DNA from: Chloroflexota bacterium
Lineage (GTDB): Bacteria; Chloroflexota; Anaerolineae; Anaerolineales; Villigracilaceae
Assembly: GCA_016234535.1 (NCBI GenBank)
Contig: JACRBH010000196.1
Location: 1-64,000, forward strand
Direction of reading: 5' to 3'
DNA length: 64,000 bases
Shown here: positions 1 through 64,000 of the stretch, one piece after another
How the letters are laid out: each line of letters begins with the position of its first letter
Numbering within the stretch: the first letter of the stretch is position 1
The notes under the pieces: model-generated
The model's input: only the letters and a program-made list of their open reading frames with translations
Databases searched by the model: none
Told to the model about the DNA's origin: nothing
Position numbers and translations under genes: made by a program

Positions 1-2
1 AG

Positions 3-59
3 GAAGTGAAAAAGGTTTATCAGGAAGCTGAGCAGGCAGATCAGGAGATATTGCGCTAA
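3..59 (+). CDS. C-terminal end of an unidentified gene (partial)
   Basis: Only the last 18 codons of a frame entering from the left are visible. They end in EAEQADQEILR and a TAA at 57-59. The end is charged and probably helical. Nothing here allows a product name. The 98 bp between it and the next gene hold no promoter I can defend. Confidence 0.5.
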   Translation, partial: EVKKVYQEAEQADQEILR

Positions 60-157
60 AGCTGCAAAACATGGAAATAGTTGTAAAATAAAGGTAGAGA
101 CATCCGAGAAGCAAATCATCGCGCGACCATTCCTTCAAATCCAAAAGAGGTGATCCC

Positions 158-424
158 ATGAACAACCGTGAACTTGAAGAATTACTCGAAAAATTGCATA
201 AAGAGATCGAAGGAACCAAGAGTGTGGATGAAAAAGGTCAGGAACTTCTACGCGCACTCTCCGCAGATATTCAGGAGTTGTTAGGCAGCACCGAAGATAA
301 GAAGGCTGCGTCATCCATGCTGGAACGCATGGAGACATCCATAGATCATTTTGAGGTCACACACCCCGAATTGACTTCCGCGCTTTCCAGTTTGTTCACC
401 ATTTTGAGTAATGCAGGGATATAA
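158..424 (+). CDS. DUF4404 family small protein
   Basis: This is an 88-residue acidic, all-helical protein with no signal peptide or membrane segment. The opening MNNRELEELLEKLHKEIE and the central ALSADIQELLG block fit the DUF4404 family, whose members are of similar size and unknown function. A Shine-Dalgarno stretch AGAGGTGAT at 146-154 precedes ATG 158. The gene ends just before a strong bidirectional terminator shared with the convergent phosphoribosyltransferase gene. Confidence 0.75.
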   Translation: MNNRELEELLEKLHKEIEGTKSVDEKGQELLRALSADIQELLGSTEDKKAASSMLERMETSIDHFEVTHPELTSALSSLFTILSNAGI

Positions 425-456
425 AGGGGCATAAATTGCGCTTCTTTTGAGTTACA

Positions 457-502
457 AAAAAGAAGTCCTTTGGTTGGGTTTGCCAACCAAAGGACTTCTT
501 TT
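457..502. terminator. bidirectional rho-independent terminator
   Basis: A perfect inverted repeat of about 20 bp (457-477 and 483-502, arm core AAGTCCTTTGGTTGG) is flanked by A and T runs on both sides. It lies between two convergent genes and can end transcription on both strands. Confidence 0.85.
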
Positions 503-533
503 CATGAGAGAACGTAAAACTTTTACTGGGAGA

Positions 534-1043
534 CTACGCTTCACCGAGCATAACCTGATCTGTGCCGCGATCCACTTCCCACGGATAAACAATGAACGAG
601 TCTGTCACCGCCGCGTAATAGTCAGGGCGCACGCTTCCGAATAAATTGCGGTAAGGGTTGAAATGCAATACGCAAGTTTCAGGGAATCCGCCCGCTGCAG
701 AGACGCGATTCTTCACCGCCGTGATCGTGCGTCCCGAACCCCACACATCATCCACAATCAGGGTTGGGCGTCCCCGCACCTTATCATCGGCAGGGAATTG
801 AATGAACTCAGGCCACATCATCAATGACGATCTCTGGCTTTCCATTTGCGCGGGGAAATCCACAGCCGCAGTCAGGATGTGTGTAATATTCATCGCTTCG
901 GCAAGCATCCCGCCCGGAATAATACCGCCGCGCGTGATCATCACCATCGCAGTAAATTCACGATGGAATTGGGGCAAAAGATGGTCAATGAGACGGTCTA
1001 TCTCATCCCATGTAACCATTTCACGGCGGGGTTCTTTTTGCAT
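534..1043 (-). CDS. Purine-type phosphoribosyltransferase (Gpt/Xpt-like)
   Basis: A 169-residue type I phosphoribosyltransferase. The PRPP-binding loop is TLIVDDVWGSGRTI (residues 94-107), with the two acidic residues and the Gly-Ser-Gly-Arg-Thr turn of the family. The earlier MITRGGIIPGGMLAEAM block forms the pyrophosphate loop. Enzymes of this kind transfer a base to PRPP in purine salvage. The size and RGGIIPG motif resemble xanthine/guanine phosphoribosyltransferase, but the base-specificity hood cannot be read with certainty. It is cytosolic and transcribed convergently with the DUF4404 gene. Confidence 0.8.
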   Translation of the reverse strand: MQKEPRREMVTWDEIDRLIDHLLPQFHREFTAMVMITRGGIIPGGMLAEAMNITHILTAAVDFPAQMESQRSSLMMWPEFIQFPADDKVRGRPTLIVDDVWGSGRTITAVKNRVSAAGGFPETCVLHFNPYRNLFGSVRPDYYAAVTDSFIVYPWEVDRGTDQVMLGEA

Positions 1044-1061
1044 AAATATCCTTTAGTTCCC

Positions 1062-1190
1062 GTCATTGCGAGGAGGATGTTTTTCCTGACGACACTTGCG
1101 CCGCACTGCGTTTGTTGCAGTGCAGGTGAGCAATCTCGATCAATGCAGGAGATTGCTTCAGGCGAAGAACAAGAACGCCCTCGCCATGAC
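1062..1190. repeat. Interspersed palindromic element (GTCATTGCGAGG type)
   Basis: The ends are near-perfect inverted repeats: GTCATTGCGAGG at 1062-1073 and CCTCGCCATGAC at 1179-1190. A nested pair GCAATCTC/GAGATTGC lies at about 1130-1157. Elements with this GTCATTGCGAGG...GCAATCTC vocabulary are widespread non-coding repeats in several bacterial phyla. It fills the gap between two minus-strand genes and has no coding capacity. Confidence 0.6.
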
Positions 1191-1198
1191 AATAATTA

Positions 1199-2095
1199 CT
1201 AAGCCAGTGCCGCCGCCAAAGGAGCAGGGGCAGTCACCTGAACCGAGCTGCCCTCCGCTTTGGCCGTTTCCACATCACGCGCCCAGATATACAGGCAGGT
1301 GTGATAAGCCGTGTTGGTATAGGAGCTAAAAATGCTTGCAACCATCGCAAAGACAAAAAATACAAAAGCGCCGATGACAATACCAATAACGGAAATCGCT
1401 GTATTACCGCCGGAGATGAAAGACAGGCCGCCTCCTATCACAAAAGCAATTACGAAACCGATTGCGCCGAATGCAAAACTGATCAACCCTGTTACCCAGC
1501 GCACACCGACCGTGCTAATGCCGATCAGCAATAGATTCTCTTTCGTGATCGTCCAAACACGCTGAAGACTGTTCTTTAGATTCAAATCATCGATCACCAT
1601 TGCCGGCAAAATAAGGTAGGCAGCTTCCGTCCATAGGGTTTCAAGCAAACCAGTCGCTGAACGGGCGAGGTTCGAAACAATGCTATTTTTGCGGTTCCGC
1701 TGTGCGGCGCTCTTCAACATATTAACAGCAGTCGAAGCCGCCGCCAGTGTGAGGATATCAAAGAAATCTCGTTGCACGATAGCCCAGGCTTTATCCATGC
1801 GGCCATCGCCTTCAGATAGATAACCGTAGATCAAATAAACTGTCATGCCTGAAAACACATAAGTCACCACAAACTGAACAAACACCAATATACCGCCCAG
1901 CACAAACATCACAAAGTTGCCCACGTTACCACCACCAAAGATCAAATACCCAATGGCCAGCGGAATGATGCCGATTACCGAAACGATCATCCCAACCACC
2001 AGCGCATAAATGGATGGTTTGAGCAAATCCTTATCCTTGAAAGCCATCCCCCACGCCTGCTTTAAGAAAGACCAACCACGCGAAAAGCTTTGCAT
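1199..2095 (-). CDS. DUF6159 family integral membrane protein
   Basis: A 298-residue protein with about five or six hydrophobic segments: residues 30-55, 58-80, 82-105, then after a polar middle the pairs around 190-250 and 235-265. The N-terminus (SFSRGWSFLKQAWGMAFKDKDLLKP) and the central SLQRVWTITKENLLLIG are typical of DUF6159 proteins, which are uncharacterised. There are no catalytic motifs. The start is supported by an AAGGAG stretch just upstream on the minus strand. Thirty bases separate it from priA, so the two may be co-transcribed. Confidence 0.7.
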   Translation of the reverse strand: MQSFSRGWSFLKQAWGMAFKDKDLLKPSIYALVVGMIVSVIGIIPLAIGYLIFGGGNVGNFVMFVLGGILVFVQFVVTYVFSGMTVYLIYGYLSEGDGRMDKAWAIVQRDFFDILTLAAASTAVNMLKSAAQRNRKNSIVSNLARSATGLLETLWTEAAYLILPAMVIDDLNLKNSLQRVWTITKENLLLIGISTVGVRWVTGLISFAFGAIGFVIAFVIGGGLSFISGGNTAISVIGIVIGAFVFFVFAMVASIFSSYTNTAYHTCLYIWARDVETAKAEGSSVQVTAPAPLAAALA

Positions 2096-2125
2096 AATTC
2101 ACACTCCTTTTTAAAGATAAATCGA

Positions 2126-4564
2126 TTATAGCAAACTTATCGGGTCAATTTCAATTCGCCAGTCATTTAGTTTTATATCGCGCAGCAGCGAAATGGGATC
2201 AGGTCCGCGCACGATGATCTGCCAGCGATACACATCATCCATTTTCGAGAAGAATGACGGGACGGGGCCGATCAATTCCGTTTGATGACGACCTTCCGCT
2301 TCAATCCTGACCTTGAGCCTGCCCGCTGTTTTCTGTGACTCTTCCTCCGCTTTGACAGGGTCGGCGTGCCGATATTCGAGGCGCGCCAATCTCGCATAAG
2401 GCGGATATCCCAGCTGTTTGCGATACTCCAGCTCGCGCAGATAGAATCCGTTCACATCATGCTCTGACGCGAATTGGATCGCATAATGTTCAGGCATAAA
2501 AGTCTGTAAGACTACTTTACCGCCCAGTTCAGACCGCCCTGCGCGTCCCGCCACCTGCGTCAGTGTTTGAAACACTCTCTCGCTTGCAAAAGGATCAGGC
2601 AAAGTTAAACCCACATCTGCGAGAACAATTCCAACCAAAGTGACCAAAGGCAGGTCGAGTCCTTTGGCGAGCATTTGCGTTCCCACCAGCACATCCGCCT
2701 GGTGATTGGAAAAATGCGTCAGGATCATCTCATGCGAATCCTTTTTGCGCGTGGTATCCCAATCCCAGCGTAACGTCCGCGCCTGTGGAAACATGGACTG
2801 TACTTCAGCCTCCACTTTTTCACTGCCCAACCCATAAGCGCGGATCTGCTTGCCGTCACAGTTTGGACAAGCCTTTGGAACCTGGCGTGTGTAATTACAG
2901 CGATGACACAATAACGTCGAACGTTGAACGTTCAACGTTAATCCCTCAACATGCAATGTCAACGGCGTTTCGCAATTCGGGCACTTCATCACATGCCCGC
3001 AATCCCTGCAAAAGACATAAGTGGCTGTGCCGCGGCGGTTGAGAAAGAGAATAGCCTGCTCGCCGCGCGAAATCGTCTCGGCAAGGGATTCTGAAAGAAT
3101 GCGCGAAAAAATTCCACGGTTGCCTGTCTTGAGTTCCTCGCGCATATCCACCACTTGCACGGGTGGAAGGCTTCGCTCCACCACACGGCGCGGCAGATCC
3201 AATTTTATTGCCTGTTTTTTTTCTGCTTTAAATCTTTGTTCAATTGTCGGCGTGGCGGAGCCCATTACGCATACGGCCCCGCATAAACGCGCATATTCCT
3301 GCGCGGCAGTCACAGCATGATAAAACGGCGGCTCGGACTGATAGTATGATCCATCGTGACATTCATCCACAACGATCAAGCCAATGTCTGGCAGCGGCGC
3401 AAACAACGCAGAACGCGCACCGATGATGATTTTCAACTTCCCCATCCGCGCACGGCGCCAGGTATCGTATCTTTCACCTTCGGAAAGTTTTGAATGGACG
3501 AGTCCCACCTGCCCGGGAAAGCGCGCCAAAAACCTGCGGACAGTTTGCGGGGTCAACGCAATTTCCGGGATCAATACAATCACTTGTTTGCCGCGCTTGA
3601 TCGTCTCTTCGGCGGCACGTAAATAAATTTCAGTTTTACCTGAGCCGGTGATGCCGTTTAGAAGGAAGGATGAAGGATGAAGGAACAAGGATGAAGTGAT
3701 TTGCTCAAGCGCGGAAGATTGTTCGGGTGTCAGTTCGAGAACTTGTGTGCCTGTTTCCTTATTTACCTGACTACCAATGCTCTCCAACGAATCCCTAAAG
3801 ATCTCGCTTTCAAACAAGCGGATCAATCCGCGCTCTTCGAGTTCCTGCAAGTCGGCCAGATTACATGCCGTTTCAGCATAAATCCAAGAAAGGTTGATGG
3901 CTTCGGGTTGATGGATGAGAAATGTCAATGCGGCCTGACGACGTACCAGAGTCTGCTTTGTGCCGAGGTTTGGCATTTGTTCCTGCGCTTCCTCTGGCGA
4001 AACTGCAAGCTGAGCAACGCGAATGAACTTTGGTCTTACCCTCGGCGGAGGAAGGATATGTTTCGTGGAAAGAATTCCCTTTTTAACAAGCACCTGCGCA
4101 GTCTTGCGCCAGTCTACTTTTGCGAAATGGGAATCGATTTGCCGTCCGCGCAATGTGCCGCGTTCTCTTAATAAATTTAGCAGCCGTTTTTGCACAGGCG
4201 GATCACTTACTGATGACTGATCTCTGATCACTGAATACTGGATGTCTGCCTGTTGAGATAATCCGGTCGGCAGCATGAGGCTGACAATGGAGGCCAGCGG
4301 ATTCAGCGTGGACTCTGCCAATAGAATCGCAAGAGCAAGCTGGGGCTGAGTCAGAACGGGGGCAGGATCGAGCAGGTCAATGATCGCTTTGGGATTCTCC
4401 ACTGAGGGAGAGTCAATCAATTCCAGGATCACGCCCTGCACGATCTGATTCCCAAACGGCACAATGACAAGACAACCCGCCTTGATATGCGCAAGTTCAG
4501 ATGGAATTGAGTAATCGTATAAATTTGTGATGGTGGGGACGTTGACTGCGAGGCGGGCAAACAT
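2126..4564 (-). CDS. priA: Primosomal protein N' (PriA helicase)
   Basis: An 812-residue superfamily 2 DNA helicase that restarts stalled replication forks. The N-terminal DNA-binding domain (1-110) is followed by Walker A GITGSGKT (304-311), the DECH box (400-403) and the GSATPT motif near 435. The zinc-binding insert has eight cysteines at about 519, 522, 528, 531, 553, 556, 566 and 569. The C-terminal helicase lobe carries QVAGRAGR. Length and motif order match full-length PriA. The start follows the conserved FARLAVNVP opening. No domain is missing. Confidence 0.95.
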   Translation of the reverse strand: MFARLAVNVPTITNLYDYSIPSELAHIKAGCLVIVPFGNQIVQGVILELIDSPSVENPKAIIDLLDPAPVLTQPQLALAILLAESTLNPLASIVSLMLPTGLSQQADIQYSVIRDQSSVSDPPVQKRLLNLLRERGTLRGRQIDSHFAKVDWRKTAQVLVKKGILSTKHILPPPRVRPKFIRVAQLAVSPEEAQEQMPNLGTKQTLVRRQAALTFLIHQPEAINLSWIYAETACNLADLQELEERGLIRLFESEIFRDSLESIGSQVNKETGTQVLELTPEQSSALEQITSSLFLHPSSFLLNGITGSGKTEIYLRAAEETIKRGKQVIVLIPEIALTPQTVRRFLARFPGQVGLVHSKLSEGERYDTWRRARMGKLKIIIGARSALFAPLPDIGLIVVDECHDGSYYQSEPPFYHAVTAAQEYARLCGAVCVMGSATPTIEQRFKAEKKQAIKLDLPRRVVERSLPPVQVVDMREELKTGNRGIFSRILSESLAETISRGEQAILFLNRRGTATYVFCRDCGHVMKCPNCETPLTLHVEGLTLNVQRSTLLCHRCNYTRQVPKACPNCDGKQIRAYGLGSEKVEAEVQSMFPQARTLRWDWDTTRKKDSHEMILTHFSNHQADVLVGTQMLAKGLDLPLVTLVGIVLADVGLTLPDPFASERVFQTLTQVAGRAGRSELGGKVVLQTFMPEHYAIQFASEHDVNGFYLRELEYRKQLGYPPYARLARLEYRHADPVKAEEESQKTAGRLKVRIEAEGRHQTELIGPVPSFFSKMDDVYRWQIIVRGPDPISLLRDIKLNDWRIEIDPISLL

Positions 4565-4594
4565 GAGGTGATTATAAATGCTTCACATCCAAAG

Positions 4595-5431
4595 TCAGGA
4601 GACTTTGGACTCCATTGTTACCACTGCCGCGCCATATCCGACAACGGACGATTGATCGCCTGTAATATCCCCCGAAGTTGCGTAGTTTAGTATCTGTACT
4701 TTGTTCGCGCCAAGTTCGCGCGCCGCCCACAACATGGATGCGACAGCGGCATGGCCGCAGGCGAATCCTTTTCCAGTCATCTCCGCTTCAAAGATGGATT
4801 CGGGCGCGAAGGATTCGAAACGGTTTAACATTTCATGGTCGAGGGCGTTTGCAGTTCTTTGATCGTAAAAATGGGACAAGTCAGTGGATGCAACGATGAT
4901 GGCATTTTTATTTTTCAGAATAGCCGCAAGCGCATCGCCAAGTCTTTTTGCAACTTCTGGCTCCTGTCCGCGGACCATGATGGGCAGAAGTTTGAAATCA
5001 TTTTTCAGCACGCGCTGTAAAAATGGAAGTTCAATTTCAAGCGAATGTTCTTTATCATTTGTGATGGGCATAATGGGAACATCGAGCGCGGACTTTAATT
5101 CTGCGAGCGCGGCCTGATCTATTTCAATATTTCCCAGGGGTGTGGAATAAGCCTGGTGCATTGTAACGAGCAAATGATGGGATGAGTAATTATGATATGG
5201 GGAAAGGATGACCACCAGATTTGGAGTCAATCCATCGAGCGCTTTGAACGCATGTGCTGCAACCTGACCCGAGTAGCGATGTCCCGCGTGCGGCGCGATG
5301 ACTGCAACCACTCTCCCATTGATTTCGGGGAGGCGGGCCTTATTCAGATAAGAATCAATACTTGCCGCGAGGGTTTTGGGATTGGCATCGTACCATGTGC
5401 CTGCAATTGGAGAGGGACGGACATCAAGCAT
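4595..5431 (-). CDS. amrB: AmmeMemoRadiSam system protein B (MEMO1 family)
   Basis: A 278-residue MEMO1-type protein with an extradiol-dioxygenase-like fold. It opens with RPSPIAGTWYDANP and has the family histidine blocks IAPHAGHRYSG (about residue 46) and LSPYHNYSSHHLL, then the ASTDLSHF motif and a GHAAVASML segment near the end. In other genomes the gene clusters with a radical SAM protein and an AMMECR1 protein, but neither partner lies beside it here. The biochemical role is unsettled. Confidence 0.85.
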   Translation of the reverse strand: MLDVRPSPIAGTWYDANPKTLAASIDSYLNKARLPEINGRVVAVIAPHAGHRYSGQVAAHAFKALDGLTPNLVVILSPYHNYSSHHLLVTMHQAYSTPLGNIEIDQAALAELKSALDVPIMPITNDKEHSLEIELPFLQRVLKNDFKLLPIMVRGQEPEVAKRLGDALAAILKNKNAIIVASTDLSHFYDQRTANALDHEMLNRFESFAPESIFEAEMTGKGFACGHAAVASMLWAARELGANKVQILNYATSGDITGDQSSVVGYGAAVVTMESKVS

Positions 5432-5451
5432 AAAATTATTGTAGCATAAGC

Positions 5452-5467
5452 GCGGACTGAAGTCCGC
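5452..5467. repeat. Short palindrome GCGGACT-GA-AGTCCGC
   Basis: A 16-bp palindrome in the gap between two minus-strand genes, followed by GCAATCCGTTA. The same core with a TT centre occurs in the larger hairpin at 11375-11430. This suggests a dispersed repeat family in this genome. Confidence 0.45.
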
Positions 5468-5473
5468 AATCCG

Positions 5474-5962
5474 TTAGCTGGTTAATATTTTTTGAGTCGC
5501 CTTGAAAGCCAAAGGCGGCAAATCATTTCGGGCGAACCACTCTGCGGCATCGGCATCATCGGCGGCGATCAACTCCCCGCTGATGACTTCCGCCAGATAA
5601 ACGATCACAAAGTCCGCGCCGCGGTTGTGCTCGCGCCCCGAAATGATATCCAACACGCGCGTCACATGCACGCTCAGTCCCGTCTCTTCCAGGCACTCGC
5701 GTGCGGCGGCTTCAGCGGGGTCTTCCCCCCCATTCACAAAACCTGCGGGCAAAGTCCAAAGTCCGCGAAAAGGCTCATTCACGCGCCGCACAAGCAGAAC
5801 GCGGCCATCCTGTTCGATCAGGACAGCCGCGGCAACTTTCGGGTCAATAAAATAAATCCACCCGCATTGCGGGCATACCGGGCGCACCGTTCCAAATTTA
5901 TTTTCGCGTAACACCTTCGCCCCGCAGCGCGGACAGAACTTGATGTGCTCGTCTCCTGGCAT
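5474..5962 (-). CDS. Nudix hydrolase with N-terminal zinc ribbon
   Basis: A 162-residue protein. The N-terminus holds a four-cysteine zinc ribbon (CPRCG about residue 10 and CPQCG about residue 34). A Nudix fold follows, with the box G-x5-E-x7-REUxEExGU readable as GFVNGGEDPAEAAARECLEE. Such proteins hydrolyse nucleoside diphosphate-linked compounds with Mg2+. The zinc ribbon plus Nudix layout resembles the NADH pyrophosphatase-related group, but the NudC SQPWPFPxS signature is absent, so the substrate is unknown. Confidence 0.85.
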   Translation of the reverse strand: MPGDEHIKFCPRCGAKVLRENKFGTVRPVCPQCGWIYFIDPKVAAAVLIEQDGRVLLVRRVNEPFRGLWTLPAGFVNGGEDPAEAAARECLEETGLSVHVTRVLDIISGREHNRGADFVIVYLAEVISGELIAADDADAAEWFARNDLPPLAFKATQKILTS

Positions 5963-5972
5963 TATGTTTTAC

Positions 5973-6719
5973 TTACTTCCACTTTCGCATCGCAGATTGA
6001 CGCAGCACGAACATGATCAACGCGCCGAGCAAAACAATGACCAGTAAACCGATCTGCCATGCCGATGGAATGACCGCTTCACTCTGACCTTGAGGCTGGT
6101 CTTGCGGTACTGGCATAATCTCCGGCTCCTTAGCCACTGACATTTCAGCTGTTGGAGTTACCGCCACACGAGAAGTATTTTCACTTGCAGAGGGAGGGAC
6201 TTCAGTTGCCAAAGGAGCCAACCCTACAACTGGAGCTTCGGTTGCGGCTGGGGATTCAACTACTAATGGGGCTTCAGTTGCAACAGGCGCCTCCGTAGCG
6301 GCGAGTGCATCCGGCGCCCCTCCGCCGCCACATCCACTCGTACACCCGCCGCCCACGCCAAGCGATTCCTGCGCCGCCATTGGGGCAGCCGCGCCAAAAC
6401 TTATGCGAGGCAGTAAGGAGTTAGCCGCAAAGGTAAGCATCAACATGACTGCGGCGAATGCAGTCGAAAAACGGAAGAATGAAAATGTGCGCGGCAATGG
6501 AGGTTTAAGGCCAACCATTTTACGAGTCAATGTAAAGTTGCGCGGAGCTTTGCGCGCAGGCAGTTTGCGGAGAATTCCCCGTGCGGCGCGCAAATCACTT
6601 AAAACAGAATCAAGTTCGGGGTCGGAAGAGATGCGTGACTCCAGACGAGCAGAATCAGATGGACTGAGTTGTCCATCCAGATAAGCGGAGAGTTGTTCAA
6701 TATCGCGGAAATTTTTCAT
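5973..6719 (-). CDS. Transmembrane anti-sigma factor
   Basis: A 248-residue protein starting at MKNFRDIEQLSAYLDGQLS, a zinc-finger-like anti-sigma N-terminal motif although the usual HxxxCxxC is not present. A membrane span lies at about 82-103. An extracytoplasmic stretch follows with repeated APVATEAP/PLATE units and a Cys pair (CTSGCGG). A second span lies near 220-240. The ATG overlaps the sigma factor stop in TAATG (6717-6721), so the two are translationally coupled. The upstream in-frame ATG at 6782 was not chosen because it would overlap the sigma gene by 64 bp. Confidence 0.75.
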   Translation of the reverse strand: MKNFRDIEQLSAYLDGQLSPSDSARLESRISSDPELDSVLSDLRAARGILRKLPARKAPRNFTLTRKMVGLKPPLPRTFSFFRFSTAFAAVMLMLTFAANSLLPRISFGAAAPMAAQESLGVGGGCTSGCGGGGAPDALAATEAPVATEAPLVVESPAATEAPVVGLAPLATEVPPSASENTSRVAVTPTAEMSVAKEPEIMPVPQDQPQGQSEAVIPSAWQIGLLVIVLLGALIMFVLRQSAMRKWK

Positions 6720-7324
6720 TAGTTGCGCTCTCCTTCCAGACGAAAGGATGAGGGTAAAAGTTCCTCGAAGCCCCGCAGGCATTCACGCAGACGTAATCGC
6801 GCGCGCGCAAGACGACTCTTGATGGTGCCAAGCGGGACGTGAGCCGCCGTTGCTACTTCGCTGTAATCCATGCCTTGAATATCGGCCAACACAACCACCG
6901 CACGAAATTCCGTGGGAAGCGCATCGAGACAATGTTGAATGGCATGTTCCAATTCATCGGCCTCGGATTTTTCAGCGGGCGTCATGTTTGGGTCGGCCAG
7001 CCAGCGGGGCGAGTCCATTTCTTCGCCATCGGATGTCTCCGGTTCAAGCGGGGTCGTGGGACGGCGTTTCTGGCGGCGGAATTCATCATAGCAGGCGTTC
7101 GTTACCATGCGCATCAACCAGGCCTTGAAGGAACCACCGCGAAAAGTGGAGATGCTTCGAAAGGCCGAGATGAACGCTTCCTGTGCCGCATCCTGGGCAA
7201 GGTCTTCATCACCGATGATGCGAAGCGCGGTATGAAAAACAGAATCCTGATAGCGTAGTATGAGCGTATTAAAGGAATCTAGATCGCCGTTTTGTGCAGA
7301 GTGTATGAGCGCTGTTTCATCCAT
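6719..7324 (-). CDS. ECF RNA polymerase sigma factor (RpoE-like)
   Basis: A 201-residue group 4 sigma factor. Region 2 includes DAFISAFRSISTFRGGSF-like sequence with the LMRMVTNACYDEFRRQKR core-binding and -10 recognition helices (about 60-82). Region 4 carries PLGTIKSRLARARLRLRE (about 165-185), the -35 recognition helix. Its activity is probably held by the coupled membrane anti-sigma factor downstream. The promoter is not obvious. Confidence 0.9.
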   Translation of the reverse strand: MDETALIHSAQNGDLDSFNTLILRYQDSVFHTALRIIGDEDLAQDAAQEAFISAFRSISTFRGGSFKAWLMRMVTNACYDEFRRQKRRPTTPLEPETSDGEEMDSPRWLADPNMTPAEKSEADELEHAIQHCLDALPTEFRAVVVLADIQGMDYSEVATAAHVPLGTIKSRLARARLRLRECLRGFEELLPSSFRLEGERN

Positions 7325-7387
7325 GGAGCTATTTTACCCGGTTATTTATATGCCATCATTACAATAGATTCAGGGTTCGCAAATAGC

Positions 7388-7417
7388 TTGAAAAATTAAA
7401 CGGTTAAGGGATATACT
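7388..7417 (+). promoter_or_regulatory. Sigma-70-type promoter of the response regulator
   Basis: TTGAAA (7388-7393), an 18-bp spacer and TATACT (7412-7417) lie ahead of the response regulator. The Shine-Dalgarno AGGAG is at 7436-7440. Confidence 0.45.
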
Positions 7418-7447
7418 TTATGGTATATTTTGTTTAGGAGTACAGCC

Positions 7448-8125
7448 ATGAATGAGCGAATCCTAATTATCGAAGACGACCAGGCTATTCTCAAGTTATT
7501 GCAGCGCGGTTTGGCTTATGAAGGCTACACCGTAGATACCGCTGTTGACGGCCGCATGGGCCTGATTGCGGCGCGCGACCATACCCCCGATCTCGTAGTT
7601 CTCGATTGGATGCTGCCCGGCATGGATGGCCTGGAAGTATGCCATCGCCTGCGGACCGGCGGTTCGATCCCCATCCTGATGTTGACTGCGAAAGATACAG
7701 TACAGGACCGCATTCAAGGACTCGATGCCGGCGCGGATGATTACATGGTCAAGCCGTTCAATCTGGATGAACTGCTGGCGCGCGTGCGAGCCTTGCTGCG
7801 CCGCACACAGCCGGAGCGCATCCCTGTATTGAAGTTCGCCGATCTTTCCCTCGACACAGGCTCGCGTCAGGCTCAGCGTGGCAATAGAATGGTGGCGCTG
7901 ACCGCCAAGGAATATGAACTCCTTGAGTTATTCCTCCGCCATCCGAAACAAGTTCTCACCCGTGAAGTGATCTTTGACCGGGTATGGGGTTATGATTTCG
8001 GCGGCGAGAGCAACGTGCTCGAAGTGTATATCCGTTATTTGCGACAGAAGCTCGAAGGCGAAGGCGAGATCAGGCTGATCCATACCGTGCGCGGTGTCGG
8101 ATACGTTATGCGGGAAAATCCGTAA
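7448..8125 (+). CDS. OmpR/PhoB-family response regulator
   Basis: A 225-residue two-component regulator. The receiver domain has acidic residues 10-11, phospho-acceptor Asp53 in VVLDWMLPG, the Thr in MLTAKD and the Lys in MVKPF. The C-terminal winged helix carries [16 protein letters not shown] and ends with [15 protein letters not shown] 7448 is preferred over an in-frame TTG 18 bp upstream because AGGAG sits 7 bp before it and the opening [11 protein letters not shown] is canonical. A terminator separates it from the kinase gene 83 bp downstream, which may set their ratio. Confidence 0.93.
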
Positions 8126-8163
8126 AAATAAAGCGGCAGCCTGAACTGCCGCTTTATTTTTTT
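8125..8163 (+). terminator. Rho-independent terminator after the response regulator
   Basis: The arms AATAAAGCGGCAG and CTGCCGCTTTATT with a 6-base loop are followed by a T run. The stem begins at the stop codon. It would attenuate transcription into the histidine kinase gene. Confidence 0.8.
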
Positions 8164-8208
8164 AAATTCTCTCAGGTTATCCTAAACTCATAATATTACA
8201 CTCCTCTC

Positions 8209-9582
8209 ATGTCACTTCGCCTGCGCCTTACTTTGCTGTATTCAACATTTATGGGGGGTATTCTGCTCATCTTCGGCGCGGCGGTGTATATTCTTGTCAA
8301 TGTGATTCTGCTCAACCAGGTCGATACCATGCTCGCTGTTGTTGTGCGCGACATTGCCCAGGTAACCAAAGTCAACTCAGTGGGAGAACTAAACCTGATC
8401 AGCCTGCCGCAATTGGATATGACCTCGAACGCCTACGTGCAGGTATGGGGACGTGACGGAAACTTGATTGCGACTTCTCCCAGCATCGGGACATTAACCA
8501 AATCCCTCGATCCAGCGGGACTGCAAGCTGGTCTGACCATCTATGAAGATTCCTACCTCGACGGAGCGCACCTGCGCGTCCTTAGCGTCCCTTTGAAGGT
8601 GGGAAATCGTCTAATAGGCACTCTGCAAGTTGGGGCAAGTCTGAGCGTTGTGGATGCAACGCGCGGCAATCTGCTTTCGATAATGGCGGTCATCGCTGTG
8701 GTCGCAGTTTTATTAGCCGCCCTTGGTTCCTGGGTAATACTGGGACGCGCGCTTTCACCGCTGGAAGCCATCGCCGATACGGTTGACCAGATTAACCGCG
8801 CGGATGATCTTTCACGAAGAATCCCATATCAGGAACGAGCTGAAAAAGATGACGAGATCGGCGACCTTATCGTATCGTTCAACCAAACGCTTGAACGGTT
8901 GGAGTCACTCTTCACTTCGCAACAACGTTTCCTGGCTGATGTCAGTCACGAACTTCGCACGCCGCTGACGGTCATCAAAGGTAACGTGGACCTCATCCGC
9001 CGCATGAAACAAGCGGATGAAGAATCCTTAAGCAGCATTGACCAGGAAGCTGGCAGACTCACACGCCTTGTCGGCGGCCTGCTCATGCTCGCTCAGGCGG
9101 AATCAGGCAAACTTACTCTTGTACTTATGCCGGTGGAACTGGATATCCTATTAACCGAAGTGTTCACGGAGATGCGCGTACTTGCGGGCAGTAAAGTCCA
9201 TGTGCATCTGAATGAGATCGATCAGGTGGTTGTCAATGGTGACCGTGACCGTCTGAAACAGGTCATGTTGAATTTAGTATCGAACGCGATCCAGTATACG
9301 CCGCAGGGCGGGGATGTCTACTTGAGTCTGGCAAAGATCGGGGATCAGGCGCGCATTATCATTCGAGACACGGGGCCGGGCATTCCTGCTGAAGATCTTC
9401 CCCACATCTTCGACCGCTTCTACCGCGCCGAAAAATCGCGCACACGTTCGACAACCAGTGGATTTGGTCTGGGCTTATCCATTGCGCATTGGATTGTGGA
9501 ACATCACAGCGGGCAGATCAAGGTTGAATCTAAAGAGGGAAAAGGAACAACGTTTGTTATCTGGTTGGGGATAGTCAAGTAG
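8209..9582 (+). CDS. Sensor histidine kinase with HAMP domain
   Basis: A 457-residue membrane kinase, partner of the adjacent regulator. Membrane spans lie at about 12-35 and 155-178 with a 120-residue extracytoplasmic sensor between them. HAMP follows (about 178-232), then HisKA with phospho-acceptor His247 in DVSHELRTPLT. The ATPase domain has the N box NLVSNAIQYT, G1 box DTGPGIP and G2 box GFGLGLSIA. All catalytic boxes are intact. The ligand cannot be read from the sequence. Confidence 0.93.
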   Translation: MSLRLRLTLLYSTFMGGILLIFGAAVYILVNVILLNQVDTMLAVVVRDIAQVTKVNSVGELNLISLPQLDMTSNAYVQVWGRDGNLIATSPSIGTLTKSLDPAGLQAGLTIYEDSYLDGAHLRVLSVPLKVGNRLIGTLQVGASLSVVDATRGNLLSIMAVIAVVAVLLAALGSWVILGRALSPLEAIADTVDQINRADDLSRRIPYQERAEKDDEIGDLIVSFNQTLERLESLFTSQQRFLADVSHELRTPLTVIKGNVDLIRRMKQADEESLSSIDQEAGRLTRLVGGLLMLAQAESGKLTLVLMPVELDILLTEVFTEMRVLAGSKVHVHLNEIDQVVVNGDRDRLKQVMLNLVSNAIQYTPQGGDVYLSLAKIGDQARIIIRDTGPGIPAEDLPHIFDRFYRAEKSRTRSTTSGFGLGLSIAHWIVEHHSGQIKVESKEGKGTTFVIWLGIVK

Positions 9583-9620
9583 TCGATTGGTCAAATGGTC
9601 GCTAGTCGAATAGTCGATTG

Positions 9621-10325
9621 TCAAGGCAAGCCTAAACGTTGATGCGCCTGCCGGCATAAACTTGCCCCATATTTTTCATACCATTCATTCAAAGCTGTGC
9701 TGGGATTAGCACCATTTTTCGCATCTTCATAAATGGGTACACCATATTGAACATATCTCTTTGTTTGTGCTGACCAGTTCCATTCCGCGCGGCTGATGAC
9801 GCCGATGCCGCCGTTATATCCGGCCATCGCCAGCCGCGCATCCCCGCCAGCAGTTGCAAGCGATTTGGTGAGATAAGCAAGTCCACGGGCGGCGTTGGTA
9901 TCCGGGTTATATGGATCATCTATTGCGTAAAAATGAAACGGCATCACCTGGAAGAGTCCCATGGCACCGGCACTCGATCTGGCACGCGGATCCCCACAGG
10001 ATTCGATCTGCATGATGGTGGCAACCAGATTCGGGTCCAGTTGCGAAGCGGCCGCCCACTTTGAGATGGAGTCAGCCCAATGTTGGATTTCGATCCTAAA
10101 GATGGGAGAAATGCTTGTCGAGGCGATGGGCGGCAATCCCACAGAAGAAGGAAGCGAAGCTGGGTTCGTCTTCCATGCAAATGAACCAAGGATTGCGCTG
10201 ATAAATATTACTGCGAGCGGCACTATCGTAAAACCAGACACGCTATGCGAGCTGCTCCCTTGTTCCTGCGGGGCAATGGCTCGCGTAGCGTGCCGGTACG
10301 TTTTTGTGGAACGAGCGCGGGGCAT
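9621..10325 (-). CDS. Membrane-anchored lytic transglycosylase (SLT domain)
   Basis: A 234-residue protein. A basic cytoplasmic tail (1-30) and one membrane anchor (about 31-50) lead to a Slt70-type catalytic domain. Catalytic Glu108 sits in IMQIESCGDP, followed by SSAGAMGLFQVMP and the AGYNGG motif. The enzyme cleaves peptidoglycan glycan strands with 1,6-anhydro-muramic acid formation. Two cysteines (C110 and near the C-terminus) could form a disulfide outside the cell. Confidence 0.88.
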   Translation of the reverse strand: MPRARSTKTYRHATRAIAPQEQGSSSHSVSGFTIVPLAVIFISAILGSFAWKTNPASLPSSVGLPPIASTSISPIFRIEIQHWADSISKWAAASQLDPNLVATIMQIESCGDPRARSSAGAMGLFQVMPFHFYAIDDPYNPDTNAARGLAYLTKSLATAGGDARLAMAGYNGGIGVISRAEWNWSAQTKRYVQYGVPIYEDAKNGANPSTALNEWYEKYGASLCRQAHQRLGLP

Positions 10326-10399
10326 GTTTATACTCTCTATTCTGGGTCTATAGGACCCGGCTCGAAATTGAATTATTAAATTGTGGTTGAGGCGCGATA

Positions 10400-11212
10400 T
10401 TACGCGTTGTAATGACTGGTGCTATCAGAACTGCGCGCGTTGTAGGAAACGGGATGATATGTGGGTTCGGGCGGGATGAAAGAGGTTTGTTGAGATGACG
10501 GGGTCGGTTTGGGAGCAGGCTTGAACCCAACGGTGTTTGTATTGACGGGGCGATTGATCTGCGACGCTGGACGCAAGATGGGCTGATTCACAGGCTGGTT
10601 AACCGGGCGTTGAGTTTGATAAGTGTTTTGGCGCGGCTGGGGATTGTTGTAGGAGCGTTGAGCCTGACTCTGTGATGTAGTCGCTGTGGTGAAGAGACGA
10701 TCACCCGCAAGTGAGAATGTGCCGATAATAAGAAGACGCACCAGCCAGACCATCACTGCGATGAAGATCGGCACAGCCTTGGTAAGTGTGGCTGCGCTCA
10801 ATACCGCACCTGTTTGCAAATTAGCATTGTTCGTGATGGCGACAGATACGCCCCACCAGGTCAGTGTGGCATTGAAGCCAGCGGCGAGGAGCCATGCGCC
10901 AAACAAATAATATACTTCAGCAGGCTCGTCGCGGCCCTGTTCGGGAGTGAAGATGCGGGCGATACCGGCAAAGTCAATTCCACAGAAGGCAATCGCCAGG
11001 ATGGTGGCCCAACGCACACCTGCGAAGGTCAGGTCGCCGAGCATATCATGCAGGGCAAATTGGGTGGTGCTAAAGTTGAAGACTTCAAAGGACAACAATG
11101 CGCCAATGATCATCATGCCCCAGGTGGCACCACGATTAAATTTTCGGGCTTGAGTTAGTTTATACCAGATGGCTCGCACACCATCTACAAGAGGATTACG
11201 ATAATTAGCCAT
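10400..11212 (-). CDS. Four-span membrane protein with a Gln/Pro-rich tail
   Basis: A 270-residue protein I do not recognise. Hydrophobic segments lie at about 29-50, 65-85, 98-118 and 148-172. The last 90 residues are low in hydrophobicity and rich in Gln, Pro, Asn and Thr (for example TQRPVNQPVNQPILRPASQ), so they are probably disordered. It is divergent from the FAD oxidoreductase across a 236-bp gap. Confidence 0.6.
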   Translation of the reverse strand: MANYRNPLVDGVRAIWYKLTQARKFNRGATWGMMIIGALLSFEVFNFSTTQFALHDMLGDLTFAGVRWATILAIAFCGIDFAGIARIFTPEQGRDEPAEVYYLFGAWLLAAGFNATLTWWGVSVAITNNANLQTGAVLSAATLTKAVPIFIAVMVWLVRLLIIGTFSLAGDRLFTTATTSQSQAQRSYNNPQPRQNTYQTQRPVNQPVNQPILRPASQINRPVNTNTVGFKPAPKPTPSSQQTSFIPPEPTYHPVSYNARSSDSTSHYNA

Positions 11213-11374
11213 TTCGACCTCCTTGTCGAGTGAGTAACGCGGATTTTAGAACACTTGTTCTGTTTTGTCAAGTTAAGTATTAGATCAATTTTGGAAGGCC
11301 TTGCGATTGTTTTCCAAGCCTTATTCGGAAGAAGATAATTGACTCGTTCTCGCTTTCCCCATTACACTTGATTT

Positions 11375-11430
11375 GGAATGCGGACTTTAGTCCGCAATAA
11401 CAACAATATGCAGGCTAAAGTCTGCATTCC
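11375..11430. repeat. Interspersed hairpin repeat in the leader of the FAD oxidoreductase
   Basis: GGAATGCGGACTTTAG (11375-11390) pairs with CTAAAGTCTGCATTCC (11415-11430), with a small inner palindrome GCGGACTTTAGTCCGC. It lies 18 bp before the oxidoreductase start, so it would be transcribed as a leader hairpin. The inner palindrome recurs at 5452-5467. Confidence 0.55.
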
Positions 11431-11447
11431 GTTATTTGGAGGAATTT

Positions 11448-12869
11448 ATGATTTTCTCAAACACTCCGCGCCCTGAGAGTTTGGCATCTCTTGCGGATGT
11501 GAAGTTCACGCCCTATTGGTTGGATGATCCAACCAAACCAGAACCCGCTTCTCCATTAACTGAAAACATTAAAGCTGATCTCGTTGTGATCGGCGCAGGC
11601 TTTACCGGTCTATGGGCTGCGCTCACTGCGAAACAAAACGACCCTGCGCGTGATGTGGTTCTGCTCGAAGCAGGAGAGACAGCCATCGGCGCAAGCGGGA
11701 GGAATGGCGGGTTTGTTTCCGCTTCGCTCACCCATTCCCTACAAAATGGTTTGAACCGCTGGCCAAAGGAAATGTCCAAATTGATCGAGTTGGGGAAAAA
11801 GAATCTTGATGGTATTGAAGAAACCATCAAGCGATTCAATATTGACTGTGATTACATCCGTTCCGGTGAACTCAACCTTGCGCTTGAACCATATCAGATG
11901 GATGGAATGAAAGAGGAACAGGCAACGGCTTCTGAATATGGAGAGGAATATATCCTCTACGATCAGGGTCAGATGCGTGCCATTGTCAATTCGCCAACCT
12001 ATATTGGCGGGTCATTGAATAGGGCCAATGGAATGGTAAATCCTGCGCGTTTGGCATGGGGATTAAGACGCGCCTGCCTTGAGTTTGGAGTCCGCTTGTT
12101 TGAGGGCACGCAGGTCACAGCGTTGGAAGAGAAGCGGGACGCGGAGCGTGTCATCGTTAAGACTCCACATGGGCAGGTCGAATCCAAATGTGTTGCACTT
12201 GCCACCAATGCATTTCCGCCCCTGCTAAAACATCTTTCTTTTTATGTTGTGCCTGTCTATGATTATGTGTTGATGACCGAGCCGCTTTCCAGGGAACAAC
12301 GCAATTCAATCGGCTGGCATGGGCGCGAAGGGTTGAGTGATTCTGGAAATCAATTCCATTATTATCAAATCACATCGGATGGACGGATTCTATGGGGCGG
12401 ATACGACGCCATATATTATCGGAATAATGAAGTGTCGCCGCATCTGGAAAATCGCCCCGCATCTTTCGCCCGATTGGCTGAGCACTTCTTCCAAACATTT
12501 CCCCAGCTGACGGGTCTGCGCTTCACGCACGCCTGGGGTGGTGTGATTGATACCTGCTCGCGTTACACCGCCTTTTGGGGAAAAGCCATGCGCGGAAAAG
12601 TTGCTTATGCGTTGGGCTACACCGGCCTCGGCGTCGGAGCATCGCGCTTCGGAGCGCAAGTCATGTTGGATTTATTGGACGATAAAAAGACCGAACTCAC
12701 TGAATTGCAAATGGTGAAATCAAAACCATTCCCATTCCCGCCCGAACCCTTCCGCTCGCCCATTGTCAACTTTACAAGATGGTCGCTCAACCGCGCGGAT
12801 GATAATGGGGGTGAAAGAAATTTATGGCTGAAGGTTTTGGATGCGCTGGGGTTGGGGTTTGATTCTTAA
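11448..12869 (+). CDS. FAD-dependent oxidoreductase (DAO family)
   Basis: A 473-residue flavoprotein of the D-amino-acid oxidase/glycine oxidase group. The dinucleotide-binding motif VVIGAGFTGLWAAL (about 50-63) is followed by GASGRNGGF, the FAD-phosphate-contacting turn of PuuB/OrdL-like amine oxidases. The C-terminal ALGYTGLGVGAS block completes the FAD site. It probably oxidises an amine or amino acid, but the substrate is unknown. ATG 11448 is chosen because GGAGG sits just before it. An in-frame TTG 12 bp upstream overlaps that ribosome-binding site. Confidence 0.85.
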   Translation: MIFSNTPRPESLASLADVKFTPYWLDDPTKPEPASPLTENIKADLVVIGAGFTGLWAALTAKQNDPARDVVLLEAGETAIGASGRNGGFVSASLTHSLQNGLNRWPKEMSKLIELGKKNLDGIEETIKRFNIDCDYIRSGELNLALEPYQMDGMKEEQATASEYGEEYILYDQGQMRAIVNSPTYIGGSLNRANGMVNPARLAWGLRRACLEFGVRLFEGTQVTALEEKRDAERVIVKTPHGQVESKCVALATNAFPPLLKHLSFYVVPVYDYVLMTEPLSREQRNSIGWHGREGLSDSGNQFHYYQITSDGRILWGGYDAIYYRNNEVSPHLENRPASFARLAEHFFQTFPQLTGLRFTHAWGGVIDTCSRYTAFWGKAMRGKVAYALGYTGLGVGASRFGAQVMLDLLDDKKTELTELQMVKSKPFPFPPEPFRSPIVNFTRWSLNRADDNGGERNLWLKVLDALGLGFDS

Positions 12870-12910
12870 TTAAAGTGACAGTCACCTTGAAGGTGACTGT
12901 CACTTTAATT
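12868..12910. terminator. Bidirectional terminator
   Basis: A near-perfect 20-bp inverted repeat (arm core AAAGTGACAGTCACCTT) starts in the oxidoreductase stop codon. It serves the convergent oxidoreductase and VWA genes. Confidence 0.8.
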
Positions 12911-12917
12911 TCACTTT

Positions 12918-13829
12918 TTACTTCTTCACCGGCTTCGACATTTCATCTCTGACCGTATTATATAAACTCTCTGCTTTCAAATCACTCAGCGAATAACATG
13001 GGGCTTTGAGGTGATCCGCGAGTTGCTGCGCGAGACCCTGGTCAAAGGCGGCGTGTTCCATATTGATGACCACGGAGCGCGTCTTTTCGTTGGCAATCAT
13101 TTCCGCAAATTTGAATCCTTCCTCCTGCGGGGGTAATGTCCCAATGGATACATTGCCTGCGCCATCGGTCAATACAATGAGGAGCGGTTCAACATCGGGA
13201 TGGATGTGTTTTTCGTGGGTGAGTACATCATGCGCCATGAACAGGCCTGCCGAAAGCGGAGTCTTTCCACCGACGGGAATATCCATCAATGCGCGTTGCG
13301 CAAGTTGAACCGAATTCGTTGGGGACAAAACCAAAGTAGCGCGATCTTTTTGGAAGACGATCAACCCCACACGGTCACGGCGTTGATAGGCATCTGTCAA
13401 CAGCGAGAGGATCGCACCTTTCGTGGCGTTCATGCGTTCGGCAACCGCCATTGACCACGATGCATCCACGAGGAAGAGAACAAGATTCGCCACACGCTTC
13501 ACACGGATCTTGCGCTGTAAGTCACTTTTCTTGATGGAGAAGGCCAGTTTCTTGCGTTCTTCTGTGCGTTGTTTTTGAAAAGGTGCGGCAGCGCGGAATG
13601 ACGCATCGAATGCAATATCTGACAGGTTTTCCCCTGCCGGTCGCGACTTGATATAACGGCCGTGTTTGCGCTCCGTTTTGGTGAGTGAACGTCGGCCAGC
13701 CTTTTGACGGGTTAATTTATCGAGCGGGGTATTGAGCTTACGCGGCTGGAAGGTCTCACCGGCTTTTACTTTTTGTCCGCCATCCCACCAATTCGCATTC
13801 GTGCTCGCGAAAACTTCCTGTTGCTGCAT
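12918..13829 (-). CDS. VWA-domain half of a ChlD-type chelatase subunit
   Basis: A 303-residue frame. A basic linker is followed by a von Willebrand A domain with the MIDAS motif DASWS (residues 122-126), the conserved Thr in GGKTPLSAG and the Asp in VLTDGAGN. This is the C-terminal half of a ChlD/BchD-type metal chelatase or related MoxR/VWA protein. The frame is open upstream of the ATG, back through the A9 run in the preceding gene, with no stop. It is therefore likely made mainly as a -1 frameshift extension of the AAA+ gene (13880-14980). Independent initiation at 13829 is also possible (AGGAAGG lies about 30 bp upstream). Confidence 0.8.
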   Translation of the reverse strand: MQQQEVFASTNANWWDGGQKVKAGETFQPRKLNTPLDKLTRQKAGRRSLTKTERKHGRYIKSRPAGENLSDIAFDASFRAAAPFQKQRTEERKKLAFSIKKSDLQRKIRVKRVANLVLFLVDASWSMAVAERMNATKGAILSLLTDAYQRRDRVGLIVFQKDRATLVLSPTNSVQLAQRALMDIPVGGKTPLSAGLFMAHDVLTHEKHIHPDVEPLLIVLTDGAGNVSIGTLPPQEEGFKFAEMIANEKTRSVVINMEHAAFDQGLAQQLADHLKAPCYSLSDLKAESLYNTVRDEMSKPVKK

Positions 13830-13879
13830 GGGTTCGGGATTGCCCTGCTGGGGACCTTCCTGCTGTTCATCTTCGAGTT

Positions 13880-14980
13880 TTAAGTTTTTTTTTCCTCGCC
13901 TTCGCCATCCTGCTTGCTCTCGGATTCATCATCCGTTTCGCTTGGCACCGACTGGCCTGCCAACTGCTCGATGCGTTCCTGCAACTGTTCAGTGGTCATC
14001 TCGGCTTGCTGGAAGGGTGTGCGTTTGATGCGGTGAGGAAGCGCCAGCTCTGCAGCGAGCGCGATATCGTGATCGTTGATCCTGGTGCGGCCTTCGAAGG
14101 CGGCTTCGGCGCGTGCAGCCTTAAGGATTACCAAGTCTGCGCGGTGACCGTCCACGTTTAGCGATGAGGTCAATGCGGCAATGGAAAGCAGGTCACGGCT
14201 GGTATGTGTGACCTGGTCAACCAGTTCGCGCCCAAGTGCGATCTTCTGCGAAAGTTCATCTTCTTTTACGAGCCATTTTGCGCGGAAGGCTTCTGCGTCG
14301 CGTTCATAGGAAAGGTTGCGCTCCATGATGGTCACACGTTCACGCGCATCACGGATGCCGACGATATCCACGGATAGCGCGAAGCGATCCAGCAATTGGG
14401 GGCGGAGGTCTCCTTCTTCAGGATTCATCGTCCCAACGAGAATGAAGCGCGCCGGGTGAGCAAAGGAAATCCCTTCGCGTTCGACCGTGTTCACGCCCAT
14501 GGCCGCTGAGTCCAGAAGAATATCCACGACATGGTCGTCAAGCAGATTCACTTCATCAATATAAAGCAATCCACGGTTGGCGCTTGCGAGCACGCCGGGT
14601 TCAAAATGGCGTTCGCCTCTTTGAATGGCTTTTTCGATATCAAGCGTGCCGACCACGCGGTCTTCAGTTGCTGAGACCGGCAGGTTGATGAATGGTGTGG
14701 CCCGCTCACCTGTGGGAAGTTTTTTGGCGGCAGCATAGCGCTCCTTACATTCCGTACACCATGTGCCGGATTTATCCGGGTCGCATCCAAAGCGGCAATC
14801 CTGAACGATCTTTACGTGAGGAAGCAGCGCGGCCAGGGAGCGGGCGGCTGTTGATTTTGCAGTACCGCGTTCGCCGCGTATTAAAACACCGCCGATACGG
14901 GTATCAACGGCATTAAGAATGAGTGCGCGTTTCATGCGCTCTTGTCCAACGATGGCTGTAAAGGGAAATATGGCTGGCAT
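13880..14980 (-). CDS. AAA+ ATPase subunit of a ChlI-type chelatase
   Basis: A 366-residue AAA+ protein of the magnesium/cobalt chelatase small-subunit type. Walker A is GERGTAKST (36-44) and Walker B is LLYIDEVNLLDD. A four-cysteine cluster (CRFGC...WCTEC, about 69-86) follows Walker A, and NPEEGDLRPQLLDRF is the sensor region. The C-terminus is acidic and ends EEKKT at TAA 13880-13882, immediately after an A9 run. Start 14980 has a GGAG 8 bp upstream and gives the family opening FPFTAIVGQE. The chelated metal cannot be told, and no large subunit is visible here. Confidence 0.85.
   Translation of the reverse strand: MPAIFPFTAIVGQERMKRALILNAVDTRIGGVLIRGERGTAKSTAARSLAALLPHVKIVQDCRFGCDPDKSGTWCTECKERYAAAKKLPTGERATPFINLPVSATEDRVVGTLDIEKAIQRGERHFEPGVLASANRGLLYIDEVNLLDDHVVDILLDSAAMGVNTVEREGISFAHPARFILVGTMNPEEGDLRPQLLDRFALSVDIVGIRDARERVTIMERNLSYERDAEAFRAKWLVKEDELSQKIALGRELVDQVTHTSRDLLSIAALTSSLNVDGHRADLVILKAARAEAAFEGRTRINDHDIALAAELALPHRIKRTPFQQAEMTTEQLQERIEQLAGQSVPSETDDESESKQDGEGEEKKT
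13886..13892 (-). promoter_or_regulatory. Putative -1 programmed frameshift site joining the AAA+ and VWA frames
   Basis: Within nine consecutive A (minus strand, 13893-13885), the zero frame reads GAA AAA AAA ACT TAA, so the heptamer A_AAA_AAA is in the phase needed for -1 slippage. A -1 shift enters the frame AAC TTA AAA CTC GAA and runs without a stop into the VWA gene. An SD-like purine stretch (GAAGGCGAGG) lies directly upstream. Frameshifting between ATPase and VWA domains is described for chlD-type genes; its use here is inferred. Confidence 0.6.
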
Positions 14981-15155
14981 TTGTTTACTCCAAGGCGTGA
15001 TTATACCGCCTGTTGCAAAATTTACTAACATTACGGCAGAATTTAAGTGCAGGGTCACAATTTTGGCCGGGTATTTATACGACACTTTGTAACGGAGGTT
15101 TAATATTTCAAGAAAGATGCCGCCTCATTAATGGAAAGTGCCTTTTATATCAGGG

Positions 15156-15184
15156 TTGTCAACTTCACATTTCACTTGTATAAT
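15156..15184 (+). promoter_or_regulatory. Sigma-70 promoter of rpsA
   Basis: TTGTCA (15156-15161), a 17-bp spacer and a perfect TATAAT (15179-15184) lie 35 bp before the S1 start codon. Confidence 0.7.
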
Positions 15185-15219
15185 CCAGTTTACATTTCAG
15201 TAAGCTGGAGCCACAAGTG

Positions 15220-16485
15220 ATGGAAGAAAACGAAGCCCTAAGCGGGCAAGGGGCCGAAAACGCCCAGGGAGAACACCCTAACAATCAAACCATGGAATCA
15301 CTGCTTGAATCAGAATCCTTAAGCGTTGAATTGCCTCAAGTGGGCGAAATTCGCAAAGGTATGATCGCGAGTATTGGCGCGAGTCAGATTCTCATTAGCG
15401 TTGGTGCGAAATCCGAAGGAGTTGTCGCCGGCCGCGAGTTGGAACAACTTACAGCCGAGGAACGCGCCGAGCTTAAAGTTGGACAGGAAGTAAATGTGTA
15501 TGTGCTCAACCCGGAAGATCAAAACGGTAATGTCGTTTTGTCCTTCAAACGGGCACAGGAAGAAATGTCCTGGGAAAATGTTGAGAAGATGATCGCCGAT
15601 GAAACCGTGATCGATACAAAGATCATCGGGTTCAACAAAGGTGGTTTGATCGTTGCAATTGGAAACCTGCGTGGTTTCGTTCCATCCTCCCAGATCAGCG
15701 CGTCACGCCGCGCACAATCCACAGGTGACACACCTGAACAGCGCTGGCAAAAAATGGTCGGTCAGGCGATTTCCGTCCGCATTATCGAAGTGGACCGCGA
15801 ACGTCGCCGCCTTATTCTTTCCGAGCGCTCTACAAGTACCGAATCCCGTTCTTCCATGAAAGACCGTGTTATCAGCGAATTGGAAGAAGGCAAGATATAT
15901 AGCGGCAAAGTCACCAGCCTGGCCGATTTTGGCGCTTTCGTCAACATCAATGGCGCTGATGGCCTTGTTCACCTCTCCGAGCTTTCATGGGACCGCCTCG
16001 CGCATCCCAAAGATTTGCTTGAAGTCGGGCAGGAAGTCAAAGTCAAAGTCATTAACATCGACCGCGACAAGAAACGCATTGGCCTGTCCATGCGTGCCTT
16101 GCAGGATGATCCCTGGAAGAACCGCGTTGAGAAGTTCAGTGTCGGCCAACTCGTCGAAGGCACGATCACCCGCCTGACCAAGTTTGGAGCGTTCGCCCGT
16201 CTTGAAGGTGATATTGAAGGTCTCATCCACATCTCCGAGTTAAGCGAGAACCGGGTTGAGCATCCGAAGGAAGTTCTCAAGGAAGGCGAAACCAAGACCC
16301 TGCGCGTCATCCGCATTGATGGCGAACAGCACCGCATCGGCCTCAGCCTCCGCAAAGTAGACTCGGCCGCATTCGCCGACAAAGACTTCAAAATGCTCAC
16401 GCAGGAATTCCGCGATCAGGATGAAGAAGCCCCGTCAGGCGAAGAAGCCAAACCAGACGCCGATGGCGAAACCAAATCAGAATAA
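15220..16485 (+). CDS. rpsA: 30S ribosomal protein S1 (four S1 domains)
   Basis: A 421-residue RNA-binding protein with an acidic N-terminal tail and four S1 repeats at about 40-110, 125-195, 210-280 and 295-365. The last two carry the classic GxVTxLxDFGAFV and GTITRLTKFGAFA openings. An acidic tail follows. Four-domain S1 is usual outside Proteobacteria, where the protein has six. It docks mRNA on the ribosome during initiation. ATG 15220 with GGAG 9 bp upstream is preferred to the adjoining GTG 15217. Confidence 0.9.
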   Translation: MEENEALSGQGAENAQGEHPNNQTMESLLESESLSVELPQVGEIRKGMIASIGASQILISVGAKSEGVVAGRELEQLTAEERAELKVGQEVNVYVLNPEDQNGNVVLSFKRAQEEMSWENVEKMIADETVIDTKIIGFNKGGLIVAIGNLRGFVPSSQISASRRAQSTGDTPEQRWQKMVGQAISVRIIEVDRERRRLILSERSTSTESRSSMKDRVISELEEGKIYSGKVTSLADFGAFVNINGADGLVHLSELSWDRLAHPKDLLEVGQEVKVKVINIDRDKKRIGLSMRALQDDPWKNRVEKFSVGQLVEGTITRLTKFGAFARLEGDIEGLIHISELSENRVEHPKEVLKEGETKTLRVIRIDGEQHRIGLSLRKVDSAAFADKDFKMLTQEFRDQDEEAPSGEEAKPDADGETKSE

Positions 16486-16497
16486 AATAATCACCGA

Positions 16498-16521
16498 GAG
16501 CGCACCGAAAGGTGCGCTCTT
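16498..16521 (+). terminator. Terminator hairpin after rpsA
   Basis: GAGCGCACC-GAAA-GGTGCGCTC is a 9-bp perfect stem with a stable GAAA tetraloop and only a weak T tract (TTCAATAAT). Some read-through into the dipeptidase gene is likely. Confidence 0.6.
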
Positions 16522-16532
16522 CAATAATCCCC

Positions 16533-17624
16533 ATGCCACTCATTGTTGACGGTCACGCAGACATCGCCTATAACATGTTGAGATACAGGCGCGACTATAC
16601 GCGCTCCGCCGCGGAAACACGCCAGATCGAAATTGGCAGCGTCACCGTTTTGGAGAATGAAGATTCCCTGCTTGGCTGGCCTGATTACCAGCGCGGAAAA
16701 GTTGCTGTCATCTTCGCGACCCTCTACGCCACTCCCGCGCGCTGGAACAAAAGCGAAAACACATCCCAAGTCTACAAATCATTTGATGAAGCTCACAAGC
16801 TTTATTATGAGCAATTGATGACGTATCATCACATGACGGAAACAATGCCCGATAAATTCCGCCTCATCGCATCTTCCCGCGACCTGAACCTGATTCTCGA
16901 CAACTGGCATTCCCCCACTGAAAGTGGACATCCTGTCGGCATGGTGGTGCTCATGGAGGGAGCGGATTGCATTCGCCATCCATCCGAGTTGGAAGAATGG
17001 TACGAACTCGGCATACGCCTGATCGGCCCCGCATGGGTTGGCACACGCTACTCCGGCGGCTGGAGAGAGCCCGGTCCCCTCACAAAGGATGGACGCGCTC
17101 TCCTATCTGCCATGGCTGATTACAATTTCACACTTGACCTCAGTCACATGGATGAACCGGCTGCGATTGAAGCGCTTGATATTTATCGCGGATCCATTGT
17201 CGGCACGCATGGGAATTGCCTATCCCTGTTACCGAACTCAAATTCAAATCGTCACTTTTCCGACCGCATCATTGAGGGGATTATTGAACGCGATGGCATG
17301 GTTGGAATCGTACCGTTTAATTCCTACCTAAAAGCCGGCTGGTCTTCCAGCAAAAATATCCGCGCAGATGTGCCGCTTAGCCTCGTTGCAGACCACATTG
17401 ACCATGTCTGCCAGATCGCAGGCGATGCGTTGCATGTGGGCATTGGTTCGGATTTTGATGGCGGCTTTGGGGTACAGTCTGTCCCGCCGGAAATTGACAC
17501 GGTGGCCGACCTGCAAAATCTGGTATCCTTATTACAGGCGCGCGGCTATTCCGAGACAGATATTGCCAACATTTTCAGTGGAAACTGGCTGGCGCGCTTA
17601 CAAAGGAACTTGCCAACCTCATGA
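16533..17624 (+). CDS. Membrane dipeptidase family protein (peptidase M19)
   Basis: A 363-residue metal-dependent dipeptidase of the renal dipeptidase fold. VDGHADIAYNML at the N-terminus supplies the first metal-binding His and Asp. The glutamate of VLMEGADCI, the histidines of LDLSHMDEPA and GTHGN, and GIGSDFDGGFG near the end complete the bimetal site. There is no signal peptide, so it is probably cytosolic. ATG 16533 is chosen because the longer frame would start inside the rpsA terminator. It overlaps the next gene by ATGA. Confidence 0.88.
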   Translation: MPLIVDGHADIAYNMLRYRRDYTRSAAETRQIEIGSVTVLENEDSLLGWPDYQRGKVAVIFATLYATPARWNKSENTSQVYKSFDEAHKLYYEQLMTYHHMTETMPDKFRLIASSRDLNLILDNWHSPTESGHPVGMVVLMEGADCIRHPSELEEWYELGIRLIGPAWVGTRYSGGWREPGPLTKDGRALLSAMADYNFTLDLSHMDEPAAIEALDIYRGSIVGTHGNCLSLLPNSNSNRHFSDRIIEGIIERDGMVGIVPFNSYLKAGWSSSKNIRADVPLSLVADHIDHVCQIAGDALHVGIGSDFDGGFGVQSVPPEIDTVADLQNLVSLLQARGYSETDIANIFSGNWLARLQRNLPTS

Positions 17625-18112
17625 CACAAAAACAACCTGTCCCTGCATCCACACCACAAGAGACTACGCCCCGCGAAGATAATGCGTCAACACCGCGTAT
17701 TCGCTTCAGCCTGGCGATCACCATCCTGGGGCTATTAATCTTTGCAATCGGCGCCAAGCCAATTTGGTTTAATTTGGATCGCCGTCCCGTAGTGGGATTT
17801 GTGCAAATCTCGGTTTTTCTCGTGGGGCTCGCGATCATCTGTCTCGGTGGATATATCGGCCTGCTTACTTTATGGTGGGGCTATGAACGCACAATCAGGT
17901 CTGACATCGGCGCAAGATTAATCGGCACGGGATATGTCTTTGCCGTATTTGCAGGACTGGCCGACATTTTCGGCATGGGCACGCAGCCTTTTCCGCAAGT
18001 CCCATTTTTTGGACCGTGGCAAGCCTCAGGGGTATTGATCGGTCAGGGGATCATCGCGCTCGGATTCCTGCTCTTGATTCCATATCATCCACAAAAAACT
18101 TCGAGAAAATAA
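17621..18112 (+). CDS. Four-span membrane protein of unknown function
   Basis: A 163-residue protein. A polar 27-residue N-terminus is followed by hydrophobic segments at about 29-47, 60-84, 105-125 and 138-157. It starts within the dipeptidase stop codon (ATGA, 17621-17624), so it is translationally coupled to it. I recognise no family. Confidence 0.7.
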   Translation: MTQKQPVPASTPQETTPREDNASTPRIRFSLAITILGLLIFAIGAKPIWFNLDRRPVVGFVQISVFLVGLAIICLGGYIGLLTLWWGYERTIRSDIGARLIGTGYVFAVFAGLADIFGMGTQPFPQVPFFGPWQASGVLIGQGIIALGFLLLIPYHPQKTSRK

Positions 18113-18142
18113 AATTTTCAGCCTATAAGGAATTACAGCTTA

Positions 18143-18182
18143 GAATGAAAAAGAGTCTCCATAATGAGACTCTTTTTCATTC
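18143..18182. terminator. Bidirectional terminator
   Basis: GAATGAAAAAGAGTCTC and GAGACTCTTTTTCATTC flank a 6-base loop, with A and T runs inside the stem. It lies between the convergent membrane-protein and SBBP/SLH genes. Confidence 0.85.
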
Positions 18183-18199
18183 TATTATTTTTCGTTTTC

Positions 18200-20587
18200 T
18201 TAGGGCAGGTTGAATGTCTTCACAAGGAAGACTGCCATCTGCGCGCGAGTGACTGGATTATTGGGACAGTAAATGCCAGCTCCGCATCCGCTCGTGATTC
18301 CATCAGCAAATAAATGCTCAATATAGTTAGCGCCAAAAGAACCTATAGAAACGTCGGTAAAATTACCAGTTGCTGGTGGTGGTACAAATGTACTGCTATG
18401 CATGGCACGCACGAGGAAGATAGCAGCTTGGGCACGTGTAACTGTGGCGGCAGGACAATATTTGTCAATACCGCAACCATTGGTAATTCCGTCCCAATAT
18501 AACTGTTCGATATAATCCGCACCAAAGGAACCAACAGGAACATCTGTAAAAATACCAAATGCACTGGGCGGTATATACGCGACGCCATGCATTGCACGCA
18601 CTAAAAAGATTGCCAACTGCGCACGTGTGACTGGAGCATTAGGGCAATAATTCAACGGGCTTGTAGAACATCCACCAGTAATACCGGCATTATATAAGCG
18701 TTCAATAGAACCATTAGACCAATAGAATAATGGCACATCAGCAAAGGTGGCTATTTTGATAACGCTATAAATCTCGCCAGCATTAAAGCTAATTGCGAAT
18801 GGATTGAGGGTCGTATCCACAATATTGCCGTCAACCATAACATTCAAACGGATCGTACCATTGCCGCTGCCCGTGTTGGCTGTTACAGTGTAGGTCTTGC
18901 CTGAACCACTTACGCTCGTAACAGAAGCTCCGACGATGCCAGAACTTGTTGAAAGAGTGAAATCATCAAATGCAGGTCCTATCATATCCACACCAGTGAC
19001 AGGTTCAGAGAAAGTGACCGTGAAATCCACAGTCGAAGCAGATGTGGGGCTTGTGTTGGCCCGAATAAGGGATGAGACAGTGGGTGAAGAATCATTATAG
19101 TACTTGGAAACGAAAATATCTGAATACCCTGAGCTTGTCAGTTCTGAAATCCCTGGACTAGGATCAAAGTCAATAGTCTCCCAAAAGTCTCCTGTTGTAT
19201 AAACATTACCATTTGAGTCTTGGATTAATTTGTTAATGTTAAAAGGGAAGTTGCTTATTCCTCCTAGGCGATTCGCCCAGACAAAATTACCGCTACGGTC
19301 TAGCTTGGAAATAAAATTGTCGGTGTCTCCTTCACTGATCAAGTTGAATAGACCCGGACCAGGATCAAAGTCAGCAGTGCCCTGAAAGTAGCCAAATGTA
19401 AAAATGTCTTCACTTGGGTCAACGATGATGCCGTATCCTGAATCATATAAATCTCCACCCATGCTCTTTGCAAAGATGAAATTACCATTAGTATCAAACT
19501 TGGAAATGAAGATGTCAGATGGTCCCGCACTTGTCAATTCGGAAATGCCTAAGTCTGGATCAAAATCAACTGTGCCGCTAAAATATCCGGTCATATAAAT
19601 ATTACCGATTAAATCCACAGTGATCCGTCCTCCACTCCCGCTTGGAATCTTTGCCCAAACGAAGTTGCCGTTGAGGTCCAATTTGGAAACAAAGACTCCA
19701 TAATAGAAATCTCCTGGATCAGTCAGGTTGAATATTTCCGGGCCGGGATCAAAATCAGCGCCTTTTTGATAGAAACCAGTTGTATAAACGTTGCCGGTTG
19801 AGTCTAAGGCGATGTTATTTACCTCTTCATTGTATTGTCCACCTATCCTCTTCGCCCAGATGAAATCGCCATTGCGATCCAGTTTCGAGATAAATATATC
19901 GTATTGGTAATACCCCTCCGCTAATAAGTTGAATATGCCAACGCCAGGGTCAAAATCAAGGGGAACAATATCACCAAAGATACCAGTTGTATAAACGAAA
20001 CCGCTTGAGTCTATGGCAATGTCGCGAACATATGTAAAAGCGCTGGAACTGCCAATGCTCTTTGCCCAAATAAAATTGCCAGTGCTATCCAACTTGGAGA
20101 CAAAGATGAAATCACTTTTTCCAATACCAATCAAATTGAATACTTCCACGCCGGGGTCAAAATCAATGGTTCCATGAAAGGTCCCGGTCATATAAATATT
20201 ACCACTTGCATCGATTGCGATAGCAAGGCCAGTTCCCCAATTCTCGATTCCGTTCCCGCCCATACTCTTTACCCAGAGGAAGTTACCGTTACTATCTAGT
20301 TTGGAAATAAAGATGTCTTGCACACCAGTGCTCGTTAAGTTGGTTATACCCACGCCAGGGTCAAAGTCAGAAGTGCCCCGAAAGTTCCCCGTAGTATAAA
20401 CGTTGCCATTTGAGTCCACAGCTAGATCACTGGCTTGATCCCAGTCGGCCCCACCCATGCTCTTTGCCCAAAGGAAGTCACCTTCAGCATAGAGTGGATC
20501 AGCCTGAACTGGCTGTGCGCCTATTTGCAAAAACAATGCGATAAGTAAAATTGAGAATATTCTGGAAATTGATTTTCTTGTAACCAT
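18200..20587 (-). CDS. Secreted SBBP beta-propeller protein with three SLH domains
   Basis: A 795-residue protein exported by a clear signal peptide (MVTRKSISRIFSILLIALFLQ, cut after about residue 29). About nine SBBP-type repeats of 50-55 residues follow (GNVYTTGxFxGTxDFDPG...SKLDxNGNFxWAKxxGG), forming one or more beta-propellers. An Ig-like stretch lies at about 505-605. Three SLH repeats end the protein (FADVPLFYWSNGSIERLYNAG and two relatives). SLH domains attach proteins to the cell envelope. It is the last host gene before the prophage and ends at a shared terminator. Confidence 0.85.
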   Translation of the reverse strand: MVTRKSISRIFSILLIALFLQIGAQPVQADPLYAEGDFLWAKSMGGADWDQASDLAVDSNGNVYTTGNFRGTSDFDPGVGITNLTSTGVQDIFISKLDSNGNFLWVKSMGGNGIENWGTGLAIAIDASGNIYMTGTFHGTIDFDPGVEVFNLIGIGKSDFIFVSKLDSTGNFIWAKSIGSSSAFTYVRDIAIDSSGFVYTTGIFGDIVPLDFDPGVGIFNLLAEGYYQYDIFISKLDRNGDFIWAKRIGGQYNEEVNNIALDSTGNVYTTGFYQKGADFDPGPEIFNLTDPGDFYYGVFVSKLDLNGNFVWAKIPSGSGGRITVDLIGNIYMTGYFSGTVDFDPDLGISELTSAGPSDIFISKFDTNGNFIFAKSMGGDLYDSGYGIIVDPSEDIFTFGYFQGTADFDPGPGLFNLISEGDTDNFISKLDRSGNFVWANRLGGISNFPFNINKLIQDSNGNVYTTGDFWETIDFDPSPGISELTSSGYSDIFVSKYYNDSSPTVSSLIRANTSPTSASTVDFTVTFSEPVTGVDMIGPAFDDFTLSTSSGIVGASVTSVSGSGKTYTVTANTGSGNGTIRLNVMVDGNIVDTTLNPFAISFNAGEIYSVIKIATFADVPLFYWSNGSIERLYNAGITGGCSTSPLNYCPNAPVTRAQLAIFLVRAMHGVAYIPPSAFGIFTDVPVGSFGADYIEQLYWDGITNGCGIDKYCPAATVTRAQAAIFLVRAMHSSTFVPPPATGNFTDVSIGSFGANYIEHLFADGITSGCGAGIYCPNNPVTRAQMAVFLVKTFNLP

Positions 20588-20710
20588 AACCTCTCCTTTT
20601 TTTGGTTAGATTGATTTGATCGAAGTTTTTATCATATTGCCAACTTGAGTTCATTATATGTCTTCACAAACCCTGAGTGCAAGAGGATAAATGTCACTTA
20701 CATTTTCAAC

Positions 20711-20741
20711 AAAAAAGCCACGCTTATAGCGTGGCTTTTTT
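20711..20741. terminator. Terminator, probably the original tRNA-Glu terminator
   Basis: AAAAAAGCCACGC (20711-20723) and GCGTGGCTTTTTT (20729-20741). It is bidirectional. In a chromosome without the prophage it would lie about 43 bp beyond the 3' end of the tRNA-Glu gene on the minus strand, the right place to end that transcript. It now follows the integrase gene. Confidence 0.75.
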
Positions 20742-20775
20742 GTATTGATGATGAACTCAAAAGGGTGCTGTGCCT

Positions 20776-22476
20776 TTAGAAAAGTGCCCCCACGGGTGTA
20801 GGGGATATTGACGCAGTAATTATACCCCCTCCGCCCGCTTCGCGGGCACCTCCCCCAAATATCCCTTCGGGAGTATTTGGGGGAGGAAGTGATTCGTGGG
20901 GGCTGTGGATTTGGATGATTCCAATTATGTTGTTAGGTGTGCGATCTACGATGACCTGGTGTATTGTGCCGAGGAGGACGTTTCGGACGATGGCTGGGTC
21001 TTTGCTTTGGAGGCGGGAGACCAGGCGTTTTGAGAAGAATATGATTTCTTCTTCAGTGAACGGTGGATCTGAGGTGGGAATGTTGGTCTTGGCCGAATTT
21101 AGCTGGGATTGGAGTGTGACTTCCTGCGTTTCGAGATCTGAGAGTTTGGCAAGCATGGCTTTGCTATGGCCACGCTGGGCGATGGCTTCGGTGATGTTGG
21201 CTATTGAACGGCGGAGGGCTGTGATTTGCTTTTGTATGTCTTTGGCGAGAGCTTTGCTTTTGGAGGCAGAGTCTTCGATGTATTTACGATCTTCTTCGAG
21301 GAGGGATTGCAGGTTATAGGGGTCTTCAAAAAATGCGGTGAGTTTTTCGATGACGTTTTTTTCGAGGGCTTCAGCAGGGATGGGTTGAAGGTCACAATTG
21401 CGGTTACGTTTGGCTCTGGTGCAGGCATAGCGGCGATAGTAGGAGCCGTCACGCTGGCCTGAGGACATGCCCCAGAGTGGCGACTTGCACTTGGCGCAGT
21501 AAGAGATGCCTGAGAGGAGATAAGTGGCAGAGTTTTTCCTGCGGGGGTGAATGCTGGTTGGGGAGGAAACATGCTGACGCGCGGCATGAAGCGCTAATAT
21601 CTTTTGGACGTTTATCCACGTTTCAGGGTCAATGATGGGGGGGCAATAGCCATCAATTGTATGTTTCCCAAAATGCAAAATGCCTATATAGAGTTCGTTT
21701 TGAAAAAAGGTGCGATAGGAATTGATGGCGGTGTAGATATGAGTCTGATTGTGGATCTGGATGAGGCTTGCGCCTGCGGCTTTCATGGCGAAGGCTTGTT
21801 TAATGCGGGGAATCCAATCAGGGTCTGGGACCCAGCGATGGTTGGTGCGTTTTTCGCCTGTGCGGTAATTGGTGGTGAGGATGGGTTCGCGTTTGAAGCC
21901 CGCGGGCGGCGTGCCTGGCATGGCTCCCTGTTGAACGATGGATCGCAATCCGTCTGACGCATCGATGGCGGTTTGTTTGGCTTTGTCTTCGTTGGATATT
22001 TCGATGAGCATTTCGATGAGGCGGCCAAAGCGACCTTCGGGGACATCGTCGGTGAGGGAGTGGATGACCACACCCCACTTGCGAATGATAGCTTTGTAGA
22101 GCTGCGAGTCATCCACGTCGCGGGCGAAGCGGGCGTAGTTCCAGATGAGGAGAGCTTTGGGACGATTGGCGGGAATCTCGTAATCGGCGACCATGCGCAG
22201 GAAGTTGTCTCTGCCTGCGGTGGTTGTGCCTGATTTGGCGGCGTCTTGATATGGGGTGCGAAGGATGAAGTTGTGTTGTTTGCAGTATTCGGTGAGGGCT
22301 TCGAGCTGACGCGTGATGGAGCGATCTTGTTTGAGGCCGCCACTGTCACGCAGGTAGGCGTCTACGATGGAGCCTGGGGGGATGGTGGTGGGGGGAATGA
22401 CGTGGGTGGTCAACGGATTGCTTCGCGGAGGTTTATTTTTCGCAACCGTAACCATCGCCGTCACCATCGTAGCCAA
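20776..22476 (-). CDS. int: Large serine recombinase (phage integrase)
   Basis: Up to 566 residues. The resolvase domain (about 36-180) has catalytic Ser45 in YLRDSGG, the RSITRQLEAL helix and the arginines of YARFARD. The recombinase domain spans about 190-300. A zinc ribbon follows (CAKCKSPLW ... YACTRAKRNRNC), then a coiled coil (about 395-470), the layout of phage integrases. The last 45 residues are unusual. A palindromic phage repeat (20824-20888) encodes the Gly/Pro-rich SLPPPNTPEGIFGGG part, and the attL core encodes PVGA before the stop. The N-terminal start is uncertain; candidates at 22476 and 22455 overlap the preceding gene. Confidence 0.88.
   Translation of the reverse strand: MATMVTAMVTVAKNKPPRSNPLTTHVIPPTTIPPGSIVDAYLRDSGGLKQDRSITRQLEALTEYCKQHNFILRTPYQDAAKSGTTTAGRDNFLRMVADYEIPANRPKALLIWNYARFARDVDDSQLYKAIIRKWGVVIHSLTDDVPEGRFGRLIEMLIEISNEDKAKQTAIDASDGLRSIVQQGAMPGTPPAGFKREPILTTNYRTGEKRTNHRWVPDPDWIPRIKQAFAMKAAGASLIQIHNQTHIYTAINSYRTFFQNELYIGILHFGKHTIDGYCPPIIDPETWINVQKILALHAARQHVSSPTSIHPRRKNSATYLLSGISYCAKCKSPLWGMSSGQRDGSYYRRYACTRAKRNRNCDLQPIPAEALEKNVIEKLTAFFEDPYNLQSLLEEDRKYIEDSASKSKALAKDIQKQITALRRSIANITEAIAQRGHSKAMLAKLSDLETQEVTLQSQLNSAKTNIPTSDPPFTEEEIIFFSKRLVSRLQSKDPAIVRNVLLGTIHQVIVDRTPNNIIGIIQIHSPHESLPPPNTPEGIFGGGAREAGGGGIITASISPTPVGALF
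20784..20796. other. attL core
   Basis: GTGCCCCCACGGG matches the 3' acceptor end of the tRNA-Glu gene at 62780-62792. It lies inside the last codons of the serine recombinase gene (minus strand ...CCC GTG GGG GCA C). Confidence 0.8.
20824..20888. repeat. Phage palindromic repeat copy 1 (inside integrase 3' end)
   Basis: The left arm CTCCCCCAAATA pairs with TATTTGGGGGAG and the loop is CCCTTCGGG-like. A small inner hairpin GCCCGCTTCGCGGGC precedes it. Unlike most copies, it lies in a coding sequence and lengthens the integrase. Confidence 0.75.
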
Positions 22477-23128
22477 GGGGATCGGGCGGAAGAACTACAA
22501 AGTTGCTTGGGAGTTGATCACATGCAATGCGCTGCCCTGGGAGAATGCAAAAGGATGGATAGGATGCGAGACAATTTGCAGGAAGTGTCTCTGTAATAAA
22601 TGGTGTGTTTGTTGGAAAGAGTGTTGATGTTTCAGATGGCAGGGGTGTATCAGTTGGGAGTGAGGTTTGCGTGGGAAGTGATGTTGAAGTAGGCAGTTGA
22701 GTAAATGTGGGTGATGGCGCAGGCGTTGATGTGGGCGATGGGTTTATGATTTCACTGACGAGAGCAGAACAAAAAACGATTTGCCAGCACATTGCAATGA
22801 GGGCGACAGGAATGACGCAGCCGAAAGGAATTTTTATTTTCGGCTTTCTAATAGCTTTTGAAATTGGAGAGGAAGTAACAGGTTGATAGTCTGAAGGGGC
22901 ATCTGGCTGATCAATAACTTTAGCGGCTGGCAGTCTGCTTGTTTTTGTAGATAATAATTTTGAGAAGGAAAGACCTGTGCCAGGAATTCCAACTGTTGAA
23001 CGGACGCCACGTTTGCCAAGATTGAGAGAAAGGCCTTTGCCTCCGATTGATGTTGATAGACCTGACTTGCTCAAATTGATCTTGAAGCCCTTGCCTAGCT
23101 TGAGAGATTTTCGGAAACGGAATGGCAT
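22433..23128 (-). CDS. DUF4236 - membrane span - excalibur domain protein
   Basis: A 231-residue protein. The N-terminal DUF4236 domain (RFRKSLKLGKGFKINLSKSG, about 1-55) is followed by a linker and one membrane span (about 100-122). A Ser/Thr/Pro-rich stalk follows, and the C-terminal excalibur calcium-binding motif contains the DGDGDGYGCE loop. The layout predicts a cytoplasmic head and a surface-exposed Ca-binding tip. It is not needed for phage growth as far as the family is known, and its place beside the repressor suggests expression in the lysogen. Its 3' end overlaps the integrase frame by 44 bp. Confidence 0.8.
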   Translation of the reverse strand: MPFRFRKSLKLGKGFKINLSKSGLSTSIGGKGLSLNLGKRGVRSTVGIPGTGLSFSKLLSTKTSRLPAAKVIDQPDAPSDYQPVTSSPISKAIRKPKIKIPFGCVIPVALIAMCWQIVFCSALVSEIINPSPTSTPAPSPTFTQLPTSTSLPTQTSLPTDTPLPSETSTLFPTNTPFITETLPANCLASYPSFCILPGQRIACDQLPSNFVVLPPDPLGYDGDGDGYGCEK

Positions 23129-23130
23129 GA

Positions 23131-23241
23131 CTATTTTCCCTTTTTATTTTTGCGTTCGTCAAGTTCTACAAAGAATGCCAGGACGAACAATGCTATGAGC
23201 ATGATGATTGCTCCGCCTGGGTCAGCTGATGGGTAGGGCAT
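23131..23241 (-). CDS. Small single-span membrane protein (36 residues)
   Basis: ATG at 23241 overlaps the preceding gene's stop in TAATG, and its own stop lies 2 bp before the DUF4236 start. It has a hydrophobic core (about 11-26, AIIMLIALFVLAFFVE) and a basic tail (KNKKGK). The tight packing on both sides argues that it is translated. No homologue can be named. Confidence 0.6.
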   Translation of the reverse strand: MPYPSADPGGAIIMLIALFVLAFFVELDERKNKKGK

Positions 23242-23561
23242 TATGCTTTTATCCAATGGGCTGTTCTTTTCCATTTACGGGGGCGGATGAGGAAAAGCGT
23301 GAGCGTTGAAAACATAAAAGCGGTGGAGAAAACCGCATATATTTTTATTGGATGAGATGGAAAATATTTTGAGGTTACGAGGTAGGCTGAAATAAAGGCA
23401 AGTGGGGGAAAGAGCCAGAAATCCAGACGATAAAGGAATTTCATTAATCTGGCAGCCACATATATTACTTCGCCTTGAATGCGGAGCCATTTACGTTGCC
23501 ATGGAGTTAAATGAGGCCATAGATCAGATATTGTTTTTAACTGGTTTTGTTGCTTCGTCAT
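23241..23561 (-). CDS. Two-span membrane protein next to the repressor
   Basis: A 106-residue protein. A polar N-terminus with several tryptophans is followed by hydrophobic segments at about 48-66 and 73-92 and a basic end. It overlaps the repressor gene by 38 bp and the next small gene by one base. These genes therefore form one lysogenic operon with the repressor. Its function is unknown; exclusion of other phages would be one guess. Confidence 0.65.
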   Translation of the reverse strand: MTKQQNQLKTISDLWPHLTPWQRKWLRIQGEVIYVAARLMKFLYRLDFWLFPPLAFISAYLVTSKYFPSHPIKIYAVFSTAFMFSTLTLFLIRPRKWKRTAHWIKA

Positions 23562-23892
23562 AATTTTCTTCTGCTACAAATTTCTCCCCTTGTTTCAGTA
23601 TAGCTTGTCGCATTTTATCTGGGAGATGTTGCCATATTTTATTAAGACGTTCCAGGTCTGGATCAGGGCGTGGCATTCCTAACATATCGTAAATCTCTGG
23701 ACCTAAATAAGCCGCCAATTTTCCAGCATTTTCTCTATCGGGTAAATGGTCTCCATTTAACCACATAGTAATTGCTGCACGACTAACGCCAATTAGTTTT
23801 GCAAATTCCGCCTGAGATTTTCTATGGCCGATTTCGATTTGCCATTCCAGAAATTTTCTTTCCAGAAATATGCTGAATTGATGACGAGACAT
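23524..23892 (-). CDS. XRE-family phage repressor (CI-like)
   Basis: A 122-residue protein. The N-terminal helix-turn-helix is readable as KSQAEFAKLIGVSRAAITMWLNGDHLPD (about 24-51). There is no LexA-type peptidase domain, so induction cannot work by RecA-stimulated self-cleavage of this protein. It is transcribed away from the Cro-like gene, with the operator pair in between. ATG 23892 is preferred to the frame start 15 bp upstream. Confidence 0.85.
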   Translation of the reverse strand: MSRHQFSIFLERKFLEWQIEIGHRKSQAEFAKLIGVSRAAITMWLNGDHLPDRENAGKLAAYLGPEIYDMLGMPRPDPDLERLNKIWQHLPDKMRQAILKQGEKFVAEENYDEATKPVKNNI

Positions 23893-23921
23893 AACTGATA
23901 TTAGCATGTCGGTTTATTTTG

Positions 23922-23935
23922 GTCAACCACTTGAC
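23922..23935. promoter_or_regulatory. Operator OL: GTCAACCACTTGAC
   Basis: A perfect 5-bp inverted repeat (GTCAA/TTGAC) with a 4-bp centre. It overlaps the -35 TTGACA of the rightward promoter and the leftward promoter on the other strand. Confidence 0.7.
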
Positions 23936-23960
23936 AAATTATGGTTAATAGGTGTAAACT
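23931..23960 (+). promoter_or_regulatory. Rightward early promoter
   Basis: TTGACA (23931-23936), an 18-bp spacer and TAAACT (23955-23960) drive the Cro-like gene. On the minus strand, TTGACC with a 17-bp spacer to CATAAT or TAATAT offers promoters for the repressor. Confidence 0.65.
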
Positions 23961-23961
23961 G

Positions 23962-23975
23962 GTCAAGTAGTTGAC
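23962..23975. promoter_or_regulatory. Operator OR: GTCAAGTAGTTGAC
   Basis: The same GTCAA-N4-TTGAC palindrome as at 23922, exactly 40 bp (about four helical turns) away, just past the -10 box. The spacing would place two repressor dimers on the same DNA face. Confidence 0.7.
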
Positions 23976-24003
23976 TGAAATTCACCTAGTAACGGAGTGC
24001 GAG

Positions 24004-24321
24004 ATGAGCAAGGAAATAAAAGAGCTTGTAGAACAGGAATTTGAAGTGCAGGGTAACCCCAGTTTGCGAAAGTTCGCTGATTGGATGATGGAGAAAATGT
24101 CCAAGGAAGGGGAAACATTGAGCCATGCTTCAGTGATCAATTGGTTGGATGGCAAGCCTCCGAAGACAGAATTTTTGGAAGATATGCTGGCGGTGTATCC
24201 CACCAGCGATCGGCGCTTTATTTTGGCTTTGCGATTGCTGGCAGTTAAGAGCCCGCATGTGTGGGGATTCAACGACGGTATTGTTTGGAAATTGCACGAG
24301 AGTTTGCAGAAATCAAAATAA
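24004..24321 (+). CDS. Cro-like DNA-binding protein
   Basis: A 105-residue protein, the first rightward gene. The stretch from NPSLRKFADWMMEKM to SVINWLDGKPPKTEFLEDML (about 18-65) reads as a divergent XRE helix-turn-helix. Its place opposite the repressor, under an operator-controlled promoter, suggests a Cro role. ATG 24004 has GGAG upstream; the longer frame from 23971 would start inside the operator. Confidence 0.65.
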   Translation: MSKEIKELVEQEFEVQGNPSLRKFADWMMEKMSKEGETLSHASVINWLDGKPPKTEFLEDMLAVYPTSDRRFILALRLLAVKSPHVWGFNDGIVWKLHESLQKSK

Positions 24322-24326
24322 GGATC

Positions 24327-24386
24327 GAGCGCACAGGGACGGTCTGTGCGCTCGGAAGACGGACGGCTTTCGCGGGCCGTTTTTCT
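24327..24386 (+). terminator. Two hairpins after the Cro-like gene
   Basis: GAGCGCACAG/CTGTGCGCTC (24327-24353) is followed by ACGGC...GCCGT with TTTTT (about 24363-24386). The second looks like a rho-independent terminator, a possible target for antitermination of the early operon. Confidence 0.55.
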
Positions 24387-24427
24387 ATCTGTGAGTGTAG
24401 CACTGGTTATTTAGTTTGAGGGATTAT

Positions 24428-24473
24428 TCCCCCCCCATCGGCCTATCGGCCACTTCCCCCAAGTGGGGGAAGA
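24428..24473. repeat. Phage palindromic repeat copy 2
   Basis: CTTCCCCCAAGTGGGGGAAG, with an inner hairpin ATCGGCCTATCGGC before it. It has the shortest loop of the family. It lies between the Cro-like gene terminator and the Shine-Dalgarno of the next gene. Confidence 0.65.
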
Positions 24474-24503
24474 AGAACCAAGAATGAAATAAAGGAGATA
24501 ACT

Positions 24504-24926
24504 ATGACTGGTCATTTTGGAAATCGTTGTAATTGCTATAACGGACACAATTCGAATTCAGGTCGTTGTCATGGCGACATTGAACACAATCACGCTTATT
24601 GCGCTGACTGTGTCCATGAGTGCGGGAAGATCGATCTTCAAGCGCCCAATTATGTTTTGTCAATTTTGAAAAGCACGTTTGATGGAACGACGGCGGAAGT
24701 GATCGCCATCTATTACTTCGAGACGGGATACCACACAACAGATTTTGGCCGCCAGACGCGAGAGTGGGTGGAAGAGCAGAATAAAGCCATGGGAATTGAT
24801 CCTGCAACTTGCGCGGCATATTCATTATGCTCGATGTTCGACACATGGAGCAACTATGAAGGCATGGTGAAATCCCTGCAGGCTGCGCTTCATCAGAAGG
24901 TGGAGAGCAATGTGTCCACAAATTGA
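24504..24926 (+). CDS. Cys/His-rich phage protein of unknown function
   Basis: A 140-residue protein. The first 40 residues contain six cysteines and five histidines in pairs (CNC, RCHG, HNH, CADC, HEC), suggesting one or two metal sites. The remainder is an ordinary helical domain (SILKSTFDGTTAEVIAIYYFE). AAAGGAG lies 7 bp before ATG 24504. I do not recognise the family. Confidence 0.6.
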   Translation: MTGHFGNRCNCYNGHNSNSGRCHGDIEHNHAYCADCVHECGKIDLQAPNYVLSILKSTFDGTTAEVIAIYYFETGYHTTDFGRQTREWVEEQNKAMGIDPATCAAYSLCSMFDTWSNYEGMVKSLQAALHQKVESNVSTN

Positions 24927-25845
24927 TATTTTCAACTTGCAAGTTGCTTCGGATTGGCATATTGATTTTGGTCTTTGGCTGAGGCAGACGCCTACACAGA
25001 AGCGCAGAGAGCGCAGTCAGCTTTCGGTGAGCGCTTACACATCAGACATTGAGCAAATGAGCCGCTGGTTTGCAGGTCGGTATGAGATCGAGTTTGCGCC
25101 CGATCATTTGAACAGCGCGAATTTGCAGGAATATTTTGGCGGGATGGAGTGCGCGCCTGCAACGTATAACCGCAGGCTGGCATCTGCACGAATGCTGATC
25201 AAGTGGCTGCGGTCGGTGAATGTTTTGGATTATGACCCGAGTGAGTGGATCCCGCTGCAGGATGCCACGCGGGAAAGTCCACGGGATGTCAACGAGGATG
25301 ATCGTGTGATGTTGGAATTGGCGGCTGAAGAGGGAGAAGGATCGTTGATCGGTTTACGCGATAGTTTGATCTTCTTTTTGATGTCCAATGCGGGGATGCG
25401 AATCAGCGAGGTAGTGAAGCTGCTATTGAGCGACTTGCATTTGGATGATGGATATATCCATGTGTTGGGGAAGGGCATGAAACATCGCAAGATCAAGATC
25501 GGCGGTCGGTTAGTGGTGAAGATCAATGCCTGGTTGAGTCGGATGCCTAAAAGCATCGAAGGCACATTGATCACTGATGAATATGGATTGTCCATTGGGC
25601 GGGGGCAGGCATGGCGGCGTTTTTGTTTGATCGCTGAAACAGCGGGCGTGAAGGTCACTCCGCACGAAATGAGGCACACGTTTGTGCTGCGCTATATGGA
25701 TGCGGTGATGGGTGGAGATCCCAGCAAGCTGCCAGCGGCAATTGATGCAGTGTGTCAACAAATGGGTGATCGGCCTGAGGTCATATTGGCATATTACACG
25801 CGGGCACGTGAGAGCGATATGCGCGCTGCGGCGGAGGTGATGTGA
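24910..25845 (+). CDS. Tyrosine recombinase (XerC/phage integrase fold)
   Basis: A 311-residue protein. The N-terminal SAM-like core-binding domain spans about 15-110. The catalytic domain has Arg in AGMRISEV, Lys in GKGMKHRK, His and Arg in HEMRHTF, and the nucleophile Tyr in ILAYYTRA. The usual LGH of box II reads MGD, so the second histidine is replaced. It lies inside the early operon, 4 kb from the nearest att site, so it may resolve phage multimers or act elsewhere rather than integrate. It overlaps the preceding gene by 17 bp. Confidence 0.85.
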   Translation: MCPQIDIFNLQVASDWHIDFGLWLRQTPTQKRRERSQLSVSAYTSDIEQMSRWFAGRYEIEFAPDHLNSANLQEYFGGMECAPATYNRRLASARMLIKWLRSVNVLDYDPSEWIPLQDATRESPRDVNEDDRVMLELAAEEGEGSLIGLRDSLIFFLMSNAGMRISEVVKLLLSDLHLDDGYIHVLGKGMKHRKIKIGGRLVVKINAWLSRMPKSIEGTLITDEYGLSIGRGQAWRRFCLIAETAGVKVTPHEMRHTFVLRYMDAVMGGDPSKLPAAIDAVCQQMGDRPEVILAYYTRARESDMRAAAEVM

Positions 25846-26762
25846 TGAAAGAGAAATTTATTGATCACAAGTTCAACAATGAAAGCATGAAGTTAATTGG
25901 CACAGTGAGCACTATTCTTCGTGAATATTCGGCACAAGGCTATCGCTTGAGTTTGCGCCAGTTGTATTACCAGTTGGTAGCACGTGCAGTTGTGGAGAAT
26001 TCGGTCAAGTCCTATAAACGGATCGGAAATCTGATCAGCGATGCGCGACTGGCTGGCCTGGTGGATTGGGGAATGATCGAGGATCGAGGAAGAGAGACCA
26101 ATTTCCTGAACCATTGGGATACCCCTGCTGAGATCGTACGTGATGCTTCGAGATGGTTCAGAATTTACAAGTGGGAAGGTCAACGCAATTATTGTGAAGT
26201 AATGGTTGAGAAGGATGCGCTCTCAGGCATTTTGCTTCCTGTATGCCAGGAACTGGATATTCGCTTTACAGCAAATAAAGGCTACAGCTCATCATCGGCA
26301 ATGTATGAGACGGGCAAACGGCTACATCGGATTGCGAGTCTGGAGGATATTGAAGAGATCCACATTTTCTATTTTGGAGATCACGATCCAAGCGGCATTG
26401 ATATGACACGCGATATTTCTGATCGCCTATCACTGTTCACTTATGGATTGGTTGATCGTGTGAATGTTCATAGGTTGGCATTAAATTGGAATCAGGTTGA
26501 GGAATGGAAACCACCTGAAAACCCAGCGAAGGAAACAGACAGTCGTTATCAAGCCTATGCAGATGAGTTTGGCGAATCATCCTGGGAATTGGACGCAGTC
26601 GAGCCGCGCACGCTGGCGGACCTGGTCCGCGATAGTGTGGGCGAATTGATAGATCAAGATCAATGGGATGAGATTGTTGAACGTGAGCGTTTGATGCGCG
26701 CTGACCTGGTCAAGTTTGCTGATGAATATGGCAAGCCAAAGAAACGAGGGAAGAAGAAATGA
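25845..26762 (+). CDS. Stand-alone Topo VI subunit A / Spo11-like protein
   Basis: A 305-residue protein. The motif SLRQLYYQLV (about 37-46) matches the catalytic-tyrosine region of type IIB topoisomerase A subunits (RxxYY in a winged-helix CAP domain). A Toprim-like domain follows: MVEKDALSGIL supplies the Glu and FYFGDHDPSGIDM the DxD pair. No GHKL-ATPase B subunit is encoded in the prophage. Similar A-only proteins have been reported from mobile elements (Topo mini-A). It may cut or relax DNA during replication or recombination. The start overlaps the recombinase stop in TGATG with GGAGG upstream. Confidence 0.78.
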   Translation: MKEKFIDHKFNNESMKLIGTVSTILREYSAQGYRLSLRQLYYQLVARAVVENSVKSYKRIGNLISDARLAGLVDWGMIEDRGRETNFLNHWDTPAEIVRDASRWFRIYKWEGQRNYCEVMVEKDALSGILLPVCQELDIRFTANKGYSSSSAMYETGKRLHRIASLEDIEEIHIFYFGDHDPSGIDMTRDISDRLSLFTYGLVDRVNVHRLALNWNQVEEWKPPENPAKETDSRYQAYADEFGESSWELDAVEPRTLADLVRDSVGELIDQDQWDEIVERERLMRADLVKFADEYGKPKKRGKKK

Positions 26763-26887
26763 ACCTTCAAGATCGTTTTGCTGAGTGGTTATTGGCGGCA
26801 TTTGACCGCTTTATGGATGCAGTCACATTTGGCGCGTGGACGCGGGTCCGCGGGGATGTGGTGCGTAATGTCAAAGTCAAGGAGTAA
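26759..26887 (+). CDS. Small phage protein (42 residues)
   Basis: It begins in ATGA overlap with the Topo VI-A-like gene and ends 4 bp before the next gene, whose AAGGAG it contains at its 3' end. It is amphipathic (DRFAEWLLAAFDRFMDAVTFG) with a basic C-terminus. The packing supports translation; function unknown. Confidence 0.5.
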   Translation: MNLQDRFAEWLLAAFDRFMDAVTFGAWTRVRGDVVRNVKVKE

Positions 26888-26891
26888 TGAG

Positions 26892-27611
26892 ATGAGCATA
26901 GGATCAATCCCAGAAAGCATTGAATTAATTATCAATGCGGAAGTTGAACGAATTAATAAAGAGCAATCCGAGAAGGAAGAAAGAGAGAAAGTTGATTATC
27001 AACAGCGGCTCGAGCGCGGCCGCGCTTACATCAAGGCTTATGTTGATCGGGAATTGGAATTCGTTCCAGAATATTTGAGAGAGTTTTATCACCATTTGAA
27101 TCAAAGCAATCGAGATGCCGATGAGCTTGCTCATTTATATGGAAGAGAAAATGAAAGCCAAGATGTCAACCTCGATCTAGTTTTCTATATCCCTGGCTTG
27201 GCTCCGATTGTGTATGACGTATACAACGAATCATTGGGATGCTTCACCGCGCACAGGAACAACGAGACCGATTGCGCAGTTTGGGGAGATTGGAGAAATG
27301 CATATAGACTGCGTGATTGTGTTGAAACTGTGCTCGTGATTGCGAAAGAGGAATTCGATAAATACCAAACGATTCAGTCTGAATATGATCTGCGAGTAGA
27401 AAAAAGGCGAGAACGAGAATTGGAGGAACAGCGTCGCGATTATGAACGCTCTGTGATGGATGATGCTATAGAAGAAGTTGAAGAAATGGAAAATGAAGTT
27501 TTGTTCGAAGCTATCAAAGATGATCAAGTTGCAATATTTATGCTGAAGGCATTTGTTGGCATCCAGCAAGAACGAAAACATTTTGAGCAGCGCATCGATG
27601 GGGCTGAATAG
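26892..27611 (+). CDS. Charged coiled-coil phage protein
   Basis: A 239-residue protein, very rich in Glu, Arg and Lys, with predicted coiled coils at about 12-50 and 150-205 around a short folded middle (DVNLDLVFYIPGLAPIVYDVYN). AAGGAG lies 7 bp before ATG 26892; an in-frame ATG 114 bp upstream was rejected because it overlaps the preceding small gene. No family recognised. Confidence 0.6.
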   Translation: MSIGSIPESIELIINAEVERINKEQSEKEEREKVDYQQRLERGRAYIKAYVDRELEFVPEYLREFYHHLNQSNRDADELAHLYGRENESQDVNLDLVFYIPGLAPIVYDVYNESLGCFTAHRNNETDCAVWGDWRNAYRLRDCVETVLVIAKEEFDKYQTIQSEYDLRVEKRRERELEEQRRDYERSVMDDAIEEVEEMENEVLFEAIKDDQVAIFMLKAFVGIQQERKHFEQRIDGAE

Positions 27612-27621
27612 GCAGATATGA

Positions 27622-27939
27622 ATGGCGCGCAAAGTTCGAGAGTTTTCAGTGACATTGAAGGTGGAGTATGTACCCATCCCTGCGGATCGGGTCGGGGCTT
27701 GGCGCGCCAGTCTACTACTGCTATTGGATTTATTGCGCGAAGAAAGAGAAATTTATAAGGCGGAGGTTGCTAATGAGCATAAGAGATCTGATTGTGATCG
27801 TAATGGCGACAGAGTTCGGACTGCATTATTTCCCGTGGCGGATGGCGCTAGGCAGAGAACTTCCGCGCCTGGCCGCTTATACGCTTGGTTTATTGGGCAT
27901 GATGGTTCCGCTCAGCATGTGGCTTATGGATCACGATGA
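27622..27939 (+). CDS. Small phage protein, C-terminal half overlaps next gene
   Basis: A 105-residue frame. The first 45 residues (VREFSVTLKVEYVPIPADRV then RASLLLLLDLLREEREI) look like a real protein. From residue 51 the frame overlaps the next gene by 167 bp and becomes low-complexity and basic. Either the genes truly overlap or a sequence change has removed an earlier stop. Confidence 0.45.
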   Translation: MARKVREFSVTLKVEYVPIPADRVGAWRASLLLLLDLLREEREIYKAEVANEHKRSDCDRNGDRVRTALFPVADGARQRTSAPGRLYAWFIGHDGSAQHVAYGSR

Positions 27940-28114
27940 GATTGAGATCTTGCAAACGTTATGGACAGTGATATTCACAGCGGGGCTGACAGTGTTTGCG
28001 CTATATGGTCTTGATCGTTATCTCGAACTGGCACGGCGTGACGTTGAGGCAGGTCAACGTGAGGAGCTATTAGCCAAGCAACTAAAGGATCAGGGCAATG
28101 AGCAGGGCAGATAA
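27773..28114 (+). CDS. Phage membrane protein, three spans
   Basis: A 113-residue protein with hydrophobic segments at about 3-18, 30-48 and 55-78 and a charged C-terminal helix. GGAGG lies 7 bp before ATG 27773. It overlaps the next gene by 17 bp. Unknown function. Confidence 0.6.
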   Translation: MSIRDLIVIVMATEFGLHYFPWRMALGRELPRLAAYTLGLLGMMVPLSMWLMDHDEIEILQTLWTVIFTAGLTVFALYGLDRYLELARRDVEAGQREELLAKQLKDQGNEQGR

Positions 28115-28337
28115 GCGCGATACTGAGCTCCGCGCCATGATAGAGACGATTGGTTGTGAGCTGGCTATTATCCGCAGGGCTATGCCAATCACACGATTGC
28201 GGATCGAACAGGCAAGGGATCGCACAGGTTTGACTAGCTTGCTGTGTCCCGCATTGGATGAGATCGATGATGTAAGCAGGTCCGCTAGTGTGATAGGTGA
28301 CCAGGTCACAGCGGCATTGGCAAAGTTGAAGGAGTGA
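28098..28337 (+). CDS. Small helical phage protein
   Basis: A 79-residue soluble protein with alternating charged and hydrophobic residues (ELRAMIETIGCELAIIRRAM) that fit an antiparallel helical hairpin. It is coupled to the membrane protein upstream. No family recognised. Confidence 0.5.
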   Translation: MSRADKRDTELRAMIETIGCELAIIRRAMPITRLRIEQARDRTGLTSLLCPALDEIDDVSRSASVIGDQVTAALAKLKE

Positions 28338-28340
28338 TTG

Positions 28341-28457
28341 ATGCGCGCGGTTAGTTTTTTAGGCAGTAGTAGAAAGAATCGTGAACTTCGCTTTTTGCCC
28401 TGTGATGAGACGTTGTGTAGAAAACGATTTGTGACGGTCAAAAAGGATGCGACATAA
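28341..28457 (+). CDS. Basic 38-residue phage peptide
   Basis: GGAG lies 9 bp before ATG 28341, which comes three bases after the preceding stop. The peptide has 11 Lys/Arg and two Cys. Its stop lies in the left arm of an inverted repeat. Confidence 0.4.
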   Translation: MRAVSFLGSSRKNRELRFLPCDETLCRKRFVTVKKDAT

Positions 28458-28473
28458 CATGGGGTTATGTCGC
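28448..28473. repeat. Inverted repeat between the small early genes and the primase
   Basis: TGCGACATAAC (28448-28458) and GTTATGTCGCA (28463-28473) form an 11-bp perfect stem with a 4-base loop. There is no T run, so it is not a standard terminator. It could be a protein-binding site or an mRNA-stabilising hairpin. The remaining 150 bp up to the primase start hold nothing else I can name. Confidence 0.55.
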
Positions 28474-28624
28474 ACGGACGTGATAAAGACGAGGTGGGGG
28501 TGGCTTTCAAACCAAATCAATTAGGGGTGGCTTGGCAAGCCGCGCGAAAATTCTGAGCAGGCCGGGATAAATGGCCTGGCATTGCATAGACGGATTTGAA
28601 AATCTTGAGGTTCTGGACGGGAAC

Positions 28625-31600
28625 ATGACGATCATTGATGACATAAAAGCGCAGGTGGATTTATCTGAACTCGTGGCTGAGACGAGTTCTGTTAAGTTGA
28701 AGAAAAGTGGGAAGGGTTGGATCGGCTTTTGCCCGTTTCACAGCGATAAGCGCAAGCCGAGTTTAGTTGTCTATCCCCCAAACGCAAAGGGAGGATGGCA
28801 TTGGAAATGTTTTTACTGCAATGAAGGCGGGAGCCAGATTGATTGGGTAAAGAAAAAGAATTTAGGATGGGATAACACGGAGGCAGTCAAGTACCTTGCG
28901 AAACGGGCAGGGATTGAGTTGCATGGAAACGATTCGAGCATTCTGCCTGAACGGACTGCGGCACAAAAGAAGCGGAGCGCGCTGCGGGTGGCGATGGATG
29001 TGTTCAAGCGGTGGTTGTTGGGGACATACGAGAAAGGCGAGCTGAAGCGCGCTGGGGATGCTGCTGCTTTCGAGTATGCCATTGACCGCGGCTGGACAAT
29101 GGGAACGATCCAGAATGGGGGGCTGCTGGGCTTCAGCGGGCGGGCTACTGCTGCGGAATATAAAGAAATGCGCGGCGAATTCCAGATGAACGGGATTGAT
29201 TTGCTTTCGCCTGAGGCGGTGATGATATTGGGCTTCAAGGGCGATGTGGCGGCGTGGGCGAAATCGCGTGGGCTTGATTCATCTGCATTCGGCGATAACT
29301 ATATCAGCGGGTTTATGGATAACCCTGGGCTGGTGTACGCACATAAATTTGATGGGAAGATCGAATACTTTTCGAGCAGGATCCTGCCAGGGTTTGATGA
29401 GAAGCGCAAGAGTCATAATCCGAATGCGGGATTGATCGGGGATCGGCGTGCATTCAGGAACTCCCTCTATCGCCATCATCATTTAGAGGGACAAGAAAAA
29501 GGCGCACTGCTTTACATTGTAGAGGGACAAGGTGACGCGAAGACGTGCGAGCAATTTGGTTTGCCTTCAGTCGGATTGTGCGGTTCGTCATGGCAATATT
29601 TGATTGAGAGTGGCGAGATCAATGATTGGGTGGAGGATTATGAGGAGCTGATCTACGTGACGGATGCAGATGCGGCGGGAGAGAAGGTGGTAACGGGGAA
29701 AAATAATGACTATGCCATGGCAAACGCACTCGGGGCGATGTTGTGGGTAGGTAGGACTGAGAACAAGACCTGGACGCGACCAGATGGGACTGAGAAAACC
29801 ATCAAGGATGTGAATGACATCGCACAATATTTGATGGATACGAAGGCAGATGAAAAAGAGAGCAATAGAATTGTCAACGCAATCTCGATGAAGGCGGAGC
29901 GGATTGTGGTGCTGGCGGCGCGATATGCGGGATCACTGCAAGGGAATGCACGAACGCAAATGGTCGGGAAGATCATACGTCCGATGGTTCTTTCGATACC
30001 AGAAGAAAAACGCGCAGATTTGACACGAGATTTAGCATACGCTCTATATCCGAATGTTTCAAAGGCAGTTGCTACTGCTGATTTCAATAAGTGGCTGCGG
30101 GCGCAGAAAAAGAGCGCGGCAAGTGCTGTTGAAGAAGAGATAAAACTACCAGAGGTTGAAACTTACGGCGGATGGTTTCCAGATAACGAGACGAAGAATA
30201 GCGGTCATCTGGTTGAGTTGTATTATGACAGGAAGACTAACAAGATTCGCCTGGCGTGGGCACACATCAATGATTTGAAGAATAACGTGCGCGAGATTGG
30301 TTGGGGGAAGGGGCTGACATTGGAAAATAAGATTTTGGTTCCGCCTGAGTATGACCAATTGATTCAGGAAAATATTGAATTGAATTCACCGGCGATAAAA
30401 ATGCCAACAGGCGTTGGAGAGAAATTTTCAACGGGAGAACTGATCAAGAAAAATTCAGATTTTTATAACCGTTATTTTTACACGGAGGATAAGAGCAAGT
30501 TCAAATTTTGCGGATCGTGGTCATTGAATACATGGGTGCATGATTGCTTTGATACGATGAACTTCCTGCGGGCACGAGGCGCGGCGGGAAGCGGAAAGTC
30601 GGATTTGATGTATCTGGTTGGTTTGACATCATATCGTTTTGCAGTGACGGCGGCGGTCACTTCGGGGGCTTCACATGTGGGACTGGCAAAGATTTATAAC
30701 GCTACAACTTTGATGGACGAGTATGACAGCATGATGAAGCGGGACGATGGAACCATCGAGGGGTTTTTGAAGGCGCGACCGATGCGAAGGATTGCGCACG
30801 CATTCAAAATGATGGAGGTCATGACGGCGAATGGCAAAACATTCGTTCCGAGCAATACGCCGATCTATGGGGCTACGATGCTTACGGGCTATAAGCCTTT
30901 TCAGGACAAGGGAATTGAAAGCCGATGCATGACGTTTGACCTGGCGCGGACGGATATGCTGACGCTGGATAAATATGATTTTGAGCCTGGGTATTATCCA
31001 CCTGAATTGGAGGATGAGGCTGAGGAAATTCGGAACGCGTGCCTGCGGTGGAGATTGGAAACATGGATGCCGAGGATCGAGTTGACCTTGGAACAACGCA
31101 AGAAACATAAGCTGAATGATGTGCTTGTTTCGGCACGTGAAAATCAATTACTACGTCCAATGAAGGTTATGGCGGTAGTGCAGAACGATATGGAATTGTT
31201 GGAAGACCTGTTCAAGATTGGGCGGGCAAACTATGAGGATGAATTGCTCCAGTTATCGGGGTCTTTTGAGGCGATGGTCATGCGAGCTGCGCTGGCCGCT
31301 GATATTGCGAAGGATGTGGCGTTAGGAATCAAGCCACAGGCAAGCGCCAAGTATGCGGAGCGCGTGAAGGGTTATGCGGAACTAGTTAAGATCGGGAAGC
31401 TAGGAAAGTATGGGACGGTGCGTTATATCCTATATAAAAATTTGGCGAAAATCCTGAATGAAATCTTCGATATTGAAAGCATTGACGAGCCAGAAGAGGA
31501 CAAAAAACGCAGGAAGAAGGCACAAAGTAAAACGGCTGGAGATATTTGCCGTGATGCTTTCCGAATGCCAGTAGAGCGAACTGGGGAGGGGTTTGTGGTG

Positions 31601-31813
31601 GTTTTGAGCCGCGAACGCTTGGATATTGCGCGGATGCGGCTGGGTTTGGATCGGGAGAGAGAGTATGACCCGAATTATGTGGAGGAAACAGAGAACCCTG
31701 AGCCTACTAAAAGGCCTGAGCTAGTGCAGACGAGTTTCGATGATTCAAAGTATGACCCGATGACTTCGAAGACGGCGCGGTGGTTGGATGAGTATAAAGA
31801 GGATATGGAGTGA
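28625..31813 (+). CDS. DnaG-type primase fused to a C-terminal ATPase domain
   Basis: A 1062-residue replication protein. The N-terminal CHC2 zinc finger (GFCPFH ... WKCFYC, about 35-85) is followed by a primase core with Toprim motifs YIVEGQGDAK and YVTDADAAG. After a linker comes a P-loop ATPase domain with Walker A GAAGSGKS and a Walker B-like TTLMDEYDSM, which probably unwinds DNA. ATG 28625 (IIDDIKAQVDLSELVAE) is chosen over 28571 because DnaG proteins open with this helix. It probably primes and unwinds prophage DNA. Confidence 0.82.
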   Translation: MTIIDDIKAQVDLSELVAETSSVKLKKSGKGWIGFCPFHSDKRKPSLVVYPPNAKGGWHWKCFYCNEGGSQIDWVKKKNLGWDNTEAVKYLAKRAGIELHGNDSSILPERTAAQKKRSALRVAMDVFKRWLLGTYEKGELKRAGDAAAFEYAIDRGWTMGTIQNGGLLGFSGRATAAEYKEMRGEFQMNGIDLLSPEAVMILGFKGDVAAWAKSRGLDSSAFGDNYISGFMDNPGLVYAHKFDGKIEYFSSRILPGFDEKRKSHNPNAGLIGDRRAFRNSLYRHHHLEGQEKGALLYIVEGQGDAKTCEQFGLPSVGLCGSSWQYLIESGEINDWVEDYEELIYVTDADAAGEKVVTGKNNDYAMANALGAMLWVGRTENKTWTRPDGTEKTIKDVNDIAQYLMDTKADEKESNRIVNAISMKAERIVVLAARYAGSLQGNARTQMVGKIIRPMVLSIPEEKRADLTRDLAYALYPNVSKAVATADFNKWLRAQKKSAASAVEEEIKLPEVETYGGWFPDNETKNSGHLVELYYDRKTNKIRLAWAHINDLKNNVREIGWGKGLTLENKILVPPEYDQLIQENIELNSPAIKMPTGVGEKFSTGELIKKNSDFYNRYFYTEDKSKFKFCGSWSLNTWVHDCFDTMNFLRARGAAGSGKSDLMYLVGLTSYRFAVTAAVTSGASHVGLAKIYNATTLMDEYDSMMKRDDGTIEGFLKARPMRRIAHAFKMMEVMTANGKTFVPSNTPIYGATMLTGYKPFQDKGIESRCMTFDLARTDMLTLDKYDFEPGYYPPELEDEAEEIRNACLRWRLETWMPRIELTLEQRKKHKLNDVLVSARENQLLRPMKVMAVVQNDMELLEDLFKIGRANYEDELLQLSGSFEAMVMRAALAADIAKDVALGIKPQASAKYAERVKGYAELVKIGKLGKYGTVRYILYKNLAKILNEIFDIESIDEPEEDKKRRKKAQSKTAGDICRDAFRMPVERTGEGFVVVLSRERLDIARMRLGLDREREYDPNYVEETENPEPTKRPELVQTSFDDSKYDPMTSKTARWLDEYKEDME

Positions 31814-31814
31814 A

Positions 31815-32134
31815 TTAATGAACATTTATGAATATCATGAAGCACTTTTGGAGCATAGGAAGATTGAAAAAAAATACGCGTTATTTTTTTTCTTTAGGAT
31901 GGCGTTTGGAGTGATTTTAGGTTCATTAATATTCATTTGCTTCATAAATCTCGCTATGCGAAGCAAAACACGAGAGTTTGTCAGACAAATAGCTCAACTG
32001 AGAGTCCATTTAATGAACCTTATGAATACTTATGAAGTAAGGGTATATAAGCGATTTTTTGAAAAGGTGTGTTTTATGACAAGCGATTTAATGAACTTGA
32101 AAAGATGCACTACTTCATGCAAGTTCATTAAATT
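31815..32134. repeat. Iteron-like repeats TTAATGAAC...ATGAA
   Basis: Four copies of TTAATGAAC occur, three direct (31815, about 32010 and about 32088) and one inverted (near 32120-32134). Each is followed by ATGAA or a variant. The last two form a hairpin with arms ATTTAATGAACTTG and CAAGTTCATTAAAT. The area is clearly AT-richer than its surroundings and sits between the primase and an FtsK-like gene, a plausible replication origin. Confidence 0.45.
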
Positions 32135-32156
32135 GATGGAGTATGGATATGAATAA
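31818..32156 (+). CDS. Small membrane protein frame across the iteron region
   Basis: A 112-residue frame. A charged N-terminus is followed by one hydrophobic segment (about 24-48, FFFFRMAFGVILGSLIFICF) and a helical tail containing NLMNTYEV and LMNLK from the repeats. The start is one of the repeat ATGs with a poor ribosome-binding site. It may be a gene or a frame imposed by the repeats. Confidence 0.4.
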   Translation: MNIYEYHEALLEHRKIEKKYALFFFFRMAFGVILGSLIFICFINLAMRSKTREFVRQIAQLRVHLMNLMNTYEVRVYKRFFEKVCFMTSDLMNLKRCTTSCKFIKLMEYGYE

Positions 32157-34023
32157 TATGGTCAAGACCTATTTATTTGTTCTTTTGGTCATCATCCTGG
32201 CAGGATGCGCTCCAACGGCGACCCAACAGATGGATCTATATGGGACCGCTATTGTGGCTCAGCAACAGGTTGAGGTTTCGGGTTTGATGTTGACTGGCAC
32301 TGCCCAGGCTCCGATCTGGCATATCACGGAGACGCGGGCGGCATTTGATATGGCACAGGCATACGCAGTGGCGACGGATGAAGCAGGAATAAAGACTGCA
32401 ACTGTGGCATTCGAGCAAACTCAAGCCTCGTATACAGCCACGCCCTCACCCACTCCGACGCCAAACGCAACATCAACCATTGTGGCGGCGCAGGTAGTTG
32501 CGATTCAGACCAGTATCAATTTGGACACTCGGAAGAAGGAAATATCAAATAATTTTTGGGCTGTTATTTTGCCAATCTTCCTTCTGAGCATTCTGCTTGT
32601 ATTGGCGTTTGTCGGTATTTTTTTCGCACGCCAAAATCGTTATAAAGTACATAAAGGGGAGAATGGAGACAAGCCATTGATCGGTGATCTGGTTACTGGC
32701 GAGTGGATCGATGTGGATGCGAACCCGAATTATTCGACTGGAAAAAATAAATCCGTTTTTGACCAGGCGTTTGAACAGTGGCTCGAGCGGAAATTTGGAT
32801 TCGTACCGCAGCTACCTCACGTTACTGCAGCGAGGCAGGATGCAGTGAAAGAGCGTGATCAATTTATAGATTTGAACGCACGGGTTGCGCGACTGCCAAA
32901 ACAACTGGTTGATTCGCAAGGGATGAAGTTTTTACCAGCGCCAGGTCTCGATACGGCGGGAAGAACATCCGCCTACTCGACCACCGATGGTTTATTTCCA
33001 AGGCCTGATTGGAGCATTATCAAAAGCTGGGATGGCAAAGGCGGATTGCCTTATGGTTTGAGCGCGCGCGGCTTGGAAACCATGGACTTGAATCTATATC
33101 CGCATGTGGGAACGATCGGTAAGACTGGATCGGGAAAATCTCGAAGATTCCTGCGACCATTTCTGGCGTGCGCTTTAGCGGCTGGGCAGAGAGTTGTGAT
33201 CATTGGCAAGCAAGTTGATTATTGGCCATTCGCAACCCATGTAAATGCAACCATCCTGCCTGTGCGCGAACTGACGATGGAAGATGAAGCAAAAAAGTAT
33301 GCGTTTATTTTACGGAAGATGGTTGAAGAAATGAATCGGCGCGATATGAAGTTAACCACGATGCATAAGAGCACGTGGTCTATTGCTGGAATGGAAAATA
33401 CATTGATCGTGCTGGATGAGTTGGGCAATGCGCTGGATCTGATGCCGCGGGAATTTGCAGAAGAAAGCTATAGATATATTCGCGGACTGGTGAAGGAAGG
33501 CCGCAAGGTCGGTTTCAATATTGTGTTCTCTTCGCAACGAGCCAAGGGATTCCGCGATGTGATGACGCAGGTGGGACGCGCAGTGTTTTTTGTGGAAGAT
33601 GAAATGGAAAGCCGCCATGCGCTGGGAGTGTTGGGCGCAGAACAATTGAGCGAAGGATATTTTTACGCCAAGTTTGGAAGCATGAAACTGACTGGATCGT
33701 TCGAACCGTCAGATGAAGAGCTAACGGAGTTTTTACGATCACGCCAGGTAAAGGCGCTCGAGAGGCAGGACTGGATCGAGGGTGAGATCACGCCAATTGA
33801 GACTGAACAGGCTGCGGGTCCGGCAGAGGCGGGTTTATATCCACCTGAAATAAAACAGATCCTTGAACTACATAGTCAGGGAAGATCACCAACCGCGATC
33901 ATTTGGGAATTGTGGAAGGTGAGCGGTGGCAGCACGTACATGAAACGCCTGGAGCAGGTGAAGAGCCTTATCACTTCGACTACTTCGGGTGGAATGACCC
34001 AAAATAGGGCTTTGGAAGTGTAG
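32149..34023 (+). CDS. Membrane-anchored FtsK/HerA-like ATPase with lipoprotein signal
   Basis: A 624-residue protein. The N-terminus is a lipoprotein-type signal with lipobox LAGC (about 18-21). An extracytoplasmic region with a PTPTPN stretch follows, and a membrane span at about 138-163. The cytoplasmic domain has Walker A GTIGKTGSGKS and Walker B TLIVLDELGNAL, the AAA+ motor of DNA translocases. The C-terminal part has a helix-turn-helix-like SQGRSPTAIIWELWKVSG. GGAG lies 7 bp before ATG 32149. It probably moves DNA at the membrane; the lipobox-motor combination is unusual. Confidence 0.75.
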   Translation: MNNMVKTYLFVLLVIILAGCAPTATQQMDLYGTAIVAQQQVEVSGLMLTGTAQAPIWHITETRAAFDMAQAYAVATDEAGIKTATVAFEQTQASYTATPSPTPTPNATSTIVAAQVVAIQTSINLDTRKKEISNNFWAVILPIFLLSILLVLAFVGIFFARQNRYKVHKGENGDKPLIGDLVTGEWIDVDANPNYSTGKNKSVFDQAFEQWLERKFGFVPQLPHVTAARQDAVKERDQFIDLNARVARLPKQLVDSQGMKFLPAPGLDTAGRTSAYSTTDGLFPRPDWSIIKSWDGKGGLPYGLSARGLETMDLNLYPHVGTIGKTGSGKSRRFLRPFLACALAAGQRVVIIGKQVDYWPFATHVNATILPVRELTMEDEAKKYAFILRKMVEEMNRRDMKLTTMHKSTWSIAGMENTLIVLDELGNALDLMPREFAEESYRYIRGLVKEGRKVGFNIVFSSQRAKGFRDVMTQVGRAVFFVEDEMESRHALGVLGAEQLSEGYFYAKFGSMKLTGSFEPSDEELTEFLRSRQVKALERQDWIEGEITPIETEQAAGPAEAGLYPPEIKQILELHSQGRSPTAIIWELWKVSGGSTYMKRLEQVKSLITSTTSGGMTQNRALEV

Positions 34024-34058
34024 TAGTAGTCGAAGTAGTAGTGAAAATAAGAGGTTTT

Positions 34059-35024
34059 ATGGCAAAAACAAAAAGGAATAATAACGGATTGGTAAGTGGC
34101 GTGACGGTTTGGCTGGAAGGCGCACTTGCATTGAGCCAGGCTTTTGAACGATTGCTGGTGGATGTGGTGGCTGCGTTCGTGCCGTGGCTGGCTCCAGTAA
34201 TCCCTGCGTACCTGGCATTTCACAGTTTGTATTATGTGCTGATCAAGGATGTGCTGTGGGTGAGCATTGTGGGCGCTGCTGTGGTTGAGTTTTTGGGATT
34301 GGCCACGGTGACCACGGTGGTGCAGTTCAATGATTTCAATGAAACACGCAAGGAAGAAGATCCTAATGCCCCACTATGGCCAGCGGCATTGACTGCAGGA
34401 TTTTATTTGATCGTGGTGTTGACTGTGAATGTATTACTTGATACAGCAGAGCCGATCCAGAAGTTTGCCAAGTTATTGCTTTCATCTTTGAGCGTGGCAG
34501 GCGCGATCACAATCAGTTTGCGCGGGCAACATAGGCGACGAGTTGAAGCAAAGGCGGCGCGGGATATGAAACTCGATGCAGAGCGAAAAATAAAAGAGAA
34601 AGAAGAGACTGCATATAAACATCAGGTTGCGGAAGAGCGCAGGAATAACAAACAGGAATTGAAACGACTGGAATTACAGGCGAAAGTTTCTGAAAAAAAG
34701 AATGATGATTTGAAAGTTTCGGCGCAAGTTACTGAAAGTATCAGTGATTCCCCCGCCACTTTCGGAAAATGGAAACGATGGCCAGCAGTGCCAGATGAAT
34801 ACAAACGACATATTGCGCTCGAGATCGCGAAGAATAAAGAGGTCAACGCGGCGAATTATAAGAAGCTGAGCGCTGGTTATTTGGTGCGTGAGTTTGGCTT
34901 GGATGAGCGCGGCGCATATAACTGGATCGGATATGCGGAGCGGGATTTTGGCTGGCTGGTGGAAGTGAACCATGATGCTGTTGTTGTGACTGATGAATTT
35001 CAACCATTGAAGACGGAGGCGTGA
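34059..35024 (+). CDS. Membrane protein with coiled coil and C-terminal winged helix-like domain
   Basis: A 321-residue protein. Three or four hydrophobic segments fill about 10-150. A Lys/Glu-rich coiled coil follows at about 158-225. The last 90 residues carry NYKKLSAGYLVREFGLDERG, which reads as a winged helix. It follows the FtsK-like gene by 36 bp and may work with it to tether DNA or protein at the membrane. No family recognised. Confidence 0.6.
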   Translation: MAKTKRNNNGLVSGVTVWLEGALALSQAFERLLVDVVAAFVPWLAPVIPAYLAFHSLYYVLIKDVLWVSIVGAAVVEFLGLATVTTVVQFNDFNETRKEEDPNAPLWPAALTAGFYLIVVLTVNVLLDTAEPIQKFAKLLLSSLSVAGAITISLRGQHRRRVEAKAARDMKLDAERKIKEKEETAYKHQVAEERRNNKQELKRLELQAKVSEKKNDDLKVSAQVTESISDSPATFGKWKRWPAVPDEYKRHIALEIAKNKEVNAANYKKLSAGYLVREFGLDERGAYNWIGYAERDFGWLVEVNHDAVVVTDEFQPLKTEA

Positions 35025-35025
35025 G

Positions 35026-35397
35026 ATGTGGCAAAAGAAAAATAAAGATGATGAAGAATACCATTTGCTTTGGGATATTGATGCTGATTTGAACGGGCAC
35101 GAAGTAAAGACTGCCTGCGATGAATCAATTGTAGTAAATCTAAAAGACCAAAGGAGCAATCCATATTTTGTTCCTGGCTGTGCGCTTTGTGTGCCGATTT
35201 GGCATTTGACTTGCACATCAGTGCATGATGCGATCGGAAAGTTGAAGCATATCGATAATTTGAAGGTTCTGCGTAGGGCACAAGAACTTACGAAGTCGGT
35301 GAGCTTGAAGAAAGCGTTTGGGGCGCGGATTCGGAAGATCGAAAGAAACGCAGAGAAGGAGCGGAAGCTGCGTTTGATTCAACAGGCGTATGACTAG
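35026..35397 (+). CDS. Hypothetical phage protein
   Basis: A 123-residue protein with a PGCALCVPIWHLTC segment (three cysteines and a histidine within 15 residues) near the middle and a basic helical C-terminus. It starts two bases after the preceding stop. Function unknown. Confidence 0.55.
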   Translation: MWQKKNKDDEEYHLLWDIDADLNGHEVKTACDESIVVNLKDQRSNPYFVPGCALCVPIWHLTCTSVHDAIGKLKHIDNLKVLRRAQELTKSVSLKKAFGARIRKIERNAEKERKLRLIQQAYD

Positions 35398-35406
35398 GAG
35401 ATTACC

Positions 35407-35883
35407 ATGCCAGCATATAATTTTCAAAAACAATTTGTTCAAATGATCCTGGATAAATCAAAGACGCACACGATCCGCAGACGCAGAAAGAGACCAACCA
35501 AGCCTCGTGATATGTTGATGCTTTATACGGGGATGCGGACGAAGAGCTGCAAGCTGGTCGCTGTGACTAAATGCGTAAAAGTTGAATCAATTCTTTTGAA
35601 GCTAGATAAATCAGAGGTCTGGATTTGGTCGCCAGAAGAACCAGGTGATCTCTATTATCAAGAAGGCGAAGATATTGGCTCATTTCGGCTGATGACGGTT
35701 GAAGAAGTGAATGCTCTTGCACACGCTGATGGATTTGAGGATGTGTATGATTTCTTTGATTTCTTCAAACAATATAAGAGCGATTACCTGGATGATTTCG
35801 AGATCATCCATTGGGACACGGATTTGATTGTAGTTAATGGTAATGGTAAGGCTGGAGAAGTTCGGCTGCTTGGAGGCGCATGA
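35407..35883 (+). CDS. ASCH-like domain protein
   Basis: A 158-residue protein. The first 50 residues (NFQKQFVQMILDKSKTHTIR ... DMLMLYTGMRTKSCKLVAV) resemble the ASCH fold, an RNA-binding relative of PUA, found in phage genomes. The C-terminal part has LAHADGFEDVYDFFDFFKQY, as in other ASCH proteins. ATGA overlap couples it to the DUF5131 gene. Confidence 0.65.
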   Translation: MPAYNFQKQFVQMILDKSKTHTIRRRRKRPTKPRDMLMLYTGMRTKSCKLVAVTKCVKVESILLKLDKSEVWIWSPEEPGDLYYQEGEDIGSFRLMTVEEVNALAHADGFEDVYDFFDFFKQYKSDYLDDFEIIHWDTDLIVVNGNGKAGEVRLLGGA

Positions 35884-36797
35884 TGAGCAAAACTAATATT
35901 GAATATGGTGATCGGACTTGGAATGTGTTGACGGGCTGCACGATCAAGAGCGAGGGGTGTGTGAATTGCTGGGCAAGAACAATGGCGAAGCGGCTGAAGG
36001 CAATGGGGAGACCTGAGTATCAGGATGCGGTGGACGATGTTGGCAATTGGACTGGAAAGATCAGGCTGGTTCCCGCGCGGTTGAATGAACCGTTTTCATG
36101 GCGCACATCTCAACATGTGTTGGTGGAATATATGGGCGATCTGTTCCACCAGGATGTGCCCTGGGATTATGTGCGACAGGTTTTCAATGTGATGATGGAA
36201 ACCCCTCAGCACACCTATCAGACTTTGACGAAGCGACCAGAAATTATGGATGCTGATTTGAAGTTTACAGGTGTGCAGAACGTGATCCTGGGCGTGAGCA
36301 TTGAAAACCAGAAACGAGCCAATGAGCGATTGCCTTATATGCGGGCTATGGCTAAGCGCGGCTGGAGGACGTGGGTCAGTTATGAGCCTGCGTTGGGGCC
36401 TGTGGATTGGAAGGGTTGGGAGTTTTTGAGTCAGTTGATCTGCGGCGGGGAGAGTGGTCCGGGCGCGAGACCGATGCACCCAGACTGGGCGAGATCTGCG
36501 CGGCACTTTTGTCATTCAAATGAGATCTCGTTTTTCTTCAAGCAGTGGGGAAATTGGATGCCTGTTGCTGAGTTGTATGCGGATGATGGTCCTAATAAGG
36601 CGTTTGAATATCTGGATCATTGGCTGGCGCAAATGGAACCTAACGGAGCAATCCCTGTGATGACCGCTCCGCTGAGGCAGGAAGGCGGCTGGCATGAATA
36701 TCAGCCGTGCCCTGGTTCGTGGTTTATGGCGAATGTTGGCAAGAAAGAAGCAGGGCGTTTATTGGATGGAAAGACATGGAGTGAGATGCCGAAATGA
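35880..36797 (+). CDS. Phage Gp37/Gp68 family protein (DUF5131)
   Basis: A 305-residue protein. NVLTGCTIKSEGCVNCWARTMAKRLK (residues about 15-40) carries the cysteine triplet typical of DUF5131, which resembles a metal-cluster site. YMGDLFHQDVPWDYV, TKRPE, GVSIENQ and CGGESGPGARP are the other family blocks. The family is frequent in phages and of unknown activity; a radical-SAM-like fold has been suggested. Confidence 0.82.
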   Translation: MMSKTNIEYGDRTWNVLTGCTIKSEGCVNCWARTMAKRLKAMGRPEYQDAVDDVGNWTGKIRLVPARLNEPFSWRTSQHVLVEYMGDLFHQDVPWDYVRQVFNVMMETPQHTYQTLTKRPEIMDADLKFTGVQNVILGVSIENQKRANERLPYMRAMAKRGWRTWVSYEPALGPVDWKGWEFLSQLICGGESGPGARPMHPDWARSARHFCHSNEISFFFKQWGNWMPVAELYADDGPNKAFEYLDHWLAQMEPNGAIPVMTAPLRQEGGWHEYQPCPGSWFMANVGKKEAGRLLDGKTWSEMPK

Positions 36798-37285
36798 ACG
36801 ATCAAGTTGTTTTGGAAGATGTCATTTTTTCAAATGGAACAAGGCGGTTGCATGTGATGTCGAATGTGGACCCCCACACTGCCCTCTACCCTACAGGCAC
36901 GATGCCCCAAGTGATCACACAGGAGATGGGTGTTTGGCATATCCGTGCGGAGTATCGTTATCGCGGCGTGTTGGATGTCTATGCTGAGGGATGGCCGAAA
37001 TTCCGCAGGCTGGTGGTGGAGCCGATCACTGAGACGATGAGGTTTGCGATCTATGATGCGGCGCAGGAATTCAAGAGATTATTTTGTCGGTGGCCAGGCT
37101 ATGCATTTACGCGCAAGCTGCCGCGTGGAGTTGAGAACGGCGTTGAGGTTGGGACGGTGCTGTTGTTCGAGGCAGATTGGGCGCTTGGCGGGTCCGTGAT
37201 GGTTGGCGGGGATGCGTCACCTGAACTGGGGACGATGCCTCGTGAGGATGCTATGAATTTGGTTTCGCAAATGATGCGCGAATAA
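36794..37285 (+). CDS. Hypothetical phage protein
   Basis: A 163-residue mixed alpha/beta protein coupled to the DUF5131 gene by ATGA. Apart from a Gly-rich loop (GGSVMVGGDASPELG) no motif stands out. Confidence 0.55.
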   Translation: MNDQVVLEDVIFSNGTRRLHVMSNVDPHTALYPTGTMPQVITQEMGVWHIRAEYRYRGVLDVYAEGWPKFRRLVVEPITETMRFAIYDAAQEFKRLFCRWPGYAFTRKLPRGVENGVEVGTVLLFEADWALGGSVMVGGDASPELGTMPREDAMNLVSQMMRE

Positions 37286-37299
37286 AAAAGGAGAATGAA

Positions 37300-37611
37300 A
37301 TGGACGGACAAATAACGGACGGAAGAACGGGTAGGCTTTGGATGTGCAAAAAGCATGAAGGGCATCCGCTTGGAATCATATTGAATGAGAATGGCAGGGA
37401 GCGACTGTTGTTATTCCGTATGGCCATTAATGTTGAGAGAGATAACGTTAAAATTATTGTACTTCCACCAATGGTTGTGATGGGACTTGTTGAGGGTACG
37501 ATGTATGATATTGAATGCAATCTGTGCGGCGCGAAGCGCACTTGGTGGATCGACAAGAAGATCACGATCAGTTTGCTTGCGCCAATGTATGATAAATCCT
37601 TGACAAAATAG
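37300..37611 (+). CDS. Hypothetical phage protein
   Basis: A 103-residue protein with a single CNLCG half-site near the end (YDIECNLCGAKRTWWIDKK) and a CKKH near the start, which together could bind one zinc. AAGGAG precedes ATG 37300. Its stop codon lies in the promoter of the next operon. Confidence 0.55.
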   Translation: MDGQITDGRTGRLWMCKKHEGHPLGIILNENGRERLLLFRMAINVERDNVKIIVLPPMVVMGLVEGTMYDIECNLCGAKRTWWIDKKITISLLAPMYDKSLTK

Positions 37612-37628
37612 AACGAGCGTTCTAAAAT
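37600..37628 (+). promoter_or_regulatory. Strong promoter of the late region
   Basis: A perfect TTGACA (37600-37605), 17-bp spacer and TAAAAT (37623-37628). It lies at the junction between replication and packaging genes and reads into the first TerS-like gene. Confidence 0.75.
37610..37623. promoter_or_regulatory. LexA-like operator AGAACGAGCGTTCT
   Basis: A perfect 6-bp palindrome with a 2-bp centre inside the spacer of the strong promoter. It fits the core GAACNNNNGTTC of Gram-positive-type LexA boxes. A bound repressor here would block the polymerase. Confidence 0.55.
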
Positions 37629-37635
37629 CTTTCTT

Positions 37636-37675
37636 GAACGTCTGGCGTGCGGGCCCGCTCCCACGCTGGACGTTC
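37636..37675 (+). promoter_or_regulatory. Leader hairpin
   Basis: GAACGTCTGGCGTG (37636-37649) pairs with CACGCTGGACGTTC (37662-37675), interrupted by one 2-base internal loop, with CGGGCCCG at the apex. It begins at about the expected +1 of the promoter at 37600, so the transcript starts with this stem. Confidence 0.55.
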
Positions 37676-37719
37676 GCTATTTAATCATTCCCTCGGGCGG
37701 GGATCAAGCCGAGGTATGA

Positions 37720-38220
37720 ATGACAATCCAACGACCTATATATCAGCTATCGATGAACCTTGAGATTGATGTGCCAATGGAAGAAAATCAATCCCAGGAT
37801 GATGCCAAGATAAAGAGCGAGATGTCGCGCAAGGCTCTGGAATTGTTATACGGCAAGGCAGGCGCGCCAAGGTGGATTGAAGATTATCTCGAGCTCGCAA
37901 AGGGCGGATGGCCGTGGAGGGTAGCGGCATATATTGCATGGGCATCTACGCCCAAAGGATCAAGAGAGCCAAAAACGCAAGATGAGTTAGCGCGATTCCA
38001 TTTGGGACTTACAAGTGATCGCGCAGTTGTGACGTGGAAGAAAAAGAATCCGCTTATTGATCAGATGGTGCATAAGCTGCAGGGCAGTCCATTGTGGAAA
38101 CATCGCACGGAGATCATCACGGCTATGGTGGCGGTAGCTGTAAAGCCAGATGCAAAAGGTTTTCAGGACCGCAAACTGGCGTTGACATTGATGGGAGATT
38201 TAGACGATGACAAAGAATAA
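37720..38220 (+). CDS. TerS-like DNA-binding protein, paralogue 1
   Basis: A 166-residue protein. It shares with the protein at 43662 the block WPxRVAxxIAW..TPK..R.PKTQDELA..LG..SDR.V..W..KNP.I..MVH, a helix-turn-helix seen in small-terminase-like phage proteins. It is shorter at the C-terminus than paralogue 2 and lies apart from TerL. It may be a regulator or second packaging-recognition protein rather than the terminase subunit. Confidence 0.65.
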   Translation: MTIQRPIYQLSMNLEIDVPMEENQSQDDAKIKSEMSRKALELLYGKAGAPRWIEDYLELAKGGWPWRVAAYIAWASTPKGSREPKTQDELARFHLGLTSDRAVVTWKKKNPLIDQMVHKLQGSPLWKHRTEIITAMVAVAVKPDAKGFQDRKLALTLMGDLDDDKE

Positions 38221-38263
38221 CCCACCCCCGCCCCAAATGAAGAGCATGTTTGGAGAGGGGAGA
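38221..38263. repeat. Phage palindromic repeat copy 3 (degenerate)
   Basis: CCACCCCCGCCCCAAATGAA then GAGCATGTTTGGAGAGGGGA, matching the AAATGGAAGAACACCATTTGG form of other copies with changes. It directly abuts, and seems to replace, the N-terminal coding part of the next methyltransferase gene. Confidence 0.6.
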
Positions 38264-38269
38264 TCGGTC

Positions 38270-38320
38270 ATGATGATCACAATGCGAATAAAGGCACTGA
38301 GCGGGGAAAGAAGTTATTGA
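38270..38320 (+). CDS. Possible leader peptide before methyltransferase 1
   Basis: A 16-codon frame (MMITMRIKALSGERSY) with a strong GGGGAG 7 bp upstream. Its TGA overlaps the TTG start of the methyltransferase (TTGA, 38317-38320), so the main frame could be read by re-initiation. Confidence 0.3.
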   Translation: MMITMRIKALSGERSY

Positions 38321-39591
38321 CTCAGTCGGTGCGCGAGCTGGGAGGAGGGAGATCTGTATTGCTGGATAAGAATGGAAAGTTGATCGCAGGCAATAAAACG
38401 TTTGATGCGGCACAGGAGGCAGGGCTGAATGTTCGCATCGTTCAAGCTGGACGAAATGAATTGATCGCTGTTCAACGAGATGATCTGGATCTGGATGATT
38501 CAACTGGGGAAGCGAGACGCCTGGCTTATATGGATAACAGAGTCAGCGAGCTTGACCTGGCATGGGATGCAGAACAAATTGCTTCAGACGCCGCTTCGGG
38601 TTTGGATTTTGACGGAGCAGGTTTCCTCGAGGGAGAGCTGCGCCTGATGCTTGAGCAAGCTGGGGCAGAGGAAGAAGCGGACAATGATCCAGGTGATCAA
38701 AGTGAGAAAGCTGAAGAATTGGTCCGCAAGTGGGATGTCAGACCTGGGCAATTATGGCAGCTGGGTGATCATCTTATTATCTGTGCTGATGCAACGGATT
38801 TATCTCAGGTTGATATGTTGATGCAAAATGAGAAGGCATCATTATGTTTTACCAGTCCGCCCTATTGGGTTGGAAAAGAATATGAAGCGCAAACCAGTGA
38901 GGCAGAGATCGATGCGTTTATTGAAAAGATGGCCATGACAATCAACGCGGTGACACGTCGAGACGAGAGCCGAATTGTGATCAACACGGGAACTGGATTC
39001 ACAACGGCGTTTGATAAAAAATCAAAGAGGCATGTTTTGCTCTTGGTGGATAAATGGACAAATGCAATGCGGTCCCTGGGCTGGAATTTGCGGCATGTGC
39101 GGCACTGGATCAAAGAGGGACAACTGATGAGCACGTCACCAAGAACCGATGTGATCGACCAGCATAATGAATTTATCGCAACGTATGAACATGAAGCTGG
39201 ATCGCCGATGCTGTTCAGTGATTCCTTTGATGACCAGGATGTAAATCTATTGATGACGTTTTATCATACGCAAGGGAAACAACGTGGACAGGAATGGACT
39301 GGCGCAGCGTGGGCATTGCGTTCGCATTGGGATGATATTCGAGGGACCGCAAACGCGAATGGACATGTCGCGGCTTTCCCGATCGAGCTGCCATTACGCC
39401 ATTTGATGCTTTATACAAAGCGCAATGAGATTGTGTTTGAACCATTCTGCGGAAGCGGGACAACATTGATTGGGTGCGAAGTGATGGGGCGCAGATGCAG
39501 GGCGATTGAGATCGAGCCGAAATATATGGCGGCAACATTGGAGCGGTGGTTTATTTTCACAGGTAGGGAGCCAGTTCGCTATGGACAATAA
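38317..39591 (+). CDS. ParB-domain / DNA methyltransferase fusion 1 (TSPPY type)
   Basis: A 424-residue protein. The N-terminal ParB/Srx-like domain (GGGRSVLLDKNGKLIAGNKT ... AYMDNRVSELDLAWD) precedes a beta-class methyltransferase. Motif IV is FTSPPYW and motif I is EPFCGSGTTLIG. TSPPY favours N4-cytosine methylation. Compared with the downstream paralogue, the first 22 residues are missing; homologous codons (HNANKGTERGKKLL) precede the TTG but no in-frame ATG, GTG or TTG exists before them. No restriction endonuclease is nearby, so it probably protects phage DNA. Confidence 0.82.
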   Translation: MTQSVRELGGGRSVLLDKNGKLIAGNKTFDAAQEAGLNVRIVQAGRNELIAVQRDDLDLDDSTGEARRLAYMDNRVSELDLAWDAEQIASDAASGLDFDGAGFLEGELRLMLEQAGAEEEADNDPGDQSEKAEELVRKWDVRPGQLWQLGDHLIICADATDLSQVDMLMQNEKASLCFTSPPYWVGKEYEAQTSEAEIDAFIEKMAMTINAVTRRDESRIVINTGTGFTTAFDKKSKRHVLLLVDKWTNAMRSLGWNLRHVRHWIKEGQLMSTSPRTDVIDQHNEFIATYEHEAGSPMLFSDSFDDQDVNLLMTFYHTQGKQRGQEWTGAAWALRSHWDDIRGTANANGHVAAFPIELPLRHLMLYTKRNEIVFEPFCGSGTTLIGCEVMGRRCRAIEIEPKYMAATLERWFIFTGREPVRYGQ

Positions 39592-40870
39592 TCAATTGAT
39601 CTTCGATGAACACAATGCCAATAAAGGCACAGAGCGCGGGAAGGAATTGCTCGAACAATCTGTGACAGAATTGGGTGCAGGGCGATCCATTCTGAGCGAT
39701 AAAAACGGTCAGATCATTGCGGGCAATAAGACGTTGGCGGCGGCGCAGAAGGCGGGACTGAAGGTTCGCATTGTGCCATCAAGACGCGATGAGCTGGTGG
39801 TTGTTCAAAGAGAAGATCTTGACCTGAGCGACCCCGCAGGAGAAGCCCGCAGACTTGCGTATCTTGATAACCGCGTTTCTGAAATTGACCTGGCATGGGA
39901 CGCGACCGTCATTGCTGAAGACACAGCGGCTGGTCTGGATATGGATTCACTCGGTTTTCTGGACAAGGAACTGCAGAAGATCCTTGTCCATGCTGAAGAT
40001 GGCGAAGCCTGGGCGGAAAACACCGACCCCGCTGAATTGGTGAATCAGGCCGAGTCACTGGTTGAAAAGTGGGGGGTGGAAGAGGGACAATTGTGGACGT
40101 TGGGAAATCATCGCCTATTCGTTGGAGATTGCAGAGAGGCTGATGTGATGAGTTCCTTGATGCAGGGAGAGAAAGCGCAAATATGCTGGACAGATCCACC
40201 GTGGAATGTGGCCTACGGTGAAGACATCGAAGCAGATAATGCACAAGGATATAAAAAGCGAACCATGAAGAATGACAACCTGGGCGAGTTGTTTCCAGCA
40301 TTTATTCAAGCGGCAGTCAAAAGTATTTGGAATGCAAGTGAGCCAGGCGCATTGATCTATCTTGCGATGAGCGCTCAGGAATGGCCAACGATAGACAAGG
40401 CGTTACGTGACCAAGGATTTCACTGGTCAAGCACGATCATCTGGGCGAAGGATCAACTGGTGCTTTCGCGCAAAGACTATCACACCCAGTTCGAGCCGCT
40501 TTGGTATGGATGGCGCAGCGATGCAGGGCGGATCAGAGAAGTTGTGGACCGCAAGCAGTCGGATGTGTGGTTTATTGATCGGCCAAAACGATCTGAGGAT
40601 CATCCAACGATGAAGCCTCTGCTATTGGTGGAAAGATCGCTGATCAATTCAAGCCTGCCAGGTGATATTGTTCTTGATCCATTTGTTGGAAGCGGAACAA
40701 CGTTAATTATTTGCGAACAGTTGAATCGGAAATGCAGGGCTGTAGAATTGGACTCGATCTATGCGGCGGTCACAATTGAGCGGTGGCATTTACTGACGGG
40801 TAAGACCCCCCTGCCTTCAGCATTCCCCCATTTTCAAAGTGCGAAAATGGAGGGAGAAGAAATGCCTTGA
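39581..40870 (+). CDS. ParB-domain / DNA methyltransferase fusion 2 (DPPW type)
   Basis: A 429-residue paralogue of the upstream gene, overlapping it by 11 bp. The ParB-like domain spans about 10-110 (HNANKGTERGKELL ... GAGRSILSDKNGQIIAGNKT). The methyltransferase domain has motif IV TDPPWNV and motif I DPFVGSGTTLI. DPPW fits N6-adenine methylation, so the pair may mark two different sites. The last 20 residues (KTPLPSAFPHFQSAKMEGEE) are encoded by a palindromic repeat and probably have no role. Confidence 0.85.
   Translation: MDNNQLIFDEHNANKGTERGKELLEQSVTELGAGRSILSDKNGQIIAGNKTLAAAQKAGLKVRIVPSRRDELVVVQREDLDLSDPAGEARRLAYLDNRVSEIDLAWDATVIAEDTAAGLDMDSLGFLDKELQKILVHAEDGEAWAENTDPAELVNQAESLVEKWGVEEGQLWTLGNHRLFVGDCREADVMSSLMQGEKAQICWTDPPWNVAYGEDIEADNAQGYKKRTMKNDNLGELFPAFIQAAVKSIWNASEPGALIYLAMSAQEWPTIDKALRDQGFHWSSTIIWAKDQLVLSRKDYHTQFEPLWYGWRSDAGRIREVVDRKQSDVWFIDRPKRSEDHPTMKPLLLVERSLINSSLPGDIVLDPFVGSGTTLIICEQLNRKCRAVELDSIYAAVTIERWHLLTGKTPLPSAFPHFQSAKMEGEEMP
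40806..40856. repeat. Phage palindromic repeat copy 4 (in methyltransferase 2 tail)
   Basis: CATTCCCCCATTTTC and GAAAATGGAGGGAG, with AAAGTGC between. Its closest relative is copy 6 (AGAGCGC loop). It encodes the C-terminal tail of the methyltransferase. Confidence 0.6.
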
Positions 40871-40917
40871 CTTCCTTTGCACCCTACGGCCTACTGACGG
40901 CTATAAAGGAGATCAAC

Positions 40918-41184
40918 ATGAATAACATTTTGGAAATCAAAAAGAAAAATGCAAAGAAACGCAACCTAGCCAGCAGAGAGGGAAGCCTTGCGAAGTATGA
41001 AGAGAAGCAGGCAGAGATCGAGAAACTTCTGAAACAAATCGCGGTCGGACTGCAGGCGCATGATCGCGCCGCAAGCGGTCCGGGCGGGCACCACTGGGGT
41101 CACGTTGGGGATTTGACGCATATCGCGGGACAACTTAGGGAGATCAACGATATGTTGCATCACAAGGGCGAGTACGCCAAATAG
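40918..41184 (+). CDS. Small coiled-coil phage protein
   Basis: An 88-residue protein, Lys/Glu-rich and helical, with a Gly/His-rich loop (SGPGGHHWGHVGDL) in the middle. AAGGAG lies 7 bp before ATG 40918. Function unknown. Confidence 0.55.
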   Translation: MNNILEIKKKNAKKRNLASREGSLAKYEEKQAEIEKLLKQIAVGLQAHDRAASGPGGHHWGHVGDLTHIAGQLREINDMLHHKGEYAK

Positions 41185-41194
41185 GGAGGCAACC

Positions 41195-41410
41195 ATGCGG
41201 AGCGGGCAGTACAACACAAATCCGAAGGAAGTTTACGCACTGGAGCTTGAGAAGCTCCAGTTTTGTTTTTCAAAGATGCATGAAATGGGAGAGAATATCA
41301 GTGAGGTGAATCGTGTAGCATGGAAACAGATAGAGCATTTGAGACAGTTCAATTTTCTTTTGGAAGAAGCGTTGATGGTTGGAGATGCATTGCTAAAAAT
41401 TGGTAGTTGA
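41195..41410 (+). CDS. Small helical phage protein
   Basis: A 71-residue soluble protein with no recognisable motif. GGAGG lies upstream of ATG 41195. Its stop codon is inside the -35 box of the next promoter. Confidence 0.55.
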   Translation: MRSGQYNTNPKEVYALELEKLQFCFSKMHEMGENISEVNRVAWKQIEHLRQFNFLLEEALMVGDALLKIGS

Positions 41411-41434
41411 CAATTCACAAAAAGATTCTATAAT
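41407..41434 (+). promoter_or_regulatory. Consensus sigma-70 promoter
   Basis: TTGACA (41407-41412), 16-bp spacer and TATAAT (41429-41434). Both hexamers are perfect. It opens a 250-bp non-coding interval. Confidence 0.8.
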
Positions 41435-41441
41435 TCGACTT

Positions 41442-41480
41442 GGTAACCGCTCGGGCGCCCCCCTCGCCCAGGCGGTTATC
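41442..41480 (+). ncRNA. GC-rich stem-loop at the start of the transcript
   Basis: GGTAACCGC (41442-41450) pairs with GCGGTTATC (41472-41480), and an inner stem TCGGGCG/TCGCCCA extends it around a C-rich loop. The following CTTTAATTT is a weak T tract, so it might act as an attenuator or end a very short RNA. Confidence 0.5.
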
Positions 41481-41514
41481 GCTTTAATTTACATTAGAAT
41501 CTGTGTTCTAAACC

Positions 41515-41543
41515 TTGTTAAAATTTTGGATTTGTTTTAAAAT
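41515..41543 (+). promoter_or_regulatory. Second promoter in the interval
   Basis: TTGTTA (41515-41520), 17-bp spacer, TAAAAT (41538-41543). Expected start near 41550. Confidence 0.6.
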
Positions 41544-41549
41544 ACAGGT

Positions 41550-41647
41550 ACAAATAAATACCCCGCTGTGACGGCAATCCAATGGATTCAGGCAGTCACA
41601 AGTTTGTCGACAGGCGCTCGGCACCGAAAGGTGTCGGGCGCTTTTTT
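41550..41647 (+). ncRNA. Putative phage small RNA
   Basis: About 98 nt between a promoter and a strong terminator, without a start codon that has a ribosome-binding site. TGTGAC (about 41566) and GTCACA (about 41595) close a stem with an inner AATCC-AAT-GGATT hairpin, then comes the terminator stem. It may act as a free RNA or as a leader of the holin-like gene 20 bp downstream. Confidence 0.5.
41614..41647 (+). terminator. Rho-independent terminator
   Basis: GCGCTCGGCACC-GAAA-GGTGTCGGGCGC followed by TTTTTT. It stands before, not after, the membrane-protein genes, so those need read-through or another promoter. Confidence 0.85.
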
Positions 41648-41667
41648 GTTGTTAAAAGGAGAATCAC

Positions 41668-42021
41668 ATGTTCAATTTCAATATCACCCCTGAAATCTTG
41701 ATCGCGTTTGCGGCGGCTTTGCTGGCGCTGTTGTTTGATTATTTTCCGTGGCTGGCGCAATGGTATGACGCGAAGGATGTGTCTACCAAGAAACAGATCA
41801 TGGCTGGTTTGCTGATCACGCTCGCTGTTGTGGCGTTCGCGGGAACATGCCTGGCTTGGTTCGTGAGTAATTTGGTATGCGAGCCGAAGACAATTGTGAC
41901 TCTTATCTATGCGTTGTTAATCGCTGTGGGCGTGAACCAGGGTGTTCATTCCGCGACGAAGCCGAGCGCGGCGTTGAAGGCTCGTATGGCGCGTATGTTT
42001 ACAACAAAACTAAAGAGCTAA
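41668..42021 (+). CDS. Holin-like phage membrane protein
   Basis: A 117-residue protein with three hydrophobic segments (about 8-30, 45-70 and 75-95) and a basic C-terminus (KARMARMFTTKLKS). This fits class I holins, which form the lysis pore. AAAAGGAG lies before ATG 41668. No endolysin gene follows directly, so the role is tentative. Confidence 0.5.
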   Translation: MFNFNITPEILIAFAAALLALLFDYFPWLAQWYDAKDVSTKKQIMAGLLITLAVVAFAGTCLAWFVSNLVCEPKTIVTLIYALLIAVGVNQGVHSATKPSAALKARMARMFTTKLKS

Positions 42022-42023
42022 TA

Positions 42024-42404
42024 GTGACAGATCCAATTATTGTTCTTTGGGAAAAATATGGATGGGTTGCATTTCTCCTCTATTTTATTGTGAGGGAAAT
42101 CTGGCCTTTTCTACGCGACAAGGTATGGCCACAAACTGCGGCAAATGCAAAACTTGAGGCAGATCGAATTCGCAAGCTGGAAGATCGACAAATCACTCTG
42201 CAGGAGCGACATGCGATTGCCGTGGAAGAGATGAGTAAGGCCGTACAGTCGATGGCATTGGTGATCACGACCAATAACGAGCGGCTCTCATCATTGCTGA
42301 TTGGTTTTGCGCAGCATTCGCAAGAGAGCACGGCGGCAATCACTTTGATGCGAGAACGCACGGCGCGCAATGGCGTCCCTCGAAAGGTTAAGAGTAAATT
42401 ATGA
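42024..42404 (+). CDS. Single-span membrane protein with coiled coil
   Basis: A 126-residue protein started at GTG 42024, two bases after the holin-like stop. One membrane span lies at about 12-28. A long charged helix (LEADRIRKLEDRQITLQERH) follows, and the end is basic. The topology resembles phage lysis accessory proteins such as Rz-type spanins, but there is no clear homology. Confidence 0.5.
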   Translation: MTDPIIVLWEKYGWVAFLLYFIVREIWPFLRDKVWPQTAANAKLEADRIRKLEDRQITLQERHAIAVEEMSKAVQSMALVITTNNERLSSLLIGFAQHSQESTAAITLMRERTARNGVPRKVKSKL

Positions 42405-42769
42405 ACTATTCCATGAAAGTAAATGTTGGTAAATCTCCGAATGGTATCAACCTGCGCGCTGGGGCGGGGGCGTCGTTTGCGGATATTGGCGATTTGAATG
42501 TGGGGCAGATCGCTGAGGGTGATGAGATGGTGAAGGATGTGAACAATCAGGAGTGGCTGCACATCCTAATGATTGATGGCAAGCAGACGAGCACACCAAC
42601 GTATGCGGCGGCGTGGCTGTGTGATGTGACTGTGGTTGCGCCTCCGCCACCCATGCCAACAGTGCAGGTGGATTTGTCGTTTGTTTCTGAAACCCCGATC
42701 ACGATCGTTGCGAATGGCGTGCCGATTGGCACGTATACGGGAACCATCGCATTGGTGGCAAAAGCATAA
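42401..42769 (+). CDS. SH3-like domain phage protein
   Basis: A 122-residue protein. Residues 3-70 (SPNGINLRAGAGASFADIGD ... WLHILMIDGKQ) match the bacterial SH3 pattern NLRxGPGxxxxxIGxLxxG. Such domains bind cell-wall peptides. A proline-rich linker leads to a small beta-rich end. It is coupled to the preceding gene by ATGA. It could be the wall-binding part of a lysis or entry complex. Confidence 0.6.
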   Translation: MNYSMKVNVGKSPNGINLRAGAGASFADIGDLNVGQIAEGDEMVKDVNNQEWLHILMIDGKQTSTPTYAAAWLCDVTVVAPPPPMPTVQVDLSFVSETPITIVANGVPIGTYTGTIALVAKA

Positions 42770-43563
42770 TGAATTCTTCCAAGACAGCCAGTTTCAAAGT
42801 AACACTGCGCGCCAGCCAGCATGTAGTTGATGACGCTCAATATGCTGTCTGTCTGCATGACTTTGAGCGGCACGGCGTATCAAGACCGACCCTCAACGGA
42901 GATGCGCGCAAAGTCCATGGACTGCCAGAGACGGTCTCGGTGCTAGACAGGAATGGTTTCATATTCCTGACCAAGCCGATTCAAATGCAGTGGCATAAGT
43001 GGTGCTGCGCCGCCGTCCCCTCGATGTCCGCTGCGGATCAGGTGAAAAGTTTTGTTTCCTTAACTGCCTCAGACAGAGCCTGGAACAACCGATACGGTTC
43101 AGATTTATACGCCTGCTATCCAGCAGGTACAAATCTTGATAAAGAGGTAATGAGACTGTTCCCACTTCTCGGGGGCGGGACCGTGATCAAGATACTCAAC
43201 GACCCAAACTCTCAAATTCTTGAATACGAAACAATGTCTTCCACTGAAGACATATCCATCTACTCCCCTGCTACGCATCCGCACCTGTTTTTCCAACCCC
43301 CGAATTCCATCAGGGTGGAAATATGGTGGATGAAAAAAGACCACAGCGTTATTGTCCCAACTCCGCCAGACATAAACAAGCCTGCCCCTGGAACTGAGTG
43401 GTCTGGGAAATGGGATGAACATCGAGTCGATCCATTCCCGCAATTTGCCAATCAATCCATTGTTCCAATTATGACGCGCGGGGCAAAGTTCAATCGGATC
43501 GATCGAGTAAAAGTGCGTCTGCTTCCAAAGGGAGCGGCATTTCCAAGTCCGTTTGTGGAGTAG
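42769..43563 (+). CDS. Hypothetical phage protein
   Basis: A 264-residue soluble protein overlapping the SH3 gene in TAATG. Aromatic-rich, with QWHKWCCAAVP and several His/Asp pairs, but I see no known catalytic motif. Given its place after a holin-like gene and an SH3 domain, an unrecognised lytic enzyme is conceivable. Confidence 0.55.
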   Translation: MNSSKTASFKVTLRASQHVVDDAQYAVCLHDFERHGVSRPTLNGDARKVHGLPETVSVLDRNGFIFLTKPIQMQWHKWCCAAVPSMSAADQVKSFVSLTASDRAWNNRYGSDLYACYPAGTNLDKEVMRLFPLLGGGTVIKILNDPNSQILEYETMSSTEDISIYSPATHPHLFFQPPNSIRVEIWWMKKDHSVIVPTPPDINKPAPGTEWSGKWDEHRVDPFPQFANQSIVPIMTRGAKFNRIDRVKVRLLPKGAAFPSPFVE

Positions 43564-43567
43564 CAAA

Positions 43568-43648
43568 ATGAAATTGAGTGCGCGCGGAAAGTTTTGGTTA
43601 GCCTATCTGCTGTTCGTAGCCGCATGTGTTGTGCTGGCTATGAAATAG
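43568..43648 (+). CDS. Possible 26-residue membrane peptide
   Basis: ATG 43568 comes 5 bp after the preceding stop. The sequence is one hydrophobic helix with a basic N-terminus (KLSARGKFWLAYLLFVAACV). No good ribosome-binding site, so it may not be translated. Confidence 0.3.
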   Translation: MKLSARGKFWLAYLLFVAACVVLAMK

Positions 43649-43661
43649 CAAGGAATAAATA

Positions 43662-44363
43662 ATGCCTATATCAGTCCCTGTATATCAGTTGAAGTTTGAC
43701 CTGGATCTTCCAGAGGAAGATCTGAATTCTGCGTTAAGCCCAGAAGATATACAGCTTCGAAAAGATCTGGCGCGGGCGTTTGTTGAAAACCCCGAGACAT
43801 GGGAAAAGGATACAAACGGCAAGCCAGTCAAACCTTATTGGTTTGACCGTTATGTGACGCTCTCGGAAAACCGCTGGCCTTTTCGCGTGGCTGTTTTGAT
43901 CGCCTGGCTTGAGACACCGAAAAAATATCGCGTGCCGAAAACGCAGGATGAATTGGCAGACCTGCTTGGGATGAGCAGTGACCGTCAGTTTACGGTATGG
44001 ATCGCGAAAAATCCGCAAATCAAGGCGATGGTGCATGAGGCATGGAAAGAGCGCGCGTTGGACAGGATCAACGACAGCATGGAGGCCATGTTCGAGGTGG
44101 CTGCCACGCCTGATTACAAGGGACGCGGTGACCGCGAACTGCATTTCAAGGTGGCTGAAATTCTTTCGGACAAAGTTATCCTGGACAATTCTGGAAATGT
44201 TGATCTGAACAAACTGAGCTTTGCGGAAAAACTTCGCCTAGCAGGATTGGATAACCCTGAAGCTTTGCTTGCTCTGAGAAAAAAACTAGCAGAGCAGCAA
44301 GCCGTTGTGGAAAACTTTACAGAGGAGCCTGATGTCAATAGCGACACTTCAAACGAGTCGTGA
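43662..44363 (+). CDS. terS: Terminase small subunit-like protein (paralogue 2)
   Basis: A 233-residue protein directly upstream of TerL and overlapping it. The helix-turn-helix block (RVPKTQDELADLLGMSSDRQ) is shared with the protein at 37720. The extra C-terminal 60 residues (SFAEKLRLAGLDNPEALLAL) are helical and would form the oligomer or TerL contact. It recognises phage DNA for packaging by inference from position. Confidence 0.72.
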   Translation: MPISVPVYQLKFDLDLPEEDLNSALSPEDIQLRKDLARAFVENPETWEKDTNGKPVKPYWFDRYVTLSENRWPFRVAVLIAWLETPKKYRVPKTQDELADLLGMSSDRQFTVWIAKNPQIKAMVHEAWKERALDRINDSMEAMFEVAATPDYKGRGDRELHFKVAEILSDKVILDNSGNVDLNKLSFAEKLRLAGLDNPEALLALRKKLAEQQAVVENFTEEPDVNSDTSNES

Positions 44364-45897
44364 AGAGGCTCGCGCTGAAGTTGGCAAGATCCTGCTTGCG
44401 CAGGCAGACCTTGCTTTCTTTGCAGAATACATGAGCACAGATGGTGATGGTGAAGCCTGGTATCACGCTTATGAAATGCATCATCTGATCGCGCATGAAC
44501 TGCAACAAGTTTTATTATTTTTACAAACAGACGGCGCGGAAGGTACTCAGTTTTTATTGATCTTGACCCCGCCACAACATGGCAAGAGCGCATTGGTCAG
44601 CAGATTCTTTCCCGCGTTTGCTTTGGGAAACCTGCCAAACTTGCGTGTGCTTGAAGTTTCATACGGTGCCGATCTTGCCAGCGAGAACAGCCGATATGTA
44701 CGCAACATGATACTTTCCGATCAATACAAGGCCGTGTTTGGAAATCTTTCGCCCAATGCTGAGCCTGTTGTTTTGGCGGCTGACAGCAAATCGGCGGCGA
44801 GTTGGGATCTGGCAAGCCCACATCGAGGCGGAATGATCGCATCGGGTGTGGGCGGCGCAGTGCCAGGGCGCGCCAAAGGACTCGGAATTTTTGATGACCC
44901 AATCAAAGGTCACAAAGAGGCGCAGTCACAGGACATCCGCGATGATGCCTGGGATTTTTATGTATCGGCTTTGCGTGTGCGTATGCGAGCTGGTGTGCTG
45001 GTGATGACCCACTGGCACCCAGACGACCCTGCGGGGCGCATCATCAAAGATATGGTGACGAAGCCGAAGGGCGATAAGTGGAAGATCGTGATGCTGCCTG
45101 GATTGATCGAAGAAGGAATGTTCGCGGCGAATAGAGAAGATCAGCAGAAGAGAATGTTGGATGGCGTTTATTTGCCGTTACGGGACCCGCTGGGGCGGGC
45201 AGTTGGCGAGGTCCTATGTCCCGCGATGATGCCAAGGAACGAAATGCTGAAGGTGCGTGAAACACAGCAGGAATTTTATTTTCAGGCGTTGTATCAGCAA
45301 ATGCCATTTTCAAAAGACGGGCAGAAGTACAAGAAGGATTGGTTCAGGACTGTTTCAAAAATACCCGAAGGCGTGACGATCAAGTTCATCCTCCGATATT
45401 GGGACAAGGCCAATTCATCAGCTGGCGATTTTACTGTCGGTGTGCTGATGGCTTATTGTTCGGATGGATTTTTCTATATCCTGGATGTGGTGCGCGGGCA
45501 GTGGACATCGTATGAGCGCGACCAGAAAATGCGAAAGGCGGCTGAGAAAGATGCCGCGCAATACGGAAAAGTTTTTATATGGCATCAGCAAGACCCAGGC
45601 TCGGCAGGCAAGGACAGCGCTGAGGCGACCAATCGATTGTTGATGGGTTTCCCCGCCAAGTTTGAGACCGTGACGGGCAGCAAGGAAGACCGATCTGATC
45701 CATTGGAATCAGCGTTCCAGGGCGGGCTTGTGTTTCTTTTACAGGCGGCGTGGAATGATGCATTTATTTCTGAATGCGTGGCATTCAACCGCGGGAAGTA
45801 TGACGACCAGGTGGATGCCGCTTCGAGCGCATACAACAAGCTGCTGACGATGATCCGCAGGCCGCATAAAGAAGTTAAGAGTTATCAAGGTTCTTGA
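44332..45897 (+). CDS. terL: Terminase large subunit
   Basis: A 521-residue packaging motor and nuclease. The ATPase domain has the deviant Walker A TPPQHGKSALV (about 78-88) and Walker B LGIFDDP. The nuclease domain begins with LRYWDKANSS and ends with the acidic RGKYDDQVDAASSAY. AGAGGAG lies just before ATG 44332. Confidence 0.9.
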   Translation: MSIATLQTSREEARAEVGKILLAQADLAFFAEYMSTDGDGEAWYHAYEMHHLIAHELQQVLLFLQTDGAEGTQFLLILTPPQHGKSALVSRFFPAFALGNLPNLRVLEVSYGADLASENSRYVRNMILSDQYKAVFGNLSPNAEPVVLAADSKSAASWDLASPHRGGMIASGVGGAVPGRAKGLGIFDDPIKGHKEAQSQDIRDDAWDFYVSALRVRMRAGVLVMTHWHPDDPAGRIIKDMVTKPKGDKWKIVMLPGLIEEGMFAANREDQQKRMLDGVYLPLRDPLGRAVGEVLCPAMMPRNEMLKVRETQQEFYFQALYQQMPFSKDGQKYKKDWFRTVSKIPEGVTIKFILRYWDKANSSAGDFTVGVLMAYCSDGFFYILDVVRGQWTSYERDQKMRKAAEKDAAQYGKVFIWHQQDPGSAGKDSAEATNRLLMGFPAKFETVTGSKEDRSDPLESAFQGGLVFLLQAAWNDAFISECVAFNRGKYDDQVDAASSAYNKLLTMIRRPHKEVKSYQGS

Positions 45898-45898
45898 C

Positions 45899-45961
45899 CC
45901 ACCCCACCCACCCCCTCCCTGCCCTCCCCCAAATAGCAAAGAACGCTATTTGGGGGAGGAG
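45899..45961. repeat. Phage palindromic repeat copy 5 (TerL-portal gap)
   Basis: CTCCCCCAAATAGC-AAAGAAC-GCTATTTGGGGGAG, the longest uninterrupted stem of the family (14 bp). It ends 14 bp before the portal ATG, so the G-rich right arm overlaps its likely ribosome-binding region. Confidence 0.8.
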
Positions 45962-45974
45962 GAAAAGGAAAAAT

Positions 45975-47372
45975 ATGGCAAGTGATTTAGAAAAAGCATT
46001 TGAGGCATTGAACGCAAAGCAGAAACCTTATAGCAGGTTGTTTGCCTATTATGAAGGCAACCAGCCGTTGAGCTATATGAGTTCTTCGAGGATGCGGAAA
46101 ATTTTCGATGGACTGGATGGTGAGTTCTCGCAGAATTGGTGCTCGGTGGTTATTGACGCGGTGAAGGACCGCATCAATTTGCGGAAGATCGAAGTGAAGG
46201 GCGCGGCAGCCAAGACCTGGAAAGAATTATGGGAAGGCAGTCAGTTGGAATTGGAAAGCGATGAAGTGCATGAAGCCGAGTTGATCGCTGGCGAATCATT
46301 CATCATTTGCTGGAAGAATACCGAAGGCCAGATGGAAGCGTATTTCAATGACCCGCGCTTATGCCATGTTTTTTACGATCCAGAATTCCCGCGCAAGAAA
46401 TCTTTTGCGGCGAAGTGGTACGTGGATGATGACGGGAAGATGCGTTTAACTCTTTATTATGCTAATCGACTTGAGTATTACATCAGCAAGGGTTTGGCGA
46501 AGAACGCAACAAAGGCGGCGGCTTTTATTGAAATGGACCCTCCAAGCGCAGAAAATCCGTTCGGAGAAATACCTGTGTTCCATTTCCGAAAGTCGAAACA
46601 GGTCCGCAGTGATCTGAAGAATGTTGTGCCGATCCAGAACTCAGTTAACAAATTGGTGACTGACATGATGGTAGCGGCGGAGTTTGGCGCATTCAAGCAG
46701 CGCTATGTGATTTCAAACGCTGAGGTGCAGGGCAAGCTGAAGAACAGCCCTGATGAAATTTGGGATCTGCCTGCAGGTGACGGCGTTGGCCAACAGACAC
46801 AAGCAGGGCAGTTCGACGCGACACCCTTGAGTAATTATTTGGAAGGGATCGAGAAGCAGGTTGTTGCCATCAGCTCGATCACTCGGACGCCGAAGCATTA
46901 CTTCTTCCAGATCGGCAGCAATATCAGCGGTGAGGCGTTGATCGCCATGGAGTCATCGCTTAATAAAAAAGCACAGGACCGCATAGATCGGTATGCGCCT
47001 GAGTGGAAGAGCGTGACGCTGTTCATGTTGAAGCATTCGGGTAATGAAGTTAACGCATCTGATGTGACGGTGAGGTTTGATCGACCAGAGACGATCCAGC
47101 CCTATACACAGGCGCAGACACGCCAGTTGAATTTCACGGGCGGCATTCCGCTGGAGACCACATTGCGAGAGGAAGGCAAGAGCGATGATGAGATCAAGCA
47201 GGTGCTGGCAGATGTTGAAAAGCAGAAGACACGCGACGCGAATTTAGCGCAGGCGTATTTGGATAAGGCAAGACAAAACTTTGATCAGAACGCGGGCGGC
47301 GGGCAGAAGGCAGTAAGCGGAACGCAAAATGCAGAAAGCGGAATGCAGAATGCGGGAGGCAACAATGCCTGA
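45975..47372 (+). CDS. Portal protein (SPP1 gp6-like)
   Basis: A 465-residue protein with the SPP1-type portal pattern: YYEGNQPL near residue 25, NWCSVVIDAVKDRIN, and SISSITRTPKHYF with SGEALIAMES near residue 310. It forms the ring through which DNA enters the capsid. The last 25 residues are Gln/Asn/Gly-rich and encoded by a degenerate GCAGAAxGCGGAA tandem repeat. It overlaps the next gene by 8 bp. Confidence 0.88.
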   Translation: MASDLEKAFEALNAKQKPYSRLFAYYEGNQPLSYMSSSRMRKIFDGLDGEFSQNWCSVVIDAVKDRINLRKIEVKGAAAKTWKELWEGSQLELESDEVHEAELIAGESFIICWKNTEGQMEAYFNDPRLCHVFYDPEFPRKKSFAAKWYVDDDGKMRLTLYYANRLEYYISKGLAKNATKAAAFIEMDPPSAENPFGEIPVFHFRKSKQVRSDLKNVVPIQNSVNKLVTDMMVAAEFGAFKQRYVISNAEVQGKLKNSPDEIWDLPAGDGVGQQTQAGQFDATPLSNYLEGIEKQVVAISSITRTPKHYFFQIGSNISGEALIAMESSLNKKAQDRIDRYAPEWKSVTLFMLKHSGNEVNASDVTVRFDRPETIQPYTQAQTRQLNFTGGIPLETTLREEGKSDDEIKQVLADVEKQKTRDANLAQAYLDKARQNFDQNAGGGQKAVSGTQNAESGMQNAGGNNA

Positions 47373-48360
47373 GCCGATGGTTGTGAAGATCATGCGGGCG
47401 CATAAGAATGCCATCCTTGCTCAGGAAGACAGCAAGATGGAGGAGATGGCGCGACGGTGGCTTCAGGTGGAGAAGAAGCTAAAAGATGATCTGCAGGCAC
47501 TGGCGTTGGAAGCTGCGCGCATGAAGGGTGATGGACAGGTAATCAATAAGGCAGTTGCCATGCGGATCGAGCGGGCACAGAAGCTGCTTTACCAGGTGCG
47601 GGCTGAGACAGGCAGGTATGTGGAATGGGCCGATGGGTTCATCAGCGATTACCAGGCATTACTGGCAGAACAAGGTTTGGAACACGCGACCGATGCGATC
47701 ATGGCCGTGATGAAAGAGTACGACGTGCGCGGAACATTCGACAAATTAAACGTCAGCGCAGTGGAAAGCATGATCGGGCTGGCAGGCGACGGGAGTCCAT
47801 TGAAGCGTTATTTGGGCGACGTCCACTCTGGCGCGGCAGATGGAATGCTGGAGGCGCTGATCAACGGTGTGGCGCAGGGAATCCACCCCACGAAGATCGC
47901 TGAGGAGATGGCGAATGGGCTGGGGATCGGACTGCAACAAGCCATGAACACGGCACGCACTGAGAGCTTGAGGGCTTATCGAAACGCTTCGTTGATGCAA
48001 TATGACGCGAGTGGTTTGGTGATCGGCTACAAGAGAATTTCGGCGCGTGATGAGCGGACGTGCGCGGGATGCCTGTTTACCGACGGGCAGGTGTTTGAAG
48101 ATCTCTCGCAATTCGATGAGCACAACCAGGGACGATGCGCGGCTGTGCCAGTATTGGAAGGGCTGCCTGAGACGCAATGGCAAGACCCATTTGATTGGTT
48201 TAAAGCGCAGGATGAAACGACACAGGAAAGTATTTTAGGGACTGGCCGTTTCGATGCGTGGAAGAATGGAGCTTCGCTGGAGAGCATGGTGAAGCGTGTT
48301 ATGGACCCGACCTGGGGCGGCGCGTATGTGCCAACACCAGTACAGGAATTAGGTAATTAG
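47365..48360 (+). CDS. MuF-type minor head protein (SPP1 gp7-like)
   Basis: A 331-residue protein. The C-terminal MuF domain has TARTESLRAYRNASLMQYDA and ISARDERTCAGCLFTDGQVF ... HNQGRCAAVPV, with the conserved cysteines. It sits inside the head near the portal. A short helical N-terminal domain contains many charged residues. Confidence 0.88.
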   Translation: MPEPMVVKIMRAHKNAILAQEDSKMEEMARRWLQVEKKLKDDLQALALEAARMKGDGQVINKAVAMRIERAQKLLYQVRAETGRYVEWADGFISDYQALLAEQGLEHATDAIMAVMKEYDVRGTFDKLNVSAVESMIGLAGDGSPLKRYLGDVHSGAADGMLEALINGVAQGIHPTKIAEEMANGLGIGLQQAMNTARTESLRAYRNASLMQYDASGLVIGYKRISARDERTCAGCLFTDGQVFEDLSQFDEHNQGRCAAVPVLEGLPETQWQDPFDWFKAQDETTQESILGTGRFDAWKNGASLESMVKRVMDPTWGGAYVPTPVQELGN

Positions 48361-48403
48361 TAATTGGTAATTGGTAATTACAGGCGTGACGCCTGAATCA
48401 AAC

Positions 48404-48452
48404 ACCCCCACCCTGCCCTCCCCCATTTTGGAGAGCGCAAAATGGGGGAGGA
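48404..48452. repeat. Phage palindromic repeat copy 6 (MuF-scaffold gap)
   Basis: CCTCCCCCATTTT-GGAGAGCGC-AAAATGGGGGAGG. Just upstream lie tandem TAATTGG units and a small CAGGCGTGACGCCTG hairpin (about 48361-48395). Confidence 0.75.
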
Positions 48453-48473
48453 AAAAACAAAAAGGAGAACGAG

Positions 48474-49052
48474 ATGTTCAAAAGACAGTTAGTTTATTTT
48501 GACGCCAATGCGGGAGGCGGCGGCGGCAACGGTGATGCTGGCGATGGCAACAATGGACAAGGCGGCGAAGGTGGCAACTCAACGTTGACTTTCGATGCCT
48601 GGCATGAAGCATTGCCAGAAGATCAGAAAGCTCTCATCGAGAGCCACACGAAAGGATTGAAGAGCGCTTTGGATTCCGAGCGAGGGAGTCGCAAGGATAT
48701 GGAGAAGCAACTGCGCGATCTGGCCAAGAAGGCCGAGGCGGGCAGTGAGGCGCAAAACCAACTCACGAAGCTGGCTGATGATCTTTCGTCTGCGGACCGT
48801 AAAGCTGATTTCTTTGAGGCGGCACATACAGCAGGCGTGAAGAACTTGAAGCTGGCTTATACGGTGGCTGTAAGCGATGAAATGTTCGACAAGCACGGAA
48901 GGGTGAGCTTCGACGAGATGAAGAAGATCTACCCTGAATTGTTTGGAAGTACCACCACGGCACGCGGTGACGCGGGAAGTGGAACTGACAAGAAGCCCAA
49001 TGCCAAAGGCGGAATGAATGCATTTATCCGCACGGCGGCGGGGCGAGAATAA
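48474..49052 (+). CDS. Scaffold-like head protein
   Basis: A 192-residue protein. A Gly/Asn/Asp-rich N-terminus precedes a central helical coiled coil (about 60-115, SERGSRKDMEKQLRDLAKKA). Position before the capsid gene and the disordered-coiled-coil layout are typical of scaffolding proteins, which shape the procapsid and are then lost. Confidence 0.72.
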   Translation: MFKRQLVYFDANAGGGGGNGDAGDGNNGQGGEGGNSTLTFDAWHEALPEDQKALIESHTKGLKSALDSERGSRKDMEKQLRDLAKKAEAGSEAQNQLTKLADDLSSADRKADFFEAAHTAGVKNLKLAYTVAVSDEMFDKHGRVSFDEMKKIYPELFGSTTTARGDAGSGTDKKPNAKGGMNAFIRTAAGRE

Positions 49053-49054
49053 TT

Positions 49055-49110
49055 AACCCCACCCCTAACCCCTCCCCAAATGGAAGAACACCATTTGGGG
49101 AGGGGAGAGG
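49055..49110. repeat. Phage palindromic repeat copy 7 (scaffold-capsid gap)
   Basis: CCTCCCCAAATGG-AAGAACA-CCATTTGGGGAGG preceded by CCCCACCCCTAACC. The capsid Shine-Dalgarno AAGGAG comes 10 bp after it. Confidence 0.8.
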
Positions 49111-49133
49111 AAATTGATAAGGAGAAATAGAAA

Positions 49134-50132
49134 ATGGCATTCAATAATGTAATCAGCCGTACTGATGCGGCGGCTTTGATCCCTGAAGAAGTCTCGAATG
49201 AGCTTCTGGATAATGTGGCGGGTGCGAATCCGCTGATGCAGCTTGCGCGGCGCTTGCAGAACATGAGCCGCGCGCAGAAACGCCTGCCCGTTATGAGCGC
49301 GCTGGCCACTGCGTATTTTGTCTCTGGCGACACAGGCCAGAAAAAGACCAGCGAAGTCAACTGGGCAAACAAGTACATCGATGCCGAGGAATTGGCGGTG
49401 ATCATCCCAATTCCTGAAGCGGTATTGGATGATGCGGATTACGACATCTGGGGTCAGGTGCGGCCAGAGCTGGAGAAGGCATTCAGCGCAGCCATCACCC
49501 CCGCAGTGCTGTATGGCACGAACATTCCCGCGACCTGGACAACCAATTTAGGCGCGGCTGGCATCAAGGCTGGCGCGGTGGCCGCGAGCCAATCCATTTC
49601 AGCAGCCGCATACACCGATCTTTATGAGGCCATTTTGGGCGAGAAGTCTGATGGCACGGATGGTTTATTCATGCAGGTGGAAGCTGATGGGTTTATGGTG
49701 ACTGGTTCATTAGCTCATGCAAGCATGAGGGGCAAGCTCCGCAATTTGCGCGAGAAAGTCTGGAATGGCTCAGCCCTTGTTGCTTCTGGCCCGTCAGTTT
49801 TCAAACCGAACATGCAGGATGCATCACGCTATGAACTGGACGGTTCGCCGATCTTCTTCCCTGACGATGGATCGATTGATTCGTCCTCGTCATTGATGAT
49901 CTCAGGTCAGTGGAGCCAGTTGGTGTATTCGATGCGCCAGGACATCACATACAAGATCTTGACCGAGGCTGTGATCCAGGATGCCGCTGGAAATATTGTG
50001 TACAACCTGGCACAGCAAGACATGGTGGCGTTGCGCGCTGTGATGCGCCTGGGCTTTGCGCTGCCGAACCCGATCAATCGCATGAATACAGATTCTGCGA
50101 CCCGCTATCCGTTTGCGGTGTTGACTGCGTAA
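49134..50132 (+). CDS. HK97-fold major capsid protein
   Basis: A 332-residue protein with the HK97-type order: EEVSNELLDNVAGANPLMQL at the N-terminus, then WANKYIDAEELAVIIPIPEAVLDDADYDI (the P-domain spine) and GSPIFFPDDG in the A-domain. There is no long Delta domain, in keeping with the separate scaffold gene. Confidence 0.88.
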   Translation: MAFNNVISRTDAAALIPEEVSNELLDNVAGANPLMQLARRLQNMSRAQKRLPVMSALATAYFVSGDTGQKKTSEVNWANKYIDAEELAVIIPIPEAVLDDADYDIWGQVRPELEKAFSAAITPAVLYGTNIPATWTTNLGAAGIKAGAVAASQSISAAAYTDLYEAILGEKSDGTDGLFMQVEADGFMVTGSLAHASMRGKLRNLREKVWNGSALVASGPSVFKPNMQDASRYELDGSPIFFPDDGSIDSSSSLMISGQWSQLVYSMRQDITYKILTEAVIQDAAGNIVYNLAQQDMVALRAVMRLGFALPNPINRMNTDSATRYPFAVLTA

Positions 50133-50141
50133 TTGATTTTT

Positions 50142-50200
50142 ACCCTCACCCACCCCCACCCTGCCCTCCCCCATTTGGGAGAGCACCAAATGGGGGAGGG
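50142..50200. repeat. Phage palindromic repeat copy 8 (capsid-decoration gap)
   Basis: CCTCCCCCATTTGG-GAGAGCA-CCAAATGGGGGAGG preceded by CCCTCACCCACCCCCACC. It ends 20 bp before ATG 50220. Confidence 0.8.
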
Positions 50201-50219
50201 AAAGAGGAAGGAGAAAAAG

Positions 50220-50594
50220 ATGGCTGAACAAAATAATTCTTATAAGGTCGCTTTGGCGGCTTTGGATACTGCGGGTGGCGTGCTTGGGCTTGCCAACCCT
50301 GAAGGCGTGGATCTGATCGTGACACGCGTTGTGGTGGATGTGACGACCAAGTCCACTTCGGCTTGTACTGTGGATGCAGGCATTGCCGCGAACGGCACAA
50401 CCAGCGCGGACAACCTGCTCGATGGTCTTGATGTTGGCACAGCGGCTGGCACATTCGACAATGTCGCTGATGTTGGCACGAATGGCAAGGCTCGCAAGAA
50501 ATGGACGTCAGGACAATTCCTGACAATCAGCAAGGCCAGCGGCGCCGCTGCTGGTTTGGTTGGCAACGCTTATATCGAGTACATACGGGCGTAA
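50220..50594 (+). CDS. Probable capsid decoration or minor head protein
   Basis: A 124-residue Ala/Gly/Thr-rich beta protein (TRVVVDVTTKSTSACTVDAG, FLTISKASGAAAGLVGNAYI) placed directly after the capsid gene. Position and composition fit a decoration protein. It has a distant look-alike at 55185. No family could be fixed. Confidence 0.6.
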   Translation: MAEQNNSYKVALAALDTAGGVLGLANPEGVDLIVTRVVVDVTTKSTSACTVDAGIAANGTTSADNLLDGLDVGTAAGTFDNVADVGTNGKARKKWTSGQFLTISKASGAAAGLVGNAYIEYIRA

Positions 50595-50595
50595 A

Positions 50596-50651
50596 CCCCG
50601 ACCCCACCCCTAACCCCTCCCCAAATGGAAGAACACCATTTGGAGAGGGGA
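50596..50651. repeat. Phage palindromic repeat copy 9
   Basis: CCTCCCCAAATGG-AAGAACA-CCATTTGGAGAGG. Nearly identical to copy 7 except for one changed G in the right arm. Confidence 0.75.
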
Positions 50652-50666
50652 ACAAAAAACAGTGAA

Positions 50667-51122
50667 ATGAAACTATTGATCTATCTTATTCTGGCTGGAA
50701 AATTACTGACGGTGAGTGCGCCGCAATCTATTGCCGCGCCGAATGAGATCGGTGTGTTGGCTCAGATGCAATCGGTGCAGACTACGATTGTGTATGCTCA
50801 CTCAAATTTGAGCGGGACGCTATTTTACGATCTCGCGGATGGTGACACCATCACGGCAATTTATAGCGATGGTAGCGCTCGAGAGTTTGAGGTTGTGGAC
50901 ACTGGCGCTTATGCTGCGCGGAGTACCACCATTGCACAAGGCGGCGGCGATATTGATCTGCGAGTTGATTACACCTGGCGGCGTTTGACTGAGGTGATGG
51001 CGATGTATTCCGCATCTGGCGGGATCACATTGTTTACATGCTATGGCGCTGACAATGGTTTTCAGGTCACGACTGGCAGATTGTTTGTGGAGTTGATACC
51101 TATGCCAGAGGAGATCAGATAA
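50667..51122 (+). CDS. Hypothetical virion protein
   Basis: A 151-residue protein. The first 20 residues are hydrophobic (KLLIYLILAGKLLTV) and could be a membrane or packing segment. The rest is beta-rich. It lies among head genes; role unknown. Confidence 0.5.
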   Translation: MKLLIYLILAGKLLTVSAPQSIAAPNEIGVLAQMQSVQTTIVYAHSNLSGTLFYDLADGDTITAIYSDGSAREFEVVDTGAYAARSTTIAQGGGDIDLRVDYTWRRLTEVMAMYSASGGITLFTCYGADNGFQVTTGRLFVELIPMPEEIR

Positions 51123-51125
51123 CGT

Positions 51126-52214
51126 ATGTTACCGCTTGCGAAATCAATTGCTCCGCTTGGACGTATGCTCTCGAACGCATTGATCTATCTTCTGAGAGAT
51201 GAGTTCACGACGGATGCAGCTGCGCCGCTGACAAGCCCGCGCACATGCGAGCCAGGGCCTGGAGCGTTAACCATTGTAGATACTGGCAACAAGCTGAGCA
51301 TTGTAAACGGCAAGCTGCAACGCTCAACAGCAGCGGTAGTAAGTTTTTCAGACCCATCCGTTTATAGCAGTGGATTTGCGCGAGCCATTGGATTATGCAG
51401 TTCAGGTATCCTGCGTTCAAACAGCACATTTAGCGAGATATTCGGATGGAGGATCAGCCCCTCTGGAGGATCAGCCAATATGGCAGGCTTCTTTTTATCA
51501 GGCGCAACCATTCAATTCAATTGGCAGGGTGTGCCAACGGCGCTTGCCATTGCCTCTACAGGCAACACAGATTATTCGTTAAAAGTCATTTTGCGTACAA
51601 GCGGTCATTTTGCAGTCCTGGATAATAATTTAATCTGGGTATCCACTAGCGGAAATCAAGCCACCATGTATGCCACTCATGCAGTTGGCAGCAGCGCATT
51701 AACTGTATCGTGCGATAAGTTTCGAGTTTTTCAGCTTGACGCTCCATGGAAAACAGATTTTGGAATTGCAACCAATTGGGTCGTTTCGGCGGCGATCAAC
51801 GAAACAATCACTGCTGAAGTCAACGGTATCGCTGAAATATCCTGGACAGCAGTTACAGGTCAGACATTAAATTTTATGGTGCGCCGTACAGACAATAATA
51901 ATTGCTGGATCATTCGATGCAATCAAACGACGGGTACGATCAAGATTATAGAAATGAATGCAGGCGTGGAAACCGAACGGGCATCTGCGGCGCAAACATT
52001 TACGAATGGCAGTGTTTATCGAATCGGCTGTATTCTCAACGGCAATTTGCTTCAGGCATTCGTGACTAATGTGATTTCAACATCCTACGCATCAGCGTCC
52101 TTCAACAATACGGCAACTGGCGTGCGGACCGACAGGGCTGGCGCAAATTTTGCGACATGGCCACGCGCACTCTCGGGCGCCGCATTGGATGAGATCGCTC
52201 GATGGACAGCATGA
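51126..52214 (+). CDS. Beta-rich virion surface protein (lectin-like)
   Basis: A 362-residue protein of two similar beta-rich halves (about 35-210 and 215-355). The pattern of WNF-, FxVxxxDNNCWIIRC and NGxxYRIGCxLNGNLLQAF resembles concanavalin/LamG-type sandwich domains. It may decorate the capsid or bind host glycans. Unusual between capsid and connector genes. Confidence 0.5.
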   Translation: MLPLAKSIAPLGRMLSNALIYLLRDEFTTDAAAPLTSPRTCEPGPGALTIVDTGNKLSIVNGKLQRSTAAVVSFSDPSVYSSGFARAIGLCSSGILRSNSTFSEIFGWRISPSGGSANMAGFFLSGATIQFNWQGVPTALAIASTGNTDYSLKVILRTSGHFAVLDNNLIWVSTSGNQATMYATHAVGSSALTVSCDKFRVFQLDAPWKTDFGIATNWVVSAAINETITAEVNGIAEISWTAVTGQTLNFMVRRTDNNNCWIIRCNQTTGTIKIIEMNAGVETERASAAQTFTNGSVYRIGCILNGNLLQAFVTNVISTSYASASFNNTATGVRTDRAGANFATWPRALSGAALDEIARWTA

Positions 52215-52230
52215 ACAGGACAGGCACTTA

Positions 52231-53094
52231 ATGACAATTCCTTTTCCTCTCTATGGTTATTTTGAAGATGCATCCACAAAGTCTGGAAAGACAGGATTAG
52301 CGGATGTGACTGTTAATATTTTTCGGGTGACAAAGTCATCTGGCGCGGTCAGTCAGATTGCGACTGGTGCGGCATCATTCGAGGTTGGAGACGGTCTTTA
52401 TGGATATGTGATTTCCAATGCAGATGCATTGACGTATGACTACCTTGGGTCATTTACAACCGCGAGCTCAGCGGTGAGTAATAAGCGCACACCTGCTGTG
52501 CGCTGGGATGCGACCGAGGCAAGAGCCACTGAGATTGCACGCATGGATGTAGATATGTCTTCGCGCCTGGCAACAGCAGGATACACCGCGCCTAACAACG
52601 CGGATATTGTGATCATCAAAACATATCTGGAAAACGTCACGTATGGATTAGCTGCATTGTTAGCGGCAATCAATACACGCCTGGCAAGCTCAGGTTATGT
52701 TGCGCCCAACAATACAGGAATCGCGGATGTCGAAACCAAAATTGACGGACTCAGCACGTATGCATCTGTATTCCTAGCAAAAGAGGCAACGCTTTCATCT
52801 ATTCCAGCGGCGATTGATGGGCAATTATCTGGCACGCATGGAAGTGGAGTATGGGGCGGCGCAGGCGGGACGGGCTCGATCTCGAAGACTGTGACGATCA
52901 CTGTGAGTGGATTGCCGCGCGACGGCGTATCCGTATGGGTCACGACTGATGAGGCGGGATTGAATGTGGTGGCCAGCGGTGTGACTGATGCATTTGGAAA
53001 TGTGGCGTTCATGCTCGATGCGGGATCGTACTGGTGCTGGAAACAATTGGCTGATGTCAATTTTGTTAATCCTCAAGTTTTGGCGGTGCCGTAA
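52231..53094 (+). CDS. Virion protein with internal RLAxxGYxAPNN repeats
   Basis: A 287-residue protein. The N-terminal and C-terminal parts look like carboxypeptidase-regulatory or Ig-like beta domains (ADVTVNIFRVTKSSG; GLPRDGVSVWVTTDEAGLNV). Between them the motif RLA(T/S)(A/S)GY(T/V)APNN occurs twice, as seen in phage fibres and appendages. Probably a surface-exposed decoration. Confidence 0.55.
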   Translation: MTIPFPLYGYFEDASTKSGKTGLADVTVNIFRVTKSSGAVSQIATGAASFEVGDGLYGYVISNADALTYDYLGSFTTASSAVSNKRTPAVRWDATEARATEIARMDVDMSSRLATAGYTAPNNADIVIIKTYLENVTYGLAALLAAINTRLASSGYVAPNNTGIADVETKIDGLSTYASVFLAKEATLSSIPAAIDGQLSGTHGSGVWGGAGGTGSISKTVTITVSGLPRDGVSVWVTTDEAGLNVVASGVTDAFGNVAFMLDAGSYWCWKQLADVNFVNPQVLAVP

Positions 53095-53558
53095 TGACTA
53101 CGTTTGATGGAACTCCCGCAGCTGCGCCTTCAACGCCAGTTTCGAATGTGACAGCGGCGCAGATCGCGAAGGTGCGGCGCATGTGCAAGGAACGCAATTC
53201 AACAAGCTACAGTGATGAAGATATACAAGCATTCATTGAGGCTTATCCACTGGTGGACATTTATGGGTATGACTATCGAGACTCGCAAAATTATTACCCG
53301 ATCAACCCTGATTGGACACCCACGTATGACTTGAATGCAGCTGCAGCGGACATTTGGGAAGAGAAGGCTGGCGAGAAAGCTGATGAATTCGATTTCTCCG
53401 CAGATGGAGCAAGCTATAGCAGATCGCAGAAATACGAAAACGCGATGAAGCAGGCGAGATATTTCCGCTCGAGGCGAAGCCATAAGACGATGCAGATGCA
53501 GGCAAGCCCGAAGAGGCCGTTGAGCCCAGAGGAGTTGGATAGTGATGACAGCAACTAG
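53094..53558 (+). CDS. Head-tail connector-type protein
   Basis: A 154-residue helical protein starting in TAATG overlap. The segment AAAADIWEEKAGEKADEFDFSA followed by a basic C-terminus resembles gp6/gp15-type adaptor proteins that extend the portal ring. The assignment rests mainly on position. Confidence 0.6.
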   Translation: MTTFDGTPAAAPSTPVSNVTAAQIAKVRRMCKERNSTSYSDEDIQAFIEAYPLVDIYGYDYRDSQNYYPINPDWTPTYDLNAAAADIWEEKAGEKADEFDFSADGASYSRSQKYENAMKQARYFRSRRSHKTMQMQASPKRPLSPEELDSDDSN

Positions 53559-53940
53559 TCCTTTGACGCGGGATGATCTGGAGCAGATGCGAGAGACGCA
53601 GGAAGCTGCGATGATGGATACCTGTGTGCTGATGCGTTATAGCGAGACGAAGGATGCGATCAATCATCCCATGCCTGCGTGGACGGATGGCGAGATCTCG
53701 ATTTGTGGATTGAAGCCAACTGGCGGCAATGAGCAGCGCGGCAATAACCGAACTGTTGTACGCTGGGATGCACGTTTGAGACTGCCGTTGAATGCCGTGA
53801 TTGATCTGCGGGACCGTGTGCGAATCGTTTTGCGTTTTGGACAGCCCTGCACACCGATCATTTATGAGGTGAGCGCTCCGCCTGAGATCGGGCCGAGCGG
53901 GATGGTTGTGTCGTTGATGAAGGTACAGCCGAGCGTGTGA
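53545..53940 (+). CDS. Head closure-like protein
   Basis: A 131-residue protein. The second half is a beta barrel with WDARLRLPLNAVIDLRDRVR and IYEVSAPPEIGPSG, the look of head-closure (gp16-type, DUF6093-like) proteins that seal the filled head. ATG 53545 is used; the GTG one codon earlier is also possible. Confidence 0.6.
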   Translation: MTATSPLTRDDLEQMRETQEAAMMDTCVLMRYSETKDAINHPMPAWTDGEISICGLKPTGGNEQRGNNRTVVRWDARLRLPLNAVIDLRDRVRIVLRFGQPCTPIIYEVSAPPEIGPSGMVVSLMKVQPSV

Positions 53941-53942
53941 CT

Positions 53943-54003
53943 ACCCCCTCCGCCCGCTATCGCGGGCACCTCCCCCAAATGGAAGAACGCCATTTGGAGG
54001 AGG
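53943..54003. repeat. Phage palindromic repeat copy 10
   Basis: ACCCCCTCCGCCCGCTATCGCGGGC then CTCCCCCAAATGG-AAGAACG-CCATTTGGAGGAGG. Its left half matches copy 1 and its right half matches copies 7, 9 and 11, a mosaic. Confidence 0.75.
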
Positions 54004-54016
54004 AAGGACAAAGATA

Positions 54017-54457
54017 ATGGCAGATATAAAAATTGAAGGCATTGAAGATTTGGTTAATAAACTTTCGCAGTTGGGTGGCGGAGCTGAGGATGCACTGGCT
54101 GACGGTTTGTTTGCGGGCGCATTTGTGATGGAAGGATTCGTAAAGGTGACGATCCAACAATCAGGCAAAAGCGGACGGACCTATCAACGGGGCGGCGGTA
54201 AGGCTCATCAGGCATCTGCACCTGGTGAAGCGCCCGCGATTGATTATGGTCACCTAATCAACAGCATTGCTTCAGCGCGTGATGGAAAAGGCGCGATCGT
54301 TTACAGCAATGCTGAACATGCCCCGAAGCTCGAATTTGGTACGGCGAGAATGGCAGCGCGTCCATTTATGCGGAAAGCGGCTGATGAACATTCATCAGAG
54401 ATATTGAATGCAATCGAAACAACGACCAGGCGCAAGGTCGAAGGTGATGCGGGATGA
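54017..54457 (+). CDS. HK97 gp10-like neck/tail protein
   Basis: A 146-residue protein. IEGIEDLVNKLSQL at the N-terminus, PGEAPAIDYGHLINSI in the middle and LEFGTARMAARPFMRKA near the end are the gp10 family signature. It takes part in joining the tail to the head. Confidence 0.85.
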   Translation: MADIKIEGIEDLVNKLSQLGGGAEDALADGLFAGAFVMEGFVKVTIQQSGKSGRTYQRGGGKAHQASAPGEAPAIDYGHLINSIASARDGKGAIVYSNAEHAPKLEFGTARMAARPFMRKAADEHSSEILNAIETTTRRKVEGDAG

Positions 54458-54843
54458 TCGAGACGAGCATTGTCACATATCTCACGACACATGCGCCATT
54501 GGTGGCGATGCAGGAGACGAGAGTCTGGCCTGATCGTTTGCCGCAGGACCCGACTGTGCCAGCGACTGTTTTCTTTTCAGTGAGCGACCCAACGGACTAC
54601 AGTCATTCGGGACCGTCCGCATGGAAAGAGCAAAGATTTCAATTTGATTGCTGGGCAAATAATCCGCTCGAGGCGATTGAACTGAAGAACAGAACAAGAC
54701 GCGCATTCAGCGGTTACAAGGGCATGATGGGTACGACAGAGATCTATGCCGCGTTTGTTGAGAACGCACGCACGATGGACGATGACGAGACTGGTTTGTA
54801 TCGGCGCGTGCTTGAAGTTTTATTTCAATATAAGGAGGCTTGA
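54454..54843 (+). CDS. Tail terminator protein (DUF3168)
   Basis: A 129-residue protein with the DUF3168 pattern: VWPDRLPQDPTVPATVFFSV, then FQFDCWANNPLEAIELKNRTRRA. Such proteins cap the tail tube at the head side. ATGA overlap with gp10. Confidence 0.82.
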   Translation: MIETSIVTYLTTHAPLVAMQETRVWPDRLPQDPTVPATVFFSVSDPTDYSHSGPSAWKEQRFQFDCWANNPLEAIELKNRTRRAFSGYKGMMGTTEIYAAFVENARTMDDDETGLYRRVLEVLFQYKEA

Positions 54844-55181
54844 TGGTAAAGAAAAAGACGGAAGACGGAAAGCAGAAGGCGGAAGGCGGTGACCAACTAA
54901 GCGGAAGTGGACTTGGGGTATTGCCTCCGCCAAGCCTGGCTGAAGTGATCAATGAGCATGATTACGTTGTGAGCCATTGGAGCGGACGCGAGCATTACAT
55001 TTGTAAAAAGTGCGTGTCGTTCGATACGTTTCTCAAGGAGAAGATGCTCAATCACTTGATCGAGATCCACGAATCAGAAAGCGCGCTGGAAGAGTTGTAT
55101 GGCGCGACCCCACCCCCGACCCCTCCCCAAATGGAAGAACGCCATTTGGAGAGGGGAGAGGAAATTGAAAAGGAGAAATAG
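54843..55181 (+). CDS. Small protein with a C2H2-like finger in the tail operon
   Basis: A 112-residue protein. After a low-complexity Lys/Gln/Gly N-terminus, YICKKCVSFDTFLKEKMLNH-LIEIH gives C-x2-C-x12-H-x4-H spacing, as in C2H2 fingers. The last 25 residues (PPPTPPQMEERHLERGEE) are encoded by repeat copy 11. The start overlaps the preceding stop in TGATG. Confidence 0.55.
   Translation: MVKKKTEDGKQKAEGGDQLSGSGLGVLPPPSLAEVINEHDYVVSHWSGREHYICKKCVSFDTFLKEKMLNHLIEIHESESALEELYGATPPPTPPQMEERHLERGEEIEKEK
55107..55161. repeat. Phage palindromic repeat copy 11 (coding)
   Basis: CCTCCCCAAATGG-AAGAACG-CCATTTGGAGAGG. It has entered the 3' end of the zinc-finger-like gene and added a tail. Confidence 0.75.
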
Positions 55182-55184
55182 AAG

Positions 55185-55550
55185 ATGGCAAGACAAACTT
55201 TGACGAAGGTTACGCTGCTAGGGAGTTACCCAGCTTTACCAATCGCTGCAAATGCGGCGGATGTGGCATTTGTGGCGGCTGATGTGACCAATAAGGAACA
55301 GATCGTGCCTGGCGGAAATGATCTGATCGTTGTGTGGAATACACACGCAACAAATCCGTATACGGTGACGTTCAACTCTGTGGCGGATGATAAGAACCGC
55401 ACTGGCGACATCACCGCTTATTCCATCGGCGCTGGGGAGATCGCCATGTTTGGCCCGTTTAAGCAGACAGGTTGGATGCAAACGGATGGAAAGATGTACA
55501 TGGAAGCAAGCAACGCTGCGATCAAGTATGCGGTGATTGCGCTGCCGTAG
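55185..55550 (+). CDS. Beta-rich virion protein
   Basis: A 121-residue protein (NDLIVVWNTHATNPYTVTFN ... IAMFGPFKQTGWMQTDGKMY). It looks like a small jelly-roll or Ig-like decoration protein. Unknown family. Confidence 0.55.
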   Translation: MARQTLTKVTLLGSYPALPIAANAADVAFVAADVTNKEQIVPGGNDLIVVWNTHATNPYTVTFNSVADDKNRTGDITAYSIGAGEIAMFGPFKQTGWMQTDGKMYMEASNAAIKYAVIALP

Positions 55551-55592
55551 CCCTCACCCCTGACCCCTCTCCCACGCTTCGCGGGGCGAGGT
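55551..55592. repeat. Phage palindromic repeat copy 12 (short type)
   Basis: CCCTCACCCCTGACCCCTCT then CCCACGCTTCGCGGGGCGAGG, a shorter stem with a CGCTTCGCG apex. It matches copy 14 and not the AAATGG type. Confidence 0.65.
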
Positions 55593-55616
55593 GAAAATGA
55601 AAAGGAGAAATAAAAA

Positions 55617-56039
55617 ATGGCTGAAGGAATTTCTGCGCATGGAACACTGATCAAGATGGGCGATGGCGCAACGCCTACTGAAACATTTGCCACGATCGCC
55701 ACTGTTGGCGATATTGATGGTCCGACCATCAAAAACATTATGGAAGATTTCACCAACCACGGCAGCGGCGGGAAGGTGAAAAAGAAACCCATTCTTCAAG
55801 ATGGGGACAAGCTCAAATTCCCCGTTGATTTTATTTCGAGCGATCCGACTCACAACAAGACGACTGGTCTGGTGGCGGCAGCTCAGAATAAAACCGAGAA
55901 GCATTTCCAGGTCATCTTCCCTGATTCCAGCGGCTTTGCAATTACCGCGTATGTGGAAGAGGTGAAGTTCAAAGCGCCTGTGAAGGGCAAGCTGAGCGCG
56001 GACATCACTTTGGATGTGAACGATATTACCAATCTTTAG
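55617..56039 (+). CDS. Major tail tube protein
   Basis: A 140-residue protein. The SAHGTLIKMGDG opening, GDIDGPTIK..ME, and VIFPDSSGFAITAYVEEVKF followed by LSADITLDV fit siphovirus tail tube proteins. It lies right before the tail chaperone pair, as expected. SD AAGGAG upstream. Confidence 0.82.
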   Translation: MAEGISAHGTLIKMGDGATPTETFATIATVGDIDGPTIKNIMEDFTNHGSGGKVKKKPILQDGDKLKFPVDFISSDPTHNKTTGLVAAAQNKTEKHFQVIFPDSSGFAITAYVEEVKFKAPVKGKLSADITLDVNDITNL

Positions 56040-56041
56040 AC

Positions 56042-56100
56042 CCAACCCCCTGCGGCTAAAGCCGTGTTCCCCCAAATCAAAGACTGATTTGGGGGAAGAA
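56042..56100. repeat. Phage palindromic repeat copy 13
   Basis: TTCCCCCAAATCA-AAGAC-TGATTTGGGGGAA, preceded by an inner hairpin TGCGGCTAAAGCCG. The arm bases around the loop differ from the other copies but stay complementary. Confidence 0.75.
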
Positions 56101-56116
56101 GTGAGGAAGAGGAAAT

Positions 56117-56494
56117 ATGAATCAACTTTTGAGCAAGAGTTCAATCCTTGCGGCGCAGGACCTGCCGTTTGAAAATGTTGATGTGCCTGAGTGGGGTGGG
56201 ACTGTGCGCGTGATCGGTTTGAACGCGAAGGACGCGCAGAGATATTCGTCACGGCTGGTGGTGATCAATCCGCTGGATGGCAAGGTGCAGAAACTGAAGC
56301 TGGATACGGTGATGACCGATTTGCTGGTGCGCACGATCGTGGACGAAAACAATGATCCGTTGTTCAGCGAGGATGACATCGAGGCGCTTGGCAAGAAGAG
56401 CGCACAGGTATTGACGAGACTCTTCGAGGTGGCACAACGTTTGAGCGGCCTAGGCGATAGCAGCGCGAAAGAGATCAAAGCAAATTTAGCATAG
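56117..56494 (+). CDS. Tail assembly chaperone (gpG-type)
   Basis: A 125-residue protein between tail tube and tape measure genes. VPEWGGTVRVIGLNAKDAQR and LVRTIVDENNDPLFSEDDIE are typical of siphovirus tail chaperones. The last codons GCA AAT TTA GCA TAG contain the slippery heptamer A_AAT_TTA. Most ribosomes stop here; a fraction shifts -1 to make the longer G-T protein. Confidence 0.85.
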   Translation: MNQLLSKSSILAAQDLPFENVDVPEWGGTVRVIGLNAKDAQRYSSRLVVINPLDGKVQKLKLDTVMTDLLVRTIVDENNDPLFSEDDIEALGKKSAQVLTRLFEVAQRLSGLGDSSAKEIKANLA

Positions 56495-56526
56495 ATGCCA
56501 GGCGGCAATTTGCCCTGCGCCTGGCA
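56482..56526 (+). promoter_or_regulatory. -1 programmed frameshift cassette (G to GT)
   Basis: Slippery AAATTTA (56482-56488) in the correct phase is followed after 7 bases by a perfect 9-bp stem: TGCCAGGCG (56496-56504) and CGCCTGGCA (56518-56526), with a smaller GGCA/TGCC pair inside. The zero-frame stop TAG (56492-56494) lies in the spacer. Confidence 0.88.
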
Positions 56527-56829
56527 CTGAAGCTAGGGCTGCCCGATGTGGACGCGATGCTGATGAGCATGAGTTCACGACAGTTTCAGGAATGGGCTGC
56601 TTATTATGAGCTGGAGCCGTTTGGCGATGAATGGTTACGAACGGGTTTGCTCGCGAGTTTGACGGCAAATGCAAACCGTAACCAAGAAGAAAAGCCAGAG
56701 CCATTTACACCTCAGGATTTTATGCCTGTCGGTGCGGTAGAAGAAGAAACAACGGAAGAAGATCCTGATGCTGGATGGAAAAGAAATAAAGAAATATTGA
56801 GCATGATGGCAATGAAAAAAAATGGCTGA
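56488..56829 (+). CDS. gpT-type extension of the tail chaperone (read by frameshift)
   Basis: The -1 frame continues as SIDARRQFALRLALKLGLPD followed by MSSRQFQEWAAYYELEPFGDEW, the usual T-domain pattern, for 113 codons. It has no own start with a ribosome-binding site (the GTG at 56548 would cut into the conserved region). The fusion product joins tube and tape measure during tail assembly. Its stop overlaps the tape measure start. Confidence 0.85.
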   Translation, partial: SIDARRQFALRLALKLGLPDVDAMLMSMSSRQFQEWAAYYELEPFGDEWLRTGLLASLTANANRNQEEKPEPFTPQDFMPVGAVEEETTEEDPDAGWKRNKEILSMMAMKKNG

Positions 56830-58756
56830 TTTAGCGACGTTGATCGTGCGTCTCGTTGGAGATGCAACCAAATATCAAGAAACCCTACGGAGTGCCGAGA
56901 CGGATACTACAGGGTTTGCTTCGCGCGCGACAAGCGGGCTGGCAAAGATCGGCGGAAGTATTGTTACTGGAGCGGCCTGGGCGGCGGGCGCGGCGTTTAC
57001 TGGCATGGGATTTCTGATCAAAGGCGCGATGGATGAAGCTCTGAGCGCTGAAGAGATCATGGCTCAGTTGAATTCAACGCTGGCGAATACGGGGCCGATC
57101 ACTGGTGTGACAGGAAGCATGGTGGCGCAGCTCGCAGAACATTATCAGAGCTTGACGCGCTTCGAAGATGACCAGATCACTGCAGGCGGTGAAGTGCTGG
57201 CGCGTTTCCAACAGATCAATTCAACAGCTTTCCCCGATGCAATAAGGCTATCCCTTGACCTGGCTACCAAATGGAAAACCGATGTGCCCACAGCGGCGGG
57301 CATTCTGGGCAAGGCGCTTGCAGACCCTGGTGTGGGTCTGATGAAGCTGAAATCTGCTGGCGTGGTGTTTACCGACGCACAGGATAAGATGATCGCAAAG
57401 ATGACTGAAGCTGGCGATGTGGCTGGCGCTCAGGCGATCATTATGGATGTTGTGAATAAAACAGTGGGCGGCGCGGCTGAAGCGGCTGGCAAAACTGGCG
57501 CTGGCGTGTGGGAACGCCTGAAGAATATTTGGGGCAACACGCTTGAAGTGGTGGGCACTGGATTGATCCCTGGACTGGTAAAACTTGGCGAGACCATGAC
57601 CACGTGGCTCTCGAAGCCAGAGGTGCAGGCATCGATTGAAAGAATTGCCCAGGGCATCGCAAATTTTGCGACACAGGTGATTACGAATTTGCCCTTGGTG
57701 GTGCAGTGGTTCAAGAACGCATTTGGATGGCTGCAGGAGAACCAGGGCGTGATCGTAGCGGCATTGGCAGTGATCGGTGTGGCTATAGCCGCGTGGGTCT
57801 TTACAGTAGTAATTCCAGCAGCCATTGCAATGATCAGCGCAATGTGGCCCGTATTGCTGGTGATGGCGGCTGTTGCGGCAATTGCGTATTTGGTCTATCA
57901 AGCGTGGACGCAGAATTGGGGCGGGATTCAAGAGAAGACGGCAGCGGCAGTTGAGTTCGTAAAAAACGCGGTTGACGTTGGATTTAATTTTGTAAAAAAT
58001 ATCATCGATGGAGTAATGCAGTTTATCGAAAACCTGACAAGCGGCAAGCTGGGTGTGTTCTCTGAATTATGGAATAACACAATCAATTTTGTTTCAACCT
58101 ATATCAACAATGCAATTGCGATCTGGAAGGCGGTCTTCGCGGCGTTCCATGCGGCCATGACTGGAGATTGGTATACGTTTGGAGCGAAGATCCGCGAGAT
58201 TGTTGACCTTATGCTGAACACGCTAGGTAGTTTATTTTCGACCGCCTGGGAAAATACAAAATTGATCTTCTCTGGCATGGTGACGAGCATTGTCAATTTC
58301 TTCAAGGATACCAATTGGGGGGAAGTGGGAAGAAACATTATCCAGGGAATCGCAAACGGGATCACTAATTCGCTCTCATGGATCATGGATGCGGCGAGAC
58401 GAGCGGCCAATGCAGCTCTGCAAGCAGCAATGGGATTTCTTGGAATTCATTCGCCCTCGAGAGTTTTTGAAATGCAGGTTGGCTGGCAGATGGCGGCTGG
58501 CATGGCCAAGGGATGGACGCGAGGCGTGGGCGATATGATGCCAGGAACAATGCAAGGGATAGTCCCTGCTATTGGAACCATGCCAGGCTTGAGCGCGGCA
58601 GGAAGCGCTTCTACGTCCGCACGGAGCGGAAGCATCCAGATCACGGTTGAAAATCGTCCACTGTTGAGTCTGGGAGATCGGTATGAAGTGGATCAGATAT
58701 TGAAGCCACTTCTGCAATCCATGCTGCGCGAGCTGGGTGTGGAGGTCAATCGGTAA
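56822..58756 (+). CDS. Tail tape measure protein
   Basis: A 644-residue protein. An N-terminal coiled-coil region with YQETLRSAETDTTGFASRAT is followed by an alanine-rich middle and two strong hydrophobic segments (about 320-360, WVFTVVIPAAIAMISAMWPV). ARRAANAALQAAMGFLGIHSPS near residue 545 is a common tape-measure end motif. At about 1.5 angstrom per residue a tail near 100 nm is expected. Confidence 0.88.
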   Translation: MADLATLIVRLVGDATKYQETLRSAETDTTGFASRATSGLAKIGGSIVTGAAWAAGAAFTGMGFLIKGAMDEALSAEEIMAQLNSTLANTGPITGVTGSMVAQLAEHYQSLTRFEDDQITAGGEVLARFQQINSTAFPDAIRLSLDLATKWKTDVPTAAGILGKALADPGVGLMKLKSAGVVFTDAQDKMIAKMTEAGDVAGAQAIIMDVVNKTVGGAAEAAGKTGAGVWERLKNIWGNTLEVVGTGLIPGLVKLGETMTTWLSKPEVQASIERIAQGIANFATQVITNLPLVVQWFKNAFGWLQENQGVIVAALAVIGVAIAAWVFTVVIPAAIAMISAMWPVLLVMAAVAAIAYLVYQAWTQNWGGIQEKTAAAVEFVKNAVDVGFNFVKNIIDGVMQFIENLTSGKLGVFSELWNNTINFVSTYINNAIAIWKAVFAAFHAAMTGDWYTFGAKIREIVDLMLNTLGSLFSTAWENTKLIFSGMVTSIVNFFKDTNWGEVGRNIIQGIANGITNSLSWIMDAARRAANAALQAAMGFLGIHSPSRVFEMQVGWQMAAGMAKGWTRGVGDMMPGTMQGIVPAIGTMPGLSAAGSASTSARSGSIQITVENRPLLSLGDRYEVDQILKPLLQSMLRELGVEVNR

Positions 58757-60273
58757 TGCCAATTTATGGAGAGTTCAAGTATGGCAAGCAGAAATATGGC
58801 GCGACTGTTTTGGACAGTCCGCGATTTGCGCTGGAGATAGATTGGGATAACAACGGCTTGTTTGACGGAAGTAATGAAGCCAGATACTTGCACGCGTTGA
58901 CAGTGACACGCGGGAGACCATACTACATCAAGAAGGATGGGACGGGTTTCGAGCGGTTGAATGTCGGGAAGTTGACTGGCATTTTCAATAATGAAGATGG
59001 ACGATTCAATGTTGAAAATATTTCCTCGCCGTATTATCCATACATTCCGATCGGAAAAGAAATGCGATTGAGAGTGAGAACCCCCAGCGACCAGCGATTG
59101 GCAGTTTTTGCGGGGATCGTGGATGATCTTGTACCTGATTCGCAACTGGCGGGCAAGGCGTCGATCAGCGCGGATGATGGTGTGCGTTTGCTGAAGCAGG
59201 AATCGTCCGTGGCTGTGCAAACGAATATCCGAACAGACGAAGCGATACCGTTAATGTTGGAAAAGATCGGGTGGCCGAGCAGGTGGGGAAGTGACCTGGA
59301 TATTGGCGCGGATGTGCGGAATTATTGGTGGCTGGATCGGGGCAGTGTGCTGGAAGCGATACATGACCTGGCTGACAGCGAGTTGGGAGCCGTGTGGATG
59401 GGCGCAGACGGTAAGCTGAAATTCAGGAGCAGGTATACGAGTGTGCCTGTTGTGGCAAGTTTGACGGAGGCTGATTTTTTGCTGGGAACCATTGAGACGC
59501 CAAGGCCGTGGGAGATGGTAAGAAACGCGCTAAGAGTCAATGTGTACCCAACTGTGCTGGAGACAGCAGTTGAGGTTTGGAAATGGCAGGAGATCCCATT
59601 TATTGCGGCGGGAGCGAGCAGGACTGTATTTGCCAGCTTCACGTACAACGGCGGGAATGTGCCTGTCGAAAGTTTGGTGGCTCCTGTTGCCACGACCGAC
59701 TACACAGCCAATTCTGCTTCAGACGGCAGCGGGACAAATCTGACTGCTAATTTTAGTGTGACGGTGCTGGATCAATTTTCAGGGACCGCGAAATTATCCA
59801 TTGCAAATAATGGCGGGACGGGCGGATATCCGACTTTGACGCGGCTGCGCGCGAACGCCATCACTGTGCCAAATCAAACCTTCGTCGAAGCGCAAGATAA
59901 CAATAGCATTTTGCGTTACCAGCGACGCACATTCGAAATGGCTATCCGTTGGTTTCAGAGCAGCGCTGTGGCTCAGGGATTGACTGATTTTATGGTGTCG
60001 TTTTTATCGACGCCGAGATTGTTTGTTAAGGCAATTATTCGAGGCAACCCAGACCTGCAGTTTGGAATTGACCTGGGCGAGGCGGTTGATCTTTATCTGC
60101 CTGACAAGGGTATTGATGGCGTATATCGCCTGGCGTGGCTGCAACATAAAAATATTGATCGAGGTTTGCGTGTGTTCGATACTACGATGTTGTTCGAGCC
60201 GTTCCCAGACCTGAGCGGGAGTTACTGGCAGTTCCCAGCTGAGGTTGGGGTGACGACGATATTTGCGCCATAG
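58756..60273 (+). CDS. Distal tail / baseplate hub-like protein
   Basis: A 505-residue protein right after the tape measure. PRFALEIDWDNNGLFDGSNE, LTGIFNNEDGRFN and ISADDGVRLLKQE are frequent in tail proteins of this position. The remainder is beta-rich. It probably forms part of the tail tip. ATG overlaps the tape measure stop (TAATG). Confidence 0.7.
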   Translation: MPIYGEFKYGKQKYGATVLDSPRFALEIDWDNNGLFDGSNEARYLHALTVTRGRPYYIKKDGTGFERLNVGKLTGIFNNEDGRFNVENISSPYYPYIPIGKEMRLRVRTPSDQRLAVFAGIVDDLVPDSQLAGKASISADDGVRLLKQESSVAVQTNIRTDEAIPLMLEKIGWPSRWGSDLDIGADVRNYWWLDRGSVLEAIHDLADSELGAVWMGADGKLKFRSRYTSVPVVASLTEADFLLGTIETPRPWEMVRNALRVNVYPTVLETAVEVWKWQEIPFIAAGASRTVFASFTYNGGNVPVESLVAPVATTDYTANSASDGSGTNLTANFSVTVLDQFSGTAKLSIANNGGTGGYPTLTRLRANAITVPNQTFVEAQDNNSILRYQRRTFEMAIRWFQSSAVAQGLTDFMVSFLSTPRLFVKAIIRGNPDLQFGIDLGEAVDLYLPDKGIDGVYRLAWLQHKNIDRGLRVFDTTMLFEPFPDLSGSYWQFPAEVGVTTIFAP

Positions 60274-60277
60274 AACC

Positions 60278-60323
60278 ACCCTCACCCCTAACCCCTCTCC
60301 CACGCTTCGCGGGGCGAGGGGAA
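60278..60323. repeat. Phage palindromic repeat copy 14 (short type)
   Basis: CCCTCACCCCTAACCCCTCT then CCCACGCTTCGCGGGGCGAGGGG. The whole 45 bp differs from copy 12 at only two or three positions, so the two are recent duplicates. Confidence 0.7.
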
Positions 60324-60339
60324 AATGGATAGGAGAAGT

Positions 60340-60861
60340 ATGACAATTATTAGAACAAAAGATTACCTGGTGAGAACGCGATCGCGGACGGTGCGGGAGC
60401 GGATCAAAACATTAAGCGGGCAGATGTATCGACACGGAATGTTAGAGACGCCGTTCAAGGATGAGGGCATGATCGGCGAGCCTGTGAAGGCTGAGATCAA
60501 TCATGGTCAATGGCTGGCGTTTTGTGAGTGCGGCGGGGCGGAGAGTGTTGATTATGATGAGCCGATCTTTTATTGTTTCCATTGTGGCAATCAAAGCACG
60601 AATGGGAGGCCAAGGCCTGTGGAGTTCCCTGCAGCAGAAATACGTGAGGAAATCGAGCGGTTATTGCTGGAGCGGCCTGTGGATGAAACGATGGGGACAA
60701 ATGCGATTGATCGGGCTTTCAATGCGAAGCCTCTGGCTATTGGCTTGGTGAATGGTGAGTTTGCAGCTTTGCACCGATCATGGAAACCAAATGAAAGCGC
60801 TAATGATTTATATATTCAAAACCTGACCGTTAATAAATCGGATGATGGAGGCGTATTATGA
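60340..60861 (+). CDS. Zinc-ribbon tail-region protein
   Basis: A 173-residue protein. CECGGAESVDYDEPIFYCFHCG (about residues 54-75) is a C-x-C...C-x2-C knuckle that could hold zinc. A basic N-terminus (RTRSRTVRERIKTLSGQ) precedes it. AGGAG lies before ATG 60340. Role unknown. Confidence 0.55.
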   Translation: MTIIRTKDYLVRTRSRTVRERIKTLSGQMYRHGMLETPFKDEGMIGEPVKAEINHGQWLAFCECGGAESVDYDEPIFYCFHCGNQSTNGRPRPVEFPAAEIREEIERLLLERPVDETMGTNAIDRAFNAKPLAIGLVNGEFAALHRSWKPNESANDLYIQNLTVNKSDDGGVL

Positions 60862-61325
60862 CATTGCCTGTAGTTGTAACTGGACAAATGATGTCTGCGG
60901 CGAATTGGAATGCGTGGGTAGTAGATAATATGAATTATTTGTTGGGCAAGGTAGACGCGCTTTTTCCTGTTGGCTCCATATTAATATCGGTCTCTCCAAC
61001 AAATCCAGGAACGTCGCTTGGCTTTGGGACGTGGGCGGCGTTTGGCACAGGCAGAACATTGGTTGGGATCGATACTGGACAAACGGAGTTTGATGTTGTG
61101 GAGGAAACAGGCGGTGCAAAGACACACACGCTGAGCACTGCGGAAATGCCAGCACATACTCACAATGTATCACTACCCAACTCCTCGTCATCAGTGGCCG
61201 CTGGCGGCACTTCAGTTCCGAGCATGGCAACATCATCGTATGCAACATCCTCTGCAGGCAGTGGCGGAGCGCATAATAACTTACAGCCCTATATTGTGGT
61301 TTATATGTGGAAGCGGACTGCATGA
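60858..61325 (+). CDS. Tail collar / receptor-binding fibre protein
   Basis: A 155-residue protein with FPVGSILISVSPTNPGTSLG, FGTGRTLVGID and EMPAHTHNV ... GGAHNNLQPYIVVYMWKR, the C-terminal signature of collar-domain fibres. These bind metal through paired histidines at the fibre tip. It is short, as if only the tip domain plus a small base were present. Starts in ATGA overlap. Confidence 0.85.
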   Translation: MTLPVVVTGQMMSAANWNAWVVDNMNYLLGKVDALFPVGSILISVSPTNPGTSLGFGTWAAFGTGRTLVGIDTGQTEFDVVEETGGAKTHTLSTAEMPAHTHNVSLPNSSSSVAAGGTSVPSMATSSYATSSAGSGGAHNNLQPYIVVYMWKRTA

Positions 61326-61765
61326 AACGTTTATCACTGATATTGGCAACAGCAATATTTATGATGTGGTTGTTGTTGCCTGTGCCATTGCGTCATGAAA
61401 AAGGATTGTTTAATAAGATCTCAGGCGTGATCTGGTGTACGAGTGAAACTTCTTGTTTGCATGAAATCGGTCACGCACTGGATTGGCGAGCTGGATGGAT
61501 TAGTCATTCGGCGGAGTTTGGCGGCGCGGTGCAAGTGTATGTGATGGCAGAATTCGAGAGCAGACACCCGAGTGATCTGGCGGCGCAGATCGTGTTGATG
61601 CCAGGCGCGCTGGTGTGGAGCGGATACGCAAGAGATGCACAAGCGGAGATTTATGCAAGCATTTTCGAGATCTCGGAAGGGCAGGAAGAGAAGATGCCTG
61701 AGATATTCCACAAATTTTATGATTGGCAGCGCGCGCAAGTGATGATTGAAAAAATGAGGAGATAA
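61322..61765 (+). CDS. HEIGH zincin-like protein with N-terminal signal or anchor
   Basis: A 147-residue protein. A hydrophobic N-terminus (LSLILATAIFMMWLLLPVPL) suggests export or anchoring. SCLHEIGHALDWRAGW then carries the HExxH zinc-protease motif (about residues 48-52), and a later Glu (about 66-67 or beyond) could be the third ligand. Two cysteines flank the motif. It could cut a wall or surface protein at entry or lysis, or act in the lysogen. Confidence 0.65.
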   Translation: MKRLSLILATAIFMMWLLLPVPLRHEKGLFNKISGVIWCTSETSCLHEIGHALDWRAGWISHSAEFGGAVQVYVMAEFESRHPSDLAAQIVLMPGALVWSGYARDAQAEIYASIFEISEGQEEKMPEIFHKFYDWQRAQVMIEKMRR

Positions 61766-61768
61766 ATT

Positions 61769-62704
61769 ATGACAAGCGTTTTTCCAAATAGCGTTGATGT
61801 TTATAGCCCATATCCGCCTTTGGATAATTGGGATGATGTGATGGCGAATGATGTAGCGTCATTGCAGGATTCAATGGTGGCGGTGCAAACCGTACTGATC
61901 AATTTTTTGTCCAATGCTCCAGGCGGACGTTTGACTTTAGAGAGCGGTGTGCCTGTTTCAGCCACGGATCAGACGGCGAAGACGACACTCTATTACACTC
62001 TATTTTTGTCAGATAAAGTTTCCTTATATACTGGCACAGTCTGGAAGAATTATTCGTTTACAGAAATCTCCTTATCATTGTCGGGGTTCACTGCAAATAA
62101 AAATTATGATGTGTTCGCTTATTCGAATAGCGGGGTAGTGGCGCTGGAAGCATTGGCCTGGACAAGTGATTCAGCGCGCGCGACGGCATTGGTCATGCTA
62201 AACGGAAGGTTGACGAAGAGTGGAGACGCAACCAGACGCTATCTGGGTGCGATCCGCATCACGGGAACGACTGGTCAATGCGAAGACAGCGTGAGCAAGC
62301 GATTTGTTAAGAACTATTACAACCGCGTGGAAAGAATATTGAAGGTGACTGGGTCAACTTCGCACGCCAATCCGAGCACGTCAGTTGTTCAGTGGAATTC
62401 AGACGCTGCCATGAAGTTCGAGTTTCTGGTGGATGTGGTGGAAGAACAATATTTTGTGACGATCTTGAATGACATGATCTGCGCGGCAACATCGAGCACG
62501 GCGCAGGGATGCGTCGGGTTGGGAATCAATACCGTTGCCAGTTTGGTGGCGGTCTCTTATTGGGCGAGCGCATTCCAGGGAAGGTCTTCGAATAATTCCA
62601 CTTTTGCACCTGTGCTTGGTTATAACTATGTGGCGCTCTTAGAACGAGGATTGACAGGATGTACGTTCAACACGGGGCAGACATCCATGCTGATCAAGGG
62701 ATGA
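61769..62704 (+). CDS. Phage tail fibre-type protein (last phage gene)
   Basis: A 311-residue protein. A helical start (YPPLDNWDDVMANDVASLQDSM) is followed by a beta-rich body with SLSGFTANKNYDVFAYSN and RYLGAIRITGTTGQCEDSVS, patterns common in phage appendage proteins. It ends just before the phage-side terminator. Confidence 0.7.
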   Translation: MTSVFPNSVDVYSPYPPLDNWDDVMANDVASLQDSMVAVQTVLINFLSNAPGGRLTLESGVPVSATDQTAKTTLYYTLFLSDKVSLYTGTVWKNYSFTEISLSLSGFTANKNYDVFAYSNSGVVALEALAWTSDSARATALVMLNGRLTKSGDATRRYLGAIRITGTTGQCEDSVSKRFVKNYYNRVERILKVTGSTSHANPSTSVVQWNSDAAMKFEFLVDVVEEQYFVTILNDMICAATSSTAQGCVGLGINTVASLVAVSYWASAFQGRSSNNSTFAPVLGYNYVALLERGLTGCTFNTGQTSMLIKG

Positions 62705-62707
62705 AAA

Positions 62708-62740
62708 CAAAAAGACCACGTTAGGAACGTGGTCTTTTTG
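62708..62740. terminator. Bidirectional terminator at the phage right end
   Basis: CAAAAAGACCACGTT and AACGTGGTCTTTTTG with a 3-base loop. It ends the tail operon on the plus strand and, 41 bp beyond the tRNA 3' end, the tRNA-Glu transcript on the minus strand. Thus the phage carries a replacement for the terminator it displaced. Confidence 0.85.
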
Positions 62741-62779
62741 TGATTGAGTATTCGAATGGAATACTGCGTTTATAGAGAG

Positions 62780-62792
62780 GTGCCCCCACGGG
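62780..62792. other. attR core
   Basis: The second copy of GTGCCCCCACGGG. It covers the acceptor 3' strand and part of the T arm of tRNA-Glu, so integration leaves the tRNA intact. Confidence 0.8.
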
Positions 62793-62853
62793 GATTCGAA
62801 CCCCGGTCGTGGCCTTGAAAGGGCCGCGTCCTAGGCCTCTAGACGATGGGGGC
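62781..62853 (-). tRNA. trnE: tRNA-Glu (anticodon UUC)
   Basis: A 73-nt cloverleaf. The acceptor GCCCCCA pairs with TGGGGGC, the anticodon loop is CTTTCAA with anticodon TTC, and the T loop is GTTCGAATC. The CCA end is not encoded (ACCT follows). A TTTTTTT run on the plus strand lies just 5' of it. Confidence 0.95.
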
Positions 62854-62870
62854 TTTTTTTGAGCGGGCGA

Positions 62871-62899
62871 ATTCTATCATCCCCCTCCATGACCGTCAA
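62871..62899 (-). promoter_or_regulatory. Promoter of tRNA-Glu
   Basis: On the minus strand TTGACG (62899-62894), 17-bp spacer, TAGAAT (62876-62871), 18 bp before the tRNA 5' end. Confidence 0.6.
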
Positions 62900-62905
62900 G
62901 CGATT

Positions 62906-63460
62906 TTAGCTCTGAGTTTCAGGTTTCACTCGTTGATTAAGCAAAGCCATGAGATCGATCTGATTACGATTGACCAACATGCCAGCGCTCTCGATACGCA
63001 AACTTGGGATCAGGATCGCCGTTAATGTTGCATTGAAGATCGGCAGGAACTCACGCGTCCCATCCGTGATCAGTGAATTGAAATCAAAGCGCCCAGGCAA
63101 TTCCATGATGCCTTCAATTTCAAACATCTGCGTGGTCAGGCGGATCGGGTACTCAACCACATTCGTAAAACCGCCGCGCACCATGGCCTGCGGGCCAAGG
63201 TCCTCGCGGCGCGCCATGCAGACTGCATAGACATGCTTCTTCATCATACGCACGAGTTCAAAGTGATCCACAAGTTTTGTCGGCATGTGCAGCCGCGCCA
63301 GACGCGCATCATTGACATCCATCGCGGAACGAGTGGGGTCATTCATCATCCCCATCGCCCCATGGCTGGTGACCATGATCTTGCCAACAGCCCTGTATCC
63401 GGAAGTCAATATATCGGCGGGAAGGTAACGAAAGGTACGCGGCGAAGTTTCCATCGACAT
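62906..63460 (-). CDS. Conserved-looking host protein of unknown function
   Basis: A 184-residue soluble protein. The body contains YRAVGKIMVTSHGAMGMMND, a Met-rich segment, and a C-terminal IPSLRIESAGMLVNRNQIDL, mostly beta and without catalytic motifs I know. It is transcribed in the same direction as the tRNA and the two genes upstream. Confidence 0.6.
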   Translation of the reverse strand: MSMETSPRTFRYLPADILTSGYRAVGKIMVTSHGAMGMMNDPTRSAMDVNDARLARLHMPTKLVDHFELVRMMKKHVYAVCMARREDLGPQAMVRGGFTNVVEYPIRLTTQMFEIEGIMELPGRFDFNSLITDGTREFLPIFNATLTAILIPSLRIESAGMLVNRNQIDLMALLNQRVKPETQS

Positions 63461-63480
63461 GGCGGAGAATCCTCTTTCAG

Positions 63481-63780
63481 CTAGGAATCATGAATGGGGC
63501 GGGAGAAACCGGCTTGAGGCCGGGGGTGAGGCGGAGTGCGGCGTTGATTCCGGGTGGGCTTGCCCGCATTCGGGTCCAGGATCATGTTCAGCCACAGGAT
63601 TGCCTTCTCATCATATTCACGCCTGCCGCAAATATCGCAAGTCCAGGCGGGGAAATGAGGAACCGTAATCAGTTCATCGCCAAGCCACGTAAAATAAGTC
63701 AACAAACGCGGCCGCATAATACCCGCATGACATTCATTGCAAGGAGCTGATCGTGGAGAAATGTTCTCAGGTTCGCTCAT
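63481..63780 (-). CDS. YgiT-type zinc finger protein
   Basis: A 99-residue protein. CNECH (about residue 13-17) and CDICG (about 48-52) form the two CxxC halves of a YgiT/MqsA N-terminal zinc finger. The family's DNA-binding HTH is absent, and no toxin gene is adjacent, so it is probably not a classic antitoxin. The start is set at ATG 63780 rather than 63846, which would overlap the lepB end. Confidence 0.7.
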   Translation of the reverse strand: MSEPENISPRSAPCNECHAGIMRPRLLTYFTWLGDELITVPHFPAWTCDICGRREYDEKAILWLNMILDPNAGKPTRNQRRTPPHPRPQAGFSRPIHDS

Positions 63781-63788
63781 TTCAAATC

Positions 63789-64000
63789 CTATTGCGAAGT
63801 AAGCAATTGGGGATGCTGGATCACATCCCACAAAGGCGGCGGCCAATAGATCAGAACCGCTTTACCGACCACATTCTTGGCAGGCAGAAGTCCCCAATCT
63901 TTTGAATCATTCGAGTTATTACGATTATCGCCCAAAACAAAAAATTGTCCTTCCGCCACGTCCCACTCGCCCGAATAATTCGGGGTAGCCGCGATATAGG
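63789..64000 (-). CDS. lepB: Signal peptidase I, C-terminal part (partial)
   Basis: The last 70 codons of a gene whose start lies beyond the window. [18 protein letters not shown] is the box E motif of type I signal peptidases, followed by [11 protein letters not shown]. The catalytic Ser and Lys boxes are outside the window. The enzyme removes signal peptides at the outer face of the membrane. Confidence 0.88.

Follow-up and report, generated by a model that had tools for sequence, protein, structure and literature searches.

The window, by which we mean the whole stretch of 64,000 nucleotides of the Chloroflexota contig JACRBH010000196.1 that was analysed, encodes a Mini-A, an ordinary member of a named and known family of Topo VI-A/Spo11-like proteins. 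Its predicted fold has the Topo VI-A/Spo11 domain pair, a winged helix with a candidate nucleophilic tyrosine followed by a Toprim domain, and no cognate B subunit was detected. We regard it as an even call that the protein acts as a B-independent, Spo11-like dimer, which would make 5'-phosphotyrosyl breaks or nicks in phage replication or recombination.

A prophage gene of the Mini-A family

The features of the window on which the analysis rests are given below with their coordinates and strand; counts out of 37 refer to aligned sequences.

20776-22476, -, large serine recombinase, probable phage integrase
23524-23907, -, HTH (XRE/CI-like) repressor candidate
24910-25845, +, Xer-like tyrosine recombinase (Pfam PF00589, E 4.2e-15), its stop overlapping the Mini-A start
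25833-25841, +, Shine-Dalgarno-like GGAGGTGAT just before the Mini-A ATG, within the end of the recombinase gene
25845-26762, +, Mini-A gene (Topo VI-A/Spo11-like, 305 aa), an open reading frame from the ATG at 25845 to a stop that ends at 26762
25956-25970, +, RQLYY, residues 38-42, with Arg38 and the proposed catalytic Tyr42 (both 37/37)
26205-26216, +, VEKD, residues 121-124, with the Toprim Glu122 (37/37)
26379-26402, +, DHDPSGID, residues 179-186, with the Toprim DxD Asp179/Asp181 (37/37)
26583-26597, +, WELDA, with Glu248 and Asp250 (both 37/37), candidate counterpart of Top6A E342 (clasp)
26778-27611, +, 277-aa protein downstream, no Pfam match over the cut-off and no PHROG match
28571-31813, +, DnaG-type primase (CHC2 zinc finger, weak Toprim), 1080 aa
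44305-45897, +, terminase large subunit, which marks the element as a tailed phage
45894-47372, +, portal protein, match below the model cut-off
49134-50132, +, HK97-type major capsid protein

The matches to terminase, portal, HK97 capsid, HTH repressor and serine recombinase are the reason why we take the element for a tailed prophage. No att-type direct repeats of at least 14 bases occur between 17501-22700 and 61701-64000, and the prophage ends are therefore undefined. Mini-A is located in the rightward early block, before the DnaG-type primase. Its open reading frame and its three motifs (RQLYY, VEKD and DHDPSGID) are as an earlier sequence-only reading had described them, and the coupling to the upstream tyrosine recombinase noted there is real, because the Mini-A ATG has one base in common with the recombinase stop codon (TGATG) and GGAGGTGAT lies just 5' of that ATG. 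Further to the right, 38317-39591 and 39506-40870 are consecutive, overlapping open reading frames with adenine-methyltransferase matches below the cut-offs; by eye their N-terminal parts are similar, as if duplicated.

We identify the protein as a Mini-A because PHROG 6247 ('DNA topoisomerase') matches its residues 1-297 (E 1.3e-103) and because it shares 45% identity, over 97% of its length, with a protein of Pseudomonas phage NP1, the Mini-A example drawn in the figure legend of one review (PMC7614492). Mini-As are described, in passages of several reviews, as truncated or small relatives of the A part of Topo VI/VIII on mobile elements (PMC7614492, PMC8185306, PMC8084294). The window protein conforms to the family in its homology along the length, in being encoded by a mobile element (terminase, capsid, serine recombinase) and, according to predicted fold and conservation, in having a winged helix with a catalytic-type tyrosine and a Toprim Glu/DxD. 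At 27% identity, relatives include an archaeal plasmid protein whose deposited name is 'Topo Mini-A' (over 87%) and one encoded by Haloarcula californiae icosahedral virus 1 (HCIV-1; over 76%). Hits by tblastn came from 71 of 50,697 phage records and 40 of 72,556 plasmid records. The sequence-only reading had singled the gene out as an A-only relative of Topo VI-A and Spo11; the identity is supported, but there is nothing unusual about it within its family.

Sequence profiles alone did not reach Topo VI-A. Pfam gave only JetD_C (E 0.03); weak matches to JetD models were also seen at E 0.011 and 0.017; the NCBIfam search gave no match, PDB sequence searches with the protein and with the 37-row profile returned nothing relevant, and the viral-model search yielded one short unnamed protein below E 1e-3. 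The TP6A_N model, applied to 301 genomes of the phylum to which the window belongs, its own genome among them, had no match. Since the same model also misses the Mini-A gene in its own genome, this count tells us no more than that an ordinary Topo VI-A was not found there.

A predicted winged helix and Toprim domain with an invariant catalytic set

AlphaFold2, run on a 37-row alignment of the window protein and 36 relatives, returned a full-length model with a mean pLDDT of 92.7 that consists of a winged helix and a Toprim domain only. Left out of the alignment were L001-L007, refetched as L008-L012, L014 and L023; L017, which matched like L016; and L030, where the Mini-A frame (L030:8001-8880) is broken into 178 aa and then 108 aa in a second frame. 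In a Foldseek comparison with the PDB, Topo VI-A (1d3y) was the sole match with E < 1e-3 (2.9e-4, 309 columns); the superposition is poor (TM 0.35, rmsd 16.5 A), a sign, in our reading, that the two domains of the model meet at another angle. The Toprim half (residues 115-267) aligned with Topo VI-A at a Z of 11.8, with MksG and JetD at 10.8 each and with Spo11 at 9.4, and a designed Rossmann protein reached a Z of 9.0. Because this structural list had covered the Toprim half only, residues 1-109 were predicted separately (pLDDT 85.4). The winged-helix half alone had no Foldseek match under E 1e-3. On structural realignment Topo VI-A came first (Z 7.9, 69 residues, 2.4 A), only 1.0 above the next winged helix; Spo11, JetD and MksG were not in that list, which says nothing either way. 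Taken together, the structural evidence falls short of overwhelming.

Residues 11-82 of the model pair with residues 72-143 of the Topo VI-A chain at equal length, and Tyr42 is therefore in register with residue 103; Tyr103 is given as the active-site tyrosine of that Topo VI-A (PMC3102714). M. mazei Top6A is described as having Y106, R102 four residues earlier, and E202/D254/D256 plus E342 in the Toprim domain (PMC13040014). The spacing of Arg38 and Tyr42, with three residues between them, equals that of R102/Y106, and the Toprim triad is matched by Glu122, Asp179 and Asp181. E342 probably corresponds to Glu248 or Asp250, to judge from the ends of the alignment and the same source. Arg38, Tyr42, Glu122, Asp179, Asp181, Glu248 and Asp250 are identical in all 37 aligned sequences (window included), and Tyr41 in 36 of them. 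By eye, distant sequences carry Trp (L059), Phe (L052, L053) or His (L054-L057) at the position of Tyr41 and keep the second tyrosine. Genomes of the window's phylum also hold a longer Mini-A-like family (L054, L055, L056 and L057, with L058 partial; open frames of 449-483 aa), again read by eye: L054-L057 have HY instead of YY, the middle part is longer, and the C terminus carries a long extension.

The sequence-only reading had proposed structure prediction as a check and had named a fold without the CAP and Toprim arrangement as evidence against itself; the predicted fold contains both the CAP/winged-helix and the Toprim domain. Selection was estimated from pairs of genes. In the three closest pairs dN/dS is 0.061-0.086 at a dS of 1.15-1.68, which is near saturation; it is 0.14 with L023, and with L010 dS is saturated and the ratio undefined. 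With the PHROG 6247 match and the relatives in phage records, the low ratios of the closest pairs place the gene beyond a chance reading frame. At the level of sequence, purifying selection on Mini-A together with an invariant catalytic set argues for an active enzyme.

Neither a B subunit nor the Top6A latch has a detected counterpart

The Topo-VIb_trans model matched none of 40 records of relatives (L044 left out) and nothing in the own genome, the host assembly being 84% complete. A cognate B subunit in the host, which had been named as the discovery that would speak against an A-only enzyme, thus failed to appear there or in the relatives' records, although the models could miss a B that has diverged strongly. 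HATPase_c had no match in 30 virus records, and NP1 and three other named phage records matched neither HATPase_c nor Topo-VIb_trans. In the own genome HATPase_c has 78 matches; among those listed, one is on this contig (9238-9567), some 11 kb to the left of the gene for the serine recombinase. The earlier statement that the prophage has no GHKL ATPase holds at the level of the HATPase_c model. An A2B2 enzyme with a GHKL ATPase B, which is what Topoisomerase VI is, was not found.

The N terminus differs from Topo VI-A as well. Residues 44-67 of Top6A are described as a latch on DNA, and a triple mutant as being without supercoil relaxation (PMC13040014). In the register set by Tyr106 and Tyr42 this segment would fall before residue 4 of Mini-A, and by that register Mini-A is without the N-terminal latch segment that Topo VI needs for supercoil relaxation.

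Gene neighbourhood within the clade and beyond

Neighbours were compared for the window and 37 loci. The clade comprises the 15 closest loci, window included, and L017 was left out of the count; a quick tree groups 14 of the 15 with support 94 (not starred; L030 left out). Upstream of Mini-A, and on its strand, 13 of the 15 clade loci carry a relative of the tyrosine recombinase (gap -1 to 1743 bases), and the two without one have only 865 and 377 upstream bases available. Mapped on the tree, the recombinase label requires 4 changes, and shuffled labels require 11; in this count the truncated L013 and L014 stand as loci without a recombinase and the distant L042 as one that has it. A primase belonging to one blastp cluster is found within the next six downstream genes, likewise in 13/15 clade loci. 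The contigs of two clade loci, L035 and L036, bear the titles Anaerolineales and Anaerolineaceae. Between the window and the other clade loci the recombinase is 22-64% identical and Mini-A within the clade 65-85% (the two L030 pieces 64 and 61%); the slot is therefore kept and the enzyme in it differs.

The window's recombinase, the only one on which model identity was tested, is nearest to XerC and XerD (E 1.5e-30 and 6e-30, both below the cut-offs). PF00589 and PF07508 both match in 8 of 12 clade viral records (the serine match of G304 being below the cut-off), and the window has both as well; the genome loci L035 and L036 stand outside this count. The remaining 4 of the 12 have no serine match; two of them, whose loci begin near Mini-A, are also without PF00589. 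In G315, PF00589 matches a second time, in a frame interrupted by a stop. We considered whether the tyrosine recombinase might be the sole integrase of the phage and do not favour it: such a role is unlikely because a serine recombinase also matches in those 8 records and in the window. The coupled enzyme need not be an integrase at all, being Xer-like, with a separate large serine recombinase at 20776-22476.

Outside the clade, a recombinase relative occurs at 1 of 23 loci, 4 kb off and on the other strand; 7 of the 23 hold less than 6.5 kb upstream. Phage_integrase was matched by 1 of 91 neighbour proteins outside the clade (among the families listed), these 91 having been taken from 109 forward-strand neighbours of at least 80 aa and the tallies covering the best 25 of 42 and of 142 families. 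PHROG 2045, to which a window protein at 35880-36797 belongs, and Pfam DUF5131 each account for 3/91 neighbours of distant Mini-As among the families listed. The whole records of NP1, Pam3, Delta and JWF contain no PF00589 match.

Replication and recombination genes are frequent companions in annotated viruses. The Mini-A of NP1 lies between a ligase (plus a small ORF) and the annealing protein Sak4, with a Cas4 exonuclease and a helicase nearby. Phobos has an exonuclease, a polymerase and a helicase in the region, and BKO1-3 a Holliday-junction resolvase and NinB. Of 14 annotated virus regions, which were chosen by hand and have no random-gene baseline, 10 include a named gene of this kind in the part viewed; JWF counts among the 10 by a note only. 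No named replication gene was seen in the regions of AhaSv, AS73P1, BirdInFrench and HCIV-1 (4/14). Mini-A also resides on the small plasmids L059, L062 and L069 (8.8 kb archaeal, 15 kb Paenibacillus durus). For L059 and L069, no Pfam replication or recombination family was found in the 39 proteins scanned, Mini-As included (one plasmid contributed 24 of its 29 annotated genes, the other 15 of its 16), and on plasmids lacking such families the role of Mini-A may differ.

Possible activities of Mini-A

From homology, predicted fold, residue conservation and gene context we infer a dimer, DNA cleavage, its polarity and a biological role. Two Mini-A copies would form a dimer with two hybrid active sites, in which Tyr42 of each copy would attack the DNA backbone with a Toprim-bound metal. 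The product would be a 5'-phosphotyrosyl end and a free 3'-OH, in double breaks or in resealable nicks. Lacking ATPase and latch, Mini-A would more likely cleave in the manner of Spo11 than pass strands, and would act as a regulated cleavage enzyme rather than a strand-passing topoisomerase. Its likely task would be opening phage DNA during replication, which would let recombination or replication begin or intermediates be resolved; its association with genes for replication and recombination points to the DNA of the element itself as the target. Mouse SPO11 is reported to cut without partners as a dimer, to stay on the 5' ends and to be able to reseal single-strand breaks (PMC11922746). The double-strand-break or strand-transfer activity that the sequence-only reading had suggested would fit the conserved catalytic residues. 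In the limited literature collection searched, no paper turned up that had measured an activity of a Mini-A. Topo VIII enzymes, which are related, are described as weakly active, many of them seemingly inactivated (PMC7614492).

A bolder form of this idea, which we offer tentatively and hold to be rather improbable as a whole, would make Mini-A a stand-alone Spo11: latch-less, B-independent dimers that place programmed 5'-phosphotyrosyl breaks or nicks in their own phage or plasmid DNA and so launch recombination-dependent or nick-primed replication, as an ATPase-free viral counterpart of meiotic breaks. If true, it would connect recombination in phages with how meiotic DNA breaks arose. The window Mini-A is complete, under purifying selection and seemingly without B or latch, and it suits the question of whether a Topo VI-A relative works alone in a virus.

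Among the alternatives, an ATP-independent topoisomerase survives best, although we consider it unlikely. Here the dimer would reversibly open DNA and relax or decatenate phage DNA without B, which accords with the full catalytic set, with the family annotation 'DNA topoisomerase' and with the report that one topo VIII relaxes, and another cleaves, ATP-independently (PMC7614492). Neither a GHKL nor a transducer partner was found, however, and the relaxation latch of Top6 has no counterpart by register.

A replication initiator, quite unlikely in our view, would nick an origin, stay on the 5' end and leave a 3'-OH primer, like a rolling-circle Rep built on a Spo11 fold. The polarity of SPO11 attachment to 5' ends (PMC11922746) would suit it, as would the small plasmids (8.8 and 15 kb) without a Pfam-known Rep among the 39 proteins scanned, but that absence carries little weight and the plasmid gene tables are incomplete; moreover, the phage also has a DnaG-type primase, and no origin was identified. 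Quite improbable, too, is a nuclease against host or competitor DNA in the manner of JetD and MksG. These two are among the closest folds, and the weak JetD matches (E 0.03, 0.011 and 0.017) point the same way, yet no SMC-like partner appeared among the window proteins scanned.

That Mini-A and the Xer-like recombinase form one machine for site-specific resolution or integration seems very improbable to us. Their genes overlap, and the recombinase is upstream in 13/15 clade loci; however, outside the clade it is seen at only 1/23 loci, and PF00589 is missing from NP1, Pam3, Delta and JWF. A joint function is further weakened, as judged from sequence, because the recombinase is 22-64% identical while Mini-A stays at 65-85%. 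An inactive DNA-binding remnant, as the variable states of inactivation reported for many topo VIII enzymes (PMC7614492) and the broken L030 frame might suggest, is extremely unlikely in the face of an invariant active site and a dN/dS of 0.06-0.09 in the closest pairs.

Relation to known systems

Mini-A and Topo VI-A have the winged helix and Toprim domain in common, with the tyrosine and the Toprim acids in register. By that register, about 60 N-terminal residues of Topo VI-A, latch included, are without counterpart in Mini-A, and there is no B. Spo11 has the same catalytic module, but it is eukaryotic and meiotic and works with auxiliary factors, including a partner of the TOP6BL/Rec102 type; the window gene is a bacterial prophage gene for which no Topo VI-B-type transducer was found. 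In yeast Spo11, an N-terminal extension, which contacts Rec102/Rec104, and helices near the winged helix are described as binding the B-like partner (PMC11746154), and by register that extension has no equivalent in Mini-A.

The Toprim domains of JetD and MksG are alike to that of Mini-A (Z 10.8 each). Both proteins work with SMC-like complexes, however, and MksG is without a tyrosine candidate in the CAP position, whereas Tyr42 is present in 37/37 Mini-A sequences and no SMC-like match was found among ten window proteins scanned. Topoisomerase VIII, like Mini-A, is a type IIB relative on mobile elements. It usually carries its ATPase part in the same chain as its A part. Such a combination of A and B parts was not found in the window protein, which has 305 aa and a model of winged helix and Toprim only. 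Reviews describe Topo VIII as having Topo VI-type domains and as usually a homodimer; in one review the function of Topo VIII and of Mini-A is said to be unknown, and another states that none from archaea had been characterised.

The nearest comparison is NP1 Mini-A, which resembles the window protein in length-wide homology, mobile-element setting and the lack of a detected B. The two differ in their flanks, a tyrosine recombinase and a primase in the window's clade as against ligase, Sak4 and Cas4 in NP1. The recombinase-Mini-A-primase arrangement and the missing-latch argument are details that we did not meet in the literature searched; they do not amount to a new system. In Phobos (L072), Mini-A is followed after 9 bases by the gene for the terminase small subunit; such a placement would be compatible with a packaging-related role too.
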